The translations under genes and the position numbers were made by a program. A DNA stretch of 64,000 nucleotides from positions 402,501 through 466,500 of the forward strand of contig NZ_UHFH01000003.1 in the NCBI RefSeq assembly GCF_900459225.1, in the 5' to 3' direction. Within the stretch, counting starts at the first letter, position 1, and each line of letters begins with the position of its first letter. Under the pieces are notes generated by a model. That model worked only from the letters and a program-made list of their open reading frames with translations. It did no database searches and was not told the origin of the DNA. The DNA comes from Streptococcus dysgalactiae subsp. dysgalactiae. GTDB taxonomy: Bacteria > Bacillota > Bacilli > Lactobacillales > Streptococcaceae. This document shows positions 1 through 64,000 of this stretch, piece after piece.

Positions 1-279
1 CTAAGGAAGGCTATGTTTGCTGCTTTGATTGGGATTATTGTAGCTAGTCTGATTAATCTCTTTATTGGCAGTGGGATGATGAGTTATGTCATTAGTATTA
101 TTTCCGTGCTAATTTTCTCAGGTCTCATCGCATCAGACAATCAAATGATTAAGCGTGTTTATCAAGCGACAAATGGTCAGGTTGGAGATGGCTGGGCGGT
201 AGCTATGGCCCTTAGTCTATACCTAGACTTTATTAACTTATTTATTAGTCTTCTTCGTCTTTTTGGACGAAATGACTAA
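1..279 (+). CDS. Bax inhibitor-1 (BI-1/YccA) family membrane protein, 3' part
   Basis: The reading frame is open back to base 1, so the start lies outside the window and only the last 92 codons are present. They encode hydrophobic helices and the conserved C-terminal BI-1 pattern: a YQATNGQ-type loop, then a membrane segment with [14 protein letters not shown] before a short polar tail. Bacterial members such as B. subtilis YetJ are pH-sensitive calcium-leak channels; the role in streptococci is not established. Family assignment rests on this C-terminal part alone. Confidence 0.75.
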
Positions 280-445
280 GGTTGAAAAAGAAAGTGTTTA
301 ACACTCTCTTTTCAGACTGAAGAAAAAGTCTGCTTGCTTCAAAGTTATTATTTTTCATAATGCTTTACTTAGATAACACGGGCGATAGCAACTCCCTACG
401 GAATTTCATACCTAGATGTTGAGCCCAGGTCTCAAAATATCTGAA

Positions 446-475
446 CGCCAGAAACGTCATGTTTCTGGCGCTTTT
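446..475. terminator. Strong GC-rich hairpin
   Basis: A 10-bp perfect stem (446-455 with 461-470) around loop GTCAT, followed by CTTTTGC. The U-tract is short, so it may be a weak terminator or an RNA structural element. Confidence 0.45.
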
Positions 476-591
476 GCTACGTTGTAAAGTATAGAGTTTG
501 AGCTCATTTCGCTTGCCTAAGACTAATACAATGTTATTTTTGATGACATGGTAAACAAATCCTCTTAGAGGTTCTTTGTCTACAACCTGAA

Positions 592-616
592 GAGAGTGTT
601 CAACGCTCCCTTTTTT
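592..616 (+). terminator. Rho-independent terminator-like palindrome
   Basis: GAGAGTGTT pairs with AACGCTCCC (allowing G:U pairs), followed directly by six T residues at 611-616. It lies upstream of the yneF promoter and would insulate it. Confidence 0.5.
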
Positions 617-728
617 CTATCTTCTATATGAGTCATTAGATAACAGGAGTTCTGTGAAAAAGGTTGTGTTAGTCGAGATGATGCTTGTAAAAAAGCAAGA
701 GAAAGTCGTGAAAAGCCTATGTCTTAGT

Positions 729-757
729 TTGTAAACTCTTCCTTTTTTTGGTATACT
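729..757 (+). promoter_or_regulatory. Sigma-A promoter of yneF
   Basis: TTGTAA (729-734) and TATACT (752-757) separated by 17 bases. A GAGGAG ribosome-binding site follows before the ATG at 793. Confidence 0.65.
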
Positions 758-792
758 ATAAAAGATTAAAAACGAGGAGAATATAGATAGAT

Positions 793-1035
793 ATGTCAAC
801 AACTATTTGGATTTTATTACTTATTGTTGCCCTTGGGGTAGGTGTTTTTGGTGGGATTTTTATTGCCCGTAAACAGATTGAAAAAGAAATTGGTGAACAC
901 CCACGTTTAACACCAGAGGCTATTCGTGAAATGATGAGCCAGATGGGGCAAAAACCAAGCGAAGCAAAAATCCAACAAACTTACCGTAATATTGTGAAAC
1001 AATCAAAAGCAGCCGTTGCTAAGGGTAAAAAATAA
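793..1035 (+). CDS. yneF: YneF family (UPF0154) small membrane protein
   Basis: An 80-residue protein with one N-terminal membrane helix (about residues 5-24, ending in [11 protein letters not shown]) and a charged cytoplasmic tail containing [25 protein letters not shown], the block conserved in UPF0154/YneF proteins of Firmicutes. The biochemical role is unknown. It is a monocistronic unit: own promoter at 729-757, GAGGAG ribosome-binding site, and a strong terminator at 1158-1189. Confidence 0.85.
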
Positions 1036-1157
1036 GGAATAGTTGCTATAGAAGGAACCTTGTTAGTATCGTTAAGAGTGAACAGTCTTTGATTTTCAAT
1101 GTTCGTTAGAACATGTCTTGTCAGTTAGGGTTGTCAACTGTTCAGGGTTTAAAAAGG

Positions 1158-1189
1158 AACTCAGTTGGCTATTACCAACTGAGTTTTTC
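1158..1189 (+). terminator. Terminator after yneF
   Basis: A perfect 11-bp stem (AACTCAGTTGG at 1158-1168 with CCAACTGAGTT at 1175-1185), 6-base loop, then a T-rich tail. Confidence 0.85.
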
Positions 1190-1215
1190 ATGTTGTCAAT
1201 AAGAAAGTAGTAGTG

Positions 1216-2010
1216 ATGGATACAAGACCAATTGGTTTTTTAGATTCTGGTGTGGGAGGTTTGACCGTAGTTCGTGAGTTGATGCGGCAACTTCCTCATG
1301 AAAAAGTGGTATATATTGGTGATTCAGCTAGGGCCCCTTATGGTCCAAGGCCTGCTGAGCAGATTAGAGAATACACATGGGATCTTGTCCGTTTTTTGCT
1401 GACCAAAAATGTGAAAATGATTGTTTTTGCTTGTAATACAGCAACAGCAGTAGCTTGGGAAGAGGTCAAAGAAGCTTTGGACATCCCTGTTTTAGGTGTG
1501 ATTTTACCTGGATCGAGTGCAGCAATAAAATCGACAACCAAAGGTCAGGTTGGTGTGATTGGAACACCGATGACAATAGCCTCGGACATTTACCGTCAAA
1601 AAATTCAATTACTAGCACCAACAGTAGAGGTGACTAGTCTAGCTTGTCCTAAATTTGTCCCCATTGTCGAGTCTAATGAAATACGTTCTAGCGTCGCTAA
1701 AAAAGTCGTCTATGAAAGTTTGACGCCCTTGGTGGGTAAAATTGACACGCTTGTTCTAGGCTGTACGCATTATCCTCTGCTTCGTCCGATTATTCAAAAC
1801 GTTATGGGGCCGTCGGTCAAGTTGATCGATAGCGGGGCAGAATGTGTTCGGGATATTTCTGTTCTTTTAAACTACTTTGAAATTAATGGTAGTCGCTGTC
1901 AAGAAAAGGTAAAACACCATTTTTATACAACGGCAAGTCCTGAAATCTTTCAAGAGATTGCCTCAGTATGGTTAAACCAAAAAATAGATGTGGAGCATGT
2001 GACCTTATGA
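1216..2010 (+). CDS. murI: Glutamate racemase
   Basis: Cytoplasmic cofactor-independent racemase making D-glutamate for peptidoglycan. The N-terminus has [13 protein letters not shown] with the Asp-Ser pair of the active site; the two catalytic cysteines lie in FACNTATA (about residue 73) and LGCTHYP (about residue 184). A GTG at 1213 sits just before the ATG at 1216; I chose the ATG, giving 264 residues, the usual length. The stop overlaps the ATG of rdgB (ATGA), pointing to translational coupling. First gene of a compact run reaching yidD. Confidence 0.93.
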
Positions 2011-2993
2011 GTGAGAAAATTTATGAATATAAAGATGAGACCAATTGGTTTATCGGGAAGATGACCGGTCATAATATGATTACGGGGTGGGGAATAGATC
2101 GTGAGATCATTAAAAGAATAGATGATCTTTTAGATGGTATTGCCGCAACGTTAGACTGGGAAAATCCTAAAGGTTATGATGTTTCAGTGGTGCGGTACCA
2201 GTCTCCTTTGTCTCTCATCGCCTTTATTATCGATATGATTAACCAAGAAACCCAGCGTGAGATTAAGGTGATTCCCCATGCAGGTACGATTCTGTTAACG
2301 GAAAATGGGCAACTACTTGCTGTTTATCTCCCAGAGGGTGGTGTGTCAACAGATGCATTTTTTGCCTCCAGTACGGATGGTTTTGGGGACACTCTTTTAA
2401 TTGCCACCAGAAATGAGGGGAAAACCAAAGAATTTCGTCGTTTGTTTGGAGACCTCGGGTATCGTGTGGAAAATCTCAACGATTATCCTGAATTGCCAGA
2501 TGTGGCAGAAACGGGTGTCACTTTTGAAGAAAATGCCCGCTTGAAGGCGGAAACCATTTCACGCTTAACAGGGAAGATGGTTTTGGCAGATGATTCGGGA
2601 TTAAAAGTAGATGCTTTGGGTGGCTTACCTGGGGTTTGGTCTGCGCGTTTCTCAGGACCAGATGCCACTGATGATAGCAACAATGCTAAATTATTACACG
2701 AGTTAGCAATGGTCTTTGATCAAAAGGACCGTTCAGCACAGTTCCATACAACGTTGGTAGTAGCTGCTCCTGATAAAGATAGCTTGGTTGTTGAAGCTGA
2801 ATGGCCAGGCCACATTGCTACACAACCTAAGGGAGACAACGGCTTTGGCTATGATCCTCTCTTTATTGTAGGAGAGACAGGACGTCATGCAGCAGAATTA
2901 GAGGCTGATGAAAAGAATCATCTGTCTCATCGAGGTCAAGCTGTTCGAAAATTAATGGAGGTCTTTCCAATATGGCAAGCAAAACAATCATAG
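2007..2993 (+). CDS. rdgB: XTP/dITP diphosphatase (RdgB/HAM1) with N-terminal extension
   Basis: House-cleaning nucleotide pyrophosphatase that hydrolyses non-canonical purine NTPs (ITP, XTP) to monophosphates. The HAM1 domain starts near residue 130 with [14 protein letters not shown] and holds the [25 protein letters not shown] active-site block and FGYDPLF. About 125 residues precede it, not shared with single-domain RdgB; this long form (328 residues) is usual in streptococci. The ATG at 2007 overlaps the murI stop. An upstream in-frame ATG at 1968 lies well inside murI and is less likely. Confidence 0.9.
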
Positions 2994-3493
2994 TAATGAG
3001 TGATTCTCACGGCGATCGAGACATCGTTCAAGTCATTAAAGATAAGTATCTTGGTCAAGTTGATGCTATTTTCCATAATGGGGATTCTGAATTGAAAAGT
3101 TCGGATCCTATTTGGGATGGGATTTATGTGGTTGGAGGAAACTGTGATTACGACGCTGGTTACCCAGATGATCTCGTGACACAACTAGATAGTCTTACCA
3201 TTGCTCAGACACACGGACATTTCTACCACATTAATTTTACGTGGGATAAATTGGACTATTTTGCTCAGGAAGCAGAAGCAGACCTCTGCTTATATGGTCA
3301 CCTGCACCGTCCCGCAGCTTGGCAAGTTGGGAAAACGATTTTTGTTAACCCTGGGTCTGTCTCACAACCTCGTGGTGAGGTCAATGAAAAACTCTATGCC
3401 CGTATTGACGTGACAGATACTACTATTAGGGTCAACTATTTTACCCGACAACATGAGCTTTACCCATTACTATCTAAGGAATTTAAACGATGA
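2972..3493 (+). CDS. YfcE/MJ0936-type metallophosphoesterase
   Basis: A 173-residue calcineurin-like phosphoesterase. Metal-binding motifs are visible: SDSHGDRD near the N-terminus, HNGD, GGNCD, THGHFY and GHLHRP. Relatives are small manganese-dependent phosphodiesterases of uncertain natural substrate. The start overlaps the end of rdgB by 22 bases and the stop overlaps cbpB by 4, so it belongs to the same operon. Confidence 0.85.
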
Positions 3494-3951
3494 TTGCAAA
3501 AGAATTTGAAACGTTTTTAATGAGTCATTTGGATAGCTACCTCATTCCAGCGGAAGATTTAGCCATTTTTATTAACACGCATAATGCAGACCATGTGATG
3601 CTACTCTTAGTTAGCAACGGGTTTTCAAGAGTTCCGGTGATTACGCGGGAGAAAAAATATGTGGGAACCATCAGCATCTCTGATATCATGACTTATCAAG
3701 CTCAAGGACAGTTGACTGACTGGGAGATGCGTCAAACGGATATCGGAGAGATAGTTAATACCAAAATCGAAACCATTAGTATTACTTCCAGTTTAACAGA
3801 AATCATGCATAAGTTAGTTGATTATCCTTTCTTGCCAGTTGTGGATCAAGAAGAGCGCTTTGTCGGTATTATCACTCGAAAATCGATTTTAAAAGCAGTC
3901 AACAGCCTTCTGCATGATTTTACAGACGATTATACCATTACTAAAAAATGA
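3490..3951 (+). CDS. cbpB: CBS-domain protein, probable c-di-AMP-binding CbpB
   Basis: A 153-residue protein with two tandem CBS motifs: GFSRVPVITREKKYVGTISISDI (about residues 38-60) and YPFLPVVDQEERFVGIITRKSIL (about 110-135). Length and layout match CbpB/DarB (YkuL), a c-di-AMP receptor that in Bacillus binds and activates the (p)ppGpp synthetase Rel. Streptococcal function is inferred from that family. It overlaps the upstream phosphoesterase gene by 4 bases. Confidence 0.75.
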   Translation: MIAKEFETFLMSHLDSYLIPAEDLAIFINTHNADHVMLLLVSNGFSRVPVITREKKYVGTISISDIMTYQAQGQLTDWEMRQTDIGEIVNTKIETISITSSLTEIMHKLVDYPFLPVVDQEERFVGIITRKSILKAVNSLLHDFTDDYTITKK

Positions 3952-3957
3952 TAACCT

Positions 3958-4704
3958 ATGATAACCTATATTGAAGCTTTTATTGCGAGTAAAACCTTAT
4001 CTTTAAATAGTCAAAAGGCTTACCAATACGATTTGCAGCAATTTTCTCAAGTTGTTGGGGAACGTATTAGTCAGGATAAATTGTCCCTTTATCAAAACAG
4101 TTTATCGGCAATTAGCCCATCTGCTAAAAAACGAAAGATATCTACGGTTAATCAGTTTCTGTATTACTTGTATCAGGAAAATTACTTGGACCATTATTTT
4201 AGGATAACGGATCGAACAAAGCTTCCGACAGCTAACAAACAAGACCTTGCTCTAATTGATTGGGACTGTTTTTACCGAGATACTTCTTTGGCGGTGGGGC
4301 AGCTAATCGCTTTGTTGATGTTAGAACTAGGATTGACGCCAAGTGATTTAGCCTGTATTGAGGTAGCGAATCTCGATTTAACTTTCCAAGTGTTGAGTTT
4401 ACAGACAGCAAAAGGTGTTCGTGTATTGCCGTTATCTCGCCAGCTTATCCCGTTCTTAGAAAGACAACGAAATGGTAAAGAGAGATACCTTTTTGAACAC
4501 CAAGGTCAAGCTTTTTCAAGGCAATGGTTTTTTAACCAACTAAAAGGATTTCTCGAAAGCATAGGGTATAAGGAATTAACCGCACAAAAATTACGGGAGC
4601 AGTTTATTTTGAAGGAAAAGTCGAGAGGAACATCAATCATGGAGCTTAGTCAGTTTCTAGGATTGAAAAGCCCAGCGACTTTAGAAAAATATTACAAATC
4701 ATAA
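3958..4704 (+). CDS. XerD-like tyrosine recombinase with degenerate active site
   Basis: A 248-residue protein with the two-domain layout of Xer recombinases: an N-terminal SAM-like domain (about 1-95) and a C-terminal catalytic-type domain. Catalytic positions are eroded. The usual GLR(V)SEL arginine is replaced in GLTPSDL (Thr127), and the HxxR box reads QKLR (Gln210-Arg213). A tyrosine pair (Y245-Y246) near the C-terminus is kept. Streptococci resolve chromosome dimers with the separate XerS, so this protein is probably not the dif recombinase. Its place between cbpB and scpA suggests a chromosome-related role, by inference only. Confidence 0.8.
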
Positions 4705-5411
4705 TGGATATAAAAGTTAAAGATTTTGAAGGACCTCTAGATTTACTGCTGCATTTGGTGTCCAAGTACAAGGTTGATATTTACGAGGTACCGATTGTAG
4801 AAGTCATTGAACAGTACCTTGCCTACATTGAAACCTTGCAGGCCATGAAATTAGAGGTTGCTGGCGAATACATGCTGATGGCAAGCCAATTAATGCTCAT
4901 TAAAAGCAGACGTCTTCTTCCCAAAATTGTCGAAGAACCTCAAGACGATGACAATCTAGAGCAAGACTTGCTGGATAAAATTGAAGAATATAGTCGTTTT
5001 AAAGCTCTTAGCCAGGAATTAGCTGAGCAGCACAATCGTCGGGCCAAATATTATTCAAAGCCCAAGCAAGAATTGATTTTTGAAGATGCTGTTTTGCAAG
5101 AAGACAAAACCGTGATGGATTTATTTCTTGCTTTTTCCAAAATCATGACGGCTAAACGAGAAGCCTTTAAAAATAACCATACGGTGATTGAACGTGATGA
5201 TTATCGAATTGAGGACATGATGGTGTCGATTGAAAAGCGACTGGAGAAGGATAAGGTGGTTAGCCTATCTGCTATCTTTGACGATTGCCAGTCCCTAAAT
5301 GAAGTGATTACCTTATTTCTAGCCAGCTTGGAATTAATCAAGATGCACTTAGTTATTGTAGAACAAGCCACAAATTTTGGTCAGATTATTTTGAGAAAGG
5401 AGATGCCATGA
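4704..5411 (+). CDS. scpA: Segregation and condensation protein A
   Basis: Kleisin subunit of the bacterial SMC condensin; it bridges SMC heads with ScpB and helps origin segregation. The 235-residue protein opens with the typical [16 protein letters not shown] block and has the acidic middle and winged-helix C-terminus ([27 protein letters not shown]). It shares one base with the stop of the XerD-like gene and overlaps scpB by 4. Confidence 0.95.
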
Positions 5412-5971
5412 AGAGCTATTTGTCACAGATAGAAGCATTGCTATTTGTTGCAGGTGAAGAAGGATTGAGCCTAAGGCAGTTAGCAACCATGCTCTCCTTG
5501 ACTCCAGCAGCTTTACAACAACAATTGAAAAAGCTCTCTCAAAAATATGAATCTGATTCAGACTCTAGCCTTTGCTTAATGGAATCATCAAATACTTATA
5601 AATTGGTGACCAAGGAAATTTTTTCTGACCTTTTACGAGATTATGCTAAGGCCCCTATCAATCAAAGTTTATCTCGTGCCAGTTTAGAAGTATTATCTAT
5701 CATTGCTTACAAGCAACCTATTACTCGGATAGAAATTGATGATATTCGAGGGGTCAATTCAAGTGGTGCCTTAACCAAATTATTAGCTTTTGAACTCATA
5801 AAAGAAGCTGGAAAGAAAGAAGTGATTGGCCGTCCTCGCTTGTATGCCACGACAGATTATTTTCTTGATTATATGGGAATTAATCATCTGGACCAGTTAG
5901 TGGATGTATCAGCTATCGAATTAGCCGATGAAGAAAGTGCTCTTTTCAAACAGGAGACTGAGAATGACTGA
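5408..5971 (+). CDS. scpB: Segregation and condensation protein B
   Basis: Partner of ScpA in the SMC complex; forms dimers of winged-helix domains. The 187-residue protein has [20 protein letters not shown] at the start and [32 protein letters not shown] in the second winged helix. An AGGAG site near its end (5952-5956) serves a short overlapping ORF at 5964. Confidence 0.95.
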
Positions 5972-6053
5972 ACAGGTATATCACTCGAGTTCCTTGGTAT
6001 TTAAAAAGAGGGACATGACTTTGGCTTATCCAAGCTTACTGGTAATATCGTGA
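5964..6053 (+). CDS. Short ORF overlapping the scpB stop, 29 codons
   Basis: ATG at 5964 is preceded by AGGAG (5952-5956) at 7-base spacing and overlaps the scpB stop, an arrangement seen for coupled genes. It encodes 29 residues beginning [13 protein letters not shown] and stops at 6053, 32 bases before rluB. No family recognised. It may be a small protein, a decayed gene or a leader peptide for rluB. Confidence 0.35.
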
Positions 6054-6085
6054 CGACCAGTTGCCCAAAAGAAAGAAGAAAAAGA

Positions 6086-6808
6086 ATGAGAATTAATAAA
6101 TACATTGCCCATGCGGGTGTTGCCAGTCGTCGTAAGGCTGAAGAATTGATTAAGCAAGGCCTAGTCACCTTAAATGGTCAGGTCATTACAGATTTAGCAA
6201 CCACTGTTAAATCGGGAGACGTGGTTGAAATAGAAGGAAGTCCTATTTACAACGAGGAAAAGGTTTACTATTTGCTTAATAAGCCACGCGGTGTTATTTC
6301 CAGTGTGTCAGATGACAAAGGTCGTAAAACGGTACTGGATTTACTGCCTCAGGTTAAAGAACGGATTTACCCTGTTGGACGTTTAGACTGGGATACATCA
6401 GGTGTTCTTATTCTAACCAATGATGGTGATTTTACTGATACCATGATTCACCCAAGAAATGAGATTGATAAGGTTTATTTAGCGCGTGTCAAAGGTATTG
6501 CAACGAAAGAGAATCTTCGTCCGCTAACGCGAGGAGTGGTGATTGATGGGAAGAAAACGAAGCCGGCTCGTTATAATATTATCCGCGTAGAAGCTGATAA
6601 GAATCGTTCCATTGTCAAACTGACAATTCATGAGGGACGAAATCATCAGGTAAAAAAAATGTTTGAATCTGTGGGGCTATTGGTGGATAAATTGTCTCGT
6701 ACACGTTTTGGAACTCTTGAGTTGACTGGTTTAAGACCAGGTGAATCAAGACAATTAAATAAGAAAGAAATTAGCCAACTGCATAATTTGGCCAATACCA
6801 AAAAATGA
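6086..6808 (+). CDS. rluB: 23S rRNA pseudouridine synthase B
   Basis: RsuA/RluB-type pseudouridine synthase of about 240 residues. An N-terminal S4 RNA-binding domain ([22 protein letters not shown]) precedes the catalytic domain with [19 protein letters not shown], whose aspartate is the nucleophile, and [15 protein letters not shown]. The ATG at 6086 begins the conserved S4 motif after a purine-rich stretch; an upstream in-frame start at 6050 would add non-conserved residues. It overlaps yidD by 4 bases. Confidence 0.92.
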
Positions 6809-7056
6809 TTACAAAATTATTAGTAGCACCTGTTAAAGCTTATCAACGTTACATTTCCCCTTTATTTCCGCCAACATGTCGTTATCGACCAACGTGTTCA
6901 GCTTATATGATCACTGCTATTGAAAAGCATGGAGCTAAAGGGGTGTTAATGGGATTAGCGAGAATATTGAGGTGCCATCCCTTTGTTGCTGGTGGTGACG
7001 ACCCTGTTCCTGATCATTTCAGTTTAAAAAGAAATAATAAGGCTCTGAAAAAATGA
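6805..7056 (+). CDS. yidD: Membrane protein insertion efficiency factor YidD
   Basis: An 83-residue YidD protein with the family core [31 protein letters not shown] and a [13 protein letters not shown] tail. It has a membrane-associated amphipathic N-terminus and helps YidC insert proteins. It ends the operon that starts at murI. Confidence 0.92.
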
Positions 7057-7085
7057 AAAAAAGACGGGACTTTGGCAAAAATAGA

Positions 7086-7113
7086 TTGACATTCATTGTT
7101 AAAGTGTTATAAT
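7086..7113 (+). promoter_or_regulatory. Consensus-like promoter of the RNA upstream of trmL
   Basis: TTGACA (7086-7091) and TATAAT (7108-7113) with a 16-base spacer: perfect hexamers, among the strongest promoters in the window. Transcription would start near 7120. Confidence 0.8.
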
Positions 7114-7119
7114 AGCAGA

Positions 7120-7223
7120 TAAGTATTCGTTGGTTTAAATCAAACCTGTTATGATTTAAGTTAGCGAGTCACCATCAACCACATTGTTTGCTGAGCATGA
7201 CTCCGGGCAGTGTGGTTTTTTTA
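7120..7223 (+). ncRNA. Candidate structured small RNA or leader before trmL
   Basis: A strong promoter lies just upstream, and about 100 bases later there is a terminator: CCACATTG pairs with CAGTGTGG, followed by a run of T residues. Between them, TTAAATC/GATTTAA can form one stem and GAGTC/GACTC another; the GAGTC pairing would compete with the terminator. This suits either a cis-acting attenuator for trmL or a separate small RNA. It matches no riboswitch class I can name. The unpaired TCACCATC resembles the anti-Shine-Dalgarno segment of streptococcal csRNAs, but no CiaR box is visible. Confidence 0.55.
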
Positions 7224-7248
7224 ATGAAAAGAATTAAGTGAGATTGTC

Positions 7249-7794
7249 ATGAGAAAAGAAATCCTTAACCCAACCTATAAAGAAGAAAATAGTCGTAACC
7301 ATGTCGTTTTATTTCAACCACAAATCCCCCAAAATACAGGAAATATTGCGAGAACTTGTGCAGCGACCAACGCTCCTCTTCACATTATTAAGCCTATGGG
7401 CTTCCCTATTGACGATCGTAAAATGAAACGGGCTGGTCTGGATTACTGGGATAAGCTAGATGTGCGTTTTTATGATAGCTTAGAAGATTTTATTACTCAA
7501 TGTCAGGGGAAACTACATCTGATTAGCAAGTTTGCAGACAAGGTTTATTCTGAGGAAACCTATGCTGATGATCAGCCTCATTATTTCTTGTTTGGCCGTG
7601 AAGACACGGGTTTGCCGGAAGCATTTATGCGAGAACATACAGAGAAGGCATTGCGTATTCCTATGAATGATGACCACGTTCGTAGTTTGAATGTCTCCAA
7701 TACGGTCTGCATGATTGTTTATGAAGCATTGAGACAACAGGAATTCAAAGGTCTTGACTTGAGCCATACTTATCAGCGTGATAAGTTAAAATAG
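7249..7794 (+). CDS. trmL: tRNA (cytidine/uridine-2'-O-)-methyltransferase TrmL
   Basis: SpoU/TrmH-superfamily SAM methyltransferase that 2'-O-methylates wobble position 34 of tRNA-Leu. The hallmarks of this knotted fold are visible: [35 protein letters not shown] and [27 protein letters not shown]. At 181 residues it is slightly longer than E. coli TrmL because of an N-terminal extension; the ribosome-binding site at 7249 is weak, so a later start is possible. It lies behind the terminated RNA at 7120-7223. Confidence 0.9.
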
Positions 7795-8114
7795 AGCAGA
7801 TTGCGGTGTGAAAAATAGGTTAATCCTAGAGAAAACTGTGTTTGGGAGAAGGCTTTGCCAGCTAGTAGAAATAGCGTTGTATTGTCTCATGTAGACGGTG
7901 TTGTCATGTCTGTTAGTCTGTAAATCGGTTATGGCGTGACTTCTTGACGAGTATTGGTACCATAGCTCACCTTGTCATACCTTTATTGTTACCACCTCAT
8001 AAAGATGACGGAATAGTTAGCATGGTAAAATGGTCACATATCCGAAAATACTGAAACACAAAGAGAGTAGGTTAAGAAGCTGCTCTTTTTTTGTTTAAAA
8101 AATAGTCAAACCTA
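7795..8114. other. Gene-free stretch between trmL and the ribU leader
   Basis: No ORF worth calling. A terminator-like hairpin lies near 8061-8095, where AAAGAG and CTCTTT arms surround GTTAAGAA and are followed by a T-run. The rest shows no recognisable remnant or RNA family. Confidence 0.5.
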
Positions 8115-8143
8115 TTGCTATCTAGTGATAAATTTGCTATGCT
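8115..8143 (+). promoter_or_regulatory. Promoter of the FMN riboswitch-ribU unit
   Basis: TTGCTA (8115-8120) and TATGCT (8138-8143) with a 17-base spacer, just before the riboswitch. Confidence 0.65.
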
Positions 8144-8149
8144 ATAAGT

Positions 8150-8266
8150 GTCTTCAGGGCAGGGTGTGATTCCCGACCGGCGGTAACTAGGTAACTAGAA
8201 GTCCGCGAGCGCAAGCTGATGTGGTGCGATTCCACAACCGACAGTATAGTCTGGATGAGAGAAGAC
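8150..8266 (+). ncRNA. FMN riboswitch (RFN element)
   Basis: The conserved RFN sequence blocks appear in order: AGGGCAGGGTG, GATTCCCGACCGGCGGT, AGTCCGCGAGCG, GGTGCGATTCC and CCGACAGT. The closing P1 helix pairs GTCTTC (8150-8155) with GAAGAC (8261-8266). It sits upstream of the riboflavin transporter gene ribU, the classic context, and should lower ribU expression when FMN is abundant. The ribU Shine-Dalgarno GGAGG (8335-8339) lies in the loop of an AT-rich hairpin (8327-8347), a possible expression platform. Confidence 0.95.
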
Positions 8267-8348
8267 CGGGTTTTTTGCGTAGGCTTTTTTGAGCTACACA
8301 ATTACGAAGGAACTTCTTTCAATTTGAAAAAATTGGAGGAATTTTTTA

Positions 8349-8912
8349 ATGTCAAAGACACATAAAATGGTTATGGTTGCCATCCTTTCAGCCATCTCGT
8401 TTGTTCTGATGCTATTTAGCTTTGCCATCATTCCTGGCGCTGACTTCTTAAAAATAGAGTTTAGTGTCATACCAGTGTTACTTGGCTTGGTTTTAATGGA
8501 TTTAAAGAGTGCTTACTTGATTTTGTTCTTGAGATCCTTGTTGAAACTCTTTTTGAACAATCGTGGGGTTAATGATTTTATTGGTCTCCCAATGAATATT
8601 ATCGCCATCGCTTTATTTGTGACGGCTTTTGCCTTAGTTTGGAACCGTAAAAAAATGCTTAGTCAATATGTATTTGCTAGCTTACTAGGCACAGGTTTAT
8701 TAACGTTTGGCATGGTTGTTCTCAATTATATTTTTGCGATTCCCCTCTATGCTAAATTTGCTAATTTTGATATTGGTGCCTATATTGGGATTGCTAAGTA
8801 TATGGTGGCTATGGTGATTCCATTTAACCTTGTTGAGGGGTTGATATTTGCAATTGCTTTCTATTTCGTGTATATTGCAAGTAAGTCTATTTTAGAAAGA
8901 TATCAACACTAA
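8349..8912 (+). CDS. ribU: Riboflavin ECF transporter S component RibU
   Basis: Substrate-binding membrane subunit of an energy-coupling-factor transporter for riboflavin. The 187-residue protein has about six membrane helices and the RibU-type segments PGADFLKIEFSVIPVLLGLV and FLNNRGVNDFIGLPMN. It needs the shared EcfA/A'/T module encoded elsewhere. The preceding FMN riboswitch makes the substrate assignment firm. Confidence 0.95.
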   Translation: MSKTHKMVMVAILSAISFVLMLFSFAIIPGADFLKIEFSVIPVLLGLVLMDLKSAYLILFLRSLLKLFLNNRGVNDFIGLPMNIIAIALFVTAFALVWNRKKMLSQYVFASLLGTGLLTFGMVVLNYIFAIPLYAKFANFDIGAYIGIAKYMVAMVIPFNLVEGLIFAIAFYFVYIASKSILERYQH

Positions 8913-8916
8913 TATT

Positions 8917-9567
8917 ATGAAAAATAAACAAAACCACTTTTTAATAGCTTCTTTTGCCCTACTGATTTTTGTCATGATTGGCTATACGGTTAAATTTTTC
9001 CCTGAGAGTTTGACGTCGCTTGATAGCAGTATTCAAACTGCTATAAGGGGGACGCTTCCTCAGAGCGTGACCCGTTTTTTTAGGCTCATCACAGTATTTG
9101 GAAATGTAACGACACAACTTCTTGTAGTGACTGTATCAGTGATTGCTTTCCTCTTCATAAAGTGGAAAATGGAAGCCCTTTTAGTTTTGTCAAACGGTTT
9201 TGTGGCTGCTTTATTGATTTCAAGTTTTAAATTATTGTATCAACGACCAAGGCCAAGCATTGAACACCTGGTTTATGCGGGTGGTTTCTCTTTCCCAAGT
9301 GGTCATGCTATGGGGAGCATGTTGATTTTCGGAAGTCTGTTAATTGTTTGCCATCAGCGCATCAAATCAAGACCCCTACAAGTAGCAGTAGCTGCTTTGT
9401 TTGTGACCTTGATCTTATTGATAGGCCTGTCTCGTGTTTATTTGGGTGTCCATTATCCAAGCGATGTCTTAGCAGGATTTATTTTAGGGTTTGGGATTCT
9501 TCATTTCCTCTATCCTTGTTATGATCAAAAACGCTTTGAATGGCGGTTCCTCTTAAAACAGGACTAG
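8917..9567 (+). CDS. PAP2-family membrane phosphatase
   Basis: A 216-residue membrane phosphatase with the full PAP2 triad: motif 1 KLLYQRPRP, motif 2 FPSGHA, motif 3 SRVYLGVHYPSDV. About six membrane helices. Such enzymes dephosphorylate undecaprenyl pyrophosphate or other lipid phosphates. It starts 4 bases after ribU and is probably cotranscribed with it, so FMN may co-regulate it. Confidence 0.9.
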   Translation: MKNKQNHFLIASFALLIFVMIGYTVKFFPESLTSLDSSIQTAIRGTLPQSVTRFFRLITVFGNVTTQLLVVTVSVIAFLFIKWKMEALLVLSNGFVAALLISSFKLLYQRPRPSIEHLVYAGGFSFPSGHAMGSMLIFGSLLIVCHQRIKSRPLQVAVAALFVTLILLIGLSRVYLGVHYPSDVLAGFILGFGILHFLYPCYDQKRFEWRFLLKQD

Positions 9568-9613
9568 GGAACTTAGAAAACAGAAAAGATATTCATCTGG
9601 AGATATCATTATT

Positions 9614-9672
9614 AAGAATGTGTCTGGTAGTCAAAAGGGTACGCTTTTGAATGCTAGTCATATTCTTTTTTT
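9614..9672 (+). terminator. Long terminator hairpin after the PAP2 gene
   Basis: Nested complementary blocks (AAGAATGTG with CATATTCTT, CAAAAG with CTTTTG, CTGGTAG with CTAG) form a long hairpin ending in seven or more T residues. Confidence 0.75.
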
Positions 9673-9743
9673 GATACCGTCTTAGCAGTTTTTTCTGCAA
9701 GATGGTGATCTTGCTGCTTGTCTTTTATGCTACAATAGGAGTT

Positions 9744-10685
9744 ATGAAGAAACGATACCAGACTTTGAACGATTACTATCGCACCCTTTTCGGGGCAAAA
9801 ATTTTTAAAGTACCTATTGATGCGGGATTTGATTGCCCTAACCGTGATGGAACGGTGGCTCATGGTGGTTGTACTTTTTGCACAGTTTCAGGTTCTGGAG
9901 ATGCTATTGTAGCACCAGATGCTCCGATTCGGGAACAATTTTACAAAGAAATTGACTTTATGCACCGAAAATGGCCAGAAGTTAAGCAGTACTTGGTTTA
10001 CTTCCAAAATTTTACGAATACCCATGATAAAGTTGAGGTGATTCGAGAACGTTACGAGCAAGCCATCAATGAACCGGGAGTCGTTGGTATTAACATTGGG
10101 ACAAGGCCTGACTGTCTACCGGATGAGACCATTGCTTACTTAGCAGAATTAGCAGAGCGCATGCACGTCACGGTGGAATTGGGATTACAAACGACCTATG
10201 AAAAGACATCTGAAGTGATTAACAGAGCTCATTCCTACGATCTCTACAAAGAGACGGTGAAGCGGCTAAGGCAATACCCTAAGATTGAGATTGTGTCTCA
10301 TTTGATTAATGGATTGCCAGGTGAGACACATGAGATGATGCTAGACAACGTCAGACGTTGTGTGACAGATAATGATATTCAGGGAATCAAACTTCATTTG
10401 TTGCACTTGATGACCAATACTAGAATGCAAAGGGATTACCATGAGGGACGCTTGCAGTTGCTGAGTCAAGAGGACTATGTTTCCATTATTTGTGACCAAT
10501 TAGAAATTATTCCTAAGCACATTGTGATTCATCGTATTACAGGAGATGCCCCACGTGACATGTTGATTGGCCCTATGTGGAGCCTAAATAAGTGGGAAGT
10601 ACTGAATGCCATTGACAAAGAAATGGAGAGACGTGGCAGTTGGCAGGGATGTAAGGCTGACCGACAGCTATATGCCCAAGGATGA
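9744..10685 (+). CDS. mnmL: Radical SAM enzyme MnmL (YtqA family)
   Basis: A 313-residue TIGR01212-type radical SAM protein with a cysteine-rich cluster motif in FDCPNRDGTVAHGGCTFC and the block GINIGTRPDCLPDE. B. subtilis YtqA (MnmL) converts cmnm5 to nm5 on wobble uridine of tRNA, replacing the E. coli MnmC oxidase step; function here is by homology. AGGAG (9737-9741) precedes the ATG at 9744. The next gene encodes the partner methyltransferase MnmM, which supports the call. Confidence 0.88.
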   Translation: MKKRYQTLNDYYRTLFGAKIFKVPIDAGFDCPNRDGTVAHGGCTFCTVSGSGDAIVAPDAPIREQFYKEIDFMHRKWPEVKQYLVYFQNFTNTHDKVEVIRERYEQAINEPGVVGINIGTRPDCLPDETIAYLAELAERMHVTVELGLQTTYEKTSEVINRAHSYDLYKETVKRLRQYPKIEIVSHLINGLPGETHEMMLDNVRRCVTDNDIQGIKLHLLHLMTNTRMQRDYHEGRLQLLSQEDYVSIICDQLEIIPKHIVIHRITGDAPRDMLIGPMWSLNKWEVLNAIDKEMERRGSWQGCKADRQLYAQG

Positions 10686-10707
10686 CAGATTTGGATAGGA
10701 GAAGAAA

Positions 10708-11262
10708 ATGATAAAACGCCCTATTCACCTCTCGCATGACTTTTTAGCGGAGGTTATGGATAAGTCTAGTGTGGTTGTGGATGCCACGATGGGCAATGGG
10801 AATGATACTGCCTTTTTGGCACAATCAGCGAAAAAAGTTTATGCTTTTGATGTGCAAGAACAAGCTATTAGAAAAACCAGTGAGCGGTTAGCGCAGCTAG
10901 GCTTATCAAATGCTGAGCTTATTTTAGCGGGTCATGAAGCGGTTGATGAGTATGTGACAGAGCCGGTGCGTGCAGCTATTTTCAACCTTGGTTATTTACC
11001 CAGTGCGGATAAGTCTGTGATTACCTTACCAGCTACCACATTATTAGCTTTATCAAAAATCCTAAAGCTTTTGGAAGTTGGTGGTCGGGTTGCTATCATG
11101 GTTTATTATGGGCATGAGGGTGGCGATATGGAAAAAGATGCCTTGCTCGATTTTGTGCGGCAGTTGGATCAGCGTTTGGTTTCTGCCATGCTCTACCAGC
11201 CTCTCAATCAAGTCAATACACCACCTTTTTTAGTGATGTTAGAGAAATTAGCAGATTTCTAG
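10708..11262 (+). CDS. mnmM: tRNA methyltransferase MnmM (YtqB family)
   Basis: A 184-residue class I SAM methyltransferase with VVDATMGNGNDTAFLA (SAM-binding loop) and IFNLGYLPSADKS. This PF06962 family was long labelled putative rRNA methylase; B. subtilis YtqB is now known to methylate nm5s2U34 to mnm5s2U34 in tRNA. It starts 22 bases after mnmL, so the two steps are probably made together. Confidence 0.87.
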   Translation: MIKRPIHLSHDFLAEVMDKSSVVVDATMGNGNDTAFLAQSAKKVYAFDVQEQAIRKTSERLAQLGLSNAELILAGHEAVDEYVTEPVRAAIFNLGYLPSADKSVITLPATTLLALSKILKLLEVGGRVAIMVYYGHEGGDMEKDALLDFVRQLDQRLVSAMLYQPLNQVNTPPFLVMLEKLADF

Positions 11263-11381
11263 GTTTAAGACCGCTTGGAAACCAGGGGATTATTTGTGTG
11301 GAAAAAGAAGAAATCCCTAGGCTTTGCCCATAAATGTGATATAATGAAGTCACTATATTATTTTCTAGGAGTTATATTAAC

Positions 11382-12716
11382 ATGGAAGACCCTGTGAGTC
11401 AGCCTTTAGTCATTCAATTTTTAGTATTATTTATTTTAACCTTGTTGAATGCCTTCTTCTCAGCTAGCGAGATGGCATTAGTCTCTTTGAACCGCTCTCG
11501 TGTAGAGCAAAAAGCTGCTGATGGTGATAAGAAATATGCTCGTTTATTACGAGTATTAGAAGAACCTAACCACTTTTTGTCAACCATCCAGGTTGGCATT
11601 ACCTTTATTAGTCTCCTATCAGGGGCTAGTTTATCAGCTTCCCTTGGAAAGGTAATTTCAGGTTGGTTAGGAGGTTCAGCGACTGCCCAAACAGCAGGTG
11701 GAATCATCTCTTTGATTTTCTTAACTTACGTTTCGATTGTTTTGGGAGAATTATATCCAAAACGGATTGCCATGAACCTTAAAGACAAGCTGGCAATTGT
11801 CTCGGCTCCTATCATCATTGGACTGGGTAAGGTGGTAAGCCCCTTCGTTTGGCTCCTGTCAGCATCAACGAACTTGTTGAGCCGCATTACTCCAATGACC
11901 TTTGATGACGCGGATGAGCAAATGACGCGTGATGAAATTGAATACATGTTATCAAACAGTGAGGCAACTCTGGATGCTGAAGAAATTGAAATGTTACAGG
12001 GGATTTTCTCGCTAGATGAAATGATGGCGCGTGAAGTCATGGTTCCAAGAACAGATGCCTTCATGATTGACATTAATGATGACCCGCTTGAGAATATTCA
12101 AGAAATTTTAAAACAAAGTTTTTCGCGTATTCCTGTCTATGATGTGGACAAGGACAAGATTATTGGCTTGATTCACACCAAGCGCTTGTTAGAATCAGGT
12201 TTCCGTCAGGGCTTTGAAAACATTGATATGCGAAAGATTTTACAGGAACCTCTGTTTGTTCCTGAGACGATTTTTGTGGATGACCTTTTACGTCAGCTGC
12301 GCAACACCCAAAATCAAATGGCCATCTTGCTGGATGAATATGGGGGTGTGGCTGGTTTAGTTACTTTAGAAGACCTGCTTGAAGAAATTGTTGGTGAAAT
12401 TGATGATGAAACCGATAAGGCTGAACAATTTGTGCATGAAATTGGGGAAAACACCTATATTGTTGTTGGTACCATGACGCTAAATGAATTCAATGAGTAT
12501 TTTGATACGGAATTGGAGTCAGATGATGTGGATACCATCGCTGGTTTTTATTTGACTGGTATCGGAACCATTCCAAGCCAGGAACAAAAAGAAGCCTACG
12601 AAATAGATAGCCAAGACAAACACTTGGTCCTTATCAATGATAAGGTCAAAGATGGGCGTATCACGAAATTAAAATTAATCCTGTCTAATATAGAACAGAT
12701 TATTGAGGAAGACTAG
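11382..12716 (+). CDS. CNNM/HlyC-CorC family transporter-like protein
   Basis: A 444-residue hemolysin C-type protein. The N-terminal DUF21/CNNM domain (about residues 8-190) has several membrane helices and FSASEMALVSLNRSRVEQ; a CBS pair follows (about 205-335, with REVMVPRTDAFMID and GLVTLEDLLEEIVGEI); the C-terminus is a CorC_HlyC domain. Relatives act in magnesium export or in polyamine and cation efflux; the name hemolysin is historical. A TGN-extended -10 TATAAT at 11340-11345 and TAGGAG precede the ATG. Confidence 0.88.
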   Translation: MEDPVSQPLVIQFLVLFILTLLNAFFSASEMALVSLNRSRVEQKAADGDKKYARLLRVLEEPNHFLSTIQVGITFISLLSGASLSASLGKVISGWLGGSATAQTAGGIISLIFLTYVSIVLGELYPKRIAMNLKDKLAIVSAPIIIGLGKVVSPFVWLLSASTNLLSRITPMTFDDADEQMTRDEIEYMLSNSEATLDAEEIEMLQGIFSLDEMMAREVMVPRTDAFMIDINDDPLENIQEILKQSFSRIPVYDVDKDKIIGLIHTKRLLESGFRQGFENIDMRKILQEPLFVPETIFVDDLLRQLRNTQNQMAILLDEYGGVAGLVTLEDLLEEIVGEIDDETDKAEQFVHEIGENTYIVVGTMTLNEFNEYFDTELESDDVDTIAGFYLTGIGTIPSQEQKEAYEIDSQDKHLVLINDKVKDGRITKLKLILSNIEQIIEED

Positions 12717-12737
12717 GCTTCATGCCTAGTCTTTTTT
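12710..12737 (+). terminator. Terminator overlapping the CNNM gene stop
   Basis: AGACTAGGC and GCCTAGTCT form a 9-bp stem around TTCAT, followed by T6. The left arm includes the stop codon at 12714-12716. Confidence 0.88.
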
Positions 12738-12748
12738 ATGAAAAGTGT

Positions 12749-12775
12749 TATAATGAAAATGTAAAAACGTTTACA
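12749..12775 (+). promoter_or_regulatory. pflA -10 box and cre-like palindrome
   Basis: TATAAT at 12749-12754 is followed by the palindromic TGTAAAAACGTTTACA at 12760-12775. The inner 14 bases match the CcpA cre consensus TGWAANCGNTNWCA except at position 2. Its place at the transcription start suits CcpA control of this fermentation gene. Confidence 0.6.
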
Positions 12776-12793
12776 AGAAATGAAGGAGATGCA

Positions 12794-13585
12794 ATGACTG
12801 AGATAGATTATGGACAAGTAACAGGAATGATGCATTCGACAGAAAGCTTTGGTTCTGTGGATGGCCCAGGAATCCGTTTTATCATTTTCTTGCAAGGTTG
12901 TAAAATGCGTTGCCAGTATTGCCATAATCCGGACACTTGGGAGATGGAAACCAATAACTCAAAACTTAGAACCGTTAATGACGTTTTAAAAGAAGCCCTT
13001 CAGTATAAACATTTTTGGGGGAAAAAAGGTGGTATTACAGTTTCAGGTGGTGAAGCTATGCTCCAAATTGACTTTATCACTGCCTTGTTCACTGAGGCAA
13101 AAAAACTAGGCATCCATACGACACTGGATACCTGTGGTTTTGCTTATAGACCTACACCTGAATACCATGAGGTTCTGGACAAATTACTGGCAGTGACAGA
13201 TTTAATCCTATTAGACCTGAAAGAAATTGATGAAGAGCAGCATAAGATTGTGACGCGTCAGCCTAATCAAAATATTTTGGAATTTGCTAGGTATTTATCC
13301 GACAAGCAGATTCCTGTCTGGATTCGCCATGTTTTAGTGCCGGGATTGACCGATATTGACGATCATTTGGTACGATTGGGTGAGTTTGTAAAGACCTTGA
13401 AAAATGTCGATAAATTTGAAGTTTTGCCCTATCATACTATGGGAGAATTCAAATGGCGTGAACTAGGCATTCCTTACCAGCTGGAAGGGGTTAAACCACC
13501 GACCAAGGAAAGGGTTCAAAATGCCAAAAACTTGATGCAAACCGAGTCTTATACAGAATACATGAATCGGATTCATCAGTCATAA
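12794..13585 (+). CDS. pflA: Pyruvate formate-lyase-activating enzyme
   Basis: Radical SAM enzyme that installs the glycyl radical on pyruvate formate-lyase during mixed-acid fermentation. The iron-sulfur motif CxxxCxxC lies in GCKMRCQYCHNPDTW, preceded by ESFGSVDGPGIRF; the GITVSGGEAMLQ motif follows. The ATG at 12794 after GAAGGAG gives 263 residues, the normal length; upstream in-frame ATGs lie in the terminator and promoter region. A cre-like site overlaps its start region. Confidence 0.93.
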   Translation: MTEIDYGQVTGMMHSTESFGSVDGPGIRFIIFLQGCKMRCQYCHNPDTWEMETNNSKLRTVNDVLKEALQYKHFWGKKGGITVSGGEAMLQIDFITALFTEAKKLGIHTTLDTCGFAYRPTPEYHEVLDKLLAVTDLILLDLKEIDEEQHKIVTRQPNQNILEFARYLSDKQIPVWIRHVLVPGLTDIDDHLVRLGEFVKTLKNVDKFEVLPYHTMGEFKWRELGIPYQLEGVKPPTKERVQNAKNLMQTESYTEYMNRIHQS

Positions 13586-13593
13586 GCTTTTCT

Positions 13594-13622
13594 TGAAGTT
13601 GGGAAATATCCCAGCTTTTTGT
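13594..13622 (+). terminator. Terminator after pflA
   Basis: AAG-TTGGGA and TCCCAGCTT form a hairpin around AATA followed by a T-run. Confidence 0.75.
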
Positions 13623-13714
13623 GTTTACAAGGTGAGTGCTCGGCAATCCCCCTTTGATTTTAGGGGGCAATTTTGCTAAAATAAGATGAATAAAGAGAAT
13701 GAGGTAGAATTATT

Positions 13715-14650
13715 ATGTCAAAAATTTTAGTTTTTGGTCACCAAAATCCTGATACGGATGCCATCGCATCGTCATATGGCTTTGATTACTTGTCACAAAA
13801 AGCCTTCGGCTTGGATACTGAAGTGGTAGCTTTAGGAACTCCTAACGAAGAAACAGCTTTTGCCCTTGATTATTTTGGTGTTGAAGCACCGCGTGTGGTT
13901 GAATCTGCTAAAGCAGAAGGGGCTGAACAAGTGATTTTGACAGACCACAATGAGTTTCAACAATCTATTGCAGATATCCGTGAGGTTGAAGTCTATGGTG
14001 TGGTAGACCATCACCGTGTGGCAAACTTTGAGACTGGTAATCCATTGTATATGCGAGTGGAACCTGTCGGTTCTGCCTCATCTATTGTTTACCGTATGTT
14101 TAAAGAAAATGGTATTGATGTCCCTAAAGCGATTGCTGGAATGCTCTTGTCTGGTTTGATTTCAGATACCTTGTTATTGAAATCTCCAACGACTCATGTG
14201 TCTGACCATCGTGTCGCTGAAGAATTGGCAGAGCTAGCAGAAGTCAACTTGGAAACTTACGGCATGTCTCTTCTAAAAGCTGGTACAAACCTTGCAAGCA
14301 AATCAGAAGCAGAATTGATTGATATTGATGCTAAAACATTTGAATTAAATGGGAATGCTGTACGCGTGGCACAAGTAAACACTGTTGACATTTCAGAAGT
14401 TTTAGAACGTCAAGAAGCTATTGAAGCAGCGATGAAAGATGCTATGGCTGCAGAAGGTTATTCAGATTTTGTCTTAATGGTAACTGATATTGTTAACTCA
14501 AACTCTGAAATCTTAGCTCTTGGTGCTAACATGGATAAGGTGGAAGCAGCCTTTAACTTCACTCTTGACAACAATCATGCCTTCTTAGCAGGTGCCGTTT
14601 CTCGTAAGAAACAAGTGGTTCCACAATTGACAGAAAGTTTTGGAGCTTAA
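13715..14650 (+). CDS. ppaC: Manganese-dependent inorganic pyrophosphatase
   Basis: Family II (DHH superfamily) soluble pyrophosphatase of 311 residues. Metal ligands lie in [21 protein letters not shown] and VVDHHRVAN; the C-terminal DHHA2 domain contains the substrate-binding [10 protein letters not shown]. It supplies pyrophosphate removal for biosynthesis. Monocistronic, ended by the terminator at 14667-14698. Confidence 0.96.
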
Positions 14651-14666
14651 TCAAAAGACTCTTTAA

Positions 14667-14698
14667 AAGGGATTGGTTTTTTGACCAAGCCCTTTTTT
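14667..14698 (+). terminator. Terminator after ppaC
   Basis: AAGGGATTGGT and ACCAAGCCCTT pair around TTTTTTG (one mismatch), then a T-run. Confidence 0.8.
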
Positions 14699-14724
14699 CA
14701 CTCTTCTATGCTATAATAGAAGGT

Positions 14725-15378
14725 ATGATAACAGTATTTCATTCAGATAAGCTCACCAGACAATCTTTTTTTCAAGACCTTATCAATTATCTCGACCAGC
14801 ATGATCACGTTATTCTACGTGATATCAAAAAAGCCTTTCCTAATATCACAGGTATTGACAAGGCTATTGAAAGTTACGTTCAAGCTGGCTATATTCGCCG
14901 TGAAAATAAGCGTTACGGCACCAATCTTCCCATGGTGACTTCTGATCAGCAACTAGCCTTAGACACCATGCTTTTTGTGGACACCTGTTCAGTTAAGTAT
15001 GAGGATTTTTTAGCGGTCACCTTTGAGACTCAGTTAGCTAACCAGACCAATCAAGTGATCATCAAGGAAAAGACCAACATCACGAGAAATCAGTTGACTC
15101 TAGCTAATTATTTTTATCGTCTCAAAAGAGGTGAAAAACCATCAGCTGAGCAGATGGATCTGTACAAACTCTTGGGAGATGTGAATCAGGAATACGCCCT
15201 TAAATACATGACCACCTTCTTACTTAAATTCACGCGTAAAGACCTTGTGATGCAAAAACGGCCGGATATTTTTGTGGAAGCCTTAGTCAAGCTTGGGTAT
15301 TTGGTACAGGTAGAGCCTACAAAATACCAGCTGCTAATGACCTTGGATAAAGAAAATTTAACCTTTACAGCACCATAG
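14725..15378 (+). CDS. DUF1803 domain-containing protein
   Basis: A soluble 217-residue protein that I match to the DUF1803 family found beside ppaC in streptococci. The N-terminal third looks like a winged helix (HVILRDIKKAFPNITGIDKAIESYVQAGYIRRENKRYG), suggesting nucleic-acid contact, but no function is known. TATAAT at 14712-14717 lies only 7 bases before the ATG, so the transcript may have almost no leader. Confidence 0.65.
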   Translation: MITVFHSDKLTRQSFFQDLINYLDQHDHVILRDIKKAFPNITGIDKAIESYVQAGYIRRENKRYGTNLPMVTSDQQLALDTMLFVDTCSVKYEDFLAVTFETQLANQTNQVIIKEKTNITRNQLTLANYFYRLKRGEKPSAEQMDLYKLLGDVNQEYALKYMTTFLLKFTRKDLVMQKRPDIFVEALVKLGYLVQVEPTKYQLLMTLDKENLTFTAP

Positions 15379-15379
15379 A

Positions 15380-15414
15380 AAAACGCTAAGAATATACTTT
15401 GTTCTTAGCGTTTT
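15380..15414. terminator. Bidirectional terminator between convergent genes
   Basis: A perfect 13-bp stem (AAAACGCTAAGAA at 15380-15392 with TTCTTAGCGTTTT at 15402-15414) serves the DUF1803 gene on + and the fhu operon on -. Confidence 0.9.
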
Positions 15415-15422
15415 GATTATCT

Positions 15423-16424
15423 TTATTTTGTTTTTGCCATTAAGTAAAGGAAGTATGGTGCTCCAATTAGCGATACTAAGATGCCTGTTTGGATATTACT
15501 GCCAACGAGATAGACTCGTCCTACTGTATCTGCAATCAGAAGGATTAGCATACCGATGAATAAGCTAGTAGGTATGGTTAAGCGGTGGTCGTTTCCAACA
15601 AGACGTTTGCTGATATGGCCTGCCATTAGGCCGATAAAACTAATATTGCCAACCAAAAGTACGCTCAAGGAGGCAAGAGCAGTAGCTAATGCCAATGTTA
15701 CTAACCGTTGAGCATTTAAGGCTAGACCAAGTCCAATAGCGGTATCGTCGGATAAGTTCATGATGTTAAGGTGGTGTGCTTGATAAAAAACCACTAGCCA
15801 AAGCAGAATGAGCAGTGGAGCAATGAGTGTCAGGGTTGGCCAATTGTCGCCCGTAATTTGACCACTCAACCAGTTAATCACCAAATCAACTTTGTAGCGA
15901 TTGACATTGCCGACTAAAGCGACCATTAAGCTGGACAACATGGTGGTGACCCCAACACCCGTAATCATCAAGCGGGTAGGGTTGATTTTTCCTTGCTTGG
16001 TTAGTGAGAGCTGGTAGACACTCAAAATCGTTAGGCTAGCGCCAAACATGGCAAATAAAGGGAGGAACTGACTAAGGATAGTCTGATTAAGGGAAGAAAA
16101 AGAAACAAAGATAGCAAGTGTAACCCCTGCTCCCGTATTAATCCCTAAAATACCAGAATCAGCTAAAGGATTTCGTGTCAAGCTTTGTAGCAAAAGTCCT
16201 GATAGAGAAAGTGAGCCCCCTCCAACACAAGCTGCTAGAATTCTCGGTAGACGAATCTTAGTGATGATTAAGGTCATGGCACTGTTGGATTCTCTTAGTA
16301 AAATCTTGATCACACTAAGGAGAGACATATTGGACTCTCCTATAGACAAGGATATCAAGATAAGTCCTAAAAGAAGAAGGAACAATCCCAAGTAAAAAGG
16401 AGCTACTTGTTTAAACGATTTCAA
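15423..16424 (-). CDS. fhuG: Siderophore ABC transporter permease FhuG
   Basis: A 333-residue FecCD/BtuC-family permease with about nine membrane helices. Conserved segments: RLPRILAACVGGGSLSLSGLLLQSLTRNPLAD, GILGINTGAGV and ISFIGLMAGHISKRLVG. It forms the translocation pore with FhuB for a hydroxamate siderophore such as ferrichrome (the S. pyogenes locus is called fhu or siu). It overlaps fhuB by 4 bases and is the last gene of the - strand operon fhuC-D-B-G. Confidence 0.9.
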   Translation of the reverse strand: MKSFKQVAPFYLGLFLLLLGLILISLSIGESNMSLLSVIKILLRESNSAMTLIITKIRLPRILAACVGGGSLSLSGLLLQSLTRNPLADSGILGINTGAGVTLAIFVSFSSLNQTILSQFLPLFAMFGASLTILSVYQLSLTKQGKINPTRLMITGVGVTTMLSSLMVALVGNVNRYKVDLVINWLSGQITGDNWPTLTLIAPLLILLWLVVFYQAHHLNIMNLSDDTAIGLGLALNAQRLVTLALATALASLSVLLVGNISFIGLMAGHISKRLVGNDHRLTIPTSLFIGMLILLIADTVGRVYLVGSNIQTGILVSLIGAPYFLYLMAKTK

Positions 16425-17473
16425 TGAGTACCTCCTTTTCTAAGCAACCATAAGAAACACGGAAAACCAACCAGACTAACGAGGGCAGATAGGGGTGTTT
16501 CATAAGGAGGATTGAGATTGCGGCATGCAAAATCAACCCATAGCATGAAACTAGCTCCTAATAAGGCAGATAGGGGGATAATCTGGCGATAATTTTTGGC
16601 AGCAAAGACCTTGATGAGATGAGGAACCATCAGACCAACAAAGGAAATACTTCCAGCGATAGCCACAGCTGCCGAAGATAATAGAAGAACCAAGAGCATA
16701 AAGATGACACTCATCAACTTGGTCCTTTGGCCAAGAGCCTTTGACTGATAGTCGCTCAAACTAAGAATAGTGAGGTGATAAGATAAGAGCTGTGCAAGGA
16801 CAAGGCCGGCCACGACAAGAGGTGCTATGTAGGCCACCATCTGCCAGTTAACGCCGACTAATCCTCCTGCTTGCCAACCGATAATGGCATTAGCCAGATG
16901 ATAGTAATTAGTGATACCTTGACCTAGTGCTGATAGCAGTATGGAAACCATAGCTCCTGCCAGAACAAGGCGAAGCTGATGATAGCCTTTTCTAGCTTGG
17001 TAAGAAAGTCCAAATACTAAAGCAGCTGCAAGGCAAGAACCCAACAAAGACAGCAGAATAATGAGAGAGTAGTGCAGATGGGGCACAAAAGCGTACGCCA
17101 AAACCAAGGCTAATCCAGCGCCAGAATTAATACCCAAGAGGCCAGGCTCAGCAATAGGGTTGCGCGTGATGCCCTGCATAATTGCACCAGAAACAGCGAG
17201 GGCAGCCCCAACTAAAGCAGCAGCCATTAGTCGAGGGATACGAATATCAAGAAGGACATTGGCCTCATGGCCTCCTTGCTTTCCGAGAAAAATACGGCTG
17301 ATATCCTGATGAGATAGATGAATGGCTCCGAAGCGAAGATTGCAATAGATGGCAAGGACTAAGCTTAGGCTGATAAGAGCAAAAAGAAGCCAAAAAGTCT
17401 GTGACTTAGTGACTCTTTTAGTTTTTTGAGTAGGTAAATAGATGTAATCAGGTGACTTATGCATTACTTTCAC
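16421..17473 (-). CDS. fhuB: Siderophore ABC transporter permease FhuB
   Basis: A 350-residue FecCD-family permease with [43 protein letters not shown] and the coupling-loop segment [13 protein letters not shown]. The first 25 residues are polar before the first helix; the start used overlaps the 3' end of fhuD by 17 bases, and an internal ATG a few codons later (about 17464) is also possible. It pairs with FhuG. Confidence 0.9.
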
Positions 17474-18395
17474 TTGAGAGAATTGCCTTTCGTAAGGTCT
17501 TCAATTGGTATTCCAAAGACAGTGGGTCTGTAAAATAAAAGACATTAGCATTGACTTTAATGACGTGATTTTTCTGAACGGCTGGAAGAGATTTCCAAAG
17601 ATCGCTTTCATATAAGGCGGAGCCAGTCTTGTCGTCTTCAGCAGCAACCACTACATAATCTCCAATGTAGTCTGGAAGGACTTCTTGGGATAGAGACAGG
17701 TAGCCTTGTTTAAAGACATCCTGTTTGACTTTTTCAGGAGCATCATAGTGGAAAGCTTGGTGGATAATCTCCCCACCGCGTCCCCAGTCTTTACCGAAGA
17801 GGTAAATCTCTTTTTCGTAAAGTCCCATAATGGTAAATGTTGCTTTGTCACCTGTAACAGCCTTGACCTCTTTTTCATAAGCTGCTGTTTTTGTTTCCCA
17901 GTCTTTTTGCCATTTGGCTGTTTCTTTTTCTTTGTTAAAGACACGTCCAAAGTCCGAGAAGACTTGGAGATAATCCCGTTTACGGTATTCAATCAAAATA
18001 ACAGGAGCGATTTCTGCCAATTGTTTGATATTTTCTTCTGTAGAGCCCACCACAATAACATCAGGTTCTAATGCAGTGATAGCTTCTAAATCAGTCGCAG
18101 CCACTTGTTTAGCTTTTTTAATCGTCTTAGCAAGGACAGGGTTTTTCTTGTCGTAAGAAGTGACACCGACTAAGTTTAAATCTAATTTTTTGAGGTAACC
18201 AGTATAAGTGGAAGCCAGACTAACCACTCGCTTTGGTTGGCTAGGAATATCTCCATAGTAGGTCATGCCAGCAATTTTTGGCATACTTGATAGGCTATTT
18301 GAACTGGAATTTGGCTTACTGCTTGTTTGATTACCACAGGCAACTAAGGTAATGGTTGTCAAACAAAGTGTTAATAGTAGGGCTAATTTTTTCAT
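17457..18395 (-). CDS. fhuD: Siderophore-binding lipoprotein FhuD
   Basis: Substrate-binding subunit, 312 residues, with a lipoprotein signal peptide ending in the lipobox LVAC (Cys at about 20) and a serine/asparagine-rich linker. The periplasmic-binding (TroA/FhuD type) fold shows in [26 protein letters not shown] and EPDVIVVGS. It sits on the outer face of the membrane and delivers ferric siderophore to FhuB/G. Confidence 0.9.
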
Positions 18396-18419
18396 GTATT
18401 CTATTCTCCTAGAATAAAT

Positions 18420-19202
18420 TTATTGAAGCTGATAGGTCAGCAATATTGGGCAGTTGTGGATAGGATCATCAATAAGTTGTGCCTTGATGTGGAAAAGATC
18501 TTGGATAACGGCTGGCGTCATCACTTCTCTGACAGAGCCAACGTATTTGATTTGTCCCTCTTTCATGGCAATCAGATGATCAGAGTAACGTGCTGAAAGA
18601 TTAAGGTCGTGAAGGACCATCACCATCGTCTTACTTGATGTTTGATTCAAGCTTTTGAGTAAGTCTAAGATTTCTAGTTGATGGTTCATATCGAGATAGG
18701 TTGTTGGTTCATCTAAAAAAATGGTATCAGTATCTTGAGCCAATGCCATAGCAATCCAGACTCGTTGTCGTTGTCCACCAGATAGGGTATCGACAGGTTG
18801 GTTAGCATAGGCTGTTATCTTAGTAGCTTCCATGGCCCAATGAATGGTATCTTTATCAGTTTGGCTGAGTTTTCCCAGGTAGGATTGGTGAGGAAATCGA
18901 CCGTAGGAGACTAATTCGTAAACCGTTGTGCCATCAGTTGTCTCTTGGACTTGAGGAAGTAGAGCAATCTTTTTAGCCACTTCTTTGGTCGCAAGCTTCG
19001 CAATACTTTGTCCATCTAAATAAACGGCCCCTTTGTTGAGTGGCAATAGTCTGGTTAATCCTTTTAGCAAAGTTGATTTACCAGAACCATTGGCGCCAAT
19101 AATAGTTGTTATTTCTCCTTTAGGAATGCGAAGGGACAAATCGTCTATAATAGTAATCTTATCATAAGCAATGGCAATTGCTTCAGCACTGATTTGTGTC
19201 AT
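18420..19202 (-). CDS. fhuC: Siderophore ABC transporter ATPase
   Basis: A 260-residue ABC ATPase of the iron-siderophore/B12 type: Walker A GANGSGKST, signature LSGGQRQRV, Walker B TIFLDEPTTYLD. First gene of the fhu operon; in S. pyogenes the same gene is often named fhuA or siuA. The leader of about 110 bases carries an inverted repeat (19286-19307) that may be a metal-regulator operator. Confidence 0.93.
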   Translation of the reverse strand: MTQISAEAIAIAYDKITIIDDLSLRIPKGEITTIIGANGSGKSTLLKGLTRLLPLNKGAVYLDGQSIAKLATKEVAKKIALLPQVQETTDGTTVYELVSYGRFPHQSYLGKLSQTDKDTIHWAMEATKITAYANQPVDTLSGGQRQRVWIAMALAQDTDTIFLDEPTTYLDMNHQLEILDLLKSLNQTSSKTMVMVLHDLNLSARYSDHLIAMKEGQIKYVGSVREVMTPAVIQDLFHIKAQLIDDPIHNCPILLTYQLQ

Positions 19203-19285
19203 AGGTTACATCCTTTCTAAACATCATTAAAATGATCGATTAAGATGTCAAGAGAACTCATCTTACCGACTCTTTTGGAATCATC

Positions 19286-19324
19286 TGAGAAAAATAATGT
19301 TTTCTCAAAATCTCCATCATTATA
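19286..19324 (-). promoter_or_regulatory. fhu operon -10 region with operator-like inverted repeat
   Basis: On the - strand, TATAAT lies at 19324-19319. Downstream, TGAGAAAA and TTTTCTCA (19286-19293 and 19300-19307) form an 8-bp inverted repeat with a 6-base centre. Iron or manganese regulators (MtsR, PerR, Fur type) bind such AT-rich repeats, but the sequence is not a clear match to one consensus. No good -35 box. Confidence 0.45.
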
Positions 19325-19329
19325 GCATA

Positions 19330-19357
19330 GAAAAAAGGCCTAAAAAAGCCTTTTTCT
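19330..19357 (-). terminator. Terminator between murE and fhuC
   Basis: AAAAAGGC and GCCTTTTT arms around TTTTTTAG form a hairpin with T-runs on both strands, placed after murE and just upstream of the fhu -10 box. Confidence 0.75.
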
Positions 19358-19450
19358 TATGTGAGATTTGATTTTACTAAAAAAGTTTTCCTCATTAGAA
19401 TGGTTAAAAAGAGTAGCAATAATCATTCTTGTTAAGTGCATTTGGGCTTA

Positions 19451-20896
19451 TTAAAGATAACGTTGGGCAACAGCCAAATCACCTGCATAGGGTGCTTTTT
19501 CCCCTTTGACAATCTGGTAGGCATCCGCCCCTTTACCAGCAATAATGACAGCATCTTCTGGCCCTTGGCAAAGAGACATGGCTTTTTGAATGGCTTGCTC
19601 ACGATCACTAACAATGTCAATCGGGCGTGTGATATGGCTAGCAATTTCCTGCGAAATATCTTCTGGATCTTCGAAATTAGGGTCATCAGCAGTGAGAATA
19701 ACGGTGAGATTAGGATGCTGGTTAATCACTGTTCCAAAATCTGCTCGTCGGCTTTCTCCTTTATTTCCTGGGGCTCCTAAGATTAATACTAGGTTACCAG
19801 TTTGATGTTCCTCCACGACGCTGAGTAATTTTTCTAAGCTGTCACCATTATGGGCATAATCGACGAAAACTTTGGCATGATTAGTCATGGTAAGAACTTC
19901 CATGCGGCCTGGCACGCGAGTCTTAGCGATGCCCTTTTGAATATCAGCTAAGCTAGCCCCTAAGCGAAAACAAGCCAACCCAGCAGCCATAGCATTTTCT
20001 TGATTGAAGTGCCCGATTAATTGGATATCATAGTGCCCAGCCAATTGTCCATTGGCCTCAAATGAAAAGGCTTGGCTAGTGGTGATCTGGTTGTCAGATA
20101 AGGCACCATAAAAAGCGTGCTCTTGATGAGCTACCTGATCAGCTAGAAATAGGAAATGATCCATACCGCTATTGATCACAACAGCTCTGCTATTCTCCAT
20201 TAAAAGACGTTTGTGGTAAAAATAGTCTTCAAACGTTGGGTGCTCAATAGGACCAATGTGGTCAGGACTGATGTTGAGGAATACTCCGACATCAAATGTA
20301 AGCCCATAGACGCGGCCAACAAGATAAGCCTGACTGGATACTTCCATAATCAAGTGGGTCATGCCATTTTTAACACATTCGGCCATCATAGCAAAAAGGT
20401 CTAGACTTTCAGGAGTTGTCAATTGTGATTTGAAGAAAGTTTTACCGTCCAAGGTAGTGTTCATCGTAGACAACAAGGCAGGTTTATAGGATTCTTTCAA
20501 AATATGGTAGGCAAAATAAGCAGCTGTTGTTTTGCCTTTTGTTCCAGTAAACCCTAAGAGCTTGAGCTGATCCTGAGGATTATCATAGAAAGCCATAGCG
20601 ATTAAACTCATGGCCTTTTTAATATCAGTGACCAAAACAACAGGAATATTAAGCTCATAATCTACTTCTGAGACATAAAGAGGGAGTCCCTTAGCGATTG
20701 CTTCTTTAAGGTACTCAGCCTTGAATGTAGCTCCCTTAGCAAAAAAGAGGGTTTTGTCATCTACTTGACGGCTGTCATAACTAAGTCGTTCAAATTGTAA
20801 CCCTCGGTAGTGGTAGTGGTAGCCTTGTGCATCAAGGACTTCTCGAAAATTATGGTCTTTTTTTAAAATGTTTAATACGTGTTCAATGCTTATCAT
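19451..20896 (-). CDS. murE: UDP-MurNAc-tripeptide synthetase (L-lysine adding)
   Basis: ATP-dependent Mur ligase adding the third residue (L-Lys in streptococci) to the peptidoglycan stem, 481 residues. ATP loop [13 protein letters not shown], middle-domain LTTPESLDL and [14 protein letters not shown], and C-terminal [13 protein letters not shown] with ADDPNFEDP, where DAP-specific enzymes carry DNPR. It is divergent from murJ across an 87-base gap, so the enzyme and the lipid II flippase are encoded side by side. Confidence 0.94.
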
Positions 20897-20983
20897 ACCC
20901 TTATTTTATCTTTAAAGTTCCTGTTTTACAAGTCACAAGCAAAAGTTTATAATAAAGCTAATAGAAACTAGGAAAGAATAGAT

Positions 20984-22618
20984 ATGTCGACAGAAAAAAA
21001 ACAACTGACACAAGAAGAATTGATGGTTCAGGGAGCAGCCTGGTCCACAGCTGGTAATTTTATTAGCCGACTTTTAGGAGTATTATACATTATTCCCTGG
21101 TACATTTGGATGGGGCAATACGCGATTCAAGCCAATGCTCTTTTCAATATGGGGTATAATGTTTATGCTTATTTTTTATTGATTTCAACCACAGGACTTA
21201 ATGTTGCGATTGCTAAGCAAGTCGCCAAATACAATTCTATGGGGCAGACGGAGCATAGCTACCAATTGATTCGGAGCACGTTAAAACTCATGCTTGGTTT
21301 GGGTGTTGTGTTTTCGGCGATTATGTACCTAGGTTCTCCCTTATTTACCAGTTTATCTGGTGGGGATGCTAAGCTTATTCCAATTATGCATAGTCTTTCC
21401 TTGGCTGTTCTTGTCTTTCCAGTCATGAGTGTCATTCGAGGCATTTTTCAGGGGCACAATAACATTAAACCCTATGCCATTAGTCAGATTGCTGAGCAAT
21501 TGATTCGAGTCATTTGGATGCTTCTGACCACCTTCCTTATCATGAAATTAGGTTCTGGTGATTACGCTTCAGCAGTGACTCAGTCAACTTTTGCAGCCTT
21601 TATCGGGATGGTGGCTAGTATGGGTGTTCTGGGTTACTATCTTTGGAAACAGGGACTTCTAGCAGCTATTTTTAGTAAGCCAGATCATACCGTTTCTATT
21701 GATATCAAGGGCTTGTTGCTTGAAACCTTAAAAGAATCCATCCCCTTTATCGTGACAGGAAGCGCTATTCAAGCCTTTCAGTTGATTGACCAGTGGTCCT
21801 TTGTAAACACCATGAGTCTGTTTACAGATTATAGCCGCTCTCAATTATTGGTTTTATTTGGTTATTTTAACGCTAATCCTGCTAAAATTACCATGGTTTT
21901 AATCGCTGTAGCAGCTTCTATCGGAGGGGTTGGTATTGCCCTGTTGACGGAAAATTATGTCAAAAAAGACATGAGAGCAGCGGCACGCCTGATTATCAAT
22001 AATATTGAAATGTTGATGATGTTCTTATTGCCAGCTTTGACAGGGGCCATTATTCTAGCTAGACCACTTTATTCTGTTTTTTATGGAGCTAGTGAAGACC
22101 GTGCCATTCATCTTTTTGTGGCTGTCTTATTCCAAACCCTGCTACTAGCTCTTTATACCCTTTTTTCACCCATGCTTCAGGCTCTTTTTGAAAATCGCAA
22201 AGCTATTTATTATTTTGCTTATGGGATTCTCATCAAGCTCGTCTTACAAGTACCGTTAATTTACCTTATGCATGCCTATGGGCCACTGTTAGCAACAACC
22301 ATTGCTCTTTTAGTCCCTATTTACCTCATGTATCGTCGCTTGCATCAGGTTACTCGATTTAATCGCAAACTGTTACAAAAACGTCTCTTATTGACCCTGA
22401 TTGAAACGATAATCATGGGCTTGGTTGTTTTTATTGCTAATTGGCTTTTAGGCTATACCTTTAAACCAACAGGTCGTCTAACCAGTCTTCTCTACCTCTT
22501 GATTGTTGGAGGTTTGGGAATGGCAGTTTACACGGCTCTCACCTTGCTGACACATCAACTTGACAAGTTAATCGGTAGCAAGGCTAGTCGTCTTCGTCAG
22601 AAATTAGGTTGGCACTAA
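20984..22618 (+). CDS. murJ: MurJ/YtgP-type lipid II flippase
   Basis: A 544-residue MOP/MATE-superfamily exporter with about 14 membrane helices, opening with GAAWSTAGNFISRLLGVLYIIPW and containing SVIRGIFQGHNNIKPYAISQIAEQLIRV. The S. pyogenes orthologue (YtgP) can replace MurJ in E. coli, so lipid II flipping is the likely role. Annotation pipelines often call it a polysaccharide biosynthesis protein. The neighbouring murE supports the wall role. Confidence 0.87.
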   Translation: MSTEKKQLTQEELMVQGAAWSTAGNFISRLLGVLYIIPWYIWMGQYAIQANALFNMGYNVYAYFLLISTTGLNVAIAKQVAKYNSMGQTEHSYQLIRSTLKLMLGLGVVFSAIMYLGSPLFTSLSGGDAKLIPIMHSLSLAVLVFPVMSVIRGIFQGHNNIKPYAISQIAEQLIRVIWMLLTTFLIMKLGSGDYASAVTQSTFAAFIGMVASMGVLGYYLWKQGLLAAIFSKPDHTVSIDIKGLLLETLKESIPFIVTGSAIQAFQLIDQWSFVNTMSLFTDYSRSQLLVLFGYFNANPAKITMVLIAVAASIGGVGIALLTENYVKKDMRAAARLIINNIEMLMMFLLPALTGAIILARPLYSVFYGASEDRAIHLFVAVLFQTLLLALYTLFSPMLQALFENRKAIYYFAYGILIKLVLQVPLIYLMHAYGPLLATTIALLVPIYLMYRRLHQVTRFNRKLLQKRLLLTLIETIIMGLVVFIANWLLGYTFKPTGRLTSLLYLLIVGGLGMAVYTALTLLTHQLDKLIGSKASRLRQKLGWH

Positions 22619-22626
22619 TGAGTTAT

Positions 22627-22675
22627 CAAGAGAAACGATTTCACGATGAAATGATTGTGAAGTGGTTTCTTTTTT
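22627..22675 (+). terminator. Terminator after murJ
   Basis: GAAAC-GATTTCAC and GTGAAGTGGTTTC pair across a loop, followed by T6. Confidence 0.75.
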
Positions 22676-22815
22676 GCCATTTATTGGTAAGGAAATCAGG
22701 AGTATAAAGAAAAGGAGAAAAGATAATCAATAAAAATCAGGATTTCCCGAGCAAAGTGACCAGTTTTTTGGTATAATGGTAAAAGTGTAAAAAATATAGA
22801 AGGAAGTATATCAAC

Positions 22816-23445
22816 ATGGGAAAATGTCAAGTTATTTCGCATCCGCTCATTCAGCATAAACTCTCAATCTTACGCCGTCAAACAACATCGACAAAGGATT
22901 TCCGTGAATTGGTTAATGAAATTGCCATGCTTATGGGATACGAAGTGTCTCGTGACCTTCCATTGGAAGATGTGGAAATTCAGACACCAGTTTCTAAGAC
23001 TGTGCAAAAACAACTAGCTGGTAAAAAACTTGCTATCGTTCCTATTCTCCGTGCCGGTATTGGAATGGTTGATGGTTTCTTGAGCCTTGTTCCAGCAGCA
23101 AAAGTTGGCCATATCGGTATGTACCGCGATGAAGAGACCTTAGAACCTGTTGAGTACTTGGTGAAATTACCAGAAGACATTGACCAACGTCAAATTTTCC
23201 TTGTTGACCCAATGTTGGCAACAGGTGGTTCGGCTATCTTAGCGGTTGATTCGTTGAAAAAACGTGGAGCAACCAACATCAAGTTTGTCTGCTTGGTAGC
23301 AGCCCCAGAAGGGGTTAAAAAACTTCAAGAGGCTCATCCAGATGTTGATATTTTCACTGCTGCCCTTGATGAGCGTCTCAATGAACATGGTTACATTGTT
23401 CCAGGTTTGGGAGATGCTGGCGACCGTCTTTTCGGGACTAAATAG
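22816..23445 (+). CDS. upp: Uracil phosphoribosyltransferase
   Basis: Pyrimidine salvage enzyme making UMP from uracil and PRPP, 209 residues. PRPP loop [22 protein letters not shown] and the C-terminal uracil-binding [24 protein letters not shown] lies upstream at about 22771-22776. It is ended by a long terminator at 23474-23531. Confidence 0.96.
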
Positions 23446-23473
23446 TCAACTAGAAGCTTACTAAACTAAGGAT

Positions 23474-23533
23474 ATGGGGTGGAAACCTGATTTGATTTCC
23501 TAGAAATCAGATAGGATCCCCCCTCTTTTTTTT
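23474..23533 (+). terminator. Long terminator after upp
   Basis: GGGGTGGAAACCTGATTT pairs with AAATCAGATAGGATCCCCCC around a short loop, followed by CTC and a run of eight or more T. Confidence 0.82.
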
Positions 23534-23549
23534 AAAAGTAAGTTTATTA

Positions 23550-23579
23550 TTTGACCTTTCTTGACCAAAAGATTATAAT
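23550..23579 (+). promoter_or_regulatory. clpP promoter with CtsR operator
   Basis: TTGACC (23551-23556) and TATAAT (23574-23579) have a 17-base spacer. The - strand of 23550-23566 reads GGTCAAGAAAGGTCAAA, the tandem heptad CtsR operator, and covers the -35 box. CtsR should repress clpP until heat or protein stress. A third GGTCAA half-site lies at 23582-23587. Confidence 0.88.
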
Positions 23580-23669
23580 AGGGTCAATCATTATAAAAGA
23601 GGGCATTTATAGTAGGACTCCCTCTAGGTTAGGGACTACTTTGGAACCTTTGTAGATTGGAGATTTTTT

Positions 23670-24260
23670 ATGATTCCTGTTGTTATTGAACAAACTAGTC
23701 GTGGTGAACGTTCTTATGACATTTACTCACGCTTATTAAAAGACCGTATTATCATGTTGACAGGGCCTGTTGAGGACAACATGGCAAACTCTGTCATTGC
23801 GCAGCTTTTATTCCTTGATGCTCAGGACAATACGAAAGACATTTATTTGTATGTCAACACACCTGGTGGTTCTGTTTCAGCGGGTTTGGCTATTGTCGAC
23901 ACCATGAACTTTATCAAAGCTGATGTCCAAACCATTGTTATGGGGATGGCCGCTTCTATGGGGACTGTCATTGCTTCATCAGGTACTAAGGGTAAACGCT
24001 TCATGTTACCAAATGCAGAATACATGATTCACCAACCAATGGGTGGTACAGGTGGTGGTACCCAACAAACAGATATGGCCATTGCTGCAGAGCACCTCTT
24101 AAAAACTCGTCACCGTTTAGAAAAAATCTTAGCACAAAATGCTGGAAAGACCATTAAACAAATTCATAAAGATGCTGAACGTGATTATTGGATGAGTGCT
24201 GAAGAAACCTTGGCTTACGGTTTCATTGATGAAATCATGGAAAATAACGAATTAAAATAA
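23670..24260 (+). CDS. clpP: ATP-dependent Clp protease proteolytic subunit
   Basis: Serine peptidase forming the barrel used by ClpC, ClpE and ClpX, 196 residues. Catalytic Ser lies in [10 protein letters not shown], His in YMIHQPMGG, and Asp in the following helix region. The 5' leader has a hairpin at 23611-23640 (10 bp with a 3-base bulge). CtsR control is shown by the operator over its promoter. Confidence 0.97.
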
Positions 24261-24284
24261 AAGGTTTTCCTGAACAAACGCTTT

Positions 24285-24325
24285 AAATGACCAGTTTCTT
24301 CTGACTAGAGGACTGGTCATTTTGC
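24285..24325 (+). terminator. Terminator after clpP
   Basis: A perfect 11-bp stem: AAATGACCAGT (24285-24295) with ACTGGTCATTT (24312-24322). The rest of the gap to 24656 shows no gene or recognisable element. Confidence 0.75.
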
Positions 24326-24656
24326 TTTTCTTGGAAGGGGAATGAGTCCTGTGAGCTGTTGTGAGACTAAGGAGAAAAAAATTTTACTTATCTGATGAGC
24401 TTTTGATGAGCCCTTCCTATGGTTAAGAGTTCCTTAGTTATTTGCTAGTGAATGGTAATCCTATCAGTGTGAGAAAACAGGAAAAAATCATTTCATGATG
24501 ATTATGAGACCTTTAAGGATTTGAGTGACGGTGTGGCCTTGACTATGTTATCCTAAAGTGATGGTATTGCCATATAATAAAATGAATTTATTGTGCTGAC
24601 TTTCCCATCCTGTTTGGACTTATCTCACCCATTTTATAGTGAAAAGGAGATTATTG

Positions 24657-24953
24657 ATGACACCACATGATGTTCAAAAACTTCAAGAACTTGAAGAAAA
24701 ATATGAGGCTTTTTTTCCTAAATTAGAGGAATTAATTATCAGTCTTGCTCAAGTTGAGGCAGCTTATGACGATTATAGGGCCTTGAGGGCCTTTTATGGT
24801 AGCGAGGACTGGTTTCACTTCAGAACCCAAGAAACTGAAGGACTCAAAGCAGGTATCCTCAGTGAAGATCAACTCTATGAGCTCATTTGTGAGCATAATG
24901 ACTTGCTAGGAAGGTTGCTGCGTCTTTCGTCAACCATGTACCGACATCTGTAA
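24657..24953 (+). CDS. DUF4298 domain-containing protein
   Basis: A 98-residue soluble, mostly helical protein (QKLQELEEKYEAFFPKLEELI) that I tentatively match to DUF4298, a streptococcal family without known function. AAGGAGA (24644-24650) sits 6 bases before the ATG at 24657; an in-frame GTG at 24639 lies upstream of that site and is rejected. It appears monocistronic. Confidence 0.6.
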   Translation: MTPHDVQKLQELEEKYEAFFPKLEELIISLAQVEAAYDDYRALRAFYGSEDWFHFRTQETEGLKAGILSEDQLYELICEHNDLLGRLLRLSSTMYRHL

Positions 24954-25027
24954 GCTATTGTACTGACATTTTTCGATCCTTATCGCTTCCCCCTTACCTT
25001 TTGATTAAAGTATGGTATAATCAAGTT

Positions 25028-25498
25028 ATGTTAGTCATAAGTGAAGAATTCATTGCCATTGAAGAAGCTATTGATCAGCTTGTGCCATGTCTAAAAAAAG
25101 TGCCTCAATACCAGGCTTATGCTGAGGCTAAAGCAGCTGTTGAAGCAGATGGCAACTTGCAAGTTGAGATGAGCCGGTTTCAAGATATCAAAAAACGTTA
25201 TGACGCAAGTAAAGCCTTACAGGAGTTTAGACCCGAAGTAAGACAGTTGCGTCGGGAAATGTTACTGCAAAAGCGTACCTTGGATTGTCATCCTTTGGTC
25301 GTTTCCATGCGCTTGGCCCAAATGGATTTGCAAGAAATTTTGGCTAACATTTCTGAAGAAATTGCTGGTGCGGTGTCTGACAGTATTTTTGTAGATACAG
25401 GACTTCCTTTGGCACCCACACGGCCGAAACACCCATCAGGATCATACCAAAATATTAAAGAAAAGGGCTTATCATGTTTCAAAAACAAGAACGTATAG
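25028..25498 (+). CDS. ylbF: YlbF/YmcA-family regulator
   Basis: A 156-residue helical protein of the YlbF family ([31 protein letters not shown], then [29 protein letters not shown]). In Bacillus YlbF joins YmcA and RicT (YaaT) in a complex that assists RNase Y; ricT is also in this window (32993). TATAAT at 25016-25021 is 6 bases before the ATG and no Shine-Dalgarno is visible, so the mRNA is probably leaderless. It overlaps ylbG by 25 bases. Confidence 0.85.
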
Positions 25499-25764
25499 GG
25501 CTTGTGATTTACCTTTATTATAATCGCGATGCTAGAAAGTTATTAAAGTTTGGGGATTTGTATTACCATTCCAAACGCTCACGTTATTTAGTCATTTACA
25601 TTAATAAAAATGATTTGGAAACGAAAGTAGACGAAATCAGTTGTTTAAAATTTGTCAAAGAAGTAAAACCATCAGCTTTTGATGACATTGATCGTCAGTT
25701 TGTGGGTAACCTTCATCGGGAGGAAAACGCTATGACGTTGACCGAAGGAGCAAGTCAAGCCTAG
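25474..25764 (+). CDS. ylbG: YlbG family (UPF0298) protein
   Basis: A 96-residue protein with the UPF0298 core [39 protein letters not shown]. Function unknown; ylbF-ylbG pairing is conserved in Firmicutes. The start lies within the 3' end of ylbF, suggesting coupled translation. Confidence 0.85.
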
Positions 25765-25818
25765 AGATGCCTTTCGTTGGACTGATTAACCAGTACGATT
25801 AGTTTTATTCAAGAATCC

Positions 25819-25870
25819 AAAAAAGAGATGCCACTCACCAGAAATAATGGCTGAGTGGCATCTCTTTTTT
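25819..25870 (+). terminator. Strong terminator after ylbG
   Basis: A perfect 19-bp stem: 25819-25837 pairs with 25852-25870, with core GAGATGCCACTCA and TGAGTGGCATCTC and flanking A/T runs. It would also work on the - strand. Confidence 0.92.
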
Positions 25871-25942
25871 ATAGATTAACGTCGTTTTTTGCATCCAACT
25901 TTTGTTATTTTGCCATTTTTCAAAATATTTCAAAAATAATTA

Positions 25943-25971
25943 TTGACAATTTTCTGATAATTCTGTATTCT
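25943..25971 (+). promoter_or_regulatory. liv operon promoter with CodY box
   Basis: TTGACA (25943-25948) and TATTCT (25966-25971) with a 17-base spacer. AATTTTCTGATAATT at 25948-25962 matches the CodY consensus AATTTTCWGAAAATT at 14 of 15 positions and lies between -35 and -10, where CodY bound to branched-chain amino acids would block RNA polymerase. Confidence 0.85.
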
Positions 25972-26012
25972 TGTTTACATATTATTTTTTAAGGGTTAAA
26001 TAAGGAGTAGTT

Positions 26013-27185
26013 ATGAAGAAGAAATTATTATTTTCAAGTGTAGTATTATTATCAATGGCAAGCCTCGCAGCTTGTAGTGCAGCACCAGGTGCTAGTTCTC
26101 AAGCAGCTAGTGGAACTGAGATTGGTAAGTCGCTTAAAATTGGATTGAATTTGGAGTTAACCGGAAACGTTTCTGCTTATGGTAGCGCTGAAGAAAAAGG
26201 TGCTAAATTAGCTGTTGATGAGATTAATAAGGCTGGCGGAGTTGATGGTAAAACGATAGAAGTCATCACTAAAGATAATAAGTCAGATAATTCTGAAGCT
26301 GCGACGGTAACGACTAATTTAGCAACTGAGAGCAAAGTCAATGTCGTGGTCGGACCGGCAACTTCTGGAGCAACGGCAGCTGCTTCACCAAATGCTAACA
26401 AAGTAGCAGTACCTTTAATTACTCCATCTGGGACAACAGATAATTTAACCCTTACCAGTGACGGTAAAACCAATCCTTATGTTTTTAGAACAACCTTTGT
26501 GGATAGTTACCAGGGGGATGTGTTAGCCAAATACGCTAGTGATCATTTGAAAGCTAAAAAAGTGGTACTCTTCTATGACAATTCCAGTGACTATTCTAAA
26601 GGGATTGCGAAACGTTTCAAGAAAGTATACACAGATACCATTGTAGCAGAAGCTACTTTCCAATCAGGGGATACCGATTTTCAATCAGCTTTGACCAAAC
26701 TAAAAGATAAGGAATATGATGCTATCGTCATGCCAGGGTATTACCAAGAAACAGGGACCATTATCAAGCAAGCGCGTGAAATGGGAATTGCCAGTCCAAT
26801 CCTTGGTCCTGACGGGTTTGCGGATGATAAGTTAGTTGAATTGGTAGGGGCTTCAAACGTTAATAAGGTTTATCACATTTCGGGCTTTTCTGCTTCTACT
26901 TCAGACAAGGCGGTTCAGTTTGTCAAGGCCTACCAAGACAAATACGGTACTAGCCCATCTATGTTTGCTGCGCTAGCCTATGATTCTATTTACATGGCGG
27001 CCGATGCTGCTAAAGATAGCAAGACATCTGTTGACCTTGCTAAACGTCTAGCTAAATTAAAAGATTTTGAAGGGGTAACAGGCACCATGACCATCGACAA
27101 ACAACACAACCCCATCAAGCCTGTTTCGGTTGTTGAACTGACTAACGGGAAAGAATCGTCAGCAACAACAGTAACTGCTGATTAA
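26013..27185 (+). CDS. livK: Branched-chain amino-acid ABC transporter binding lipoprotein
   Basis: A 390-residue type I periplasmic-binding protein (LivJ/LivK type) with a lipoprotein signal ending in LAAC (Cys about 21). Typical segments: IGLNLELTGNVSAYGSAEEKGAKLAVDEINKAGGVDGK, VVGPATSGAT and ITPSGTTDNLT. It captures Leu/Ile/Val outside the cell for LivHMGF. A CodY-box promoter precedes it and a leaky-looking hairpin follows, which would give more binding protein than permease. Confidence 0.93.
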   Translation: MKKKLLFSSVVLLSMASLAACSAAPGASSQAASGTEIGKSLKIGLNLELTGNVSAYGSAEEKGAKLAVDEINKAGGVDGKTIEVITKDNKSDNSEAATVTTNLATESKVNVVVGPATSGATAAASPNANKVAVPLITPSGTTDNLTLTSDGKTNPYVFRTTFVDSYQGDVLAKYASDHLKAKKVVLFYDNSSDYSKGIAKRFKKVYTDTIVAEATFQSGDTDFQSALTKLKDKEYDAIVMPGYYQETGTIIKQAREMGIASPILGPDGFADDKLVELVGASNVNKVYHISGFSASTSDKAVQFVKAYQDKYGTSPSMFAALAYDSIYMAADAAKDSKTSVDLAKRLAKLKDFEGVTGTMTIDKQHNPIKPVSVVELTNGKESSATTVTAD

Positions 27186-27207
27186 ACACATGCATGTAGG
27201 TAGGAAG

Positions 27208-27240
27208 TTGAGGAACAGTTACTTTCCTCAATTTCTTTTG
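27208..27240 (+). terminator. Partial terminator between livK and livH
   Basis: TTGAGGAA (27208-27215) and TTCCTCAA (27224-27231) form an 8-bp stem followed by TTTCTTTTG. Its weak tail suits partial read-through into livH. The rest of the 190-base gap is AT-rich. Confidence 0.6.
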
Positions 27241-27377
27241 GGTTAAGGAGAAGAGCAGTGTGATTGCAGAATCATTATAGACAATTTTTTGTCAACAATT
27301 GAGAGTTTTCAGCTTATTATCTGTCGCTGTTCTCTTACCTTATTTTTGATGACTCTTATTAGAAAGTTTGGTATCTT

Positions 27378-28247
27378 ATGCTCCAACAACTTGTTAATGG
27401 ACTTATTCTAGGAAGCGTTTATGCTTTACTAGCTTTAGGTTATACCATGGTGTACGGTATTATTAAGTTAATCAATTTTGCCCATGGGGACCTTTACATG
27501 ATGGGAGCCTTTATCGGTTATTACTTGATTAATGCTCTGCAGTTGAACTTTTTCTTAGCCTTGATATTGACCATGGTTTTCACAGCCTGTCTCGGTGTTT
27601 TGATTGAGTTCTTGGCTTATCGCCCTTTACGGCAATCGACAAGAATCGCTGCGCTGATTACAGCGATTGGAGTGTCTTTTTTACTGGAATACGGCATGGT
27701 CTATTTTGTCGGAGCAGAAGCACGCGCTTTTCCGCAAGCTTTAAAAGTTGTGAAATATCACTTGGGACCTATCAGTGTCACTAATGTCCAACTGATTATT
27801 TTACTGGTCTCCTTGACCTTGATGTTAGCCCTGCAATTTATCATCAAACAAACCGAAATGGGGAAGGCCATGCGGGCCGTTTCGGTAGATAGTGATACCG
27901 CTCAACTTATGGGGATTAACATTAACTCAACCATTAGTTTTACCTTCGCCTTAGGCTCTGCGCTTGCGGGAGCAGCAGGAGTGTTAATTGGACTTTACTA
28001 CAATTCGATTAATCCTCTGATGGGAATGACACCGGGGCTGAAAGCCTTTGTAGCTGCTGTTCTAGGAGGCATTGGGATTATTCCTGGGGCAGCCTTTGGT
28101 GGATTTATTATTGGTCTGCTTGAAACCTTCTCGACAGCTATTGGGTTATCTAGTTACCGTGATGCGGTGGTTTATGTTGTTTTGATTATGATTCTATTGG
28201 TCAGACCAGCTGGTCTTTTAGGAAAAAATGTAAAGGAGAAGGTGTAG
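27378..28247 (+). CDS. livH: Branched-chain amino-acid ABC permease LivH
   Basis: A 289-residue permease with about eight membrane helices. Family blocks: LINFAHGDLYMMGAFIGY near the N-terminus and GLKAFVAAVLGGIGIIPGAAFGGFIIGLLETF. It forms the channel with LivM, 4 bases upstream of it. Confidence 0.94.
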   Translation: MLQQLVNGLILGSVYALLALGYTMVYGIIKLINFAHGDLYMMGAFIGYYLINALQLNFFLALILTMVFTACLGVLIEFLAYRPLRQSTRIAALITAIGVSFLLEYGMVYFVGAEARAFPQALKVVKYHLGPISVTNVQLIILLVSLTLMLALQFIIKQTEMGKAMRAVSVDSDTAQLMGININSTISFTFALGSALAGAAGVLIGLYYNSINPLMGMTPGLKAFVAAVLGGIGIIPGAAFGGFIIGLLETFSTAIGLSSYRDAVVYVVLIMILLVRPAGLLGKNVKEKV

Positions 28248-28250
28248 GTC

Positions 28251-29204
28251 ATGAAAAAAGAAAATAAAGCCCTGTTGGCTTGGATTCTTATCCTTGCTCT
28301 TGTTTATCTCATATTGAACCTGCTGATTGGCACAGGTATCTTAGGTCCCTACTATGTTCAAATTTTGATGGGGATTGGCATTGCTATTATCATGGCTATG
28401 GGGACCAATTTGGTGCTAGGCTTTTCAGGGCAGTTTCCTCTAGGTCAAGCCGGTTTTATGGCAGTTGGTGCCTATGCCACAGCGATTTTGACCAAATATA
28501 TGCCAACCTATCTGGGATTTTACTTATCTATGCTGGTAGGTGTTTTGGTAGCTGGTTTGATAGCGGTAATTGTTGGTTTTCCTACACTTCGTTTAAAAGG
28601 AGACTATTTGGCTATTGCAACCTTGGGTGTTGCTGAAATTATTCGGATTGCTATTATCAATGGTGGTGAGCTGACGAATGGCGCAGCCGGTTTAACAGGG
28701 GTCTTACAATATACCTCTTGGCCAGTTGTTTATGCTTTTGTGATCGTTATCGCGATTGTCATGTTGAATTTTATTCGAAGCGCCACGGGGCGAAAAGTGA
28801 TTGCGGTGCGTGAAGACGAGATTGCTGCCGAATCCATGGGGGTTAATACGACGAAAATTAAGGTTATCACCTTTGCTTTAGCAGCTATGACTGCTAGTAT
28901 GGCAGGATCCTTATATGTTGGTTATATTGGAACGGTTGTTCCCAAAGATTTTACCATTATGCGTTCTATTGATTACCTTATCATTGCAGTTTTGGGTGGT
29001 CTCGGTTCGATGACGGGAACCATTGTCGCCGCTATTGTGTTAGGCCTATTGAACATGTACCTTCAAAATTTCTCTGATGTGCGCATGATTATTTATTCCT
29101 TGGCCTTGATTTTAGTAATGGTTTTTAGACCAGGTGGTCTACTAGGCACTAGAGAATTCCGCCTGTCAACTCTATTGTCAAAAAAGGAAAAAGGAGGCAA
29201 CTAG
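28251..29204 (+). CDS. livM: Branched-chain amino-acid ABC permease LivM
   Basis: A 317-residue membrane permease with LVLGFSGQFPLGQAGFMAVGAYATAIL, GDYLAIATLGVAEIIRI and AVLGGLGSMTGTIVAAIVLG, all typical of LivM. Partner of LivH. The livG ATG directly follows its stop. Confidence 0.94.
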   Translation: MKKENKALLAWILILALVYLILNLLIGTGILGPYYVQILMGIGIAIIMAMGTNLVLGFSGQFPLGQAGFMAVGAYATAILTKYMPTYLGFYLSMLVGVLVAGLIAVIVGFPTLRLKGDYLAIATLGVAEIIRIAIINGGELTNGAAGLTGVLQYTSWPVVYAFVIVIAIVMLNFIRSATGRKVIAVREDEIAAESMGVNTTKIKVITFALAAMTASMAGSLYVGYIGTVVPKDFTIMRSIDYLIIAVLGGLGSMTGTIVAAIVLGLLNMYLQNFSDVRMIIYSLALILVMVFRPGGLLGTREFRLSTLLSKKEKGGN

Positions 29205-29969
29205 ATGGCATTACTTGAAGTTAAACAGCTGAGTAAACACTTTGGTGGTCTAACTGCTGTTGGAGATGTCACCATGGCTTTGGAAATGGGTGAATTAGTA
29301 GGGCTGATTGGACCTAATGGAGCTGGAAAAACCACCCTCTTTAATCTCTTAACTGGGGTGTATGAACCTAGCGAGGGAACGATTACCCTAAATGGTCAAC
29401 TGTTGAATGGTAAGTCTCCTGATAAAATTGCCTCACTAGGCCTATCACGAACCTTTCAAAATATCCGCTTGTTTAAAAACATGACCGTTTTGGAAAATGT
29501 TTTGATTGGTTTGGCCAACCAGGGCAAATCCCATTTTGGGACAAGTCTCCTGCGTTTGCCTAAATTTTATCAGACAGAAGCAGCCTTAAAGGAAGAAGCG
29601 CTATCCTTATTGGCTAGATTTCAGTTAGAGGGAGAGGCAGAAAGCTTGGCCAAAAACTTACCCTATGGGCAACAACGTCGTCTGGAAATTGTGCGCGCTT
29701 TGGCAACCAAACCTAAGATCCTCTTTTTAGATGAGCCAGCTGCAGGCATGAACCCTCAAGAAACGGCTGAATTGACGGCTCTTATTCGCCAGTTGAAAAC
29801 AGATTTTGGCATAACCATTATTTTGATTGAACACGATATGAGTCTGGTTATGGAAGTGACCGAACGAATTTATGTGTTAGAGTATGGTCGCTTGATTGCC
29901 CATGGTAGTCCACAAGACATCAAAAACAATCCACGTGTTATTGAAGCGTATTTAGGAGGTGACCTTTGA
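29205..29969 (+). CDS. livG: Branched-chain amino-acid ABC ATPase LivG
   Basis: A 254-residue ATPase with Walker A GPNGAGKTT, Q-loop RTFQNIRLF, the noncanonical signature YGQQRRLEIVRAL usual for LivG, and Walker B ILFLDEPAAGMN. Its stop overlaps the livF start (TGATG). Confidence 0.95.
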   Translation: MALLEVKQLSKHFGGLTAVGDVTMALEMGELVGLIGPNGAGKTTLFNLLTGVYEPSEGTITLNGQLLNGKSPDKIASLGLSRTFQNIRLFKNMTVLENVLIGLANQGKSHFGTSLLRLPKFYQTEAALKEEALSLLARFQLEGEAESLAKNLPYGQQRRLEIVRALATKPKILFLDEPAAGMNPQETAELTALIRQLKTDFGITIILIEHDMSLVMEVTERIYVLEYGRLIAHGSPQDIKNNPRVIEAYLGGDL

Positions 29970-30679
29970 TGGCTATGTTATCAGTGAAACAGTTATCGGT
30001 GAATTATGGAGCCATTGAGGCTGTTAAAGACGTTTCTTTTGAGGTTCACGAGGGAGAAGTTGTCACCTTAATAGGGGCTAATGGAGCCGGAAAAACCTCC
30101 ATTTTAAGAACCATTTCAGGTTTGGTTAAGCCAAAATCAGGTAGTATTTCCTTTTTAGGACAAGACCTCTTAAAGCAACCAGCCCGCAAAATTGTAGCTG
30201 CTGGGCTCTCACAAGTTCCTGAAGGCCGTCACGTCTTTGCTGGTTTAACTGTTATGGAAAATCTAGAAATGGGGGCTTTTCTTAGTCGGAATCGTGAGCA
30301 AAATCAGAAGAACCTCCGCCTCATTTTTGATCGTTTTCCAAGACTAGAAGAACGCAAGCATCAAGATGCGGCGACCTTGTCAGGTGGTGAGCAACAGATG
30401 CTAGCGATGGGGCGAGCTTTAATGAGTCAACCCAAGTTGCTTTTACTAGATGAGCCATCTATGGGTCTTGCCCCCTTATTTATCAAGGAAATCTTTGATA
30501 TTATCCAGGCGATTCAAAGACAAGGGACAACGGTACTACTTATTGAGCAAAATGCTAACAAGGCCTTAGCCATTGCGAATCGTGCCTATGTCTTAGAAAC
30601 TGGTCAACTCGTTCTTTCAGGGACTGGTCAGGAATTATTAACTTCTGAAGCAGTTAAAAAAGCTTATCTTGGTGGTTAA
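29969..30679 (+). CDS. livF: Branched-chain amino-acid ABC ATPase LivF
   Basis: A 236-residue ATPase with Walker A GANGAGKTS, LSQVPEGRHVF, signature LSGGEQQMLAMGRAL and Walker B LLLLDEPSMGLAP, diagnostic of LivF. I chose the ATG at 29969 behind TAGGAGGT; a TTG at 29966 is less likely. Last transporter gene; a CBS-ACT gene follows after 44 bases. Confidence 0.95.
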   Translation: MAMLSVKQLSVNYGAIEAVKDVSFEVHEGEVVTLIGANGAGKTSILRTISGLVKPKSGSISFLGQDLLKQPARKIVAAGLSQVPEGRHVFAGLTVMENLEMGAFLSRNREQNQKNLRLIFDRFPRLEERKHQDAATLSGGEQQMLAMGRALMSQPKLLLLDEPSMGLAPLFIKEIFDIIQAIQRQGTTVLLIEQNANKALAIANRAYVLETGQLVLSGTGQELLTSEAVKKAYLGG

Positions 30680-30723
30680 ACCATTTACTCAGGACATTTG
30701 AAATCAAAGAAAAAGGAGAAGTC

Positions 30724-31386
30724 ATGTCAGTTAAAGATTATATGACGAAGGAAGTCATCAGTATTTCACCCGAGGAAAGTGTTGCCCATGCAGCTGATCT
30801 GATGCGCGACAAGGGGTTGAGACGTTTGCCTGTTATCGAAAAGGGGCAGCTAGTTGGTCTTGTGACCGAGGGGACTATGGCAGATGCAAGCCCGTCAAAG
30901 GCAACCAGTTTATCTATCTATGAGATGAATTATTTGCTTAATAAAACTAAAATCCGAGACATCATGATTCGGCAGGTCGTGACCGTAGAACCAGACGCTA
31001 GCTTGGAAGATGCCATTTATGAAATGATGACCTACAAAGTAGGTGTCTTACCTGTTGTCCAAAACAATCAAGTGGTTGGTATTATTACAGACCGTGATGT
31101 CTTTAAAGCTTTTTTAGAGGTCTCTGGATATGGAGTGGAAGGCATTCGTGTGGTTTTGTTAGCGGATAATGCCGTTGGCGTTCTGGCTAAAATTGCGGAC
31201 TGCTTGTCACAAGAAAACCTGAACATCCGGCGTATCGTTGTTGCCAATCGTTCCAATGGCAAAACAGTTATTGAGATGCAATTAGATGGAACGACAGCTC
31301 CACAATGGTTATCTGAACGGTTAGTAGCAGCAGGAATTACCGTGGAATCTGTTCTTAAAACACTTGCTAAGCCTGATCTATCCTAA
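30724..31386 (+). CDS. CBS-pair and ACT domain protein (AcuB-like)
   Basis: A 220-residue soluble protein: two CBS motifs (about residues 1-58 and 77-135: DYMTKEVISISPEESVAHAADLM and DIMIRQVVTVEPDASLEDAIYEMM) and a C-terminal ACT domain (about 140-210, GIRVVLLADNAVGVLAKIADCLSQENLNI). ACT domains commonly bind amino acids and CBS pairs adenyl nucleotides, so a sensor tied to branched-chain amino-acid uptake is plausible given the place directly after livF. The function is not established. Confidence 0.78.
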   Translation: MSVKDYMTKEVISISPEESVAHAADLMRDKGLRRLPVIEKGQLVGLVTEGTMADASPSKATSLSIYEMNYLLNKTKIRDIMIRQVVTVEPDASLEDAIYEMMTYKVGVLPVVQNNQVVGIITDRDVFKAFLEVSGYGVEGIRVVLLADNAVGVLAKIADCLSQENLNIRRIVVANRSNGKTVIEMQLDGTTAPQWLSERLVAAGITVESVLKTLAKPDLS

Positions 31387-31394
31387 AAATTGAA

Positions 31395-31424
31395 CGCTGC
31401 CAAGAGAATTGGCAGTGTTTTTTT
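31395..31424 (+). terminator. Terminator after the liv cluster
   Basis: ACGCTGCCAA and TTGGCAGTGT pair around GAGAA, followed by seven T. Confidence 0.88.
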
Positions 31425-31472
31425 GAGCAATTTTTTGGTAAAATAGAACTAATATAGAACGAAGGAAGTCAA

Positions 31473-32108
31473 ATGATTACAGGAAAACTTATCACAGTCG
31501 AAGGGCCAGATGGCGCAGGAAAAACTACTGTTTTGGAACAAGTCGTTCCTTTGTTAAAAGAGCGTCTTAGCCAAGAGATTGTGACCACAAGAGAACCGGG
31601 TGGTGTTGCCATTTCAGAGCACATTCGGGAGCTTATTTTGGATGTCAATCACACGACGATGGATCCCAAAACCGAACTCTTACTTTACATTGCAGCTCGC
31701 CGGCAGCATTTGGTGGAAAAGGTGCTACCAGCTCTTGAAGCAGGCCAGTTGGTTTTTATTGATCGTTTCATTGATAGTTCGGTAGCTTATCAAGGTGCGG
31801 GACGAGGGTTGTCAAAGACTGACATTCAATGGCTCAACAGATTTGCGACGGATGGTCTAGAACCTGATTTGACCCTTTATTTTGATGTACCTTCCGAAAT
31901 TGGTTTGGCTCGTATTGCTGCCAATAAAAATCGTGAAGTGAATCGTTTGGACCTTGAAGCAGTTGATATGCATCAGCGAGTACGCGAAGGGTATTTGGCT
32001 TTGGCTCAAGAACAACCTAATCGCATTGTAACCATTGATGCCTCAAAACCTTTAGAAGATGTCGTTGGTGTTGCTTTAGCACATATTTTGGCTCTCATGG
32101 AAGCCTAG
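31473..32108 (+). CDS. tmk: Thymidylate kinase
   Basis: dTMP kinase of 211 residues with P-loop [11 protein letters not shown], the DRF motif [14 protein letters not shown] and lid region. Makes dTDP for DNA synthesis. First gene of tmk-holB-ricT-yabA-rsmI, an order conserved in Firmicutes. Confidence 0.96.
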
Positions 32109-32123
32109 AAAAGGAGGATGGGA

Positions 32124-32996
32124 ATGGATTTAGCACAGAAGGCGCCTAAAGTCTATCAAGCATTTCAGGATATTTTAAAGAAGAACCGTCTAAACCATGC
32201 CTATCTTTTTTCTGGTGATTTTGCCAATGCCGAGATGGCTCTTTTTTTAGCTAAGGTCATCTTTTGTGAACAGAAAAAGGATCAGACGCCTTGCGGGCAC
32301 TGTCGATCTTGTCAATTGATTGAACAGGGTGATTTTGCTGATGTGACGGTATTGGAACCAACAGGGCAAGTGATCAAAACGGACGTTGTCAAAGAAATGA
32401 TGGCTAATTTTTCACAGACAGGATACGAAGGAAAACGACAAGTTTTTATTATCAAAGATTGTGAAAAAATGCATGTCAATGCCGCTAATAGCTTGCTAAA
32501 ATACATTGAGGAGCCTCAAGGGCAAGCTTACATGTTTTTGCTGACCAATGATGATAACAAAGTGCTTCCGACCATTAAAAGTCGCACACAGGTGTTTCAA
32601 TTTCCGAAAAATGAAGCCTATCTCTTCCAGTTAGCCCAAGAGCGAGGTTTATTAAGAAGTCAAGCTGATTTAGTGGCCAAACTGGCTAAAAATGTTGACC
32701 AATTAGAAGATTTGGCACAAAATAGTCATTTTTTAGAAGTGATGGCTCAGGTTGAACGTTTTGTTTCAATCTGGTTAAAAGACCAGCTGCAAGCTTATTT
32801 AGCCTTGAATCGCCTGGTACTGTTGGCAACCGAAAAAGAGGAGCAAGAGTTAATTTTGACCCTTTTGACACTACTCTTGGCAAGAGAGCAATCAAAAACG
32901 CCCTTTAAACAATTGGAGGCTGTCTATCAGGCTAGGCTCATGTGGCAGAGCAATGTCAATTTTCAAAACACATTAGAATATATGGTGATGTCATGA
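32124..32996 (+). CDS. holB: DNA polymerase III subunit delta'
   Basis: Clamp-loader subunit of 290 residues. AAA+ region with HAYLFSGDFANAEMALFLAK, where the P-loop has lost its GKT, as expected for delta'; zinc-binding cysteines in CGHCRSCQLIEQGDF; and INNSLLKYIEEP-type sensor segment AANSLLKYIEEP. AAGGAGG (32111-32117) is 6 bases before the ATG at 32124, which I prefer to the ATG at 32118. It overlaps ricT by ATGA. Confidence 0.92.
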   Translation: MDLAQKAPKVYQAFQDILKKNRLNHAYLFSGDFANAEMALFLAKVIFCEQKKDQTPCGHCRSCQLIEQGDFADVTVLEPTGQVIKTDVVKEMMANFSQTGYEGKRQVFIIKDCEKMHVNAANSLLKYIEEPQGQAYMFLLTNDDNKVLPTIKSRTQVFQFPKNEAYLFQLAQERGLLRSQADLVAKLAKNVDQLEDLAQNSHFLEVMAQVERFVSIWLKDQLQAYLALNRLVLLATEKEEQELILTLLTLLLAREQSKTPFKQLEAVYQARLMWQSNVNFQNTLEYMVMS

Positions 32997-33793
32997 TAAG
33001 TGCAATTGGAATTCGTTATGGGGAAACGGATCTTGTCAAATACGCTCAGACAGATCAGGAGTTTCCTAAAGGGACCTTGTTAGTGGTCAAAGATGAAAAA
33101 GGAAGCCATCTGGCAAAGGTCTGCCAAGTGAAAAAGGCCTTTTCTGAGAGTAGTCTCCCAAAGGGCTTGCCAACCGTTGTAAGACTTGCTACGGCAATGG
33201 ATAAAAAGGCTTTTGAGGATAATACCAAGTTTGCAGCAGCATCAAAGTCAGAAGTAGTGGCTTTGATTGCCAAAAATGGGCTAGACATGAAACTTATCGA
33301 TATTGTCTTTCCTTTAGATCGGCATTATGTCCTAATTACCTTTTCAGCAGAAGAGCGCGTGGATTTTCGGCAACTGTTAAAAGATTTAGCGGCTTATTTT
33401 AAGACTAGAATCGAACTGCACCAGATTAACAGTCGAGAAGAAGCCAAGATTTATGGGGGCTTAGGACCTTGTGGACGTCCTCTATGCTGCTCGAGCTTTT
33501 TAGGGGAATTTCCAGCTGTCTCTATCAAGATGTTGAAAAATCAAGGTTTGTCTTTGAATTCTGGGAAGTCAACGGGCTACTGTGGACGTTTGCTCTGTTG
33601 TCTCCAGTATGAAGAAAGCTTTTATCAGGAAAGCAAGAAAAAATTCCCTGATTATGGTACCATAGTAGAGACAAGTGATGGTCCTGCGACGGTAGCGGCT
33701 ATTGATATTTTTACAGATACCGTTAAGGTACGGTTGAAAGACCAGTTGACCTTGGTCACTTATGCTTTAGAGGAGGTTAAAGTAAGTGAATAA
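32993..33793 (+). CDS. ricT: PSP1-domain protein RicT (YaaT)
   Basis: A 266-residue PSP1-family protein. The C-terminal half has the cysteine pattern [14 protein letters not shown] and [13 protein letters not shown], which in the Bacillus Ric complex helps hold iron-sulfur clusters. With YlbF and YmcA it assists RNase Y mRNA processing there. The ATG at 32993 overlaps the holB stop; an earlier in-frame start at 32942 would lie inside holB. Confidence 0.88.
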
Positions 33794-34109
33794 GAAAGAA
33801 TTATTCGATGCTTTTGATGGGTTTTCACAAAATTTAATGGTTACTTTAGCTGAAATTGAAGCCATGAAAAAACAAGTGCAATCACTAGTAGAAGAAAACA
33901 CTATTCTTCGCCTTGAAAATACAAAATTACGAGAACGTTTGAGCCAGTTGGAACATGAAACGGTAGCTAAAAATCCTTCCAAACAAGGAAAGGACCATTT
34001 AGAAGGTATTTACGAAGAAGGGTTTCATATCTGTAATTTTTTCTACGGTCAGCGTCGTGAGAATGATGAAGAATGTATGTTTTGTAGGGAATTATTAGAT
34101 AGAAAGTAA
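33786..34109 (+). CDS. yabA: DNA replication initiation control protein YabA
   Basis: A 107-residue regulator that binds DnaA and the sliding clamp and restrains initiation. N-terminal coiled coil ([27 protein letters not shown]) for tetramerisation and a C-terminal zinc domain with HICN and CMFC. GTG start at 33786, overlapping ricT by 8 bases. Confidence 0.92.
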
Positions 34110-34113
34110 GGGC

Positions 34114-34977
34114 ATGCAGGTTCAAAAAAGTTTTAAAGACAAGAAAACAAGCGGGACCCTGTATTTGGTTCCAACTCCGATTGGCAATCTGCAGGACATG
34201 ACCTTCAGAGCAGTGGCAACGCTAAAAGAAGTTGACTTTATTTGTGCCGAAGACACTCGAAACACGGGTCTTTTGCTGAAACATTTTGAGATAGATACCA
34301 AGCAAATCAGCTTTCATGAACACAACGCCTATGAAAAGATTCCTGATTTAATTGATCTATTAACATCGGGACGTTCACTGGCTCAGGTTTCTGATGCAGG
34401 AATGCCATCTATTTCTGATCCTGGGCATGATTTGGTCAAGGCCGCTATTGATAACGATATCGCAGTGGTTGCTTTACCGGGAGCATCAGCAGGGATTACA
34501 GCCTTAATTGCCAGTGGGCTTGCTCCTCAACCTCATATTTTTTATGGGTTTTTACCTCGAAAAGCGGGGCAACAAAAATCTTTTTTCGAGAGTAAGTCAC
34601 CTTACCCAGAAACGCAAATTTTTTATGAATCGCCATATCGTGTCAAGGATACCCTGGCCAATATGTTGACTTGCTACGGTGACCGTCAAGTAGTGCTTGT
34701 CAGAGAATTAACCAAGTTATTTGAGGAATACCAACGGGGGTCTATTTCAGAAATCTTATCCTACCTTGAGGAAACACCACTCAAAGGGGAATGTCTGCTA
34801 ATTGTGTCTGGATCCCAAGTAGACAGTGAGGTTGAGTTGACAGCTGAAGTTGACCTAGTTTCTCTAGTGCAAAAAGAAATCCAAGCAGGTGCCAAACCAA
34901 ACCAAGCCATTAAAGCCATTGCTAAAGCTTATCAGGTTAATCGCCAAGAGCTTTACCAACAATTTCATGACTTATAA
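34114..34977 (+). CDS. rsmI: 16S rRNA (cytidine1402-2'-O)-methyltransferase
   Basis: Tetrapyrrole-methylase-fold enzyme of 287 residues with TLYLVPTPIGNLQDMTFRAV, CAEDTRNTG, SDAGMPSISDPG and LPGASAGITALIASGL. Modifies C1402 in the ribosomal P site. Follows yabA by 4 bases. Confidence 0.95.
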   Translation: MQVQKSFKDKKTSGTLYLVPTPIGNLQDMTFRAVATLKEVDFICAEDTRNTGLLLKHFEIDTKQISFHEHNAYEKIPDLIDLLTSGRSLAQVSDAGMPSISDPGHDLVKAAIDNDIAVVALPGASAGITALIASGLAPQPHIFYGFLPRKAGQQKSFFESKSPYPETQIFYESPYRVKDTLANMLTCYGDRQVVLVRELTKLFEEYQRGSISEILSYLEETPLKGECLLIVSGSQVDSEVELTAEVDLVSLVQKEIQAGAKPNQAIKAIAKAYQVNRQELYQQFHDL

Positions 34978-35003
34978 GTCATCATACAATAGGAGAAAAA
35001 CTA

Positions 35004-35396
35004 ATGACAGAAGATCAAACAGCAGTTCTTATTTTAGGGATATACGGAATTATATTGGCTATATTCTTATTATCAGCCTTACTATGCCTTATCGCTAACT
35101 GGCGACTCTTTAAAAGAGCGGGTTACAAAGGATGGTATAGCCTCATTCCTTTCTATGCAGGTTTTGTTAAACACAAAATCACTTTTGGAGAAGATAATAA
35201 ATGGTTTTACTTTATTGGTTGGGTGATTGCTATTTATTATTACTATGTTCACTTTTGTTATGTTCGTGCTTTTGGTGGATCAAAGGGGCTAGCAGTATTT
35301 AGCTTGTTTTTCCCAGGCATTGCTACCTTGATTATCGCTTTTGGAAAAGCTTATACCGCAAAAGAACATCACCTTGTGCCACATCTTTTAAACTAA
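35004..35396 (+). CDS. DUF5684 family membrane protein
   Basis: A 130-residue membrane protein with three or four helices and the signature NWRLFKRAGYKGWYSLIPFYAGFV, typical of DUF5684 proteins. No function known. AATAGGAG precedes the ATG. It ends at a bidirectional terminator shared with convergent cutC. Confidence 0.7.
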   Translation: MTEDQTAVLILGIYGIILAIFLLSALLCLIANWRLFKRAGYKGWYSLIPFYAGFVKHKITFGEDNKWFYFIGWVIAIYYYYVHFCYVRAFGGSKGLAVFSLFFPGIATLIIAFGKAYTAKEHHLVPHLLN

Positions 35397-35401
35397 GAGA
35401 G

Positions 35402-35437
35402 AAAAGACCATCAATTGAATTTATTGATGGTCTTTTA
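35402..35437. terminator. Bidirectional terminator between DUF5684 gene and cutC
   Basis: AAAAGACCATCAA and TTGATGGTCTTTT form a perfect 13-bp stem. Confidence 0.9.
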
Positions 35438-35442
35438 GCTGT

Positions 35443-36072
35443 TTAGATGATTTTAGTGCCGTGAACAATGGCGGTTCCAGTGAGTTGACTCAAGCTTTGG
35501 CAATTCTCAGCAGTGACGCCTCCTCCGATCATGATTTCAATGCGTTTATTGGCATAGGTAATGAGGTCTTTCAGTTGTTCCACATTGTCTGTAATAGGAG
35601 TAGCTTCAGGTGAGCCATGAGTTAGTACACGCACAAAGCCATAATCAATCAGTTGATCAAGCGCTTGGTGCTGGTGGTCAGTCGGAATTCGGTCAAAGGC
35701 CATATGAAAGACCAAAGGCAGTCCTTGTGTGGCTGGCAATAACTGCTCGATAGCATCCGTATCGAGTTGATTTTCCGAAGTCAGCAGGCCTAACACAAGC
35801 GCATCAGAGCCAGCCTCAATGGCTTTGAGAATGTCTTCTTCCATAGCCTTTAGTTCGAGGTCGTTATAGACAAAATCACCACCGCGGGGACGAATCATGG
35901 TTGCTACTCTGATGTTTTTATCGTGTAAAAGCTGGCAGGCTTCTTTGATGACACCGTAAGATGGCGTGGTCCCTCCGACAGCTAGGTTATCACAGAGTTC
36001 CACACGGGTAACTTGACCAGCATCAAGGGTTGGAAGTAGTGTTAGGTTCTCAGCACAAAATTCTTTAATCAT
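35443..36072 (-). CDS. cutC: CutC family protein (copper homeostasis name)
   Basis: A 209-residue TIM-barrel protein with the CutC blocks VELCDNLAVGGTTPSYGVI, IRPRGGDFVY and FHMAFDR. CutC was linked to copper tolerance, but this is disputed and a catalytic role is unproven. Divergent from serC; both promoters contain copies of one 15-bp repeat. Confidence 0.9.
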   Translation of the reverse strand: MIKEFCAENLTLLPTLDAGQVTRVELCDNLAVGGTTPSYGVIKEACQLLHDKNIRVATMIRPRGGDFVYNDLELKAMEEDILKAIEAGSDALVLGLLTSENQLDTDAIEQLLPATQGLPLVFHMAFDRIPTDHQHQALDQLIDYGFVRVLTHGSPEATPITDNVEQLKDLITYANKRIEIMIGGGVTAENCQSLSQLTGTAIVHGTKII

Positions 36073-36088
36073 TTTTAAATCTCCTTTA

Positions 36089-36177
36089 TCACTAGTATTA
36101 TAGCACGAATTAGGCTAGTCATCAGGAAACATTTTTGTCAAATTAAGGACAATATGCTATACTCACTAGTATTATAG
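36089..36177. promoter_or_regulatory. Divergent cutC/serC promoters with a 15-bp direct repeat
   Basis: TCACTAGTATTATAG occurs perfectly at 36089-36103 and 36163-36177. Read on the - strand the first copy supplies TATAAT as the cutC -10. For serC, TTGTCA (36135-36140) and TATACT (36158-36163) have a 17-base spacer and the second copy begins at the last base of the -10. Placement at both transcription starts suggests an operator. Confidence 0.65.
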
Positions 36178-36188
36178 GGAGGTACTCT

Positions 36189-37280
36189 ATGAGCCAGTAT
36201 TATTTTTCTGCCGGTCCAGCAGTGTTGCCAAGATCTGTCTTGAAACAAGCACAAGCAAGCTTGTTGGATATTGATGGAAGAGGGACGAGCATACTAGAAT
36301 TATCTCACCGGTCCCAGACGTTTGAAGATATTATCCGAACAGCAGAAGAGTTGCTGAGAGAACTTATGGCTATTCCAGATCACTACCGGGTACTCTTCTT
36401 ACAAGGCGGTGCTTCTACCCAGTTTAGCATGCTACCTTTAAATGTAGCAAGAGGAAAAACAGCTTACTATCAGGTGGCAGGCCACTGGGGGAAAAAAGCT
36501 TATTTGGAAGCCTTAACTTTAGCTAGAGAGATTGAAGTTAAGCCTATTTTACTGGCCAGTTCGGAAGCTGATGCTTTTGAGTATATCCCGACCTTTGACC
36601 CTAAAATTCTCGATGCTGAAGCTGCCTATGTGCATATTACCACCAATAATACCATTGAAGGCACAGCCCTTTACGACTTGCCTCAAACAAATGGCATTCC
36701 CTTAGTGGCGGACATGTCCTCAAATATTTTGACCTATCCTTACCAGGTAGAAGACTTTGCTATGATTTATGCTAGCGCCCAGAAAAATATGGGTCCAGCA
36801 GGGGTGACAGTGGTTATTATTGATGAGGATTTTTTGAATCAGGAACCCACCTTATCAAGCATGTGGGACTACCGTGTTCAAGCAGAAGCACATTCTCTTT
36901 ACAATACCCCACCAACCTTTAGTATTTATGTTCTTTCCTTGGTTCTTGACTGGCTGAAAGGTATGGGAGGTGTGGCAAAAATGGCAAAGCGTAACCAGGA
37001 AAAAGCACAGCTTCTTTATGATTACCTAGATCAGTCAAGGTTTTACCATAACCCTGTTCGCTATGCCAATCAACGCTCCGTAGTTAATGTTCCCTTTACT
37101 AGCCCAAATCCGGCTTTGGATGCCTTGTTTATTCAAAAAGCGGAGGCATGGGGTCTCTATGGGTTACAGGGGCATAGCAGTGTGGGAGGCATGCGAGCCA
37201 GTCTGTACAACGCTTTTCCCAAAGAAGGTATACTAGCCTTGATTGAGGTGATGGCAGCATTTGAAGCGAAATATCAGTAA
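36189..37280 (+). CDS. serC: Phosphoserine aminotransferase
   Basis: PLP enzyme of 363 residues making phosphoserine in serine synthesis (also used in one route to PLP). [15 protein letters not shown] at the start, [17 protein letters not shown], and the Schiff-base lysine in [13 protein letters not shown]. Related streptococci often carry serA near serC, but none is visible here between the GNAT gene and ogt. Confidence 0.93.
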
Positions 37281-37305
37281 TCAAATCATGAAAAGAGGAA
37301 TAACA

Positions 37306-37857
37306 ATGGAAATTAGACTAGCCTTTCCAAATGAAGTGGCTCAAGTGATGACCGTAATTGAAGATGCTAAGGCGGTGATTGCTGCTTATGGGAGTGACCA
37401 GTGGCAAAACGGCTACCCCAATGAAGAGGTGATTATTGATGATATTTTAAAAGGTCACGCTTATGTAGCTCTAAATGACGAGGGGACGATTGTAGCCTAC
37501 GCAGCAGCCATTTATGGTAATGAAGAAGCTTACAATGCTATTTACGATGGCCAGTGGAGAACGCCAAATCAAGATTATGTGACCTTTCATCGCATTGCTG
37601 TATCGAAAGACCATCAAGGCCAAGGTGTTGCCCAAACTTTTTTACAGGGCTTAATCGAGGGCTTTGACCAAAAGGATTTTCGTTGTGATACCCATGAAAA
37701 GAACAATGTCATGCAGCACCTCTTGACCAAATTAGGCTATGTCTATTGTGGTAAAGTTCCCTTGGATGGGGTTCGCTTGGCCTATCAAAAACTTAAAGAG
37801 CGTCACGAGCAAGCTGATTATCAGGAGATAGACGAAGATAGTCGCTATGGTTTATAG
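37306..37857 (+). CDS. GNAT-family N-acetyltransferase
   Basis: A 183-residue acetyltransferase; acetyl-CoA loop VSKDHQGQGVAQTFL and C-terminal CDTHEKNNVMQHLLTKLGYVYCG. Substrate unknown. AGAGGA (37293-37298) favours the ATG at 37306 over earlier in-frame starts. Follows serC after 25 bases, so it is probably cotranscribed. Confidence 0.83.
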   Translation: MEIRLAFPNEVAQVMTVIEDAKAVIAAYGSDQWQNGYPNEEVIIDDILKGHAYVALNDEGTIVAYAAAIYGNEEAYNAIYDGQWRTPNQDYVTFHRIAVSKDHQGQGVAQTFLQGLIEGFDQKDFRCDTHEKNNVMQHLLTKLGYVYCGKVPLDGVRLAYQKLKERHEQADYQEIDEDSRYGL

Positions 37858-37925
37858 AGAAGGATTGCGGAATCCTGTTTAGCCACTGTCTTTGCTAAAC
37901 GTTTAAAACGAAGAAAGTAAAACCC

Positions 37926-38423
37926 ATGACCTTAACAGAATCTTATTATGATAGTCCATTAGGAAAGATATCTTTAGTGGCAACAGACCACGCTTTGGTG
38001 GGGGCTTGGTTTTCAGGACAGGCTTATTTCCAAGCAGGTCTTGACCGCCTCCCTCAAAGAGGAACCAACGCTATCTTGCAAGCGGCTGCAAGTTGGTTAG
38101 ATACTTATTTTGAAGGAAATCCAACTGCTATTTCCATTGATCTAGCCCCCAAAGGGACCCCTTTTCAACAGAACGTTTGGGAAGCCTTACGCCAGATTCC
38201 CTATGGAGAAACGATAACCTATGGTCAACTCGCAACACAAGTTGCCTGTCAATCGGCCCAAGCTGTTGGCGCAGCTATTGGTCGTAATCCCCTAAGTCTC
38301 TTTATTCCCTGCCACCGTGTGATAGCAGCAGATGGACAGCTTAGAGGTTATGCCGGCGGCCTAGATAAAAAAGCTTGGTTACTCAAGCATGAAAGATCAC
38401 TGATCACAAAGGAGAAAAAATGA
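37926..38423 (+). CDS. ogt: Methylated-DNA-protein-cysteine methyltransferase
   Basis: Suicide repair enzyme for O6-methylguanine, 165 residues. Active-site PCHRVIAADG with the acceptor cysteine and the DNA-binding segment GETITYGQLA; AVGAAIGRNP in between. It overlaps the next gene by 4 bases. Confidence 0.93.
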   Translation: MTLTESYYDSPLGKISLVATDHALVGAWFSGQAYFQAGLDRLPQRGTNAILQAAASWLDTYFEGNPTAISIDLAPKGTPFQQNVWEALRQIPYGETITYGQLATQVACQSAQAVGAAIGRNPLSLFIPCHRVIAADGQLRGYAGGLDKKAWLLKHERSLITKEKK

Positions 38424-38776
38424 TTACCATCTACCAATACCCAAAATGCAGTACCTGTCAAAGAGCCATGGCTGAACTAAAGCAACTGGTTAGTGACTTT
38501 GAAGTCATTGATATCAAAGCTAATCCACCCAAAGCTCAGGACCTCAAACATTGGATGGAAACATCTGATTATACTATCAAGAATTTCTTTAATACCAGTG
38601 GTAACAGCTATCGTGACTTGGGACTTAAAGATAAGATAGACCAGCTTAGCCTTGACGAAGCTGCTGAACTCTTAGCCACAGATGGTATGTTGATTAAACG
38701 GCCTATTCTGATTAAGGACGGTAACGTCTTACAAGTTGGATATCGCAAGCCATATCAAGACTTGAACCTCTCCTAA
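38420..38776 (+). CDS. ArsC/Spx/MgsR-family protein
   Basis: A 118-residue thioredoxin-fold protein with N-terminal YPKCSTC (CxxC redox switch) and the C-terminal LIKRPILIKDGNVLQVGYR block. It may be an Spx/MgsR-like transcription regulator or an arsenate reductase-like (YffB) enzyme; no arsenic gene is nearby. It converges on a VOC gene with only a few bases between stops. Confidence 0.82.
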   Translation: MITIYQYPKCSTCQRAMAELKQLVSDFEVIDIKANPPKAQDLKHWMETSDYTIKNFFNTSGNSYRDLGLKDKIDQLSLDEAAELLATDGMLIKRPILIKDGNVLQVGYRKPYQDLNLS

Positions 38777-39249
38777 AAGGAATATAAAAAAGAGACACCT
38801 CTTAAAGAAGGAGGATTGTCTCTTTTTGAATGTTCTGCTTTTAATTCGGTATTTAATTGCCACATCATTCCAAATTGGTCGGTAATATTAGCATAGGCAG
38901 GGCTCCAGAAAGTTTCTTGGAGGGGAAGGTTGATTGCCTTAGCATTGGTGATTAACTTGTCGTAAATACGCTGGGCTTCTTCGATGCTATCTACCATAAT
39001 AGAAGCTGTCATATTGACACCAGCTCGATAACCAACATCAGGGTTTTCATCTGAGAGATCCAAACGAATACCATCAATATCTAGTTGAGCGTTGAGGATA
39101 AGGTGTTCATGAGTTTTTGGGCAATCAGGAACACCATCTTTCCACAAGAGCAGATTAACCACTTTTGCTTGAAAAACCTCTTGGTAGAATGCGACAGCCT
39201 CTTGACCGTTACCATCAGTAACGAGATAAACATTAATGGCAGTAACCAT
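38773..39249 (-). CDS. VOC family (PhnB-like) protein
   Basis: A 158-residue vicinal-oxygen-chelate fold protein with FYQEVFQAKVVNLLLWKDG and a C-terminal YANITDQFGMMWQLNTE, as in PhnB/YdfL-type proteins. Function unknown. The last 18 or so codons run through a terminator hairpin (38786-38827), so the C-terminus is odd. The ATG at 39249 begins the conserved first strand; an upstream in-frame start overlaps the next gene. Confidence 0.75.
   Translation of the reverse strand: MVTAINVYLVTDGNGQEAVAFYQEVFQAKVVNLLLWKDGVPDCPKTHEHLILNAQLDIDGIRLDLSDENPDVGYRAGVNMTASIMVDSIEEAQRIYDKLITNAKAINLPLQETFWSPAYANITDQFGMMWQLNTELKAEHSKRDNPPSLRGVSFLYSF
38786..38827. terminator. Terminator hairpin inside the VOC gene 3' end
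   Basis: AAAAAGAGACA-CCTC (38787-38801) and GAGG-ATTGTCTCTTTTT (38811-38827) form a stem with T-runs on both strands. It lies within the annotated coding end of the - strand VOC gene. Confidence 0.75.
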
Positions 39250-39250
39250 A

Positions 39251-39640
39251 TTAAGCTCCTTTAGGTAATTTTGATTGACGAACAGCGATGTAATGACCCT
39301 CATTATCAGAGAAGGTGAAATGAATCATGCCTTGGTATTCCATAATAGGATTGGTCGTTACACCAGCAGCCGTTAGACGTTCGTATTCTGCCTGAAGATG
39401 ATCCGTTTCAAATAAAAGAGATGGAAAACTTAGATCCATACCAGGATTAGCAGCAGCTACGATTTCCTTGTTGTGTAGGCCAAAGCTTACAGCTGATTCC
39501 TTATTTGGGGCAATCTCATAGGAGGAAGTCCCTTCTTGTTGCGCTTGAACAAGTAAGACAAAGCCTACTTGTTCAGTCCAGAATCGTAGAGCGGCCTCGG
39601 TGTCTGCGACGTAAAGCATTGTTGTTGATTTTGTAATCAT
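39251..39640 (-). CDS. VOC family protein (glyoxalase-like)
   Basis: A 129-residue glyoxalase/bleomycin-resistance fold protein: MLYVADTEAALRFWTEQVGF at the start and MEYQGMIHFTFSDNEGHYIAVRQ at the end. Substrate unknown. On the - strand a GGAGA site sits just before the ATG at 39640. It is separated by one base from the downstream VOC gene, so the two form an operon. Confidence 0.82.
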   Translation of the reverse strand: MITKSTTMLYVADTEAALRFWTEQVGFVLLVQAQQEGTSSYEIAPNKESAVSFGLHNKEIVAAANPGMDLSFPSLLFETDHLQAEYERLTAAGVTTNPIMEYQGMIHFTFSDNEGHYIAVRQSKLPKGA

Positions 39641-39744
39641 TTCTGTCTCCATTATTAATATTTAGTGGTAAATAATTATACCTTTCCTATTGTCAAAGAG
39701 CAATTTAAAAGTATTCGAAATGGGTTGTATATGCTATTGAGACA

Positions 39745-39773
39745 TAAAAAAGAAGGGTTCCCTTCTTTTTCTT
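39745..39773. terminator. Bidirectional terminator near exoA 3' end
   Basis: AAAAAAGAAGGG and CCCTTCTTTTTC pair around TT; works on both strands, ending exoA on -. Confidence 0.82.
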
Positions 39774-39800
39774 TAGTCGAGTTGTCAGGCTACTTGGACA

Positions 39801-40628
39801 TTATAAGTCAATATCCAAGAGGATTGGCGTATGGTCTTGGCGTTCCCCGGAAGAAATCATTTCAGAACGGTTAATCTTATCCACAAGTCGGTTTGACGTT
39901 AACCAATAATCAATTCTCCAACCGGTATTGTTGATTTTGCTGGTTTTGCTACGTTGTGCCCACCAGGTATAAACATTAGGAATATCTCCGTGCAAGTGAC
40001 GGAAGGTATCTGTAAAGCCTTTTGCCAATAGGTTAGTAAAGCCCTGACGCTCTTCGTCGGTAAAACCGGGTGAACGACGATTGCTGCCTGGATTTGCCAA
40101 ATCAATTTCTTTGTGGGCAACGTTGTAATCTCCCGTAGCCAAAACAGGTTTTTGAGCATCAAGTTCAGCCAAGTAATCAGCGTATTTTTGGTCCCAAATT
40201 TGACGATCTTCTAAACGTCTAAGGCCATCGCCTGCATTAGGAGTGTAAACCTGCGTGACGAAAAAGTCTTCAAATTCTAGGGTAATCATACGCCCCTCGG
40301 CATCCATTGTGGTTGGGGCACCAATTTCTGGAAAAGTAATGACAGGATTTAGCGTGTTTTTGTAAAGGAACATGGTTCCCGCGTAGCCTTTTCGAGCAGG
40401 CTCTACTGAAGAACGCCAAACATGCAAATAGTCCGGAAAATAACTAAGCAGGGACTCAACATGTTTCTTGGTAGGGCCCTTAGCCGATAATTTGGTTTCT
40501 TGAATGGCAATAATATCCGCATCTTGAGCGACTAAAGTGTCTAAAACAGTGCGTGATAGAAGGGCACGAGGAGATTCTCCTGTGAGGGCAGCATTTAAGG
40601 AATCGATGTTCCATGAGATAAGTTTCAT
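39801..40628 (-). CDS. exoA: Exodeoxyribonuclease III / AP endonuclease
   Basis: A 275-residue Exo III-family nuclease for base-excision repair. MKLISWNIDSLNAAL, IIAIQETKL with the metal-binding Glu, ATGDYNVAHKEID and the terminal SSGERQDHTPILLDI with the catalytic His are visible. Monocistronic. Confidence 0.95.
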   Translation of the reverse strand: MKLISWNIDSLNAALTGESPRALLSRTVLDTLVAQDADIIAIQETKLSAKGPTKKHVESLLSYFPDYLHVWRSSVEPARKGYAGTMFLYKNTLNPVITFPEIGAPTTMDAEGRMITLEFEDFFVTQVYTPNAGDGLRRLEDRQIWDQKYADYLAELDAQKPVLATGDYNVAHKEIDLANPGSNRRSPGFTDEERQGFTNLLAKGFTDTFRHLHGDIPNVYTWWAQRSKTSKINNTGWRIDYWLTSNRLVDKINRSEMISSGERQDHTPILLDIDL

Positions 40629-40917
40629 TAGGTTTCTCTTTCTAACAGATAATCTTACTTTTATTGTAACAAAAAAATAAGCGAGCAGCGACCTTTGGAG
40701 CCTGGATCATTATTTTCAAAAAATGAAAATAGTGTATCCTTAGGGTTAAGAGTGCTATGATAAAGGGAAATAGCAAAGACTATTGTGCTCTATTGTAGGA
40801 GAAATTCAGCGATCATTAAAGAAGGTGTTTTTTGTATCCAGAAGTGCTATAATAGTGACAAGTTGAAAAAGAAGAAGTAGAGGATATTGCTCCCATGTTC
40901 AAGGAGGTTTGAGAATA

Positions 40918-41550
40918 ATGTTTTCAAAAAAACTAATAGTGCTGAGCAGTCTTGTCACGCTAAGTCCCATTATTCTTGGTCTAATATTGTATCAGTACCT
41001 TCCTGAGAAAATCCCCACTCACTTTGATCTGACAGGGCAGGCAGATGGCTTTTCAACGAAGTTGGAAGGTGTTATGGCTTTACCGCTTATCATACTAGGA
41101 ATCCATCTCATCACCTTATTTATTGGAACTAAGAAACCCATAATTACCCAGAAAGGTTCTGCTTTATATCTCTTCTATTGGCTGTTGCCTAGTTTGTGTC
41201 TGGGGGTTCAGACAGGTATTCTATTAACCTCGGTTGGTTTTGTCAATCGTAATTTATTCAATCCAATAGCAGGACTCGCCTGTCTTTTGATAGTATTGGG
41301 TCTTCTCATACCCTATCTTAAGCAAAATCCTATCATGGGCATTCGCCTTCCTTGGACCTTAGCAGATGAGGATAATTGGGCCAAAACCCATCGTTTTACA
41401 GGACGTATATGGCTTGTTGGCGGTAGTTTCCTCTTTGGTCTCAGCTATTTCAAGGCTGATGTTCAGAATGTTGTTATGGTAGTCTTAGGTGCTATGTTGG
41501 TCGTTCCTATTGTTTATTCTTACTTATTGAACCGAGCTGAGAAGAGGTAG
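40918..41550 (+). CDS. SdpI-like membrane protein (DUF1648)
   Basis: A 210-residue protein with six membrane helices. It carries the DUF1648 motif YLPEKIPTHFDLTGQADGF and the SdpI segment MGIRLPWTLADEDNWAKTHRFTGR. In Bacillus SdpI protects from the SdpC toxin and signals; here no ArsR-type sdpR or toxin gene is adjacent. AAGGAGG (40901-40907) precedes the ATG at 40918. An inverted repeat (TATTTTC and GAAAATA, 40711-40731) lies upstream. Promoter -10 TATAAT near 40848. Confidence 0.8.
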   Translation: MFSKKLIVLSSLVTLSPIILGLILYQYLPEKIPTHFDLTGQADGFSTKLEGVMALPLIILGIHLITLFIGTKKPIITQKGSALYLFYWLLPSLCLGVQTGILLTSVGFVNRNLFNPIAGLACLLIVLGLLIPYLKQNPIMGIRLPWTLADEDNWAKTHRFTGRIWLVGGSFLFGLSYFKADVQNVVMVVLGAMLVVPIVYSYLLNRAEKR

Positions 41551-41590
41551 TTCTCTAACAGTAAATATATGAATAGCAAGTATAAGACAC

Positions 41591-41618
41591 ACACGTTAGT
41601 CATAACTAGCGTGTTTTT
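41591..41618 (+). terminator. Terminator after the SdpI-like gene
   Basis: ACACGTTAGT (41591-41600) and ACTAGCGTGT (41605-41614) around CATA, then T4. Confidence 0.82.
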
Positions 41619-41775
41619 ATGTTGAAAAAAGAAAAAGAAGCGAGCGATTCTAAAATTGTGAAAAAATAATTTGAAAGCTAAGAATCTTATAACAGCAGGG
41701 TTAGAGGAATATCTCACTTTAAAATCATTAAATGGTGTGAGCATTAGAGTTGACGGAAAGACTAAGGTTTATTAA
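41619..41775 (+). pseudogene. Possible regulator-gene remnant before lctP
   Basis: Two short reading frames, MLKKEKEASDSKIVKK (from 41619) and, one frame over, NLKAKNLITAGLEEYLTLKS with a few more residues to a TAA near 41773. Joined by a shift near 41662 they faintly resemble the N-terminus of a TetR-type regulator. Too short to be sure; it may be random. Confidence 0.25.
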
Positions 41776-41803
41776 AATAAAAGAGAATTTGTAAGCGCTA
41801 ACA
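41750..41803 (+). promoter_or_regulatory. lctP promoter and cre site
   Basis: TTGACG (41750-41755) and TAAAAT (41773-41778) with a 17-base spacer. TGTAAGCGCTAACA at 41790-41803 matches the CcpA cre consensus fully and lies just after the start region, so CcpA would act as a block when sugars are plentiful. Confidence 0.85.
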
Positions 41804-41857
41804 AATTACGATAACATTACTTTCATATTTTAGTTATAGAGAGGTCCTTTGATAACC

Positions 41858-43378
41858 ATGATTCAAACATTATTTGCAATCATTCCTATTGCTTGGCTGA
41901 TTCTGTCCCTAGCCGTTTTTCGGATTCGCGGCGATTTGGCCTGTTTGATAGGACTAGTGATTACCATTGTAACCAGTATCTTTGCTTTCGATTTTAAGGT
42001 CACTGATAGTCTGACTGCTGCATTAGAAGGTGCCATGATGGGATTTTGGCCGATTGTCTATATTATTGTAGCAGCGGTCTTTACCTACAATCTCACAACG
42101 GCTTCAGGTGGTATGTCTGTGATCAAGCAATTACTGACAAGTATTTCAAACGATAGGCGCATCTTAGTGCTTATTCTTGCCTGGGGATTTGGAGGATTTC
42201 TTGAAGCCATTGCAGGCTTTGGTACAGCAGTTGCCATTCCCGCTAGTATTTTAGTGGCCTTAGGCATGAAACCTTTAAGAGCAGCCTTGATTTGTTTAAT
42301 CGCAAATACAACACCAACAGCTTTTGGAGCTATTGGATTGCCTGTAACGACTTTAGCTCAAGTAACAGGGCTAGAAGTTAAACAACTCTCTGTTATAGTT
42401 TCTATCCAGTTATTTCTGTTAATCGTTGCTATTCCTTTTGTCCTTGTTTTTCTAGCAGAAGAGGGAGATCGTTCGTTTAAAGGAATTTTTGGGTTAACCT
42501 TAGCTTCTGGACTTTCCTTTGCCTTACCACAAATCGTTATTTCTCACTATTTGGGAGCTGAGTTACCATCTATTATTGGGTCACTCCTTTGTATTTTGGT
42601 AACTGTTTTATTTGTTAAACTCAAAGAAAAAGGAAATGTTAGCTCAGAAACTGCTGAACCAGTATCCTTAAAAGAGGGTGTTATGGCATCCCTACCTTTT
42701 CTTCTTGTTTTCATCTTTATCATGTTGACCTCGTCTTTATTCCCTGCTATTAATCAATTATTGTCAAAAGTATCGACTACTTTTTCCATTTATACAGGCG
42801 ATCATGCTAAGCCTTATACGATTAATTGGCTAACATCACCGGGAACCATGATTATCTTAGCGACTGTTTTGGCAGGATTAGGTCAAGGCATGAGCATTGG
42901 TCAAATTGGTCAGATTCTCGCGAGAAGCATCAAACAACTGACTAAAACAATGGTAACGGTGGCTTCCATTGTTGCCCTCTCTAAGGTGATGAGTTATAGT
43001 GGAATGATTGGAACAATCGCTGTTAGTTTAGTAGCAGTGACAGGTGGTTTTTATCCCTTTATCGCACCAATCATTGGTTCATTGGGAACATTCATCACAG
43101 GAAGTGATACTTCTGCCAATGTCTTATTTGGAGAATTACAAGTCAAAGCAGCAAGCAATCTTAACATGAATCCTTACTGGTTAGCAGCGGCTAATATGTC
43201 AGGTGCTACCGCTGGTAAAATGATTTCACCACAAAGTATCGCGGTTGCTGCGGTCGCAATTGGGTTAGAAGGTCAAGAAGGACGCTTGTTGAAAGAGGTC
43301 ATGAAATTCTGTTTCCTCTACATCCTACTCACTTGCTTGGTTGTCTTTATTATGGGTAAAGCATTAGGTTATCTATAG
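41858..43378 (+). CDS. lctP: L-lactate permease
   Basis: A 506-residue LctP-family permease with about 12-14 membrane helices. Blocks: GGFLEAIAGFGTAVAIPASILVALG, LIANTTPTAFGAIGLPVTTLAQ and ITGSDTSANVLFGELQ. Takes up lactate for the oxidase encoded next. The start is uncertain: ATG at 41858 is 12 bases from AGAGGT, and a TTG at 41849 would be 3 bases from it. CcpA control is likely from the cre site. Confidence 0.92.
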   Translation: MIQTLFAIIPIAWLILSLAVFRIRGDLACLIGLVITIVTSIFAFDFKVTDSLTAALEGAMMGFWPIVYIIVAAVFTYNLTTASGGMSVIKQLLTSISNDRRILVLILAWGFGGFLEAIAGFGTAVAIPASILVALGMKPLRAALICLIANTTPTAFGAIGLPVTTLAQVTGLEVKQLSVIVSIQLFLLIVAIPFVLVFLAEEGDRSFKGIFGLTLASGLSFALPQIVISHYLGAELPSIIGSLLCILVTVLFVKLKEKGNVSSETAEPVSLKEGVMASLPFLLVFIFIMLTSSLFPAINQLLSKVSTTFSIYTGDHAKPYTINWLTSPGTMIILATVLAGLGQGMSIGQIGQILARSIKQLTKTMVTVASIVALSKVMSYSGMIGTIAVSLVAVTGGFYPFIAPIIGSLGTFITGSDTSANVLFGELQVKAASNLNMNPYWLAAANMSGATAGKMISPQSIAVAAVAIGLEGQEGRLLKEVMKFCFLYILLTCLVVFIMGKALGYL

Positions 43379-43436
43379 ATAGAAAAGATAGAACTGAAGA
43401 AGACATTAAAAAATAAAAGATGTGTGAGCACATACT

Positions 43437-43491
43437 TTGACAGCTACAAATCAATCTAATATAATTTAGGTATAATTTGTAAGCGCTCACA
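43437..43491 (+). promoter_or_regulatory. lctO promoter and cre site
   Basis: TTGACA (43437-43442) and TATAAT (43460-43465), 17-base spacer, a perfect promoter; a second TATAAT lies at 43471-43476. TGTAAGCGCTCACA at 43478-43491 is a full cre match. Upstream, ATGTG-TGAG-CACAT (43420-43433) is a further palindrome of unknown use. Confidence 0.88.
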
Positions 43492-43519
43492 AATAATTTA
43501 ATAACATAGGAGAATATAA

Positions 43520-44701
43520 ATGGCACAAAAAACAGTCGTTACAGAAGAAACTACTGACTTCGTTATGGATTTTAAAACGAGTAGCGCTGAAGGAAACGTT
43601 GATTTTATTAACGTTTTCGATTTAGAAAAGATGGCTCAGCAGGTCATCCCTAAAGGAGCTTTTGGATATATTGCAAGTGGTGCTGGTGATACCTTTACCC
43701 TCCACGAAAATATTCGTTCTTTTAACCACAAATTAATTGTCCCTCATGGTTTGAAAGGTGTGGATAACCCAAGCACTGAGATTACATTTGATGGTGATCG
43801 TTTAAGTTCTCCAATTATTATGGCACCAGTAGCTGCCCATAAATTAGCTAATGAACAAGGAGAGGTGGCTTCAGCTAAAGGTGTGAGTGAGTTTGGAACG
43901 ATTTATACAACCAGTTCATACTCAACCACTGACTTGCCTGAAATCACAACTGCTCTGAACGGAGCGCCTCACTGGTTCCAATTCTATTACAGTAAAGACG
44001 ACGGCATTAACCGCCATATTATGGATCGTCTAAAAGAACAAGGGGTTAAATCAATTGTTTTAACGGTGGATGCGACAGTTGGAGGAAACCGAGAAGTTGA
44101 TAAACGTAATGGTTTTGTCTTCCCAGTTGGTATGCCGATTGTTCAAGAATACCTTCCTGACGGAGCTGGTAAGACGATGGACTATGTTTACAAATCAGCT
44201 AAACAAGCCCTCTCTCCAAAGGATGTGGAATATATTGCCCAATATTCAGGGTTACCAGTGTATGTGAAAGGTCCTCAATGTGCCGAAGATACCTTGCGTG
44301 CCTTGGATGCTGGAGCTTCTGGTATTTGGGTAACTAACCATGGTGGTCGACAGTTAGATGGTGGACCAGCTGCCTTTGATTCTTTACAAGAAGTGGCAGA
44401 AACTGTTGATAAACGTGTTCCAATTGTCTTTGACTCTGGTGTTCGTCGTGGTCAGCATGTCTTTAAAGCGATCGCTTCAGGAGCGGATCTTGTTGCCCTT
44501 GGTCGTCCAATTATCTATGGTTTAGCAATGGGCGGAAGCATCGGCACACGCCAAGTCTTCGAAAAATTAAATGATGAATTGAAGATGGTTATGCAGCTTG
44601 CTGGAACTCAAACTGTTGAAGACATCAGAAACTTCACTTTACGTCACAATCCATACGATTCTTCTATTCCGTTCGATCAGAATGCCCTTCGCTTAGACTA
44701 A
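43520..44701 (+). CDS. lctO: L-lactate oxidase
   Basis: FMN-dependent alpha-hydroxy-acid oxidase, 393 residues, turning lactate and oxygen into pyruvate and hydrogen peroxide. YIASGAGDTFTLHENI, MAPVAAHKLANEQGE, WVTNHGGRQLDGGPAAFDSL with the catalytic His-Gly-Gly-Arg, and FDSGVRRGQHVFKAIASGADLVALGRP are visible. With LctP it allows lactate use and peroxide production when sugar is low; both genes carry cre sites. Confidence 0.95.
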   Translation: MAQKTVVTEETTDFVMDFKTSSAEGNVDFINVFDLEKMAQQVIPKGAFGYIASGAGDTFTLHENIRSFNHKLIVPHGLKGVDNPSTEITFDGDRLSSPIIMAPVAAHKLANEQGEVASAKGVSEFGTIYTTSSYSTTDLPEITTALNGAPHWFQFYYSKDDGINRHIMDRLKEQGVKSIVLTVDATVGGNREVDKRNGFVFPVGMPIVQEYLPDGAGKTMDYVYKSAKQALSPKDVEYIAQYSGLPVYVKGPQCAEDTLRALDAGASGIWVTNHGGRQLDGGPAAFDSLQEVAETVDKRVPIVFDSGVRRGQHVFKAIASGADLVALGRPIIYGLAMGGSIGTRQVFEKLNDELKMVMQLAGTQTVEDIRNFTLRHNPYDSSIPFDQNALRLD

Positions 44702-44728
44702 GCAATAGATTAGCAAACAAGGAATAAC

Positions 44729-44764
44729 CTTTGTTACCCTGAGATAGGGAGCAAAGGTTTTTTA
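44729..44764 (+). terminator. Terminator after lctO
   Basis: AACCTTTG and CAAAGGTT form an 8-bp stem across a loop that itself holds CCCT/AGGG, followed by T6. The remaining bases to 44976 are very AT-rich with no clear promoter. Confidence 0.8.
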
Positions 44765-44976
44765 TGTTTGACTTATCACTGTGACTTTTTCTCGTTAAGC
44801 TTCTTGACTTTTCTTTTTTATTAAAATATTAAAAAGCAAAACTTCTTACATTATTACTATTTGGGATTGATTTTATTGGAAAAATATGGTTAAATACTCA
44901 AATATTATTAATATAAAATGAGTTATTGATTAATTTAAAAATAGCTTCATTTTAGTCCAATTTAGGAGGAAGTTAA

Positions 44977-47900
44977 GTGGAGAAGAAACAATGTTTTTCC
45001 CTTCGAAAACACAAATTAGGAACGGTTTCAGTTTTAATTGGAAGTCTGTTATTCCTTGCAACAAGTAGCGTATCAGCAGAGGAGGTAACAACTAGCAGCC
45101 TAACGGATAATGTAGGTGTCACTCAGTTGCCAGCGCAAGAGCATCAGGCTAAAGAATCGCCAGTTTTAGCCGTACCTATAACAAAGGATTCAGACATGGC
45201 AGGGGAGGTTGGAGTTGAAGTTGGTAAAGGTGCCCAACCACCAATAGAATCAGCCACACAAGAAGATAATAGAACCAATAAGGGCGGTGAGGCAACAGAT
45301 ACTCAACAGACCTCGGAGTTGCCTCCAGTCAATAGGGATGTTCATGACTGGGTTAAGACAAAAGGAGCCTGGGATAGAGGATTCAAAGGTCAAGGCAAGG
45401 TGATTGCGATTATTGATACTGGCATTGATGCTAATCATCAAGCTATGCGTTTAACCGATGTGTCTGCGGCAAAAGTAACTTCCAAGGAAGCTATGGAAGA
45501 GCGTAAAAAAGCAGCGGGCATACAGTATGGCGTGTGGTTAACCGATAAAGTGATCTTTGCTCATAATTATGTGGAAAATAATGACAAGGTCAAAGAAGTT
45601 AAGTTTGATTTGTTTGGAGAGGAAGATTTGGAAGGCCTTGATATAAAGGTTGATGTTCAAAAGGTTAAGTCATCCAAGTATTATCTTCCACAAGCGGTTG
45701 AGTCCCCAAAAGAAACGGTTATTAAGATAGAGGATATCCAGGGATCACTTGAAATTGACTGGCCAGAAATAGATGATGATACCAAATGCGAATCACACGG
45801 TATGCACGTTACGGGGATTGCCGCAGGAAATGGCATCGAAGCAGCAGCTACTGGAGAGCGCTTTTTAGGAATTGCTCCAGAAGCACAGGTCATGTTCATG
45901 CGTGTTTTTGCAAATGATGTCATGGGAACAGGGGACTCTCTCTTTATTAAGGCTATTGAAGACGCAGTGGCTTTAGGAGCTGATGTCATTAACCTTAGCC
46001 TTGGATCTGCCAACGGTTCCCAACTTAGTGGTAACCGAGCTCTTATGGAGGCTATTGAAAAGGCAAAACAAGCAGGTGTATCTGTGGTAGTTGCGGCAGG
46101 AAATGAGCGCGTGTTTGGTTCTGATCACGATGATCCGTTTGTGACTAATCCTGATTATGGCTTAGTGGGCTCTCCGTCGACAGGTCGTACGCCAACGTCT
46201 GTAGCGGCCATTAATAACAAATGGGTCATTGAACGCTTAATGACCGTTGAAGGGTTACAGGATCGAGCTGATCTTAACAATGGTAAAGCGATTTATGCAG
46301 AATCTGTTGATTTTAAAGATATCAAAAATAGCCTTGGTTATGACTTGTCCTATCCGTTTGTGTATATTGAGCAATTAACAGAAGCGGGTTACACAGCTAA
46401 GGATGTTAAAGATAAAATCGTTTTAATTGAACGTAATCCAGAGAAAACCTATGATGACATGATTGCACAAGCCAAAGCCCATGGCGCTATTGGTGTTGTC
46501 ATGTTTAATAATGTCCCTGGTCAAGCCAATCGTTTAGTACGTTTGAGCTCGGCTGGAATGGTACTTCCACTTGCCTTTATTTCTCATGAATTTGGTAAGG
46601 CTATGTCAACCTTAAATGGTAATGGGACAGGAAATTTAATGTTTGATAGCAGCCTATCAAAAGCGCCTAGTCAAAAGGGAAATGAGATGAATCATTTTTC
46701 AAACTGGGGACTGACTTCGGATGGTTATTTGAAACCTGATGTAACAGCACCTGGTGGGGATATTTACTCAACTTATAATGATAATCACTATGGTAGCCAA
46801 ACGGGGACTAGTATGGCTGCTCCTCAAATTGCAGGAGCTAGCCTATTGATTAAACAATATCTTGAGCAAATCAAGCCTGATCTGCCAAAAGACCAAGTAG
46901 CAGATTTGGTTAAAAATATCATGATGAGTAATGCTCAGGTCCATGTGAACCCAGCGACAAATGTTACAACCTCCCCACGTCAGCAAGGAGCTGGGTTACT
47001 AAACCTTGAAGCGGCAGTAAGCAGTGGCCTTTATCTAACAGGAAAAAATAACTATGGCAGCATTTCTTTGGGAAATGTCACAGATAGTTTTTCATTTGAG
47101 GTAACTGTTCATAATTTATCTCAAGAAGCTAAAAGCTTGCGTTATGAGACAGAGCTGTTAACAGATAAGGTTAATCCTGAAGAAGGGCGATTTACCTTGA
47201 CCTCTCGCTTGCTAAAAACCTATCCGGGTGAAGTCATTGAAGTTCCTGCTAATGGTCAAAAAACAATCACTATCACTCTGGATGCGTCAGCTTTCACGGA
47301 AGAGCTAAGTCAGCAAATGCCAAACGGTTATTATTTAGAAGGATTTGTGCGTTTTGTGGATAGTAACAATCAACAAAACAACCAGGTTACGATTCCTTTT
47401 GTAGGATTTAAAGGCAAGTTTGAAAACCTTGCGGTCGTCGAAGAATCAATTTACCAACTAAAAGCTAAAGGAGAAAAAGGCTTTTATTTTGATGAGTCAG
47501 GCCCTAAAGATGATATCTATGTTGGCAAACATTTCACCGGCTTAGTGACATTAGGAACAGATACTAATGTCTCGATAGCGACTATCTCAGATAATGGCTT
47601 GCATACTCTTGGAACATTTAGAAATCAAGATGGTAAATTCATCTTAGGTCGAAACAATCAAGGACAGCCTGTCTTAGCGATTTCACCAAATGGAGATAAT
47701 CATCAAGATTTTGCTGCTTTTACAGCAGTCTTTTTACGGAAATACCAAGGTCTAAGAGTCAGTGTTTATCAAGCCAGTGACAAGGAACATCAATCTCCTC
47801 TTTGGGTTAGCTTGAAAAGTTTTAAAGGGGACAAAAATTTTAATAGTGATATTCGTTTTGCGAAATCAACGACCCTATTAGAAACAGAATTTTCTGGCAA

Positions 47901-49920
47901 ATCTTCAACAGGTGCTGATTTACCGGATGGTCATTACCATTATGTGGTATCTTATTACCCAGACGTAGTTGGTGCCAAGCGTCAGGAAATGACGTTTGAG
48001 TTAATTTTAGATCGTCAAAAACCTCTTTTAAATCAGGCAACATTTGATCCGAGGACCAATCAATTCAGTCCAACGGCCATAGAAGATCTTGGTCCGTCAG
48101 GTGTTCTAAGAGATAGTGTCTTTTACCTGGAAACTAAAGATAACAAACCTTACACCATTAGCATTAATAATGGTTACAAATATGTTTCTGTAGCAGACAA
48201 TAAACAATTTGTGGCTCGTCAAGCAGATGGTAGTTTCATCTTGCCGCTTGATAAGGCAGAGCTAGGTAACTTTTATTATATGGTGGAAGACTTTGCAGGT
48301 AACATTGCCATTGCTAAATTAGGGGATCATTTGCCAAAAACTATCGGCAATGACTTGGTGCCTCTGACACTGACAGATGGCAATTATCAGAAAAAAGTTG
48401 GTTACGAGGATAATCTTGACATGGTAGCAACTGATACCGGATTGGTTACCAACCAAGCTCAGCTAGCCGTCAGCCACCGCAATCGTCCTCACAGTCAATT
48501 GGTGACATTAAATCAAGACTTCTTTATTTCACCAAATGACGATGGTAATAAAGACTTTGTAGCTTTCAAAGGATTGCCAAACAAGACCTATAATAACTTA
48601 CAGGTCACGGTTTTTGCTGCAGAAGATCAACAACGTTTAACGCCTATTTGGTTCAGTCAACCAGGTGGAGACCTATCAGATATTGAAAGTACTGCTTGGC
48701 GTGGAATCACTGCTGGAGGTGAGAAAATTCTATCAGGCAGTTACCAATACGTTATCACCTATCATGATGACAATAATCATGCGCAGGAGGAGATCTTCAA
48801 AGTATCAGTGAATCATAACAAACCAATCCTGACGCAAGGGAGTTTCTGTAAGGATGATGATGTTGAATTCTTCACTCCAGGGCAGCCACAGGCGATTAGT
48901 AGCACAGGAATCGCTCGTGTCGAGGTGTTCTATCTCACTAAGAAAAATGGTCGACCATTTGATGTGACCGAGTCTCAACATTCTGTTACTGTTAGTGATA
49001 ACAAGGTTCAGATTCCTCAAAATGAAGATGGTTCTTATACCATTTCAACAGTAGAGGGCGTATCTCTAGGAGATTATTATTACCTTGTGGAAGATAAGTC
49101 TGGTAATATTGCTTTTACGACGCTGCAGAATCTAAGAGCGGTTGGTCAAGGAAAAGGGGTCTTAAGTTTAGCGCTAGATGTAAATGCTCTAGAAGGAAAA
49201 TACCCGATTAGTTTTACCTACCTTGTCCGTGATGCAGCCGGTAAACCGATTGAGACTTTGGATTATTTCAACCACTCAGCTAACAGCCTGATATTACCAT
49301 TTGGACAATATACGGTTGAACTGTTGACTTATGACACTAATCTTGTTGAGCTGCAATCTGACAAGGTAGTTAGCTTTACCTTAACGGAAGATAACCCTTT
49401 CCAACACATTGCCTTTGCAATGGCCAAAATGGATTCTTCTCAAGTGACGGTTCATTTTGATCGCTTGTTACCAGAAGGCAGTCAGGTTAGTCTTAAAACG
49501 CCTCAAGGCCATTTGATTCCTCTCAACCAATCTCTATATGTTCCAAAGGCTTATGGAAAAACAGTTAGAGATGGCAGTTACCAACTTGTGGTAACCCTGC
49601 CAAAAGGTTATCGTATTGAGGGAGAGACATGGGTGCAGGTTAAACAAAATGAAGTTTATGAGTTAGTCTTACGCCTAGTGAAGGATGCAAGTGAGCAGTT
49701 GCTTGTCTCAGATAATCATCAACAGGGGCTTACCTCAGTTGAGACGAACACAGAGAGTTCTGCGGTACCGACGATGGTAAGCTCTTCACAAAATCAGAAA
49801 AAGTCAGAAGCGGTAGTTCAATTACCAACAACAGGTGATAAGGCACTGGTGAAATGGAGTATACTTGGCTTCTTACTGATTATCTTAGCCGCTCTGTCTA
49901 GCCGTAAAAAGATAGATTAA
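44977..49920 (+). CDS. cepA: Cell-envelope subtilisin-like protease (SpyCEP/ScpC/PrtS type)
   Basis: A 1647-residue surface S8 protease; SpyCEP of S. pyogenes cleaves IL-8 and other CXC chemokines. GTG start after AGGAGGA (44964-44970). Signal peptide (1-34) with a KHKLGTVSVLIGSLLF YSIRK-like motif; catalytic D147 (AIIDTGID), H274 (SHGMHVTG), oxyanion N376, S612 (GTSMAAP); PA insert about 445-565; Fn3-like stalk domains; LPTTG at 1616-1620, membrane helix and basic tail for sortase. SpyCEP self-cleaves between Gln and Ser of a YRPQS site; here the region reads YLPQA (Q239-A240). Cys271 lies three residues before H274. Same length as SpyCEP but clearly diverged. The symbol is a family label. 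Confidence 0.92.
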   Translation: MEKKQCFSLRKHKLGTVSVLIGSLLFLATSSVSAEEVTTSSLTDNVGVTQLPAQEHQAKESPVLAVPITKDSDMAGEVGVEVGKGAQPPIESATQEDNRTNKGGEATDTQQTSELPPVNRDVHDWVKTKGAWDRGFKGQGKVIAIIDTGIDANHQAMRLTDVSAAKVTSKEAMEERKKAAGIQYGVWLTDKVIFAHNYVENNDKVKEVKFDLFGEEDLEGLDIKVDVQKVKSSKYYLPQAVESPKETVIKIEDIQGSLEIDWPEIDDDTKCESHGMHVTGIAAGNGIEAAATGERFLGIAPEAQVMFMRVFANDVMGTGDSLFIKAIEDAVALGADVINLSLGSANGSQLSGNRALMEAIEKAKQAGVSVVVAAGNERVFGSDHDDPFVTNPDYGLVGSPSTGRTPTSVAAINNKWVIERLMTVEGLQDRADLNNGKAIYAESVDFKDIKNSLGYDLSYPFVYIEQLTEAGYTAKDVKDKIVLIERNPEKTYDDMIAQAKAHGAIGVVMFNNVPGQANRLVRLSSAGMVLPLAFISHEFGKAMSTLNGNGTGNLMFDSSLSKAPSQKGNEMNHFSNWGLTSDGYLKPDVTAPGGDIYSTYNDNHYGSQTGTSMAAPQIAGASLLIKQYLEQIKPDLPKDQVADLVKNIMMSNAQVHVNPATNVTTSPRQQGAGLLNLEAAVSSGLYLTGKNNYGSISLGNVTDSFSFEVTVHNLSQEAKSLRYETELLTDKVNPEEGRFTLTSRLLKTYPGEVIEVPANGQKTITITLDASAFTEELSQQMPNGYYLEGFVRFVDSNNQQNNQVTIPFVGFKGKFENLAVVEESIYQLKAKGEKGFYFDESGPKDDIYVGKHFTGLVTLGTDTNVSIATISDNGLHTLGTFRNQDGKFILGRNNQGQPVLAISPNGDNHQDFAAFTAVFLRKYQGLRVSVYQASDKEHQSPLWVSLKSFKGDKNFNSDIRFAKSTTLLETEFSGKSSTGADLPDGHYHYVVSYYPDVVGAKRQEMTFELILDRQKPLLNQATFDPRTNQFSPTAIEDLGPSGVLRDSVFYLETKDNKPYTISINNGYKYVSVADNKQFVARQADGSFILPLDKAELGNFYYMVEDFAGNIAIAKLGDHLPKTIGNDLVPLTLTDGNYQKKVGYEDNLDMVATDTGLVTNQAQLAVSHRNRPHSQLVTLNQDFFISPNDDGNKDFVAFKGLPNKTYNNLQVTVFAAEDQQRLTPIWFSQPGGDLSDIESTAWRGITAGGEKILSGSYQYVITYHDDNNHAQEEIFKVSVNHNKPILTQGSFCKDDDVEFFTPGQPQAISSTGIARVEVFYLTKKNGRPFDVTESQHSVTVSDNKVQIPQNEDGSYTISTVEGVSLGDYYYLVEDKSGNIAFTTLQNLRAVGQGKGVLSLALDVNALEGKYPISFTYLVRDAAGKPIETLDYFNHSANSLILPFGQYTVELLTYDTNLVELQSDKVVSFTLTEDNPFQHIAFAMAKMDSSQVTVHFDRLLPEGSQVSLKTPQGHLIPLNQSLYVPKAYGKTVRDGSYQLVVTLPKGYRIEGETWVQVKQNEVYELVLRLVKDASEQLLVSDNHQQGLTSVETNTESSAVPTMVSSSQNQKKSEAVVQLPTTGDKALVKWSILGFLLIILAALSSRKKID

Positions 49921-50000
49921 CATTTTCTGAAGGTTTAAAACTAAAAAACCAGTACTTTTGTTTAAATTGAAGGCAAGTATCTAACAGACGAAGAAAAGTT

Positions 50001-50040
50001 GAAGAGGGAGTGGTAAAAAGCCATTCCTTCTTTGATTTTT
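50001..50040 (+). terminator. Terminator after the CEP gene
   Basis: AAGAGGGAGTGG pairs with CCATTCCTTCTT around TAAAAAG, followed by TGATTTTT. Confidence 0.75.
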
Positions 50041-50132
50041 AAGGTTTCTTAACATTTTTTAAGGTGAAATATGATAAAATACAATAAAGAAAAGCTTTTA
50101 GATTAAGGGTTTTATTTGGTTAGGAGATTATT

Positions 50133-51803
50133 ATGATGAAAAAAAGGCTATCGCTGATATTATTTGGGCTAGACTTTCTCTTGCTAGCAGCATGTTACTG
50201 GATTTACTTGCCAGCTTTAAATATATGGAGTTTAGCTTTCTGGTCTTTTGTGATTTTTGGTCTGATTTTATTATTAATTACTTTGGTTATCCTATCAGCC
50301 TTTGACATAACAAAGACGGTAACCCGTTCCTTTAAACAAAGGCTTGGTCGTAAAGATGTCACGGGCAGTTTTTCCAAGCATTCCTTAACGGGTTCGGTGA
50401 AGTGGCTGACCTTAGTCATTGTAACGCTTGTAGGGCTTCTCTCATTGATTACAGTGTTTAACACAAAACTCTTTCGTGCCAAGTCTTATGCCCAGGTTAT
50501 TGAGGTTAAAAACGCCGACTTCAACAAGGATTTTCCAGAAACGGATTTATCAGCGCTAGCTTTATTGGACCGTGATTCTGCCGAAAAAATTGGCGATACT
50601 TATTTAGGAACCATTGATAAAGTTTCTCAGTTTGGTATTTCAGACGAATACCGTCAGATCACTATCGGTAAGCGCCCTTACCGCGTCTCACCTCTGGAAT
50701 ACAAGTCTTTTTGGAAATGGGTGACCAACCGTCAAGAGGGAATTGATTACTATGTCAAGGTTAATCAGACTACAGGTAAAGCAGAGCTAGTCAAATTAAA
50801 CAAGGCCATGAAGTATTCTCGTTCAGAATATCTCTTGCGTGACACCATGAGGCATTTGCGTTTCCAATACCCAATGACCATTTTTGCTGATCCATCTTTT
50901 GAGGTAGACGATAACGGCAATCCTTATTATGTCGCAACAACTTATGCACCAAAATTTGGCTTATCCTCACAAGACCCAACAGGAGTCATCTTATTGGATG
51001 CTGTTAGTGGGAAGTCTAAATACTATCACTTGAAATCAGTACCTAGATGGGTAGACCGTGTTTACTCTTCTGACAATGTGTTAGAAAGGGTCAATGATTA
51101 TTACACCTATCAAAATGGCTACTGGAATACCGTCTTTAGTCAAACAGGCGTCAAACAAACGACTGATAGTTACAATTACATAACCATTGGTTCTGACATT
51201 TACCTCTACACAGGTATTACATCCGCAACGGCCGATTCGTCAAATCTTGGCTTTATCTTGGTTAATATGCGGACAAGAGAAATTGCCAATTACAAGTTGG
51301 CTTCGGCCACTGAACGCTCTGCCATGAAATCTGCAGAAGGAGAAGTGCAAGAGAAAAACTATTCGGCAACTGCACCGACGCTTGTTAAACTGAACGACAA
51401 AGCCTATTATTTGATTTCATTAAAAGACGAGGCAGGTCTCGTTAAGTCCTATGCCCTTGTAGATGCTGAAGATTACCAGCAAGTTACCGTCAATAATGAC
51501 ATTCAGACCCTCATCGCTCAGTTTACGGATCGTGATACTAGCTCCTTGTCCTCAGCCACTGTCTCTAAGAAAAAAGCTAAGATGGTTTCGGGACAGGTTG
51601 AACAATTAGCCAGCCAAATCATTTCAGGAACAACCGTTTATTACCTTGCTTCTGATGGCAGTGTGTATAAAGTCAAAGCAAGTAGTGAGACGACAGATCT
51701 TTTGCCCTTCTTAAAAGTTGGCGATTACTTCGAAGCAGAATTGATAGATGATCATTTTCTTAAAGGATTTACCATAGTGGAACCAAATGAACACCAACCA
51801 TAG
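50133..51803 (+). CDS. Conserved membrane protein of unknown function
   Basis: A 556-residue protein with three hydrophobic segments in the first 115 residues (about 7-28, 33-58, 90-112) and a long region, probably outside the cell, rich in Tyr, Ser and Asp (RPYRVSPLEYKSFWKWVTNRQEGIDYY). No catalytic motif or anchor is recognised. It also follows SpyCEP in S. pyogenes as I remember. A TTTAAGG-rich segment precedes a weak -10. Its own terminator downstream has been hit by an insertion sequence. Confidence 0.75.
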   Translation: MMKKRLSLILFGLDFLLLAACYWIYLPALNIWSLAFWSFVIFGLILLLITLVILSAFDITKTVTRSFKQRLGRKDVTGSFSKHSLTGSVKWLTLVIVTLVGLLSLITVFNTKLFRAKSYAQVIEVKNADFNKDFPETDLSALALLDRDSAEKIGDTYLGTIDKVSQFGISDEYRQITIGKRPYRVSPLEYKSFWKWVTNRQEGIDYYVKVNQTTGKAELVKLNKAMKYSRSEYLLRDTMRHLRFQYPMTIFADPSFEVDDNGNPYYVATTYAPKFGLSSQDPTGVILLDAVSGKSKYYHLKSVPRWVDRVYSSDNVLERVNDYYTYQNGYWNTVFSQTGVKQTTDSYNYITIGSDIYLYTGITSATADSSNLGFILVNMRTREIANYKLASATERSAMKSAEGEVQEKNYSATAPTLVKLNDKAYYLISLKDEAGLVKSYALVDAEDYQQVTVNNDIQTLIAQFTDRDTSSLSSATVSKKKAKMVSGQVEQLASQIISGTTVYYLASDGSVYKVKASSETTDLLPFLKVGDYFEAELIDDHFLKGFTIVEPNEHQP

Positions 51804-51835
51804 GAGAGACAATCAAAAAAGCAGATGATTGAACT

Positions 51836-51874
51836 GCACCCCAAAAGTTAGACAACAAATCTAACTTTTAGGGG
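51836..51874 (+). terminator. Terminator hairpin interrupted by an insertion sequence
   Basis: CACCCCAAAAGTTAGA (51837-51852) pairs with TCTAACTTTT-A-GGGG (51861-51874), and GGGGTG plus the T6 tail is found on the far side of the IS at 53116-53127. The IS begins with TG, so the stem can still close, but the U-tract is now 1.2 kb away. Confidence 0.7.
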
Positions 51875-51930
51875 TGGACTTGGTATAATAAAGTAGACAC
51901 AAAATTAAGTGGAAACGAGGAAAAGTCATT

Positions 51931-52224
51931 ATGCCAAGAAAAACCTTTGATAAAGCCTTCAAACTCTCTGCTGTCAAACTCATCCTTGAGGAAGAGCAGT
52001 CTGTAAAAATGGTTAGTTCAACTTTAGAAATTCATCCCAATAGTCTTTATCGATGGGTTCAAGAATATGAAAAATATGGAGAAAGTGCGTTCCCAGGATA
52101 CGGGAGCGCACTTCATCATGCTCAATTTGAGATAAAAAAACTTGAAAAAGAGAATAAACTGCTACAGAAGGAATTAGCTCTTCTAAAAAAGTTCCAGGTC
52201 TTCTTGAAGCCAAACCGGAAATAA
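51931..52224 (+). CDS. IS3-family transposase OrfA
   Basis: A 97-residue helix-turn-helix protein (MPRKTFDKAFKLSAVKLIL, HPNSLYRWVQEYEKYG) ending in a leucine-zipper-like coil (FEIKKLEKENKLLQKELALL). It contains the slippery heptamer A-AAA-AAG at 52185-52191 that lets ribosomes shift -1 into OrfB to make the full transposase. Confidence 0.9.
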   Translation: MPRKTFDKAFKLSAVKLILEEEQSVKMVSSTLEIHPNSLYRWVQEYEKYGESAFPGYGSALHHAQFEIKKLEKENKLLQKELALLKKFQVFLKPNRK

Positions 52225-53080
52225 AATTTCGGTTTCTGAAGGAAAATAGTGTTAGCTTGACTATTCATCACGCCTATCAAACTCTTCAAGTTTCCCGTTC
52301 AGGTTTCTATGCTTATTTAAAACGTCGTCCATCTTCAAGGCATGTTGAGAATGAAGCTTTGAAGGAAATGATTAAAGCCATTTTCTATGAACATAAAGAG
52401 CGTTACGGAAGTGTACGAATTACCCAAGAACTTTGTAGACGTGGCATGCATGTCAATCATAAACGTGTTGGTAGACTCCTTCATCAGTTAGGTCTCTATG
52501 CTAAAGGAAGTCATATAACTATAAATACTATAACCGTCGATGTTCTTCATTAACTCGTCCCAATCTTGTTAATCAATGTTTCCAAGCGACTGGTAAGAAT
52601 AAATTATGGCTAGGAGACTTAACCTATATCCCTACACAAGAAAGAATACTTTATTTATCTGTCTTTATAGACGTTTATAGTAGAAAGATTGTTGGTTGGG
52701 CAATTGGCCGACGTAAGCAAGACAAGTTGGTAACAGAGGCTTTCAATCAAGCTTATGATAGAGAAAAGCCTAAAGAAGGGGTAATCGTCCATACAGATCA
52801 GGGGTCTCAATATACCGGGGCACGATTTCAGGCCCTACTTAGACGGAAAAAATGTAAGTCCAGTATGAGTCGAAAAGGTAATCCATACGATAATGCACTC
52901 ATGGAAGCCTTTTATAGAACATTAAAAAGAGAGCTTGTCAATAATGCTCATTTCGCAACTATTGAGCAAGCTCAGCTTGAGATTTTTAAATATATTGAGA
53001 CTTACTATAACCCTAAACGTCTGCATTCAGCTTTAGGGTATCTCTCACCTGTAGAATTTGAAAAAATAGTTACTAATTAG
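52185..53080 (+). pseudogene. IS3-family transposase OrfB, frameshifted
   Basis: The -1 frame is open from the slippery site (KPEIKFRFLKENSV) through HTH_21 and into the rve integrase core, but a one-base deletion after 52512 (GTC-ATAT against GTCGATAT in copy 2) ends it at 52553. The rest of the DDE domain (HTDQGSQYTG, NALMEAFYRTLKRE) continues in another frame to 53080. This copy cannot make full-length transposase but could be moved by the enzyme of copy 2. Confidence 0.9.
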
Positions 53081-53145
53081 CTTAACTTTAGGTCTATTTT
53101 TTCTTGACAAGTCCAGGGGTGTTTTTTATGTCAGAATAGGGAAGT

Positions 53146-53232
53146 AAAGGTGATGAGGAAGTAGTCGATAAGCTTGATTTAACAAGCTTTATGTGCTATA
53201 CTAAGCTTATCATTTGGAGGGTCATCACCTTT
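53146..53232 (+). promoter_or_regulatory. Promoter embedded in nested inverted repeats with three AAGCTT boxes
   Basis: An 11-bp perfect inverted repeat (AAAGGTGATGA 53146-53156, TCATCACCTTT 53222-53232) encloses a 9-bp one (GATAAGCTT 53167-53175, AAGCTTATC 53203-53211). AAGCTT also occurs at 53184-53189. Within lies a promoter, TTGATT (53174-53179) and TATACT (53197-53202), 17-base spacer. The layout looks like an operator array for an unknown regulator. Confidence 0.55.
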
Positions 53233-53325
53233 GTTAAGAATTGAGTACCTAGTGATGTGTTTACCGAGAAAGGTAGTAAACTCTCCTTAAAGCGAGCAAA
53301 ATACTGTTCTTCAGTATTTTTTCTT
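53209..53325 (+). ncRNA. Candidate small RNA or attenuated leader upstream of yoaK
   Basis: Transcription from the promoter at 53174-53202 would start near 53209 and meet a terminator at 53303-53325, where AAATACTG and CAGTATTT pair around TTCTT and a T-run follows. The product of about 115 bases has no convincing ORF. It could be a separate sRNA or a regulated leader of the yoaK gene at 53366. No known riboswitch recognised. Confidence 0.45.
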
Positions 53326-53365
53326 TTGCAATGTGAGGTTAGAAAAGGAGATTAAAAGGGCAATT

Positions 53366-54073
53366 ATGTCGAGAAAGAAACGAAAAAAATATCAAGTTTA
53401 TGAGGGGTTGCGATGTGCCATGATGCTCTGTTTTATCAGTGGCTATGTCAATGCCTTTACCTATATGACCCAAGGCAAACGTTTTGCTGGTGTGCAAACA
53501 GGGAATCTGTTATCTTTTGCTATCCGTTTGTCAGAAAAGCAACTGGAAGAGGCGCTACAATTTTTACTTCCGATGCTCGTTTTTATGCTTGGGCAGTCTT
53601 TTACCTACTTCATGCATCGTTGGGCACAACAAAAAGAATTGCACTGGTACTTGTTATCAAGCTTTATCTTAACAGGGATTGCTTTTGGAACAGCCTTATT
53701 CACGCCTTTTCTCCCTTCCAATTTTACGGTGGCAGCCTTGGCTTTTTTTGCCTCTATTCAAGTGGACACCTTTAGGACTTTACGAGGGGCTAGCTATGCT
53801 AATGTCATGATGACAGGAAATATCAAAAATGCCGCCTATTTATTGACCAAGGGAATTTATGAAAAGAATCAAGAGATTACCCATATTGGCCGCAACACCT
53901 TGATTGTGATTTTAGCCTTTACCTGCGGAGTGGTTTGCTCCACCATCTTGTCCCTAACTTATGATGAATATGCTCTCACACCTATCTTGATTCCGCTGCT
54001 ATATGTCAATTATTTATTGGCTCAGGAATTCTACCATATTCAAACGAAAATCAAACCCATTAAAAGGGCTTAA
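53366..54073 (+). CDS. YoaK family (DUF1275) membrane protein
   Basis: A 235-residue membrane protein with six helices and the DUF1275 pattern CFISGYVNAFTYMTQGKRFAGVQTGNLLSFAIRL and QVDTFRTLRGASYANVMMTGNIKNA. Function unknown. AAGGAG precedes the ATG at 53366; an earlier in-frame start at 53333 precedes that site. It lies behind the candidate sRNA and terminator. Confidence 0.85.
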   Translation: MSRKKRKKYQVYEGLRCAMMLCFISGYVNAFTYMTQGKRFAGVQTGNLLSFAIRLSEKQLEEALQFLLPMLVFMLGQSFTYFMHRWAQQKELHWYLLSSFILTGIAFGTALFTPFLPSNFTVAALAFFASIQVDTFRTLRGASYANVMMTGNIKNAAYLLTKGIYEKNQEITHIGRNTLIVILAFTCGVVCSTILSLTYDEYALTPILIPLLYVNYLLAQEFYHIQTKIKPIKRA

Positions 54074-54337
54074 GCCTAGGTCATATCAATTGATCTAAAG
54101 CCTCTATCTTTGGAGAGATGACAGCTTTTCCTTAGAAAGGTAGGTTTTGCTCGTCTCTAAAATATGATATAATAAACCATTAATGGCTGTTTGTTTTCAG
54201 CTAACCTTTTCTTAACAGGAGACTGATAAAGAAGGTTTCATTTGCCTTGATAAACGGTGTTTCAACAGAAAACCACGAGGTCTGATACGATATATCTCAA
54301 TTCTACTTTCATTTGAGTATGATTTTGAAAGGAAACT
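54074..54337. promoter_or_regulatory. metG leader region
   Basis: A -10 TATAAT lies near 54169-54174, giving a leader of about 160 bases before metG. CTCA/TGAG arms near 54297-54318 could form a hairpin. There is no T-box GGGTGG motif and no SAM riboswitch that I can recognise. Confidence 0.4.
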
Positions 54338-56338
54338 ATGATGAAAAAACCATTTTACATTACGACCCCCATCTATTACCCATCTGGTAAATTACACATC
54401 GGTTCTGCCTACACCACCATTGCCTGTGATGTTTTGGCGCGCTACAAGCGCCTGATGGGACATGAAGTCTTCTATCTTACAGGACTTGATGAACATGGGC
54501 AAAAGATTCAAACCAAGGCAGCAGAAGCAGGCATTAGCTCTCAAACCTATGTTGATAACATGGCAAAGGATGTCAAAGACCTTTGGCAATTGCTAGATAT
54601 TTCTTATGATAAATTTATCCGGACAACTGACGATTACCACGAAGAGGTCGTTGCTGCTGTTTTTGAAAAATTACTGGCGCAAGATGACATTTACCTTGGT
54701 CAATACTCTGGTTGGTATTCTGTCTCTGATGAAGAATTCTTCACTGAAAGCCAACTAGAAGAAGTTTTTAGAGATGAAGACGGTAAGGTTATTGGAGGGA
54801 TTGCTCCTTCGGGTCACCAAGTAGAGTGGGTATCAGAAGAATCTTACTTCCTACGCCTTAGCAAATACGCTGACCGTCTCGTAGCCTTCTTTAAAGAGCA
54901 ACCTGACTTTATCCAACCAGATGGTCGTATGAATGAAATGTTGAAAAACTTTATTGAGCCAGGTCTAGAAGATCTAGCAGTCAGTCGTACTACCTTCACT
55001 TGGGGTGTACCTGTTCCATCAAACCCAAAACATGTGGTTTATGTGTGGATTGATGCCCTCCTAAACTATGCGACAGCCCTTGGTTATGGTCAAATGGACC
55101 ATGCTAACTTTGACAAATTCTGGAATGGAACGGTTTTCCATATGGTTGGAAAAGATATCTTGCGTTTCCACAGTATCTACTGGCCAATCTTGCTGATGAT
55201 GCTTGATCTACCAATGCCAGAACGCTTAATTGCCCATGGTTGGTTTGTTATGAAAGACGGTAAAATGTCTAAATCAAAAGGCAATGTGGTTTACCCAGAA
55301 ATGTTAGTTGAGCGATTTGGACTTGATTCTCTTCGTTATTACCTCATGCGTTCTTTGCCAGTGGGTTCAGATGGTACCTTTACCCCTGAAGATTATGTGG
55401 GACGTATCAACTATGAATTGGCCAACGATCTTGGTAATTTATTGAATCGTACCGTTGCGATGATTAACAAGTATTTTGATGGCACGGTGCCAGCTTATGT
55501 TGACAACGGGACTGCCTTTGATACTGAGTTAAGTCAGTTGATCGATGCTCAGTTGGCCGACTATCATAAGTACATGGAAGCGGTGGATTACCCACGCGCC
55601 TTAGAAGCCATTTGGACTATCATTGCTCGTACCAACAAATACATTGATGAGACAGCTCCTTGGGTGCTAGCTAAAGAAGATGGAGACAAAGCTCAATTGG
55701 CCAGTGTCATGGCACACTTGGCAGCCAGCTTGCGTGTGGTTGCTCATTTGATTCAACCATTTATGATGGAAACATCAACTGCTATCATGGCACAACTTGG
55801 TTTGGAACCTGTTTCTGATTTATCAACACTTACTCTAGCAGCTTTTCCTGCCAACACAAAGGTTATTGCCAAAGGGACACCGATTTTCCCACGTCTTGAC
55901 ATGGAAGCTGAAATCGACTATATCAAAGCTCAAATGGGTGGCAGCTCAGCTATTTTCCAAGAAAAAGAATGGGTACCTGAAGATGTCGAGCTCAAATCTG
56001 AAAAAGACGACATCAAATTTGAAACGTTTGACGCTGTGGAAATCCGTGTGGCAGAAGTTAAGGAAGTATCAAAAGTGGAAGGTTCTGATAAATTGCTTCG
56101 CTTTAGATTAGATGCAGGGGACGGGCAAGACCGTCAAATCTTGTCAGGTATTGCCAAATTCTATCCCAACGAACAAGAATTAGTTGGCAAAAAACTACAA
56201 ATTGTTGCTAACCTTAAACCTCGTAAAATGATGAAAAAATATATCAGTCAAGGGATGATTCTATCAGCAGAGCATGGGAATCAGCTAACGGTTTTAACCG
56301 TTGATCCATCTGTCCCAAATGGAAGTGTGATTGGTTAA
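54338..56338 (+). CDS. metG: Methionyl-tRNA synthetase
   Basis: Class I synthetase of 666 residues. ATP-binding HIGS in [18 protein letters not shown] in [15 protein letters not shown], anticodon-binding helical domain, and a C-terminal tRNA-binding OB domain (about 560-666: [29 protein letters not shown]). Either ATG of the leading pair may be used. Confidence 0.96.
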
Positions 56339-56387
56339 ATTCCAGAAGTTGCTAACTGAAACTATTTTAAGCATTCCAAAACATGAA

Positions 56388-56418
56388 AAAGGTCGTGGAC
56401 GATTGTCCCGGCCTTTTT
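56388..56418 (+). terminator. Terminator after metG
   Basis: AAAAAGGTCGTGGAC and GTCCCGGCCTTTTT pair around GATT with minor mismatches. Confidence 0.82.
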
Positions 56419-56564
56419 GTCTTGCATACATACAGACATATAAAAACCTTGGTTTTGTCACTCTAGAATTACCTTTTGTCCCTTAAAAAATGATTCTGTT
56501 CGTTTGTTTGTTATTTTTTACATAAGCTTTACAACTACAGTATGACGGTATTGGAGAAGTTGTG

Positions 56565-56610
56565 CTACTATATATTGTCATAAAAATATTGCAAAGCACT
56601 ATATCTTGTG
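56565..56610 (+). promoter_or_regulatory. Paired NrdR boxes upstream of nrdFIE
   Basis: ACTATATATTGT (56567-56578) and ACTATATCTTGT (56598-56609) match the NrdR box core and are spaced by exactly 31 bp, three helical turns, as usual for this repressor. TTGTCA (56575-56580) could be the -35 with a -10 in the second box, so NrdR would cover the promoter. The leader to nrdF is then about 260 bases with no other recognised element. Confidence 0.85.
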
Positions 56611-56871
56611 GTATCATGGTTTTATAAAAAATTAAGTATGCTTAATTTTTCGAGAAAAAAACGAACAGTGATAGTTGTTCAATAAGACAGTTGATAACAT
56701 TCTAAATAGGAATGATCAAGCACCTAACATTTACCAATAGAAAAGCGCTGCTTAAATGCAAGTCTTTTTGTGCTACTTAAAACTCAGTGACGTTCTTTCT
56801 CTCACCTAGTGACATCTTAGGCTTAATGGCACTAGTTTCTCTTGTGAAAATATAAGCCTTGAAGGAGACGA

Positions 56872-57885
56872 ATGACTCAACATTACTATGAGCGATCTCA
56901 ATCGCCAATTGATTACGCCCTATCTAAGACCAAAAAGCAGTTGCGTTCGGTCAACTGGAACCACCTCAATGACGACAAGGATTTGGAGGTTTGGAACCGT
57001 GTTACCCAGAATTTTTGGTTACCTGAAAAAGTCCCTGTTTCTAATGACCTAACCTCTTGGCGGTCTCTAGGTGAGGACTGGCAGCAATTAATCACCAGAA
57101 CTTATACTGGCTTAACGCTGCTAGATACGGTGCAAGCAACTGTTGGAGATGTGGCACAAATTCAGCATTCACAAACAGACCATGAGCAAGTCATCTACAC
57201 GAATTTTGCCTTTATGGTTGCCATTCACGCACGGTCTTACGGGACAATTTTTTCGACTCTTTGCAGCAGCGAACAAATTGAAGAAGCTCATGAATGGGTG
57301 GTTTCCACTCAAAGTCTACAAGAACGAGCGCGTGTCTTAATCCCCTACTATACTGGCAATGATCCGTTAAAGTCAAAAGTGGCAGCAGCTATGATGCCAG
57401 GTTTCTTATTGTACGGCGGTTTTTACCTTCCATTTTACTTATCAGCCCGCGGGAAAATGCCAAACACCTCTGACATCATTCGCCTTATTCTGCGGGATAA
57501 GGTGATTCACAATTATTACAGTGGCTATAAATACCAACAAAAAGTAGCAGATCTTAGTCCAGAAAAACAGACTGAGATGAAGACATTTGTGTTTGACTTG
57601 CTCTATGAATTGATTGATTTGGAAAAAGCTTATTTAAAAGAATTGTACGATGGTTTTGATTTGGCAGAAGACGCTATTCGTTTCAGCCTCTATAACGCTG
57701 GAAAGTTTCTTCAAAATTTGGGATACGAGTCGCCATTTACAGAAGAAGAAACACGCGTTTCACCAGAAGTTTTTGCCCAGCTATCCGCGCGTGCAGATGA
57801 AAATCATGACTTTTTCTCAGGAAATGGTTCTTCTTATGTCATGGGCATAACAGAAGAAACCACCGATGACGATTGGGAGTTTTAA
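56872..57885 (+). CDS. nrdF: Class Ie (metal-free) ribonucleotide reductase radical subunit NrdF
   Basis: R2-like beta subunit of 337 residues. In ordinary class Ib NrdF the metal site is Asp, Glu, His, Glu, Glu, His. Here D85 (LTLLDT), H119 (FMVAIHARSYG) and H213 (RDKVIHNYY) remain but the three glutamates are V116, P176 (MMPGFLLYGGFY) and K210. This Val/Pro/Lys set defines the metal-free class Ie group described in Aerococcus and S. pyogenes, in which a nearby tyrosine, here Y123, becomes a DOPA radical with NrdI and superoxide. First gene of nrdF-nrdI-nrdE under paired NrdR boxes. The radical chemistry is inferred from the family. Confidence 0.93.
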   Translation: MTQHYYERSQSPIDYALSKTKKQLRSVNWNHLNDDKDLEVWNRVTQNFWLPEKVPVSNDLTSWRSLGEDWQQLITRTYTGLTLLDTVQATVGDVAQIQHSQTDHEQVIYTNFAFMVAIHARSYGTIFSTLCSSEQIEEAHEWVVSTQSLQERARVLIPYYTGNDPLKSKVAAAMMPGFLLYGGFYLPFYLSARGKMPNTSDIIRLILRDKVIHNYYSGYKYQQKVADLSPEKQTEMKTFVFDLLYELIDLEKAYLKELYDGFDLAEDAIRFSLYNAGKFLQNLGYESPFTEEETRVSPEVFAQLSARADENHDFFSGNGSSYVMGITEETTDDDWEF

Positions 57886-57888
57886 GGG

Positions 57889-58362
57889 ATGGCAGAGCTG
57901 ATTATTGTTTATTTTTCATCTAAGTCCAATAACACCCATCGCTTCGTGCAAAAATTAGGGTTGCCCGCCCAACGTATCCCGATAGATGATAGCCCAGTTG
58001 AGGTAGGTGTTGATTACCTACTGATTGTACCAACCTATGCTGCGGGCGGTTCAGATGCTAAAGGAGCAGTACCTAAACAAGTCATTCATTTTCTCAATAA
58101 CCCTACTAATCGTAAGCATTGTAAGGGAGTGATTTCTTCTGGAAATACCAATTTTGGAGATACCTTTGCCATTGCAGGACCTATCATTTCTCAAAAATTA
58201 CAAGTGCCTCTTTTACACCAATTTGAGCTATTAGGGACCGCTACAGATGTCAAAAAGGTGCAGTCGATTTTTGCCCGCTATCGACATCAGAAACACTCGA
58301 AACTTAAAAACAGACCGATGAACACAATACAGAAAGGACAACCTCATGTCACACCCCAATGA
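57889..58362 (+). CDS. nrdI: NrdI flavodoxin-like RNR activator
   Basis: A 157-residue flavodoxin-fold protein with the FMN phosphate loop YFSSKSNNTHRFV, the YAAGGSDAKGAVPKQV loop and SGNTNFGDTFAIAG. In class Ib it supplies superoxide to build the Mn(III)2-tyrosyl radical; with class Ie NrdF it drives tyrosine hydroxylation to DOPA. It sits 3 bases after nrdF and overlaps nrdE by 17. The C-terminal 30 residues are basic and Gln/Pro-containing. Confidence 0.92.
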   Translation: MAELIIVYFSSKSNNTHRFVQKLGLPAQRIPIDDSPVEVGVDYLLIVPTYAAGGSDAKGAVPKQVIHFLNNPTNRKHCKGVISSGNTNFGDTFAIAGPIISQKLQVPLLHQFELLGTATDVKKVQSIFARYRHQKHSKLKNRPMNTIQKGQPHVTPQ

Positions 58363-60532
58363 GTCATATCTCTCATTCAATGCCTTAACCCGATTTAAAA
58401 AAGCAGACGGAAGTTACCATTTTGATAGCGATACCATTGCTGTTGAACGCTACCTAGATGAACATATTTCTCCCAATCGAATGATGTTTCCATCTTTAGA
58501 AGAGAAACTAGCTTATCTCATTAAGGAAGGTTATTATGAGCAAGCTATCTTTGATCCCTATCCTGATGACGTTATCAAGGAAGCCTTTCAATATGCCTAC
58601 CAACAAGACTATCGCTTTTTAAACTTGATGGGAGCCATGAAATTTTACCAATCTTATGCCTTAAAAACTTTAGATGGCAAGTATTATCTAGAAACAGTTG
58701 AAGACCGTGTGGTCATGAATGCTCTCTTTTTAGCAAATGGGGATCAAACGTTACTATTTAATTTGATAAAGGACATGTTACACAGGCGATTTCAACCAGC
58801 AACACCAACTTTTTTAAATGCTGGTAAAAAACGACGGGGAGAATATATCTCTTGCTACCTTCTGCGTATTGAAGATAATATGGAATCCATTTCACGGGCA
58901 ATAGGGACCAGTCTTCAACTGTCCAAGAGAGGAGGAGGGGTGGCCTTATGCTTGACCAACCTTCGAGAAATTGGGGCACCAATAAAAGGAATTGAAAATC
59001 AGGCAACGGGTATCGTTCCTGTCATGAAATTATTAGAAGATTCCTTTTCCTACGCCAACCAATTAGGACAGCGTCAAGGTGCAGGTGCCGTTTACCTACA
59101 TGCCCATCACCCAGAAGTTCTTACCTTTTTGGATACTAAAAGAGAAAATGCCGATGAGAAAATTCGTATCAAGTCACTAGCCTTAGGGTTAGTTATTCCA
59201 GATATTACCTTTCAATTGGCAAAAGAAAACAAAGAAATGGCCCTCTTTTCGCCATACGATATTAAACGCGTTTATGGTAAGGACATGTCAGACATTTCCA
59301 TCACAGAGGAATATAACAAATTGCTAGCTAATCCAGCCATTAAAAAGACCTATATCAGCGCTAGAAAACTTTTCCAATTGATTGCAGAATTGCATTTTGA
59401 GTCTGGATACCCTTACCTCTTGTTTGATGATACGGTCAATCAGCGTAATCCTCATGCTCAAAAAGGACGGATTGTCATGTCAAATTTATGTTCTGAAATT
59501 GCTCAAGTGAGTACAGAAAGTACCTACAACGATGATTTGAGCTTCAAAGACATTGGAGAAGACATTTGTTGTAATCTGGGGTCAATCAATATCGCTGAAG
59601 CCATGGCTGATGCCAAACACTTTAGCCAGCTAATCACGACAAGTATCAGAGCTTTAGATCAAGTATCAAGAGCTTCTGATTTGTCTTGCGCCCCTTCTAT
59701 TGAAAAAGGCAATGCAGCTAATCACGCTGTTGGCCTAGGAGCAATGAATTTACATGGCTTTTTGGCAACCAATCATCTTTACTATGATTCAGAAGAAGCT
59801 GTTGACTTTACAGATTTGTTTTTCCATACTATGGCCTATCACGCTTTTAAAGCCTCTTGTCAATTGGCTAAAGAAAAGGGGGCTTTTGCCGATTTTGAAC
59901 AATCGACCTATGCCGATGGTTCTTACTTTAAGCAGTATGTGATAGAAGATGCCAAACCTAAAACAAAACGGATTGCTGCCTTGTTAAAAAGTTATGGCTT
60001 CCAATTACCAACTGTTGCTGATTGGAAGGCATTGGTAAGGGATATTCAAACCTATGGCTTAGCCAATGCACATTTATTGGCCGTTGCTCCGACAGGGTCA
60101 ATCAGTTACTTATCTTCTTGCACTCCAAGTTTACAGCCAGTTGTTGCTCCTGTTGAAGTGCGTAAAGAGGGGAATTTAGGTAGAATTTATGTCCCGGCTT
60201 ATCAGATTAATCAAGAAAATTATGCTTATTATGAACGTGGGGCTTATGAAATGGGTCCAGAACCCATTATTAAGATTGTAGCAGCAGCTCAAAAACATGT
60301 GGATCAGGCCATTTCATTGACTTTATTTATGACTGATCAGGCTACCACACGTGATCTTAACCGTTCTTATATTCAAGCTTTTAAACTAAAATGTGCTTCA
60401 ATTTATTATGTTCGAGTGAGACAAGAAGTTTTAGCAGGCAGTGAACAATACGACGAGGATAGCCAGTTGGATATGGTAGATAAAAATGGACTTACAGACA
60501 CAAACAATGAGTGTCAAAGTTGTATGATTTAG
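58346..60532 (+). CDS. nrdE: Class Ib/Ie ribonucleotide reductase catalytic subunit NrdE
   Basis: A 728-residue alpha subunit reducing NDPs. Redox-active cysteines in YISCYLL (C170) and DICCNLGSIN, the radical Cys with Asn and Glu in MSNLCSEIA, the tyrosine pair in IYYVRVRQ, and the C-terminal CQSCMI that takes electrons from NrdH or thioredoxin. No ATP-cone at the N-terminus, as in class Ib. No nrdH lies in the cluster; a separate nrdHEF set is expected elsewhere in the genome, as in S. pyogenes. Confidence 0.95.
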   Translation: MSHPNESYLSFNALTRFKKADGSYHFDSDTIAVERYLDEHISPNRMMFPSLEEKLAYLIKEGYYEQAIFDPYPDDVIKEAFQYAYQQDYRFLNLMGAMKFYQSYALKTLDGKYYLETVEDRVVMNALFLANGDQTLLFNLIKDMLHRRFQPATPTFLNAGKKRRGEYISCYLLRIEDNMESISRAIGTSLQLSKRGGGVALCLTNLREIGAPIKGIENQATGIVPVMKLLEDSFSYANQLGQRQGAGAVYLHAHHPEVLTFLDTKRENADEKIRIKSLALGLVIPDITFQLAKENKEMALFSPYDIKRVYGKDMSDISITEEYNKLLANPAIKKTYISARKLFQLIAELHFESGYPYLLFDDTVNQRNPHAQKGRIVMSNLCSEIAQVSTESTYNDDLSFKDIGEDICCNLGSINIAEAMADAKHFSQLITTSIRALDQVSRASDLSCAPSIEKGNAANHAVGLGAMNLHGFLATNHLYYDSEEAVDFTDLFFHTMAYHAFKASCQLAKEKGAFADFEQSTYADGSYFKQYVIEDAKPKTKRIAALLKSYGFQLPTVADWKALVRDIQTYGLANAHLLAVAPTGSISYLSSCTPSLQPVVAPVEVRKEGNLGRIYVPAYQINQENYAYYERGAYEMGPEPIIKIVAAAQKHVDQAISLTLFMTDQATTRDLNRSYIQAFKLKCASIYYVRVRQEVLAGSEQYDEDSQLDMVDKNGLTDTNNECQSCMI

Positions 60533-60555
60533 AGGAGCTGCATTGAAAAGTAAGT

Positions 60556-60597
60556 AAAGGAGTTTGAGAGCGATCTCAGCTCCTTTTAGCCTTTTTT
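60556..60597 (+). terminator. Terminator after nrdE
   Basis: AAAGGAG-GAGA and TCTC-CTCCTTT arms (60556-60569, 60574-60586) around GCGA, then T-runs. Confidence 0.82.
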
Positions 60598-60656
60598 TAA
60601 ATCGCATTAGAACAGAAGTTACTCTCACTGATTATCCTTAAACAAACAACTGTCGA

Positions 60657-60711
60657 AATAGTTAGAAAATTTTGAAAAAACTATGGTATTTCTTCTAAAT
60701 TTTGTTATAAT
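60657..60711 (+). promoter_or_regulatory. brnQ -10 box with weak CodY-like sequences
   Basis: TATAAT at 60706-60711. AATAGTTAGAAAATT (60657-60671) matches 12 of 15 CodY-box positions and AATTTTGTTATAATA (60697-60711) 11 of 15. CodY control would make sense for a branched-chain amino-acid carrier but the matches are modest in such AT-rich DNA. Confidence 0.4.
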
Positions 60712-60831
60712 AAAAACCAACTATTCAAATGAAGAGCGTTAATAACTGATCATTAGGGTTACTACACTCATTTGAAAGAGTATGATTTATGGAAAGGATG
60801 CTAGTCACGGGATTAGCATAAGTGGTCGCCT

Positions 60832-62166
60832 ATGGTAAAAAAAGGCTTTTTAACAGGATTGCTTTTATTTGGCATTTTTTTCGGAGCAGGGAATCTCATT
60901 TTTCCACCAGCTTTGGGAGTGGCATCAGGTCAAGACTTTTGGCCAGCTATTCTAGGGTTTTGTTTATCAGGTGTTGGTTTAGCTATTTTGACCTTGCTTT
61001 TAGGTACTGTGACGAATGGTGGCTACAAGACAGAAATGGCTCAAAAGTTTAGTCCCTGGTTTTCGCTCACATTCCTTGTTATCCTTTATTTAACTATTGG
61101 ACCCTTGTTTGCTATTCCGAGAACGGCAACTGTTTCTTTCGAGGTTGGATTGAGCCCAATTGTAGGGCACAGTCCTATCGCTTTATTGCTCTTTTCCGCT
61201 TGTTTTTTTGTGGCCGCCTATTTGCTTGCTATTCGACCAAATGGTATTTTAGATAGTGTAGGTAAACTCTTGACACCAGCATTTGCCCTGCTCATTTTAT
61301 TACTTGTCCTAGTAGGAGCTGCTGTTTATGGCCATAACGATAGTGCAAAAACAAGTGTTGAGTATGCAGGAAAAGCTTTTGGTACTGGTATTCTTGCTGG
61401 TTATAATACTCTCGATGCCCTGGCGGCTGTTGCCTTTTGTTTGGTGGCTACAGAAACCCTTAAGAAATTTGGGTTTCAAAGTAAAAAAGAATACCTCTCG
61501 CCTATTTGGGTAGTAGGCATTGTCACCAGCGTCGCTTTTAGTATCTTGTATATCGGTCTGGGCTTTTTGGGAAATAAGTTTCCTGTCCCAGCAGATGTCT
61601 TGGCTGATCCTAATATTAATAAGGGAGCTTACGTGCTATCACAAGCTTCTTACCATTTATTTGGTTCCTTTGGCCGCTTCTTCTTAAGTGTTATGGTCAC
61701 TCTGACTTGTTTTACCACAACGGTTGGATTGATTGTGTCGGTCTCTGAATTCTTTGCTAAAAGCTTCCGTTTTGGTAGATACACGTTTTTTGCTAGTGTT
61801 TTTACTTTTATTGGCTTTTTGATTGCTAATTTAGGTTTGAATGCTGTGATTACTTTTTCTATTCCAGTGCTGACTCTCCTTTACCCAATTGTTATCGTGA
61901 TGGTACTGATTATTTTGATGAACAAATGGGTTCCCTTATCTAAAAAAGGAATGTCTCTGACCATTGGTTTGGTGACCTTAGTCTCCTTTATTGAGGTCTT
62001 AGCTAGCCAATTTCACCAAGACACCTTAACACATTTAGTGGAACTACTGCCTTTTCACGCTGTTTCAATGGGATGGTTGTTACCCACGCTTCTTGGCTTA
62101 GTTGTCGCTTTGCTATTACCAGATAAACAAAAGGGCACATCATTTGATTTAAGTCAATTCGATTGA
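60832..62166 (+). CDS. brnQ: Branched-chain amino-acid carrier BrnQ
   Basis: A 444-residue LIVCS-family sodium or proton symporter with 12 membrane helices: GLLLFGIFFGAGNLIFPPALGVASGQDFW at the start and TGILAGYNTLDALAAVAFCLVA. Imports Leu, Ile and Val, giving a secondary-transport route beside the LivKHMGF ABC system in this window. Confidence 0.94.
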   Translation: MVKKGFLTGLLLFGIFFGAGNLIFPPALGVASGQDFWPAILGFCLSGVGLAILTLLLGTVTNGGYKTEMAQKFSPWFSLTFLVILYLTIGPLFAIPRTATVSFEVGLSPIVGHSPIALLLFSACFFVAAYLLAIRPNGILDSVGKLLTPAFALLILLLVLVGAAVYGHNDSAKTSVEYAGKAFGTGILAGYNTLDALAAVAFCLVATETLKKFGFQSKKEYLSPIWVVGIVTSVAFSILYIGLGFLGNKFPVPADVLADPNINKGAYVLSQASYHLFGSFGRFFLSVMVTLTCFTTTVGLIVSVSEFFAKSFRFGRYTFFASVFTFIGFLIANLGLNAVITFSIPVLTLLYPIVIVMVLIILMNKWVPLSKKGMSLTIGLVTLVSFIEVLASQFHQDTLTHLVELLPFHAVSMGWLLPTLLGLVVALLLPDKQKGTSFDLSQFD

Positions 62167-62614
62167 CCAGATAAGGGAAAAATATCTAAACAATGAAAAT
62201 CACTCTGAACGTTAGACCTATTCTCTAAGATTCAGGGTGTTTTAACATGTCTGATGGTCAGAGAAGAAGTTACTAGTATCTGCGAGCTACCTATTACTGA
62301 TAATGATGAAAAGGAAGACATTAATCTGCTTGACATGAAATGAAGGGTGTTTTTTGCTAATAATATGTCATACAAACTAGAGGGCAATCTAAAAAACATC
62401 TTATGGATAGTAGCCAAGGTAATTGTTTTCACAGTAGTTATGGCTGAAATTAGTAGGTTTGTGGAAATTTAGTCAATTAAGCTTTTACAAATAGAGCTTA
62501 GTATTTTACGTTTAACAGTGCTAAAACTTCCTATTCTCCAAATCTGGAGCGGTCAATTATATGAGATAAGAAAATGGAGAAATACGAATTTAAAACCCTT
62601 TGATATAGCGACAC
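62167..62614. other. Gene-free AT-rich stretch before the IS region
   Basis: A brnQ terminator-like hairpin (CACTCTGAA 62201-62209 with TTCAGGGTG 62231-62239, then TTTT). Beyond it only short, overlapping ORFs without family features; possibly decayed sequence flanking the insertion sequences. Confidence 0.5.
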
Positions 62615-63056
62615 TGCACTCCATTAATGGGACAGAAGAAAAACACTTTTAGGCGACCAGTTTTCTATAGTCTACAGGCGACTGGTCGTTTAATCTCTGT
62701 TGAAGTCTAGTTTCATTATAAAATGTGATGTCATTTTTGACAATATCTGTTACACTATCTTTGGTTAAGTGTCTCCAGTTATGGAGATAGCAGGTTTCAG
62801 TCTTTAGAACAGAATGAAACCTTTCGATACAGGCATTATCTGCTGGTGTCCCCTTACGAGACATTGAGCGGATGATGCCTTTTTTGTTACAAACTTGATA
62901 GTAAGCCTTTGAGGTATATACCGAGCCTTGGTCGCTGTGTAAAAGTATTCCCTCAGGCCAAGATAGCTGATTGACCGTGTCCAGGATGAAGTCTGTATCC
63001 TGACAATCCGAGATAGTATCAGCCACAATTTCACGGTTGCAGAGGTCCATGACGGA
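62615..63056 (-). mobile_element. Remnant of a different IS3-family element
   Basis: One end is recognisable at 62615 as TGCACTCCATTAATGGGACA, the type of terminal repeat found in IS3 elements. The element is cut at 63056/63057 by the end of the second IS150-type copy. The 5' part of its transposase should lie beyond 64000. Confidence 0.75.
62649..63056 (-). pseudogene. Transposase C-terminal fragment (rve integrase core)
   Basis: About 136 codons of an IS3-family OrfB: VMDLCNREIVADTIS, the second catalytic Asp in LLHSDQGSVYTS, and the Glu in CIERFHSVLKTE, ending in LNDQSPVDYRKLVA. The first catalytic Asp and all upstream domains are absent because of the insertion, so it is inactive. Confidence 0.88.
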
Positions 63057-63091
63057 TGGACTTGTCAAGAAAAAATAGACCTAAAGTTAAG

Positions 63092-63949
63092 CTAATTAGT
63101 AACTATTTTTTCAAATTCTACAGGTGAGAGATACCCTAAAGCTGAATGCAGACGTTTAGGGTTATAGTAAGTCTCAATATATTTAAAAATCTCAAGCTGA
63201 GCTTGCTCAATAGTTGCGAAATGAGCATTATTGACAAGCTCTCTTTTTAATGTTCTATAAAAGGCTTCCATGAGTGCATTATCGTATGGATTACCTTTTC
63301 GACTCATACTGGACTTACATTTTTTCCGTCTAAGTAGGGCCTGAAATCGTGCCCCGGTATATTGAGACCCCTGATCTGTATGGACGATTACCCCTTCTTT
63401 AGGCTTTTCTCTATCATAAGCTTGATTGAAAGCCTCTGTTACCAACTTGTCTTGCTTACGTCGGCCAATTGCCCAACCAACAATCTTTCTACTATAAACG
63501 TCTATAAAGACAGATAAATAAAGTATTCCTTCTTGTGTAGGGATATAGGTTAAGTCTCCTAGCCATAATTTATTCTTACCAGTCGCTTGGAAACATTGAT
63601 TAACAAGATTGGGACGAGTTAATGAAGAACATCGACGGTTATAGTATTTATAGTTATATCGACTTTCTTTAGCATAGAAACCTAACTGATGAAGGAGTCT
63701 ACCAACACGTTTATGATTGACATGCATGCCACGTCTACAAAGTTCTTGGGTAATTCGTACACTTCCGTAACGCTCTTTATGTTCATAGAAAATGGCTTTA
63801 ATCATTTCCTTCAAGGCTTCATTCTCAACATGCCTTGAAGATGGAAGACGTTTTAAATAAGCATAGAAACCTGAACGGGAAACTTGAAAAGTTTGACAGG
63901 CGTGATGACTATTCAAGCTAACACTATTTTCCTTCAGAAACCGAAATTT
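63092..63949 (-). CDS. IS3-family transposase OrfB, intact
   Basis: HTH_21 (RYGSVRITQELCRRGMHVNHKRVGRLL) then the rve DDE domain: first Asp in WLGDLTYIPT, second in HTDQGSQYTG, Glu in NALMEAFYRTLKRE. Intact where copy 1 is frameshifted (KESRYNYKYY). The track of 274 codons begins at 63916, but the true product is an OrfAB fusion made by -1 shift at the AAAAAAG heptamer (- strand of 63982-63988). The start coordinate is therefore nominal. Confidence 0.88.
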   Translation of the reverse strand, partial: KFRFLKENSVSLNSHHACQTFQVSRSGFYAYLKRLPSSRHVENEALKEMIKAIFYEHKERYGSVRITQELCRRGMHVNHKRVGRLLHQLGFYAKESRYNYKYYNRRCSSLTRPNLVNQCFQATGKNKLWLGDLTYIPTQEGILYLSVFIDVYSRKIVGWAIGRRKQDKLVTEAFNQAYDREKPKEGVIVHTDQGSQYTGARFQALLRRKKCKSSMSRKGNPYDNALMEAFYRTLKRELVNNAHFATIEQAQLEIFKYIETYYNPKRLHSALGYLSPVEFEKIVTN

Positions 63950-64000
63950 TATTTCCGGTTTGGCTTCAAGAAGACCTGGAACTTTTTTAGAAGAGCTAAT
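63949..64000 (-). CDS. IS3-family transposase OrfA, 3' end only
   Basis: The last codons of OrfA (LALLKKFQVFLKPNRK as in copy 1) read into the window from the right edge and stop at 63949. The rest lies outside. Confidence 0.75.
   Translation of the reverse strand, partial: LALLKKFQVFLKPNRK

Follow-up and report, generated by a model that had tools for sequence, protein, structure and literature searches.

Class Ie ribonucleotide reductases (RNRs) are defined by the loss of three glutamates from the R2 metal site and occur as VPK and QSK variants, and the VPK enzymes described so far are those of M. florum, S. pyogenes and A. urinae, according to PMC11846895. When the R2 proteins of these three species were obtained by co-expression with NrdI, they showed activity at a metal content below 0.2 equivalents, and each had a DOPA radical derived from tyrosine (PMC8463856); for M. 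florum R2, a metal-free DOPA radical has been published in the same source. The QSK R2 of Gardnerella vaginalis is also reported as a metal-free class Ie enzyme with DOPA (PMC11846895). The closest described system to the operon analyzed here is nrdF.2-nrdI-nrdE.2 of S. pyogenes (SPy0425-0427). For that operon, a backup role under trace-metal scarcity was proposed earlier, and it was argued that a DNA-precursor enzyme of this kind escapes the withholding of manganese and iron by the host (PMC8463856).

In this study, an nrdFIE operon of Streptococcus dysgalactiae subsp. dysgalactiae was analyzed. It lies in a window of 64,000 nucleotides, which is the whole stretch of DNA that was examined. 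The operon has the gene order of its S. pyogenes counterpart (PMC6593403, PMC2518855). Its NrdF has the same VPK residues and is 94-96% identical to the proteins named S. pyogenes among the matches listed.

The NrdF metal site and its operon partners

The nrdF gene (56872..57885, + strand) encodes an R2, or beta, subunit of 337 aa in a reading frame that is open throughout. Its translation places D85, V116, H119, P176, K210 and H213 at the metal site, together with Y123. Of the four carboxylates in the class Ib ligand set (D, E, H, E, E, H), three are missing, and where NrdF has V/P/K, the genome's own class Ib NrdF (L001) has E/E/E in the alignment. The sequence-only reading had claimed that V116, P176 and K210 replace the metal-binding glutamates and that D85, H119, H213 and Y123 remain; both statements proved exact when the residues were read in the translation. 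The radical-path residues W49 and Y322 are also kept. The role of the Trp is described in PMC8902622, and that of Y322 may be proposed by analogy with Y356 in PMC8463856. The numbering used here is that of M. florum R2 (D88, V119, H122, Y126, K213 and W52; PMC8902622) minus 3.

Pfam PF00268 and the NCBIfam models NF010572 and TIGR04171 place NrdF in the small-subunit family under the NCBIfam label class 1b; database names for VPK proteins still read this way. The best solved matches were, in order, 6gp2, 9r5l, 7mmr, 7mmp and 6ebo (E-values 2.7e-194 to 2.5e-182); solved structures about 80% identical to NrdF are at hand. The best PDB match, the class Ie R2 of M. florum (6GP2, 6GP3), has the same VPK active site and is 81% identical to NrdF among the matches listed. 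The R2 proteins of 6EBO and the 7MMP series are the next-best solved matches; we take both to come from A. urinae, and the 7MMP series to be class Ie. The term class Ie is applied to 6EBO in PMC8463856. The residue signature, the identity to S. pyogenes NrdF, the best solved match 6GP2 and the nrdFIE order together support the assignment of NrdF as a class Ie (VPK) R2. A rare and non-obvious enzyme subclass, recognized from raw sequence, was confirmed. Judging from the published work on its orthologues, NrdF would hold no metal, and it would need NrdI to form a DOPA radical.

The nrdI gene (57889..58362, + strand) lies directly after nrdF, as the earlier reading had stated, and encodes a flavodoxin-like activase of 157 aa (TIGR00333, PF07972). 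Among solved structures, it is nearest to the NrdI chains in the 6EBO and 7MMP series (7mmr, 7mmp and 6ebq); in the streptococcal NrdI, the loop that precedes the AKGAVPKQVI stretch is shorter than in these chains, and the C-terminal tail is longer. The nrdE gene (58346..60532, + strand) encodes the R1, or alpha, subunit of 728 aa (TIGR04170, PF02867, PF08343), and its first 17 bases are shared with the end of nrdI. An alignment with the genome's class Ib NrdE shows that this NrdE retains the cysteines in the stretches SNLCSE, SCYL and ICCNLGS, as well as the Tyr-Tyr pair and a CxxC at the C terminus, which we take to have catalytic and radical-path roles. All three reading frames are open, and the gene order nrdF-nrdI-nrdE is typical of VPK systems, in that nrdFIE is found in virtually all VPK genomes (PMC11846895).

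The genome (G000; 2.15 Mb) also holds a second RNR system, a class Ib nrdH-nrdE-nrdF operon (L116), in which NrdF has all the metal ligands. A second NrdI is encoded away from both RNR operons (L118 2027-2491, - strand); this stand-alone protein shows weak similarity to the NrdI of the class Ie operon and has no AKGAVPKQVI stretch. At least two NrdI proteins are encoded in all 11 class Ie streptococcal genomes. One NrdD, one NrdR match (C3:386818) and one DtxR-family regulator were found in the genome, the last of these divergent from an operon that resembles an ABC metal transporter by eye.

Two insertion sequence copies, IS3-type by eye, occur at 52173-53115 (+) and 63057-64000 (-) and are 98.9% identical over 944 bp. 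They flank the metG-like, nrdFIE and brnQ genes; the first copy is broken into shorter ORFs, and the match of the second extends to the end of the window. Because the copies are in opposite orientation, the segment of about 10 kb between them could invert by recombination. A recent IS-borne acquisition of the operon is unsupported, since the promoter block before nrdF is common to related species and the streptococcal nrdF sequences form one clade. Elsewhere in the window, four adjacent minus-strand ORFs (15423-19202) resemble by eye a siderophore-type iron ABC transporter, with two permeases, a lipoprotein and an ATPase, and a 1647-aa subtilase-like cell-wall-anchored protein (44977-49920) resembles by eye the streptococcal cell-envelope proteases.

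Candidate promoter and operators upstream of nrdF

A sigma-70-type promoter is predicted at 56589..56617 (+ strand) from its match to the consensus (TTGCAA-17-TATCAT, with TG before the -10). All 11 of the class Ie Streptococcus loci have a candidate of the form TTGNNA-17-TANNNT before nrdF; matches to this consensus are frequent, with 18 in 56300-60900 as against 11.9 in shuffles. Two NrdR-box-like sites accompany this promoter. The distal site, CTACTATATATTGTCA (56565..56580, + strand), agrees with the NrdR consensus at 12 of 16 positions, and the proximal site, GCACTATATCTTGTGG (56596..56611, + strand), called by the same consensus, lies inside the -35/-10 spacer. The NrdR-site calls in this work are based on that consensus and on two boxes about three helical turns apart, which we take to be the NrdR arrangement.

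The two boxes are 31 bp apart and score 25 of 32 against the NrdR consensus, a value reached by none of 200 resampled sequences; the best pair score among 500 resampled sequences was 21 of 32. Box pairs at 31 or 32 bp, scoring 24 to 28 of 32, were found in 8 of the 11 class Ie streptococci, and each of these scores is above those of all 200 resampled sequences. When the spacing was fixed at 31 bp, only G000, G129 and G155 of the 11 stood out. Before the nrdF genes of G185, G142 and G004 there is no NrdR-like pair (16 of 32, with 31 or 32 bp allowed). The 14-base core of the proximal box, CACTATATCTTGTG, has two mismatch-free sites in the genome, one at the class Ie operon and one upstream of nrdH, and with one mismatch allowed it has 7 genome matches versus 3 for the reversed control. 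The class Ib nrdHEF operon is thus also preceded by an NrdR-box-like site, where the best pair is weaker (21 of 32). With a box pair about three helical turns apart and an NrdR gene in the genome, NrdR control of the class Ie operon may be predicted from the sequence. No statement on NrdR boxes at the class Ie operon was found in the accessible portions of the literature; Rodionov and Gelfand (2005) may contain one.

Just after the -10, at 56630..56647 (no strand assigned), there is a putative MtsR/SloR-type element, AATTAA-GTATGC-TTAATT, which has the palindromic 6-6-6 layout of the MtsR/SloR regulon. It sits within a 24-bp perfect inverted repeat (56627-56650); when intergenic sequences were resampled 500 times, 6 of them also had an inverted repeat with 10-bp arms. 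In S. mutans, the SloR element at sloABC has AATTAA arms and a 6-bp spacer, and the SloR-bound element at mntH is TTTTAAGCATACTTAACA (PMC12096823). On its other strand, the nrdF element combines the spacer GCATAC of the mntH element with the arms of the sloABC element. The mtsR-mtsA-like intergenic region of the same genome contains TTAACTATACTTAA, which matches 12 of 14 positions of the element core, and before the class Ib nrdH no MtsR-type element above 9 of 14 was found.

Across the class Ie loci, cores of 12 to 14 of 14 lie just downstream of the -10 in 7 of 11; between 0 and 3 of 200 resampled sequences scored as high. In G012, G185, G142 and G004 the best match is 11 of 14 and lies upstream of the promoter, a score also reached by 10 to 22 of 200 resampled sequences. 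G012 is S. agalactiae-like, and this 11-of-14 match is all that the scan gave there, whereas a putative MtsR site at the S. agalactiae operon has been published (PMC6593403). Over whole genomes, the exact palindrome core shows little enrichment, with strand matches versus the reversed control of 4 vs 3 in G000, 8 vs 1 in G044, 2 vs 2 in G091 and 2 vs 5 in G155. Identification of MtsR sites by their genome-wide pattern was rejected as uninformative overall, and the identification of the nrdF element therefore depends on its position, its conservation and published data. Three of the other occurrences were inspected: the second exact-core site in G000 is upstream of an AhpC-like gene, and in the S. 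pyogenes-like G044 one exact-core site lies beside an aroE-like gene and another has no ORF of at least 120 aa nearby. G044 has a 36-bp inverted repeat with the core TTAAGTATACTTAA (L125 2595-2630), likewise in a stretch with no such ORF close by.

MtsR control of the S. dysgalactiae operon would follow from published work on its orthologue. In S. pyogenes, MtsR directly represses nrdF.2IE.2 without regulating nrdHEF, and nrdF.2IE.2 expression is more than 200-fold higher in vaginal colonization, in which nrdHEF is not induced (PMC6593403). The sequence-only reading had suggested that the operon could serve when the host withholds iron and manganese. This role is supported by the putative metal element together with the published repression (PMC6593403, PMC8463856), and it is already in print for S. 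pyogenes rather than new. An alternative is that the class Ie RNR is used mainly against oxidative stress or as a general backup, rather than in metal starvation. In favor of such a use, S. pyogenes nrdF.2 is reported to depend on PerR and to be preceded by a Per-box-like site (PMC2518855), and NrdR-box-like sites are common to the class Ie and class Ib operons, and the reported Per-box means that metal need not be the sole signal. However, the selective repression by MtsR in S. pyogenes and the presence of the MtsR/SloR-type element at the class Ie operon, with none before nrdHEF, make this alternative unlikely as the main explanation. The two roles are not mutually exclusive.

Conservation of the VPK residues

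Ligand patterns were counted in 114 tblastn alignments (E <= 1e-30) over 112 loci. Three patterns occurred: DEHYEEH in 83 alignments (class Ib), DVHYPKH in 20 and DQHYSKH in 11. The 20 VPK rows represent 18 distinct loci, because L002 and L083 are one locus and L003 and L090 overlap on a contig of the same length. Of 197 genomes searched, which were a sample of a larger genus set, 196 gave a match to NrdF at E <= 1e-60, and 11, the genome under study included, had a class Ie copy at an identity of at least 84%. A protein homologue search scored 7997 candidates, of which 6549 had E <= 1e-100; V/P/K is found in all 120 of those that were listed. V/P/K is shared with the NrdF proteins named S. 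pyogenes, one of the comparisons that the earlier reading had proposed.

A tree of nrdF was built from 46 chosen rows, comprising 24 loci and 22 of the 120 listed proteins. The branch separating the 40 VPK rows from the 6 QSK and class Ib rows has a support of 100/100. The streptococcal sequences form one clade (96/97) of 18 rows, two of which are an unnamed protein and a metagenome record. Within it, the nrdF studied here pairs with that of G129 (99% identical); the neighbor of this pair is S. pyogenes, with weak support (82/34), and all of these share with S. canis a clade that is supported (99/96). P0116, a metagenome protein that bears the name S. pyogenes, clusters with S. didelphis (100/99) and has 79% identity to NrdF; this record is probably mislabelled or mis-binned.

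The retention of the VPK substitutions in all 120 listed homologues and in 18 loci indicates a conserved lineage trait rather than a sequencing error or decay. It is very improbable that NrdF is instead a metal-binding R2 outside class Ie, with one ion held by K210 together with the Asp and His that remain: binding of a single metal by D85, H119 and H213 is conceivable in principle, on chemical grounds that are inferred, but the S. pyogenes and M. florum proteins, which have the same residues and the high identities given above, belong with A. urinae R2 to the enzymes found active with so little metal (PMC8463856). A decayed, non-functional class Ib NrdF, as the loss of three of six ligands beside an intact-ligand class Ib system in the same genome might suggest, is hardly credible and was rejected in view of the uniform replacements in the 120 listed homologues, by the retained Y123, D85, both His, W49 and Y322, by three open genes with the NrdE catalytic residues kept, and by the 65 species that depend solely on a VPK class Ie RNR for dNTP synthesis (PMC11846895).

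Proposed working and relation to known systems

We consider it very likely that nrdFIE encodes a complete class Ie RNR with a DOPA radical made by NrdI, which backs up the class Ib enzyme and is repressed by NrdR and MtsR. In this mechanism, reduced NrdI would convert O2 to superoxide, which would reach the active site of NrdF, and Y123 would be hydroxylated to DOPA and carry a DOPA radical without metal. The former metal site would be filled by K210, D85 and H119. The radical would travel from W49 to the C-terminal Y322, then to the Tyr-Tyr pair of NrdE and finally to the NrdE active-site cysteine. The class Ie operon would serve as a backup for the manganese class Ib NrdHEF in the same cell. 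NrdR may repress both RNR operons while dNTPs suffice; metal-bound MtsR would additionally repress only the class Ie operon, which would thus open at manganese or iron scarcity.

A more tentative proposal, which we hold as possible but rather less than even in probability, is that the class Ie promoter is a two-input gate, ancestral in the pyogenic streptococci and lost or rebuilt in the lineage of G185, G142 and G004. The NrdR box in the -35/-10 spacer and its partner 31-32 bp upstream would read the dNTP level, and the MtsR element just downstream of the -10 would read manganese or iron. If this is true, the metal-free enzyme would be made only when dNTPs and metal are both low, and the class Ib operon would have the dNTP input alone. 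The operator layout bears on the choice between the two enzymes in a cell that carries both.

Compared with the known systems, the class Ib NrdHEF of the same genome belongs to the same protein family, has its own NrdE and shares an NrdR-box-like site upstream; it differs in its full set of metal ligands, in an NrdF only 39% identical, in the presence of nrdH and in an operon with no nrdI. The R2 of Gardnerella vaginalis has Q/S/K instead of V/P/K and is about 58% identical (L013), and its genes are ordered nrdHIEF rather than nrdFIE (PMC11846895). The S. pyogenes-like G044 has the same promoter and operator layout as the operon studied here; its metal element differs by one base per arm, with the spacer GCATAC, and its NrdR-like boxes are 32 bp apart instead of 31. 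In sum, the nrdFIE system is of an already known kind, is nearly known in the species and belongs to a close relative of S. pyogenes; the proposed two-input promoter is a modest, testable addition.
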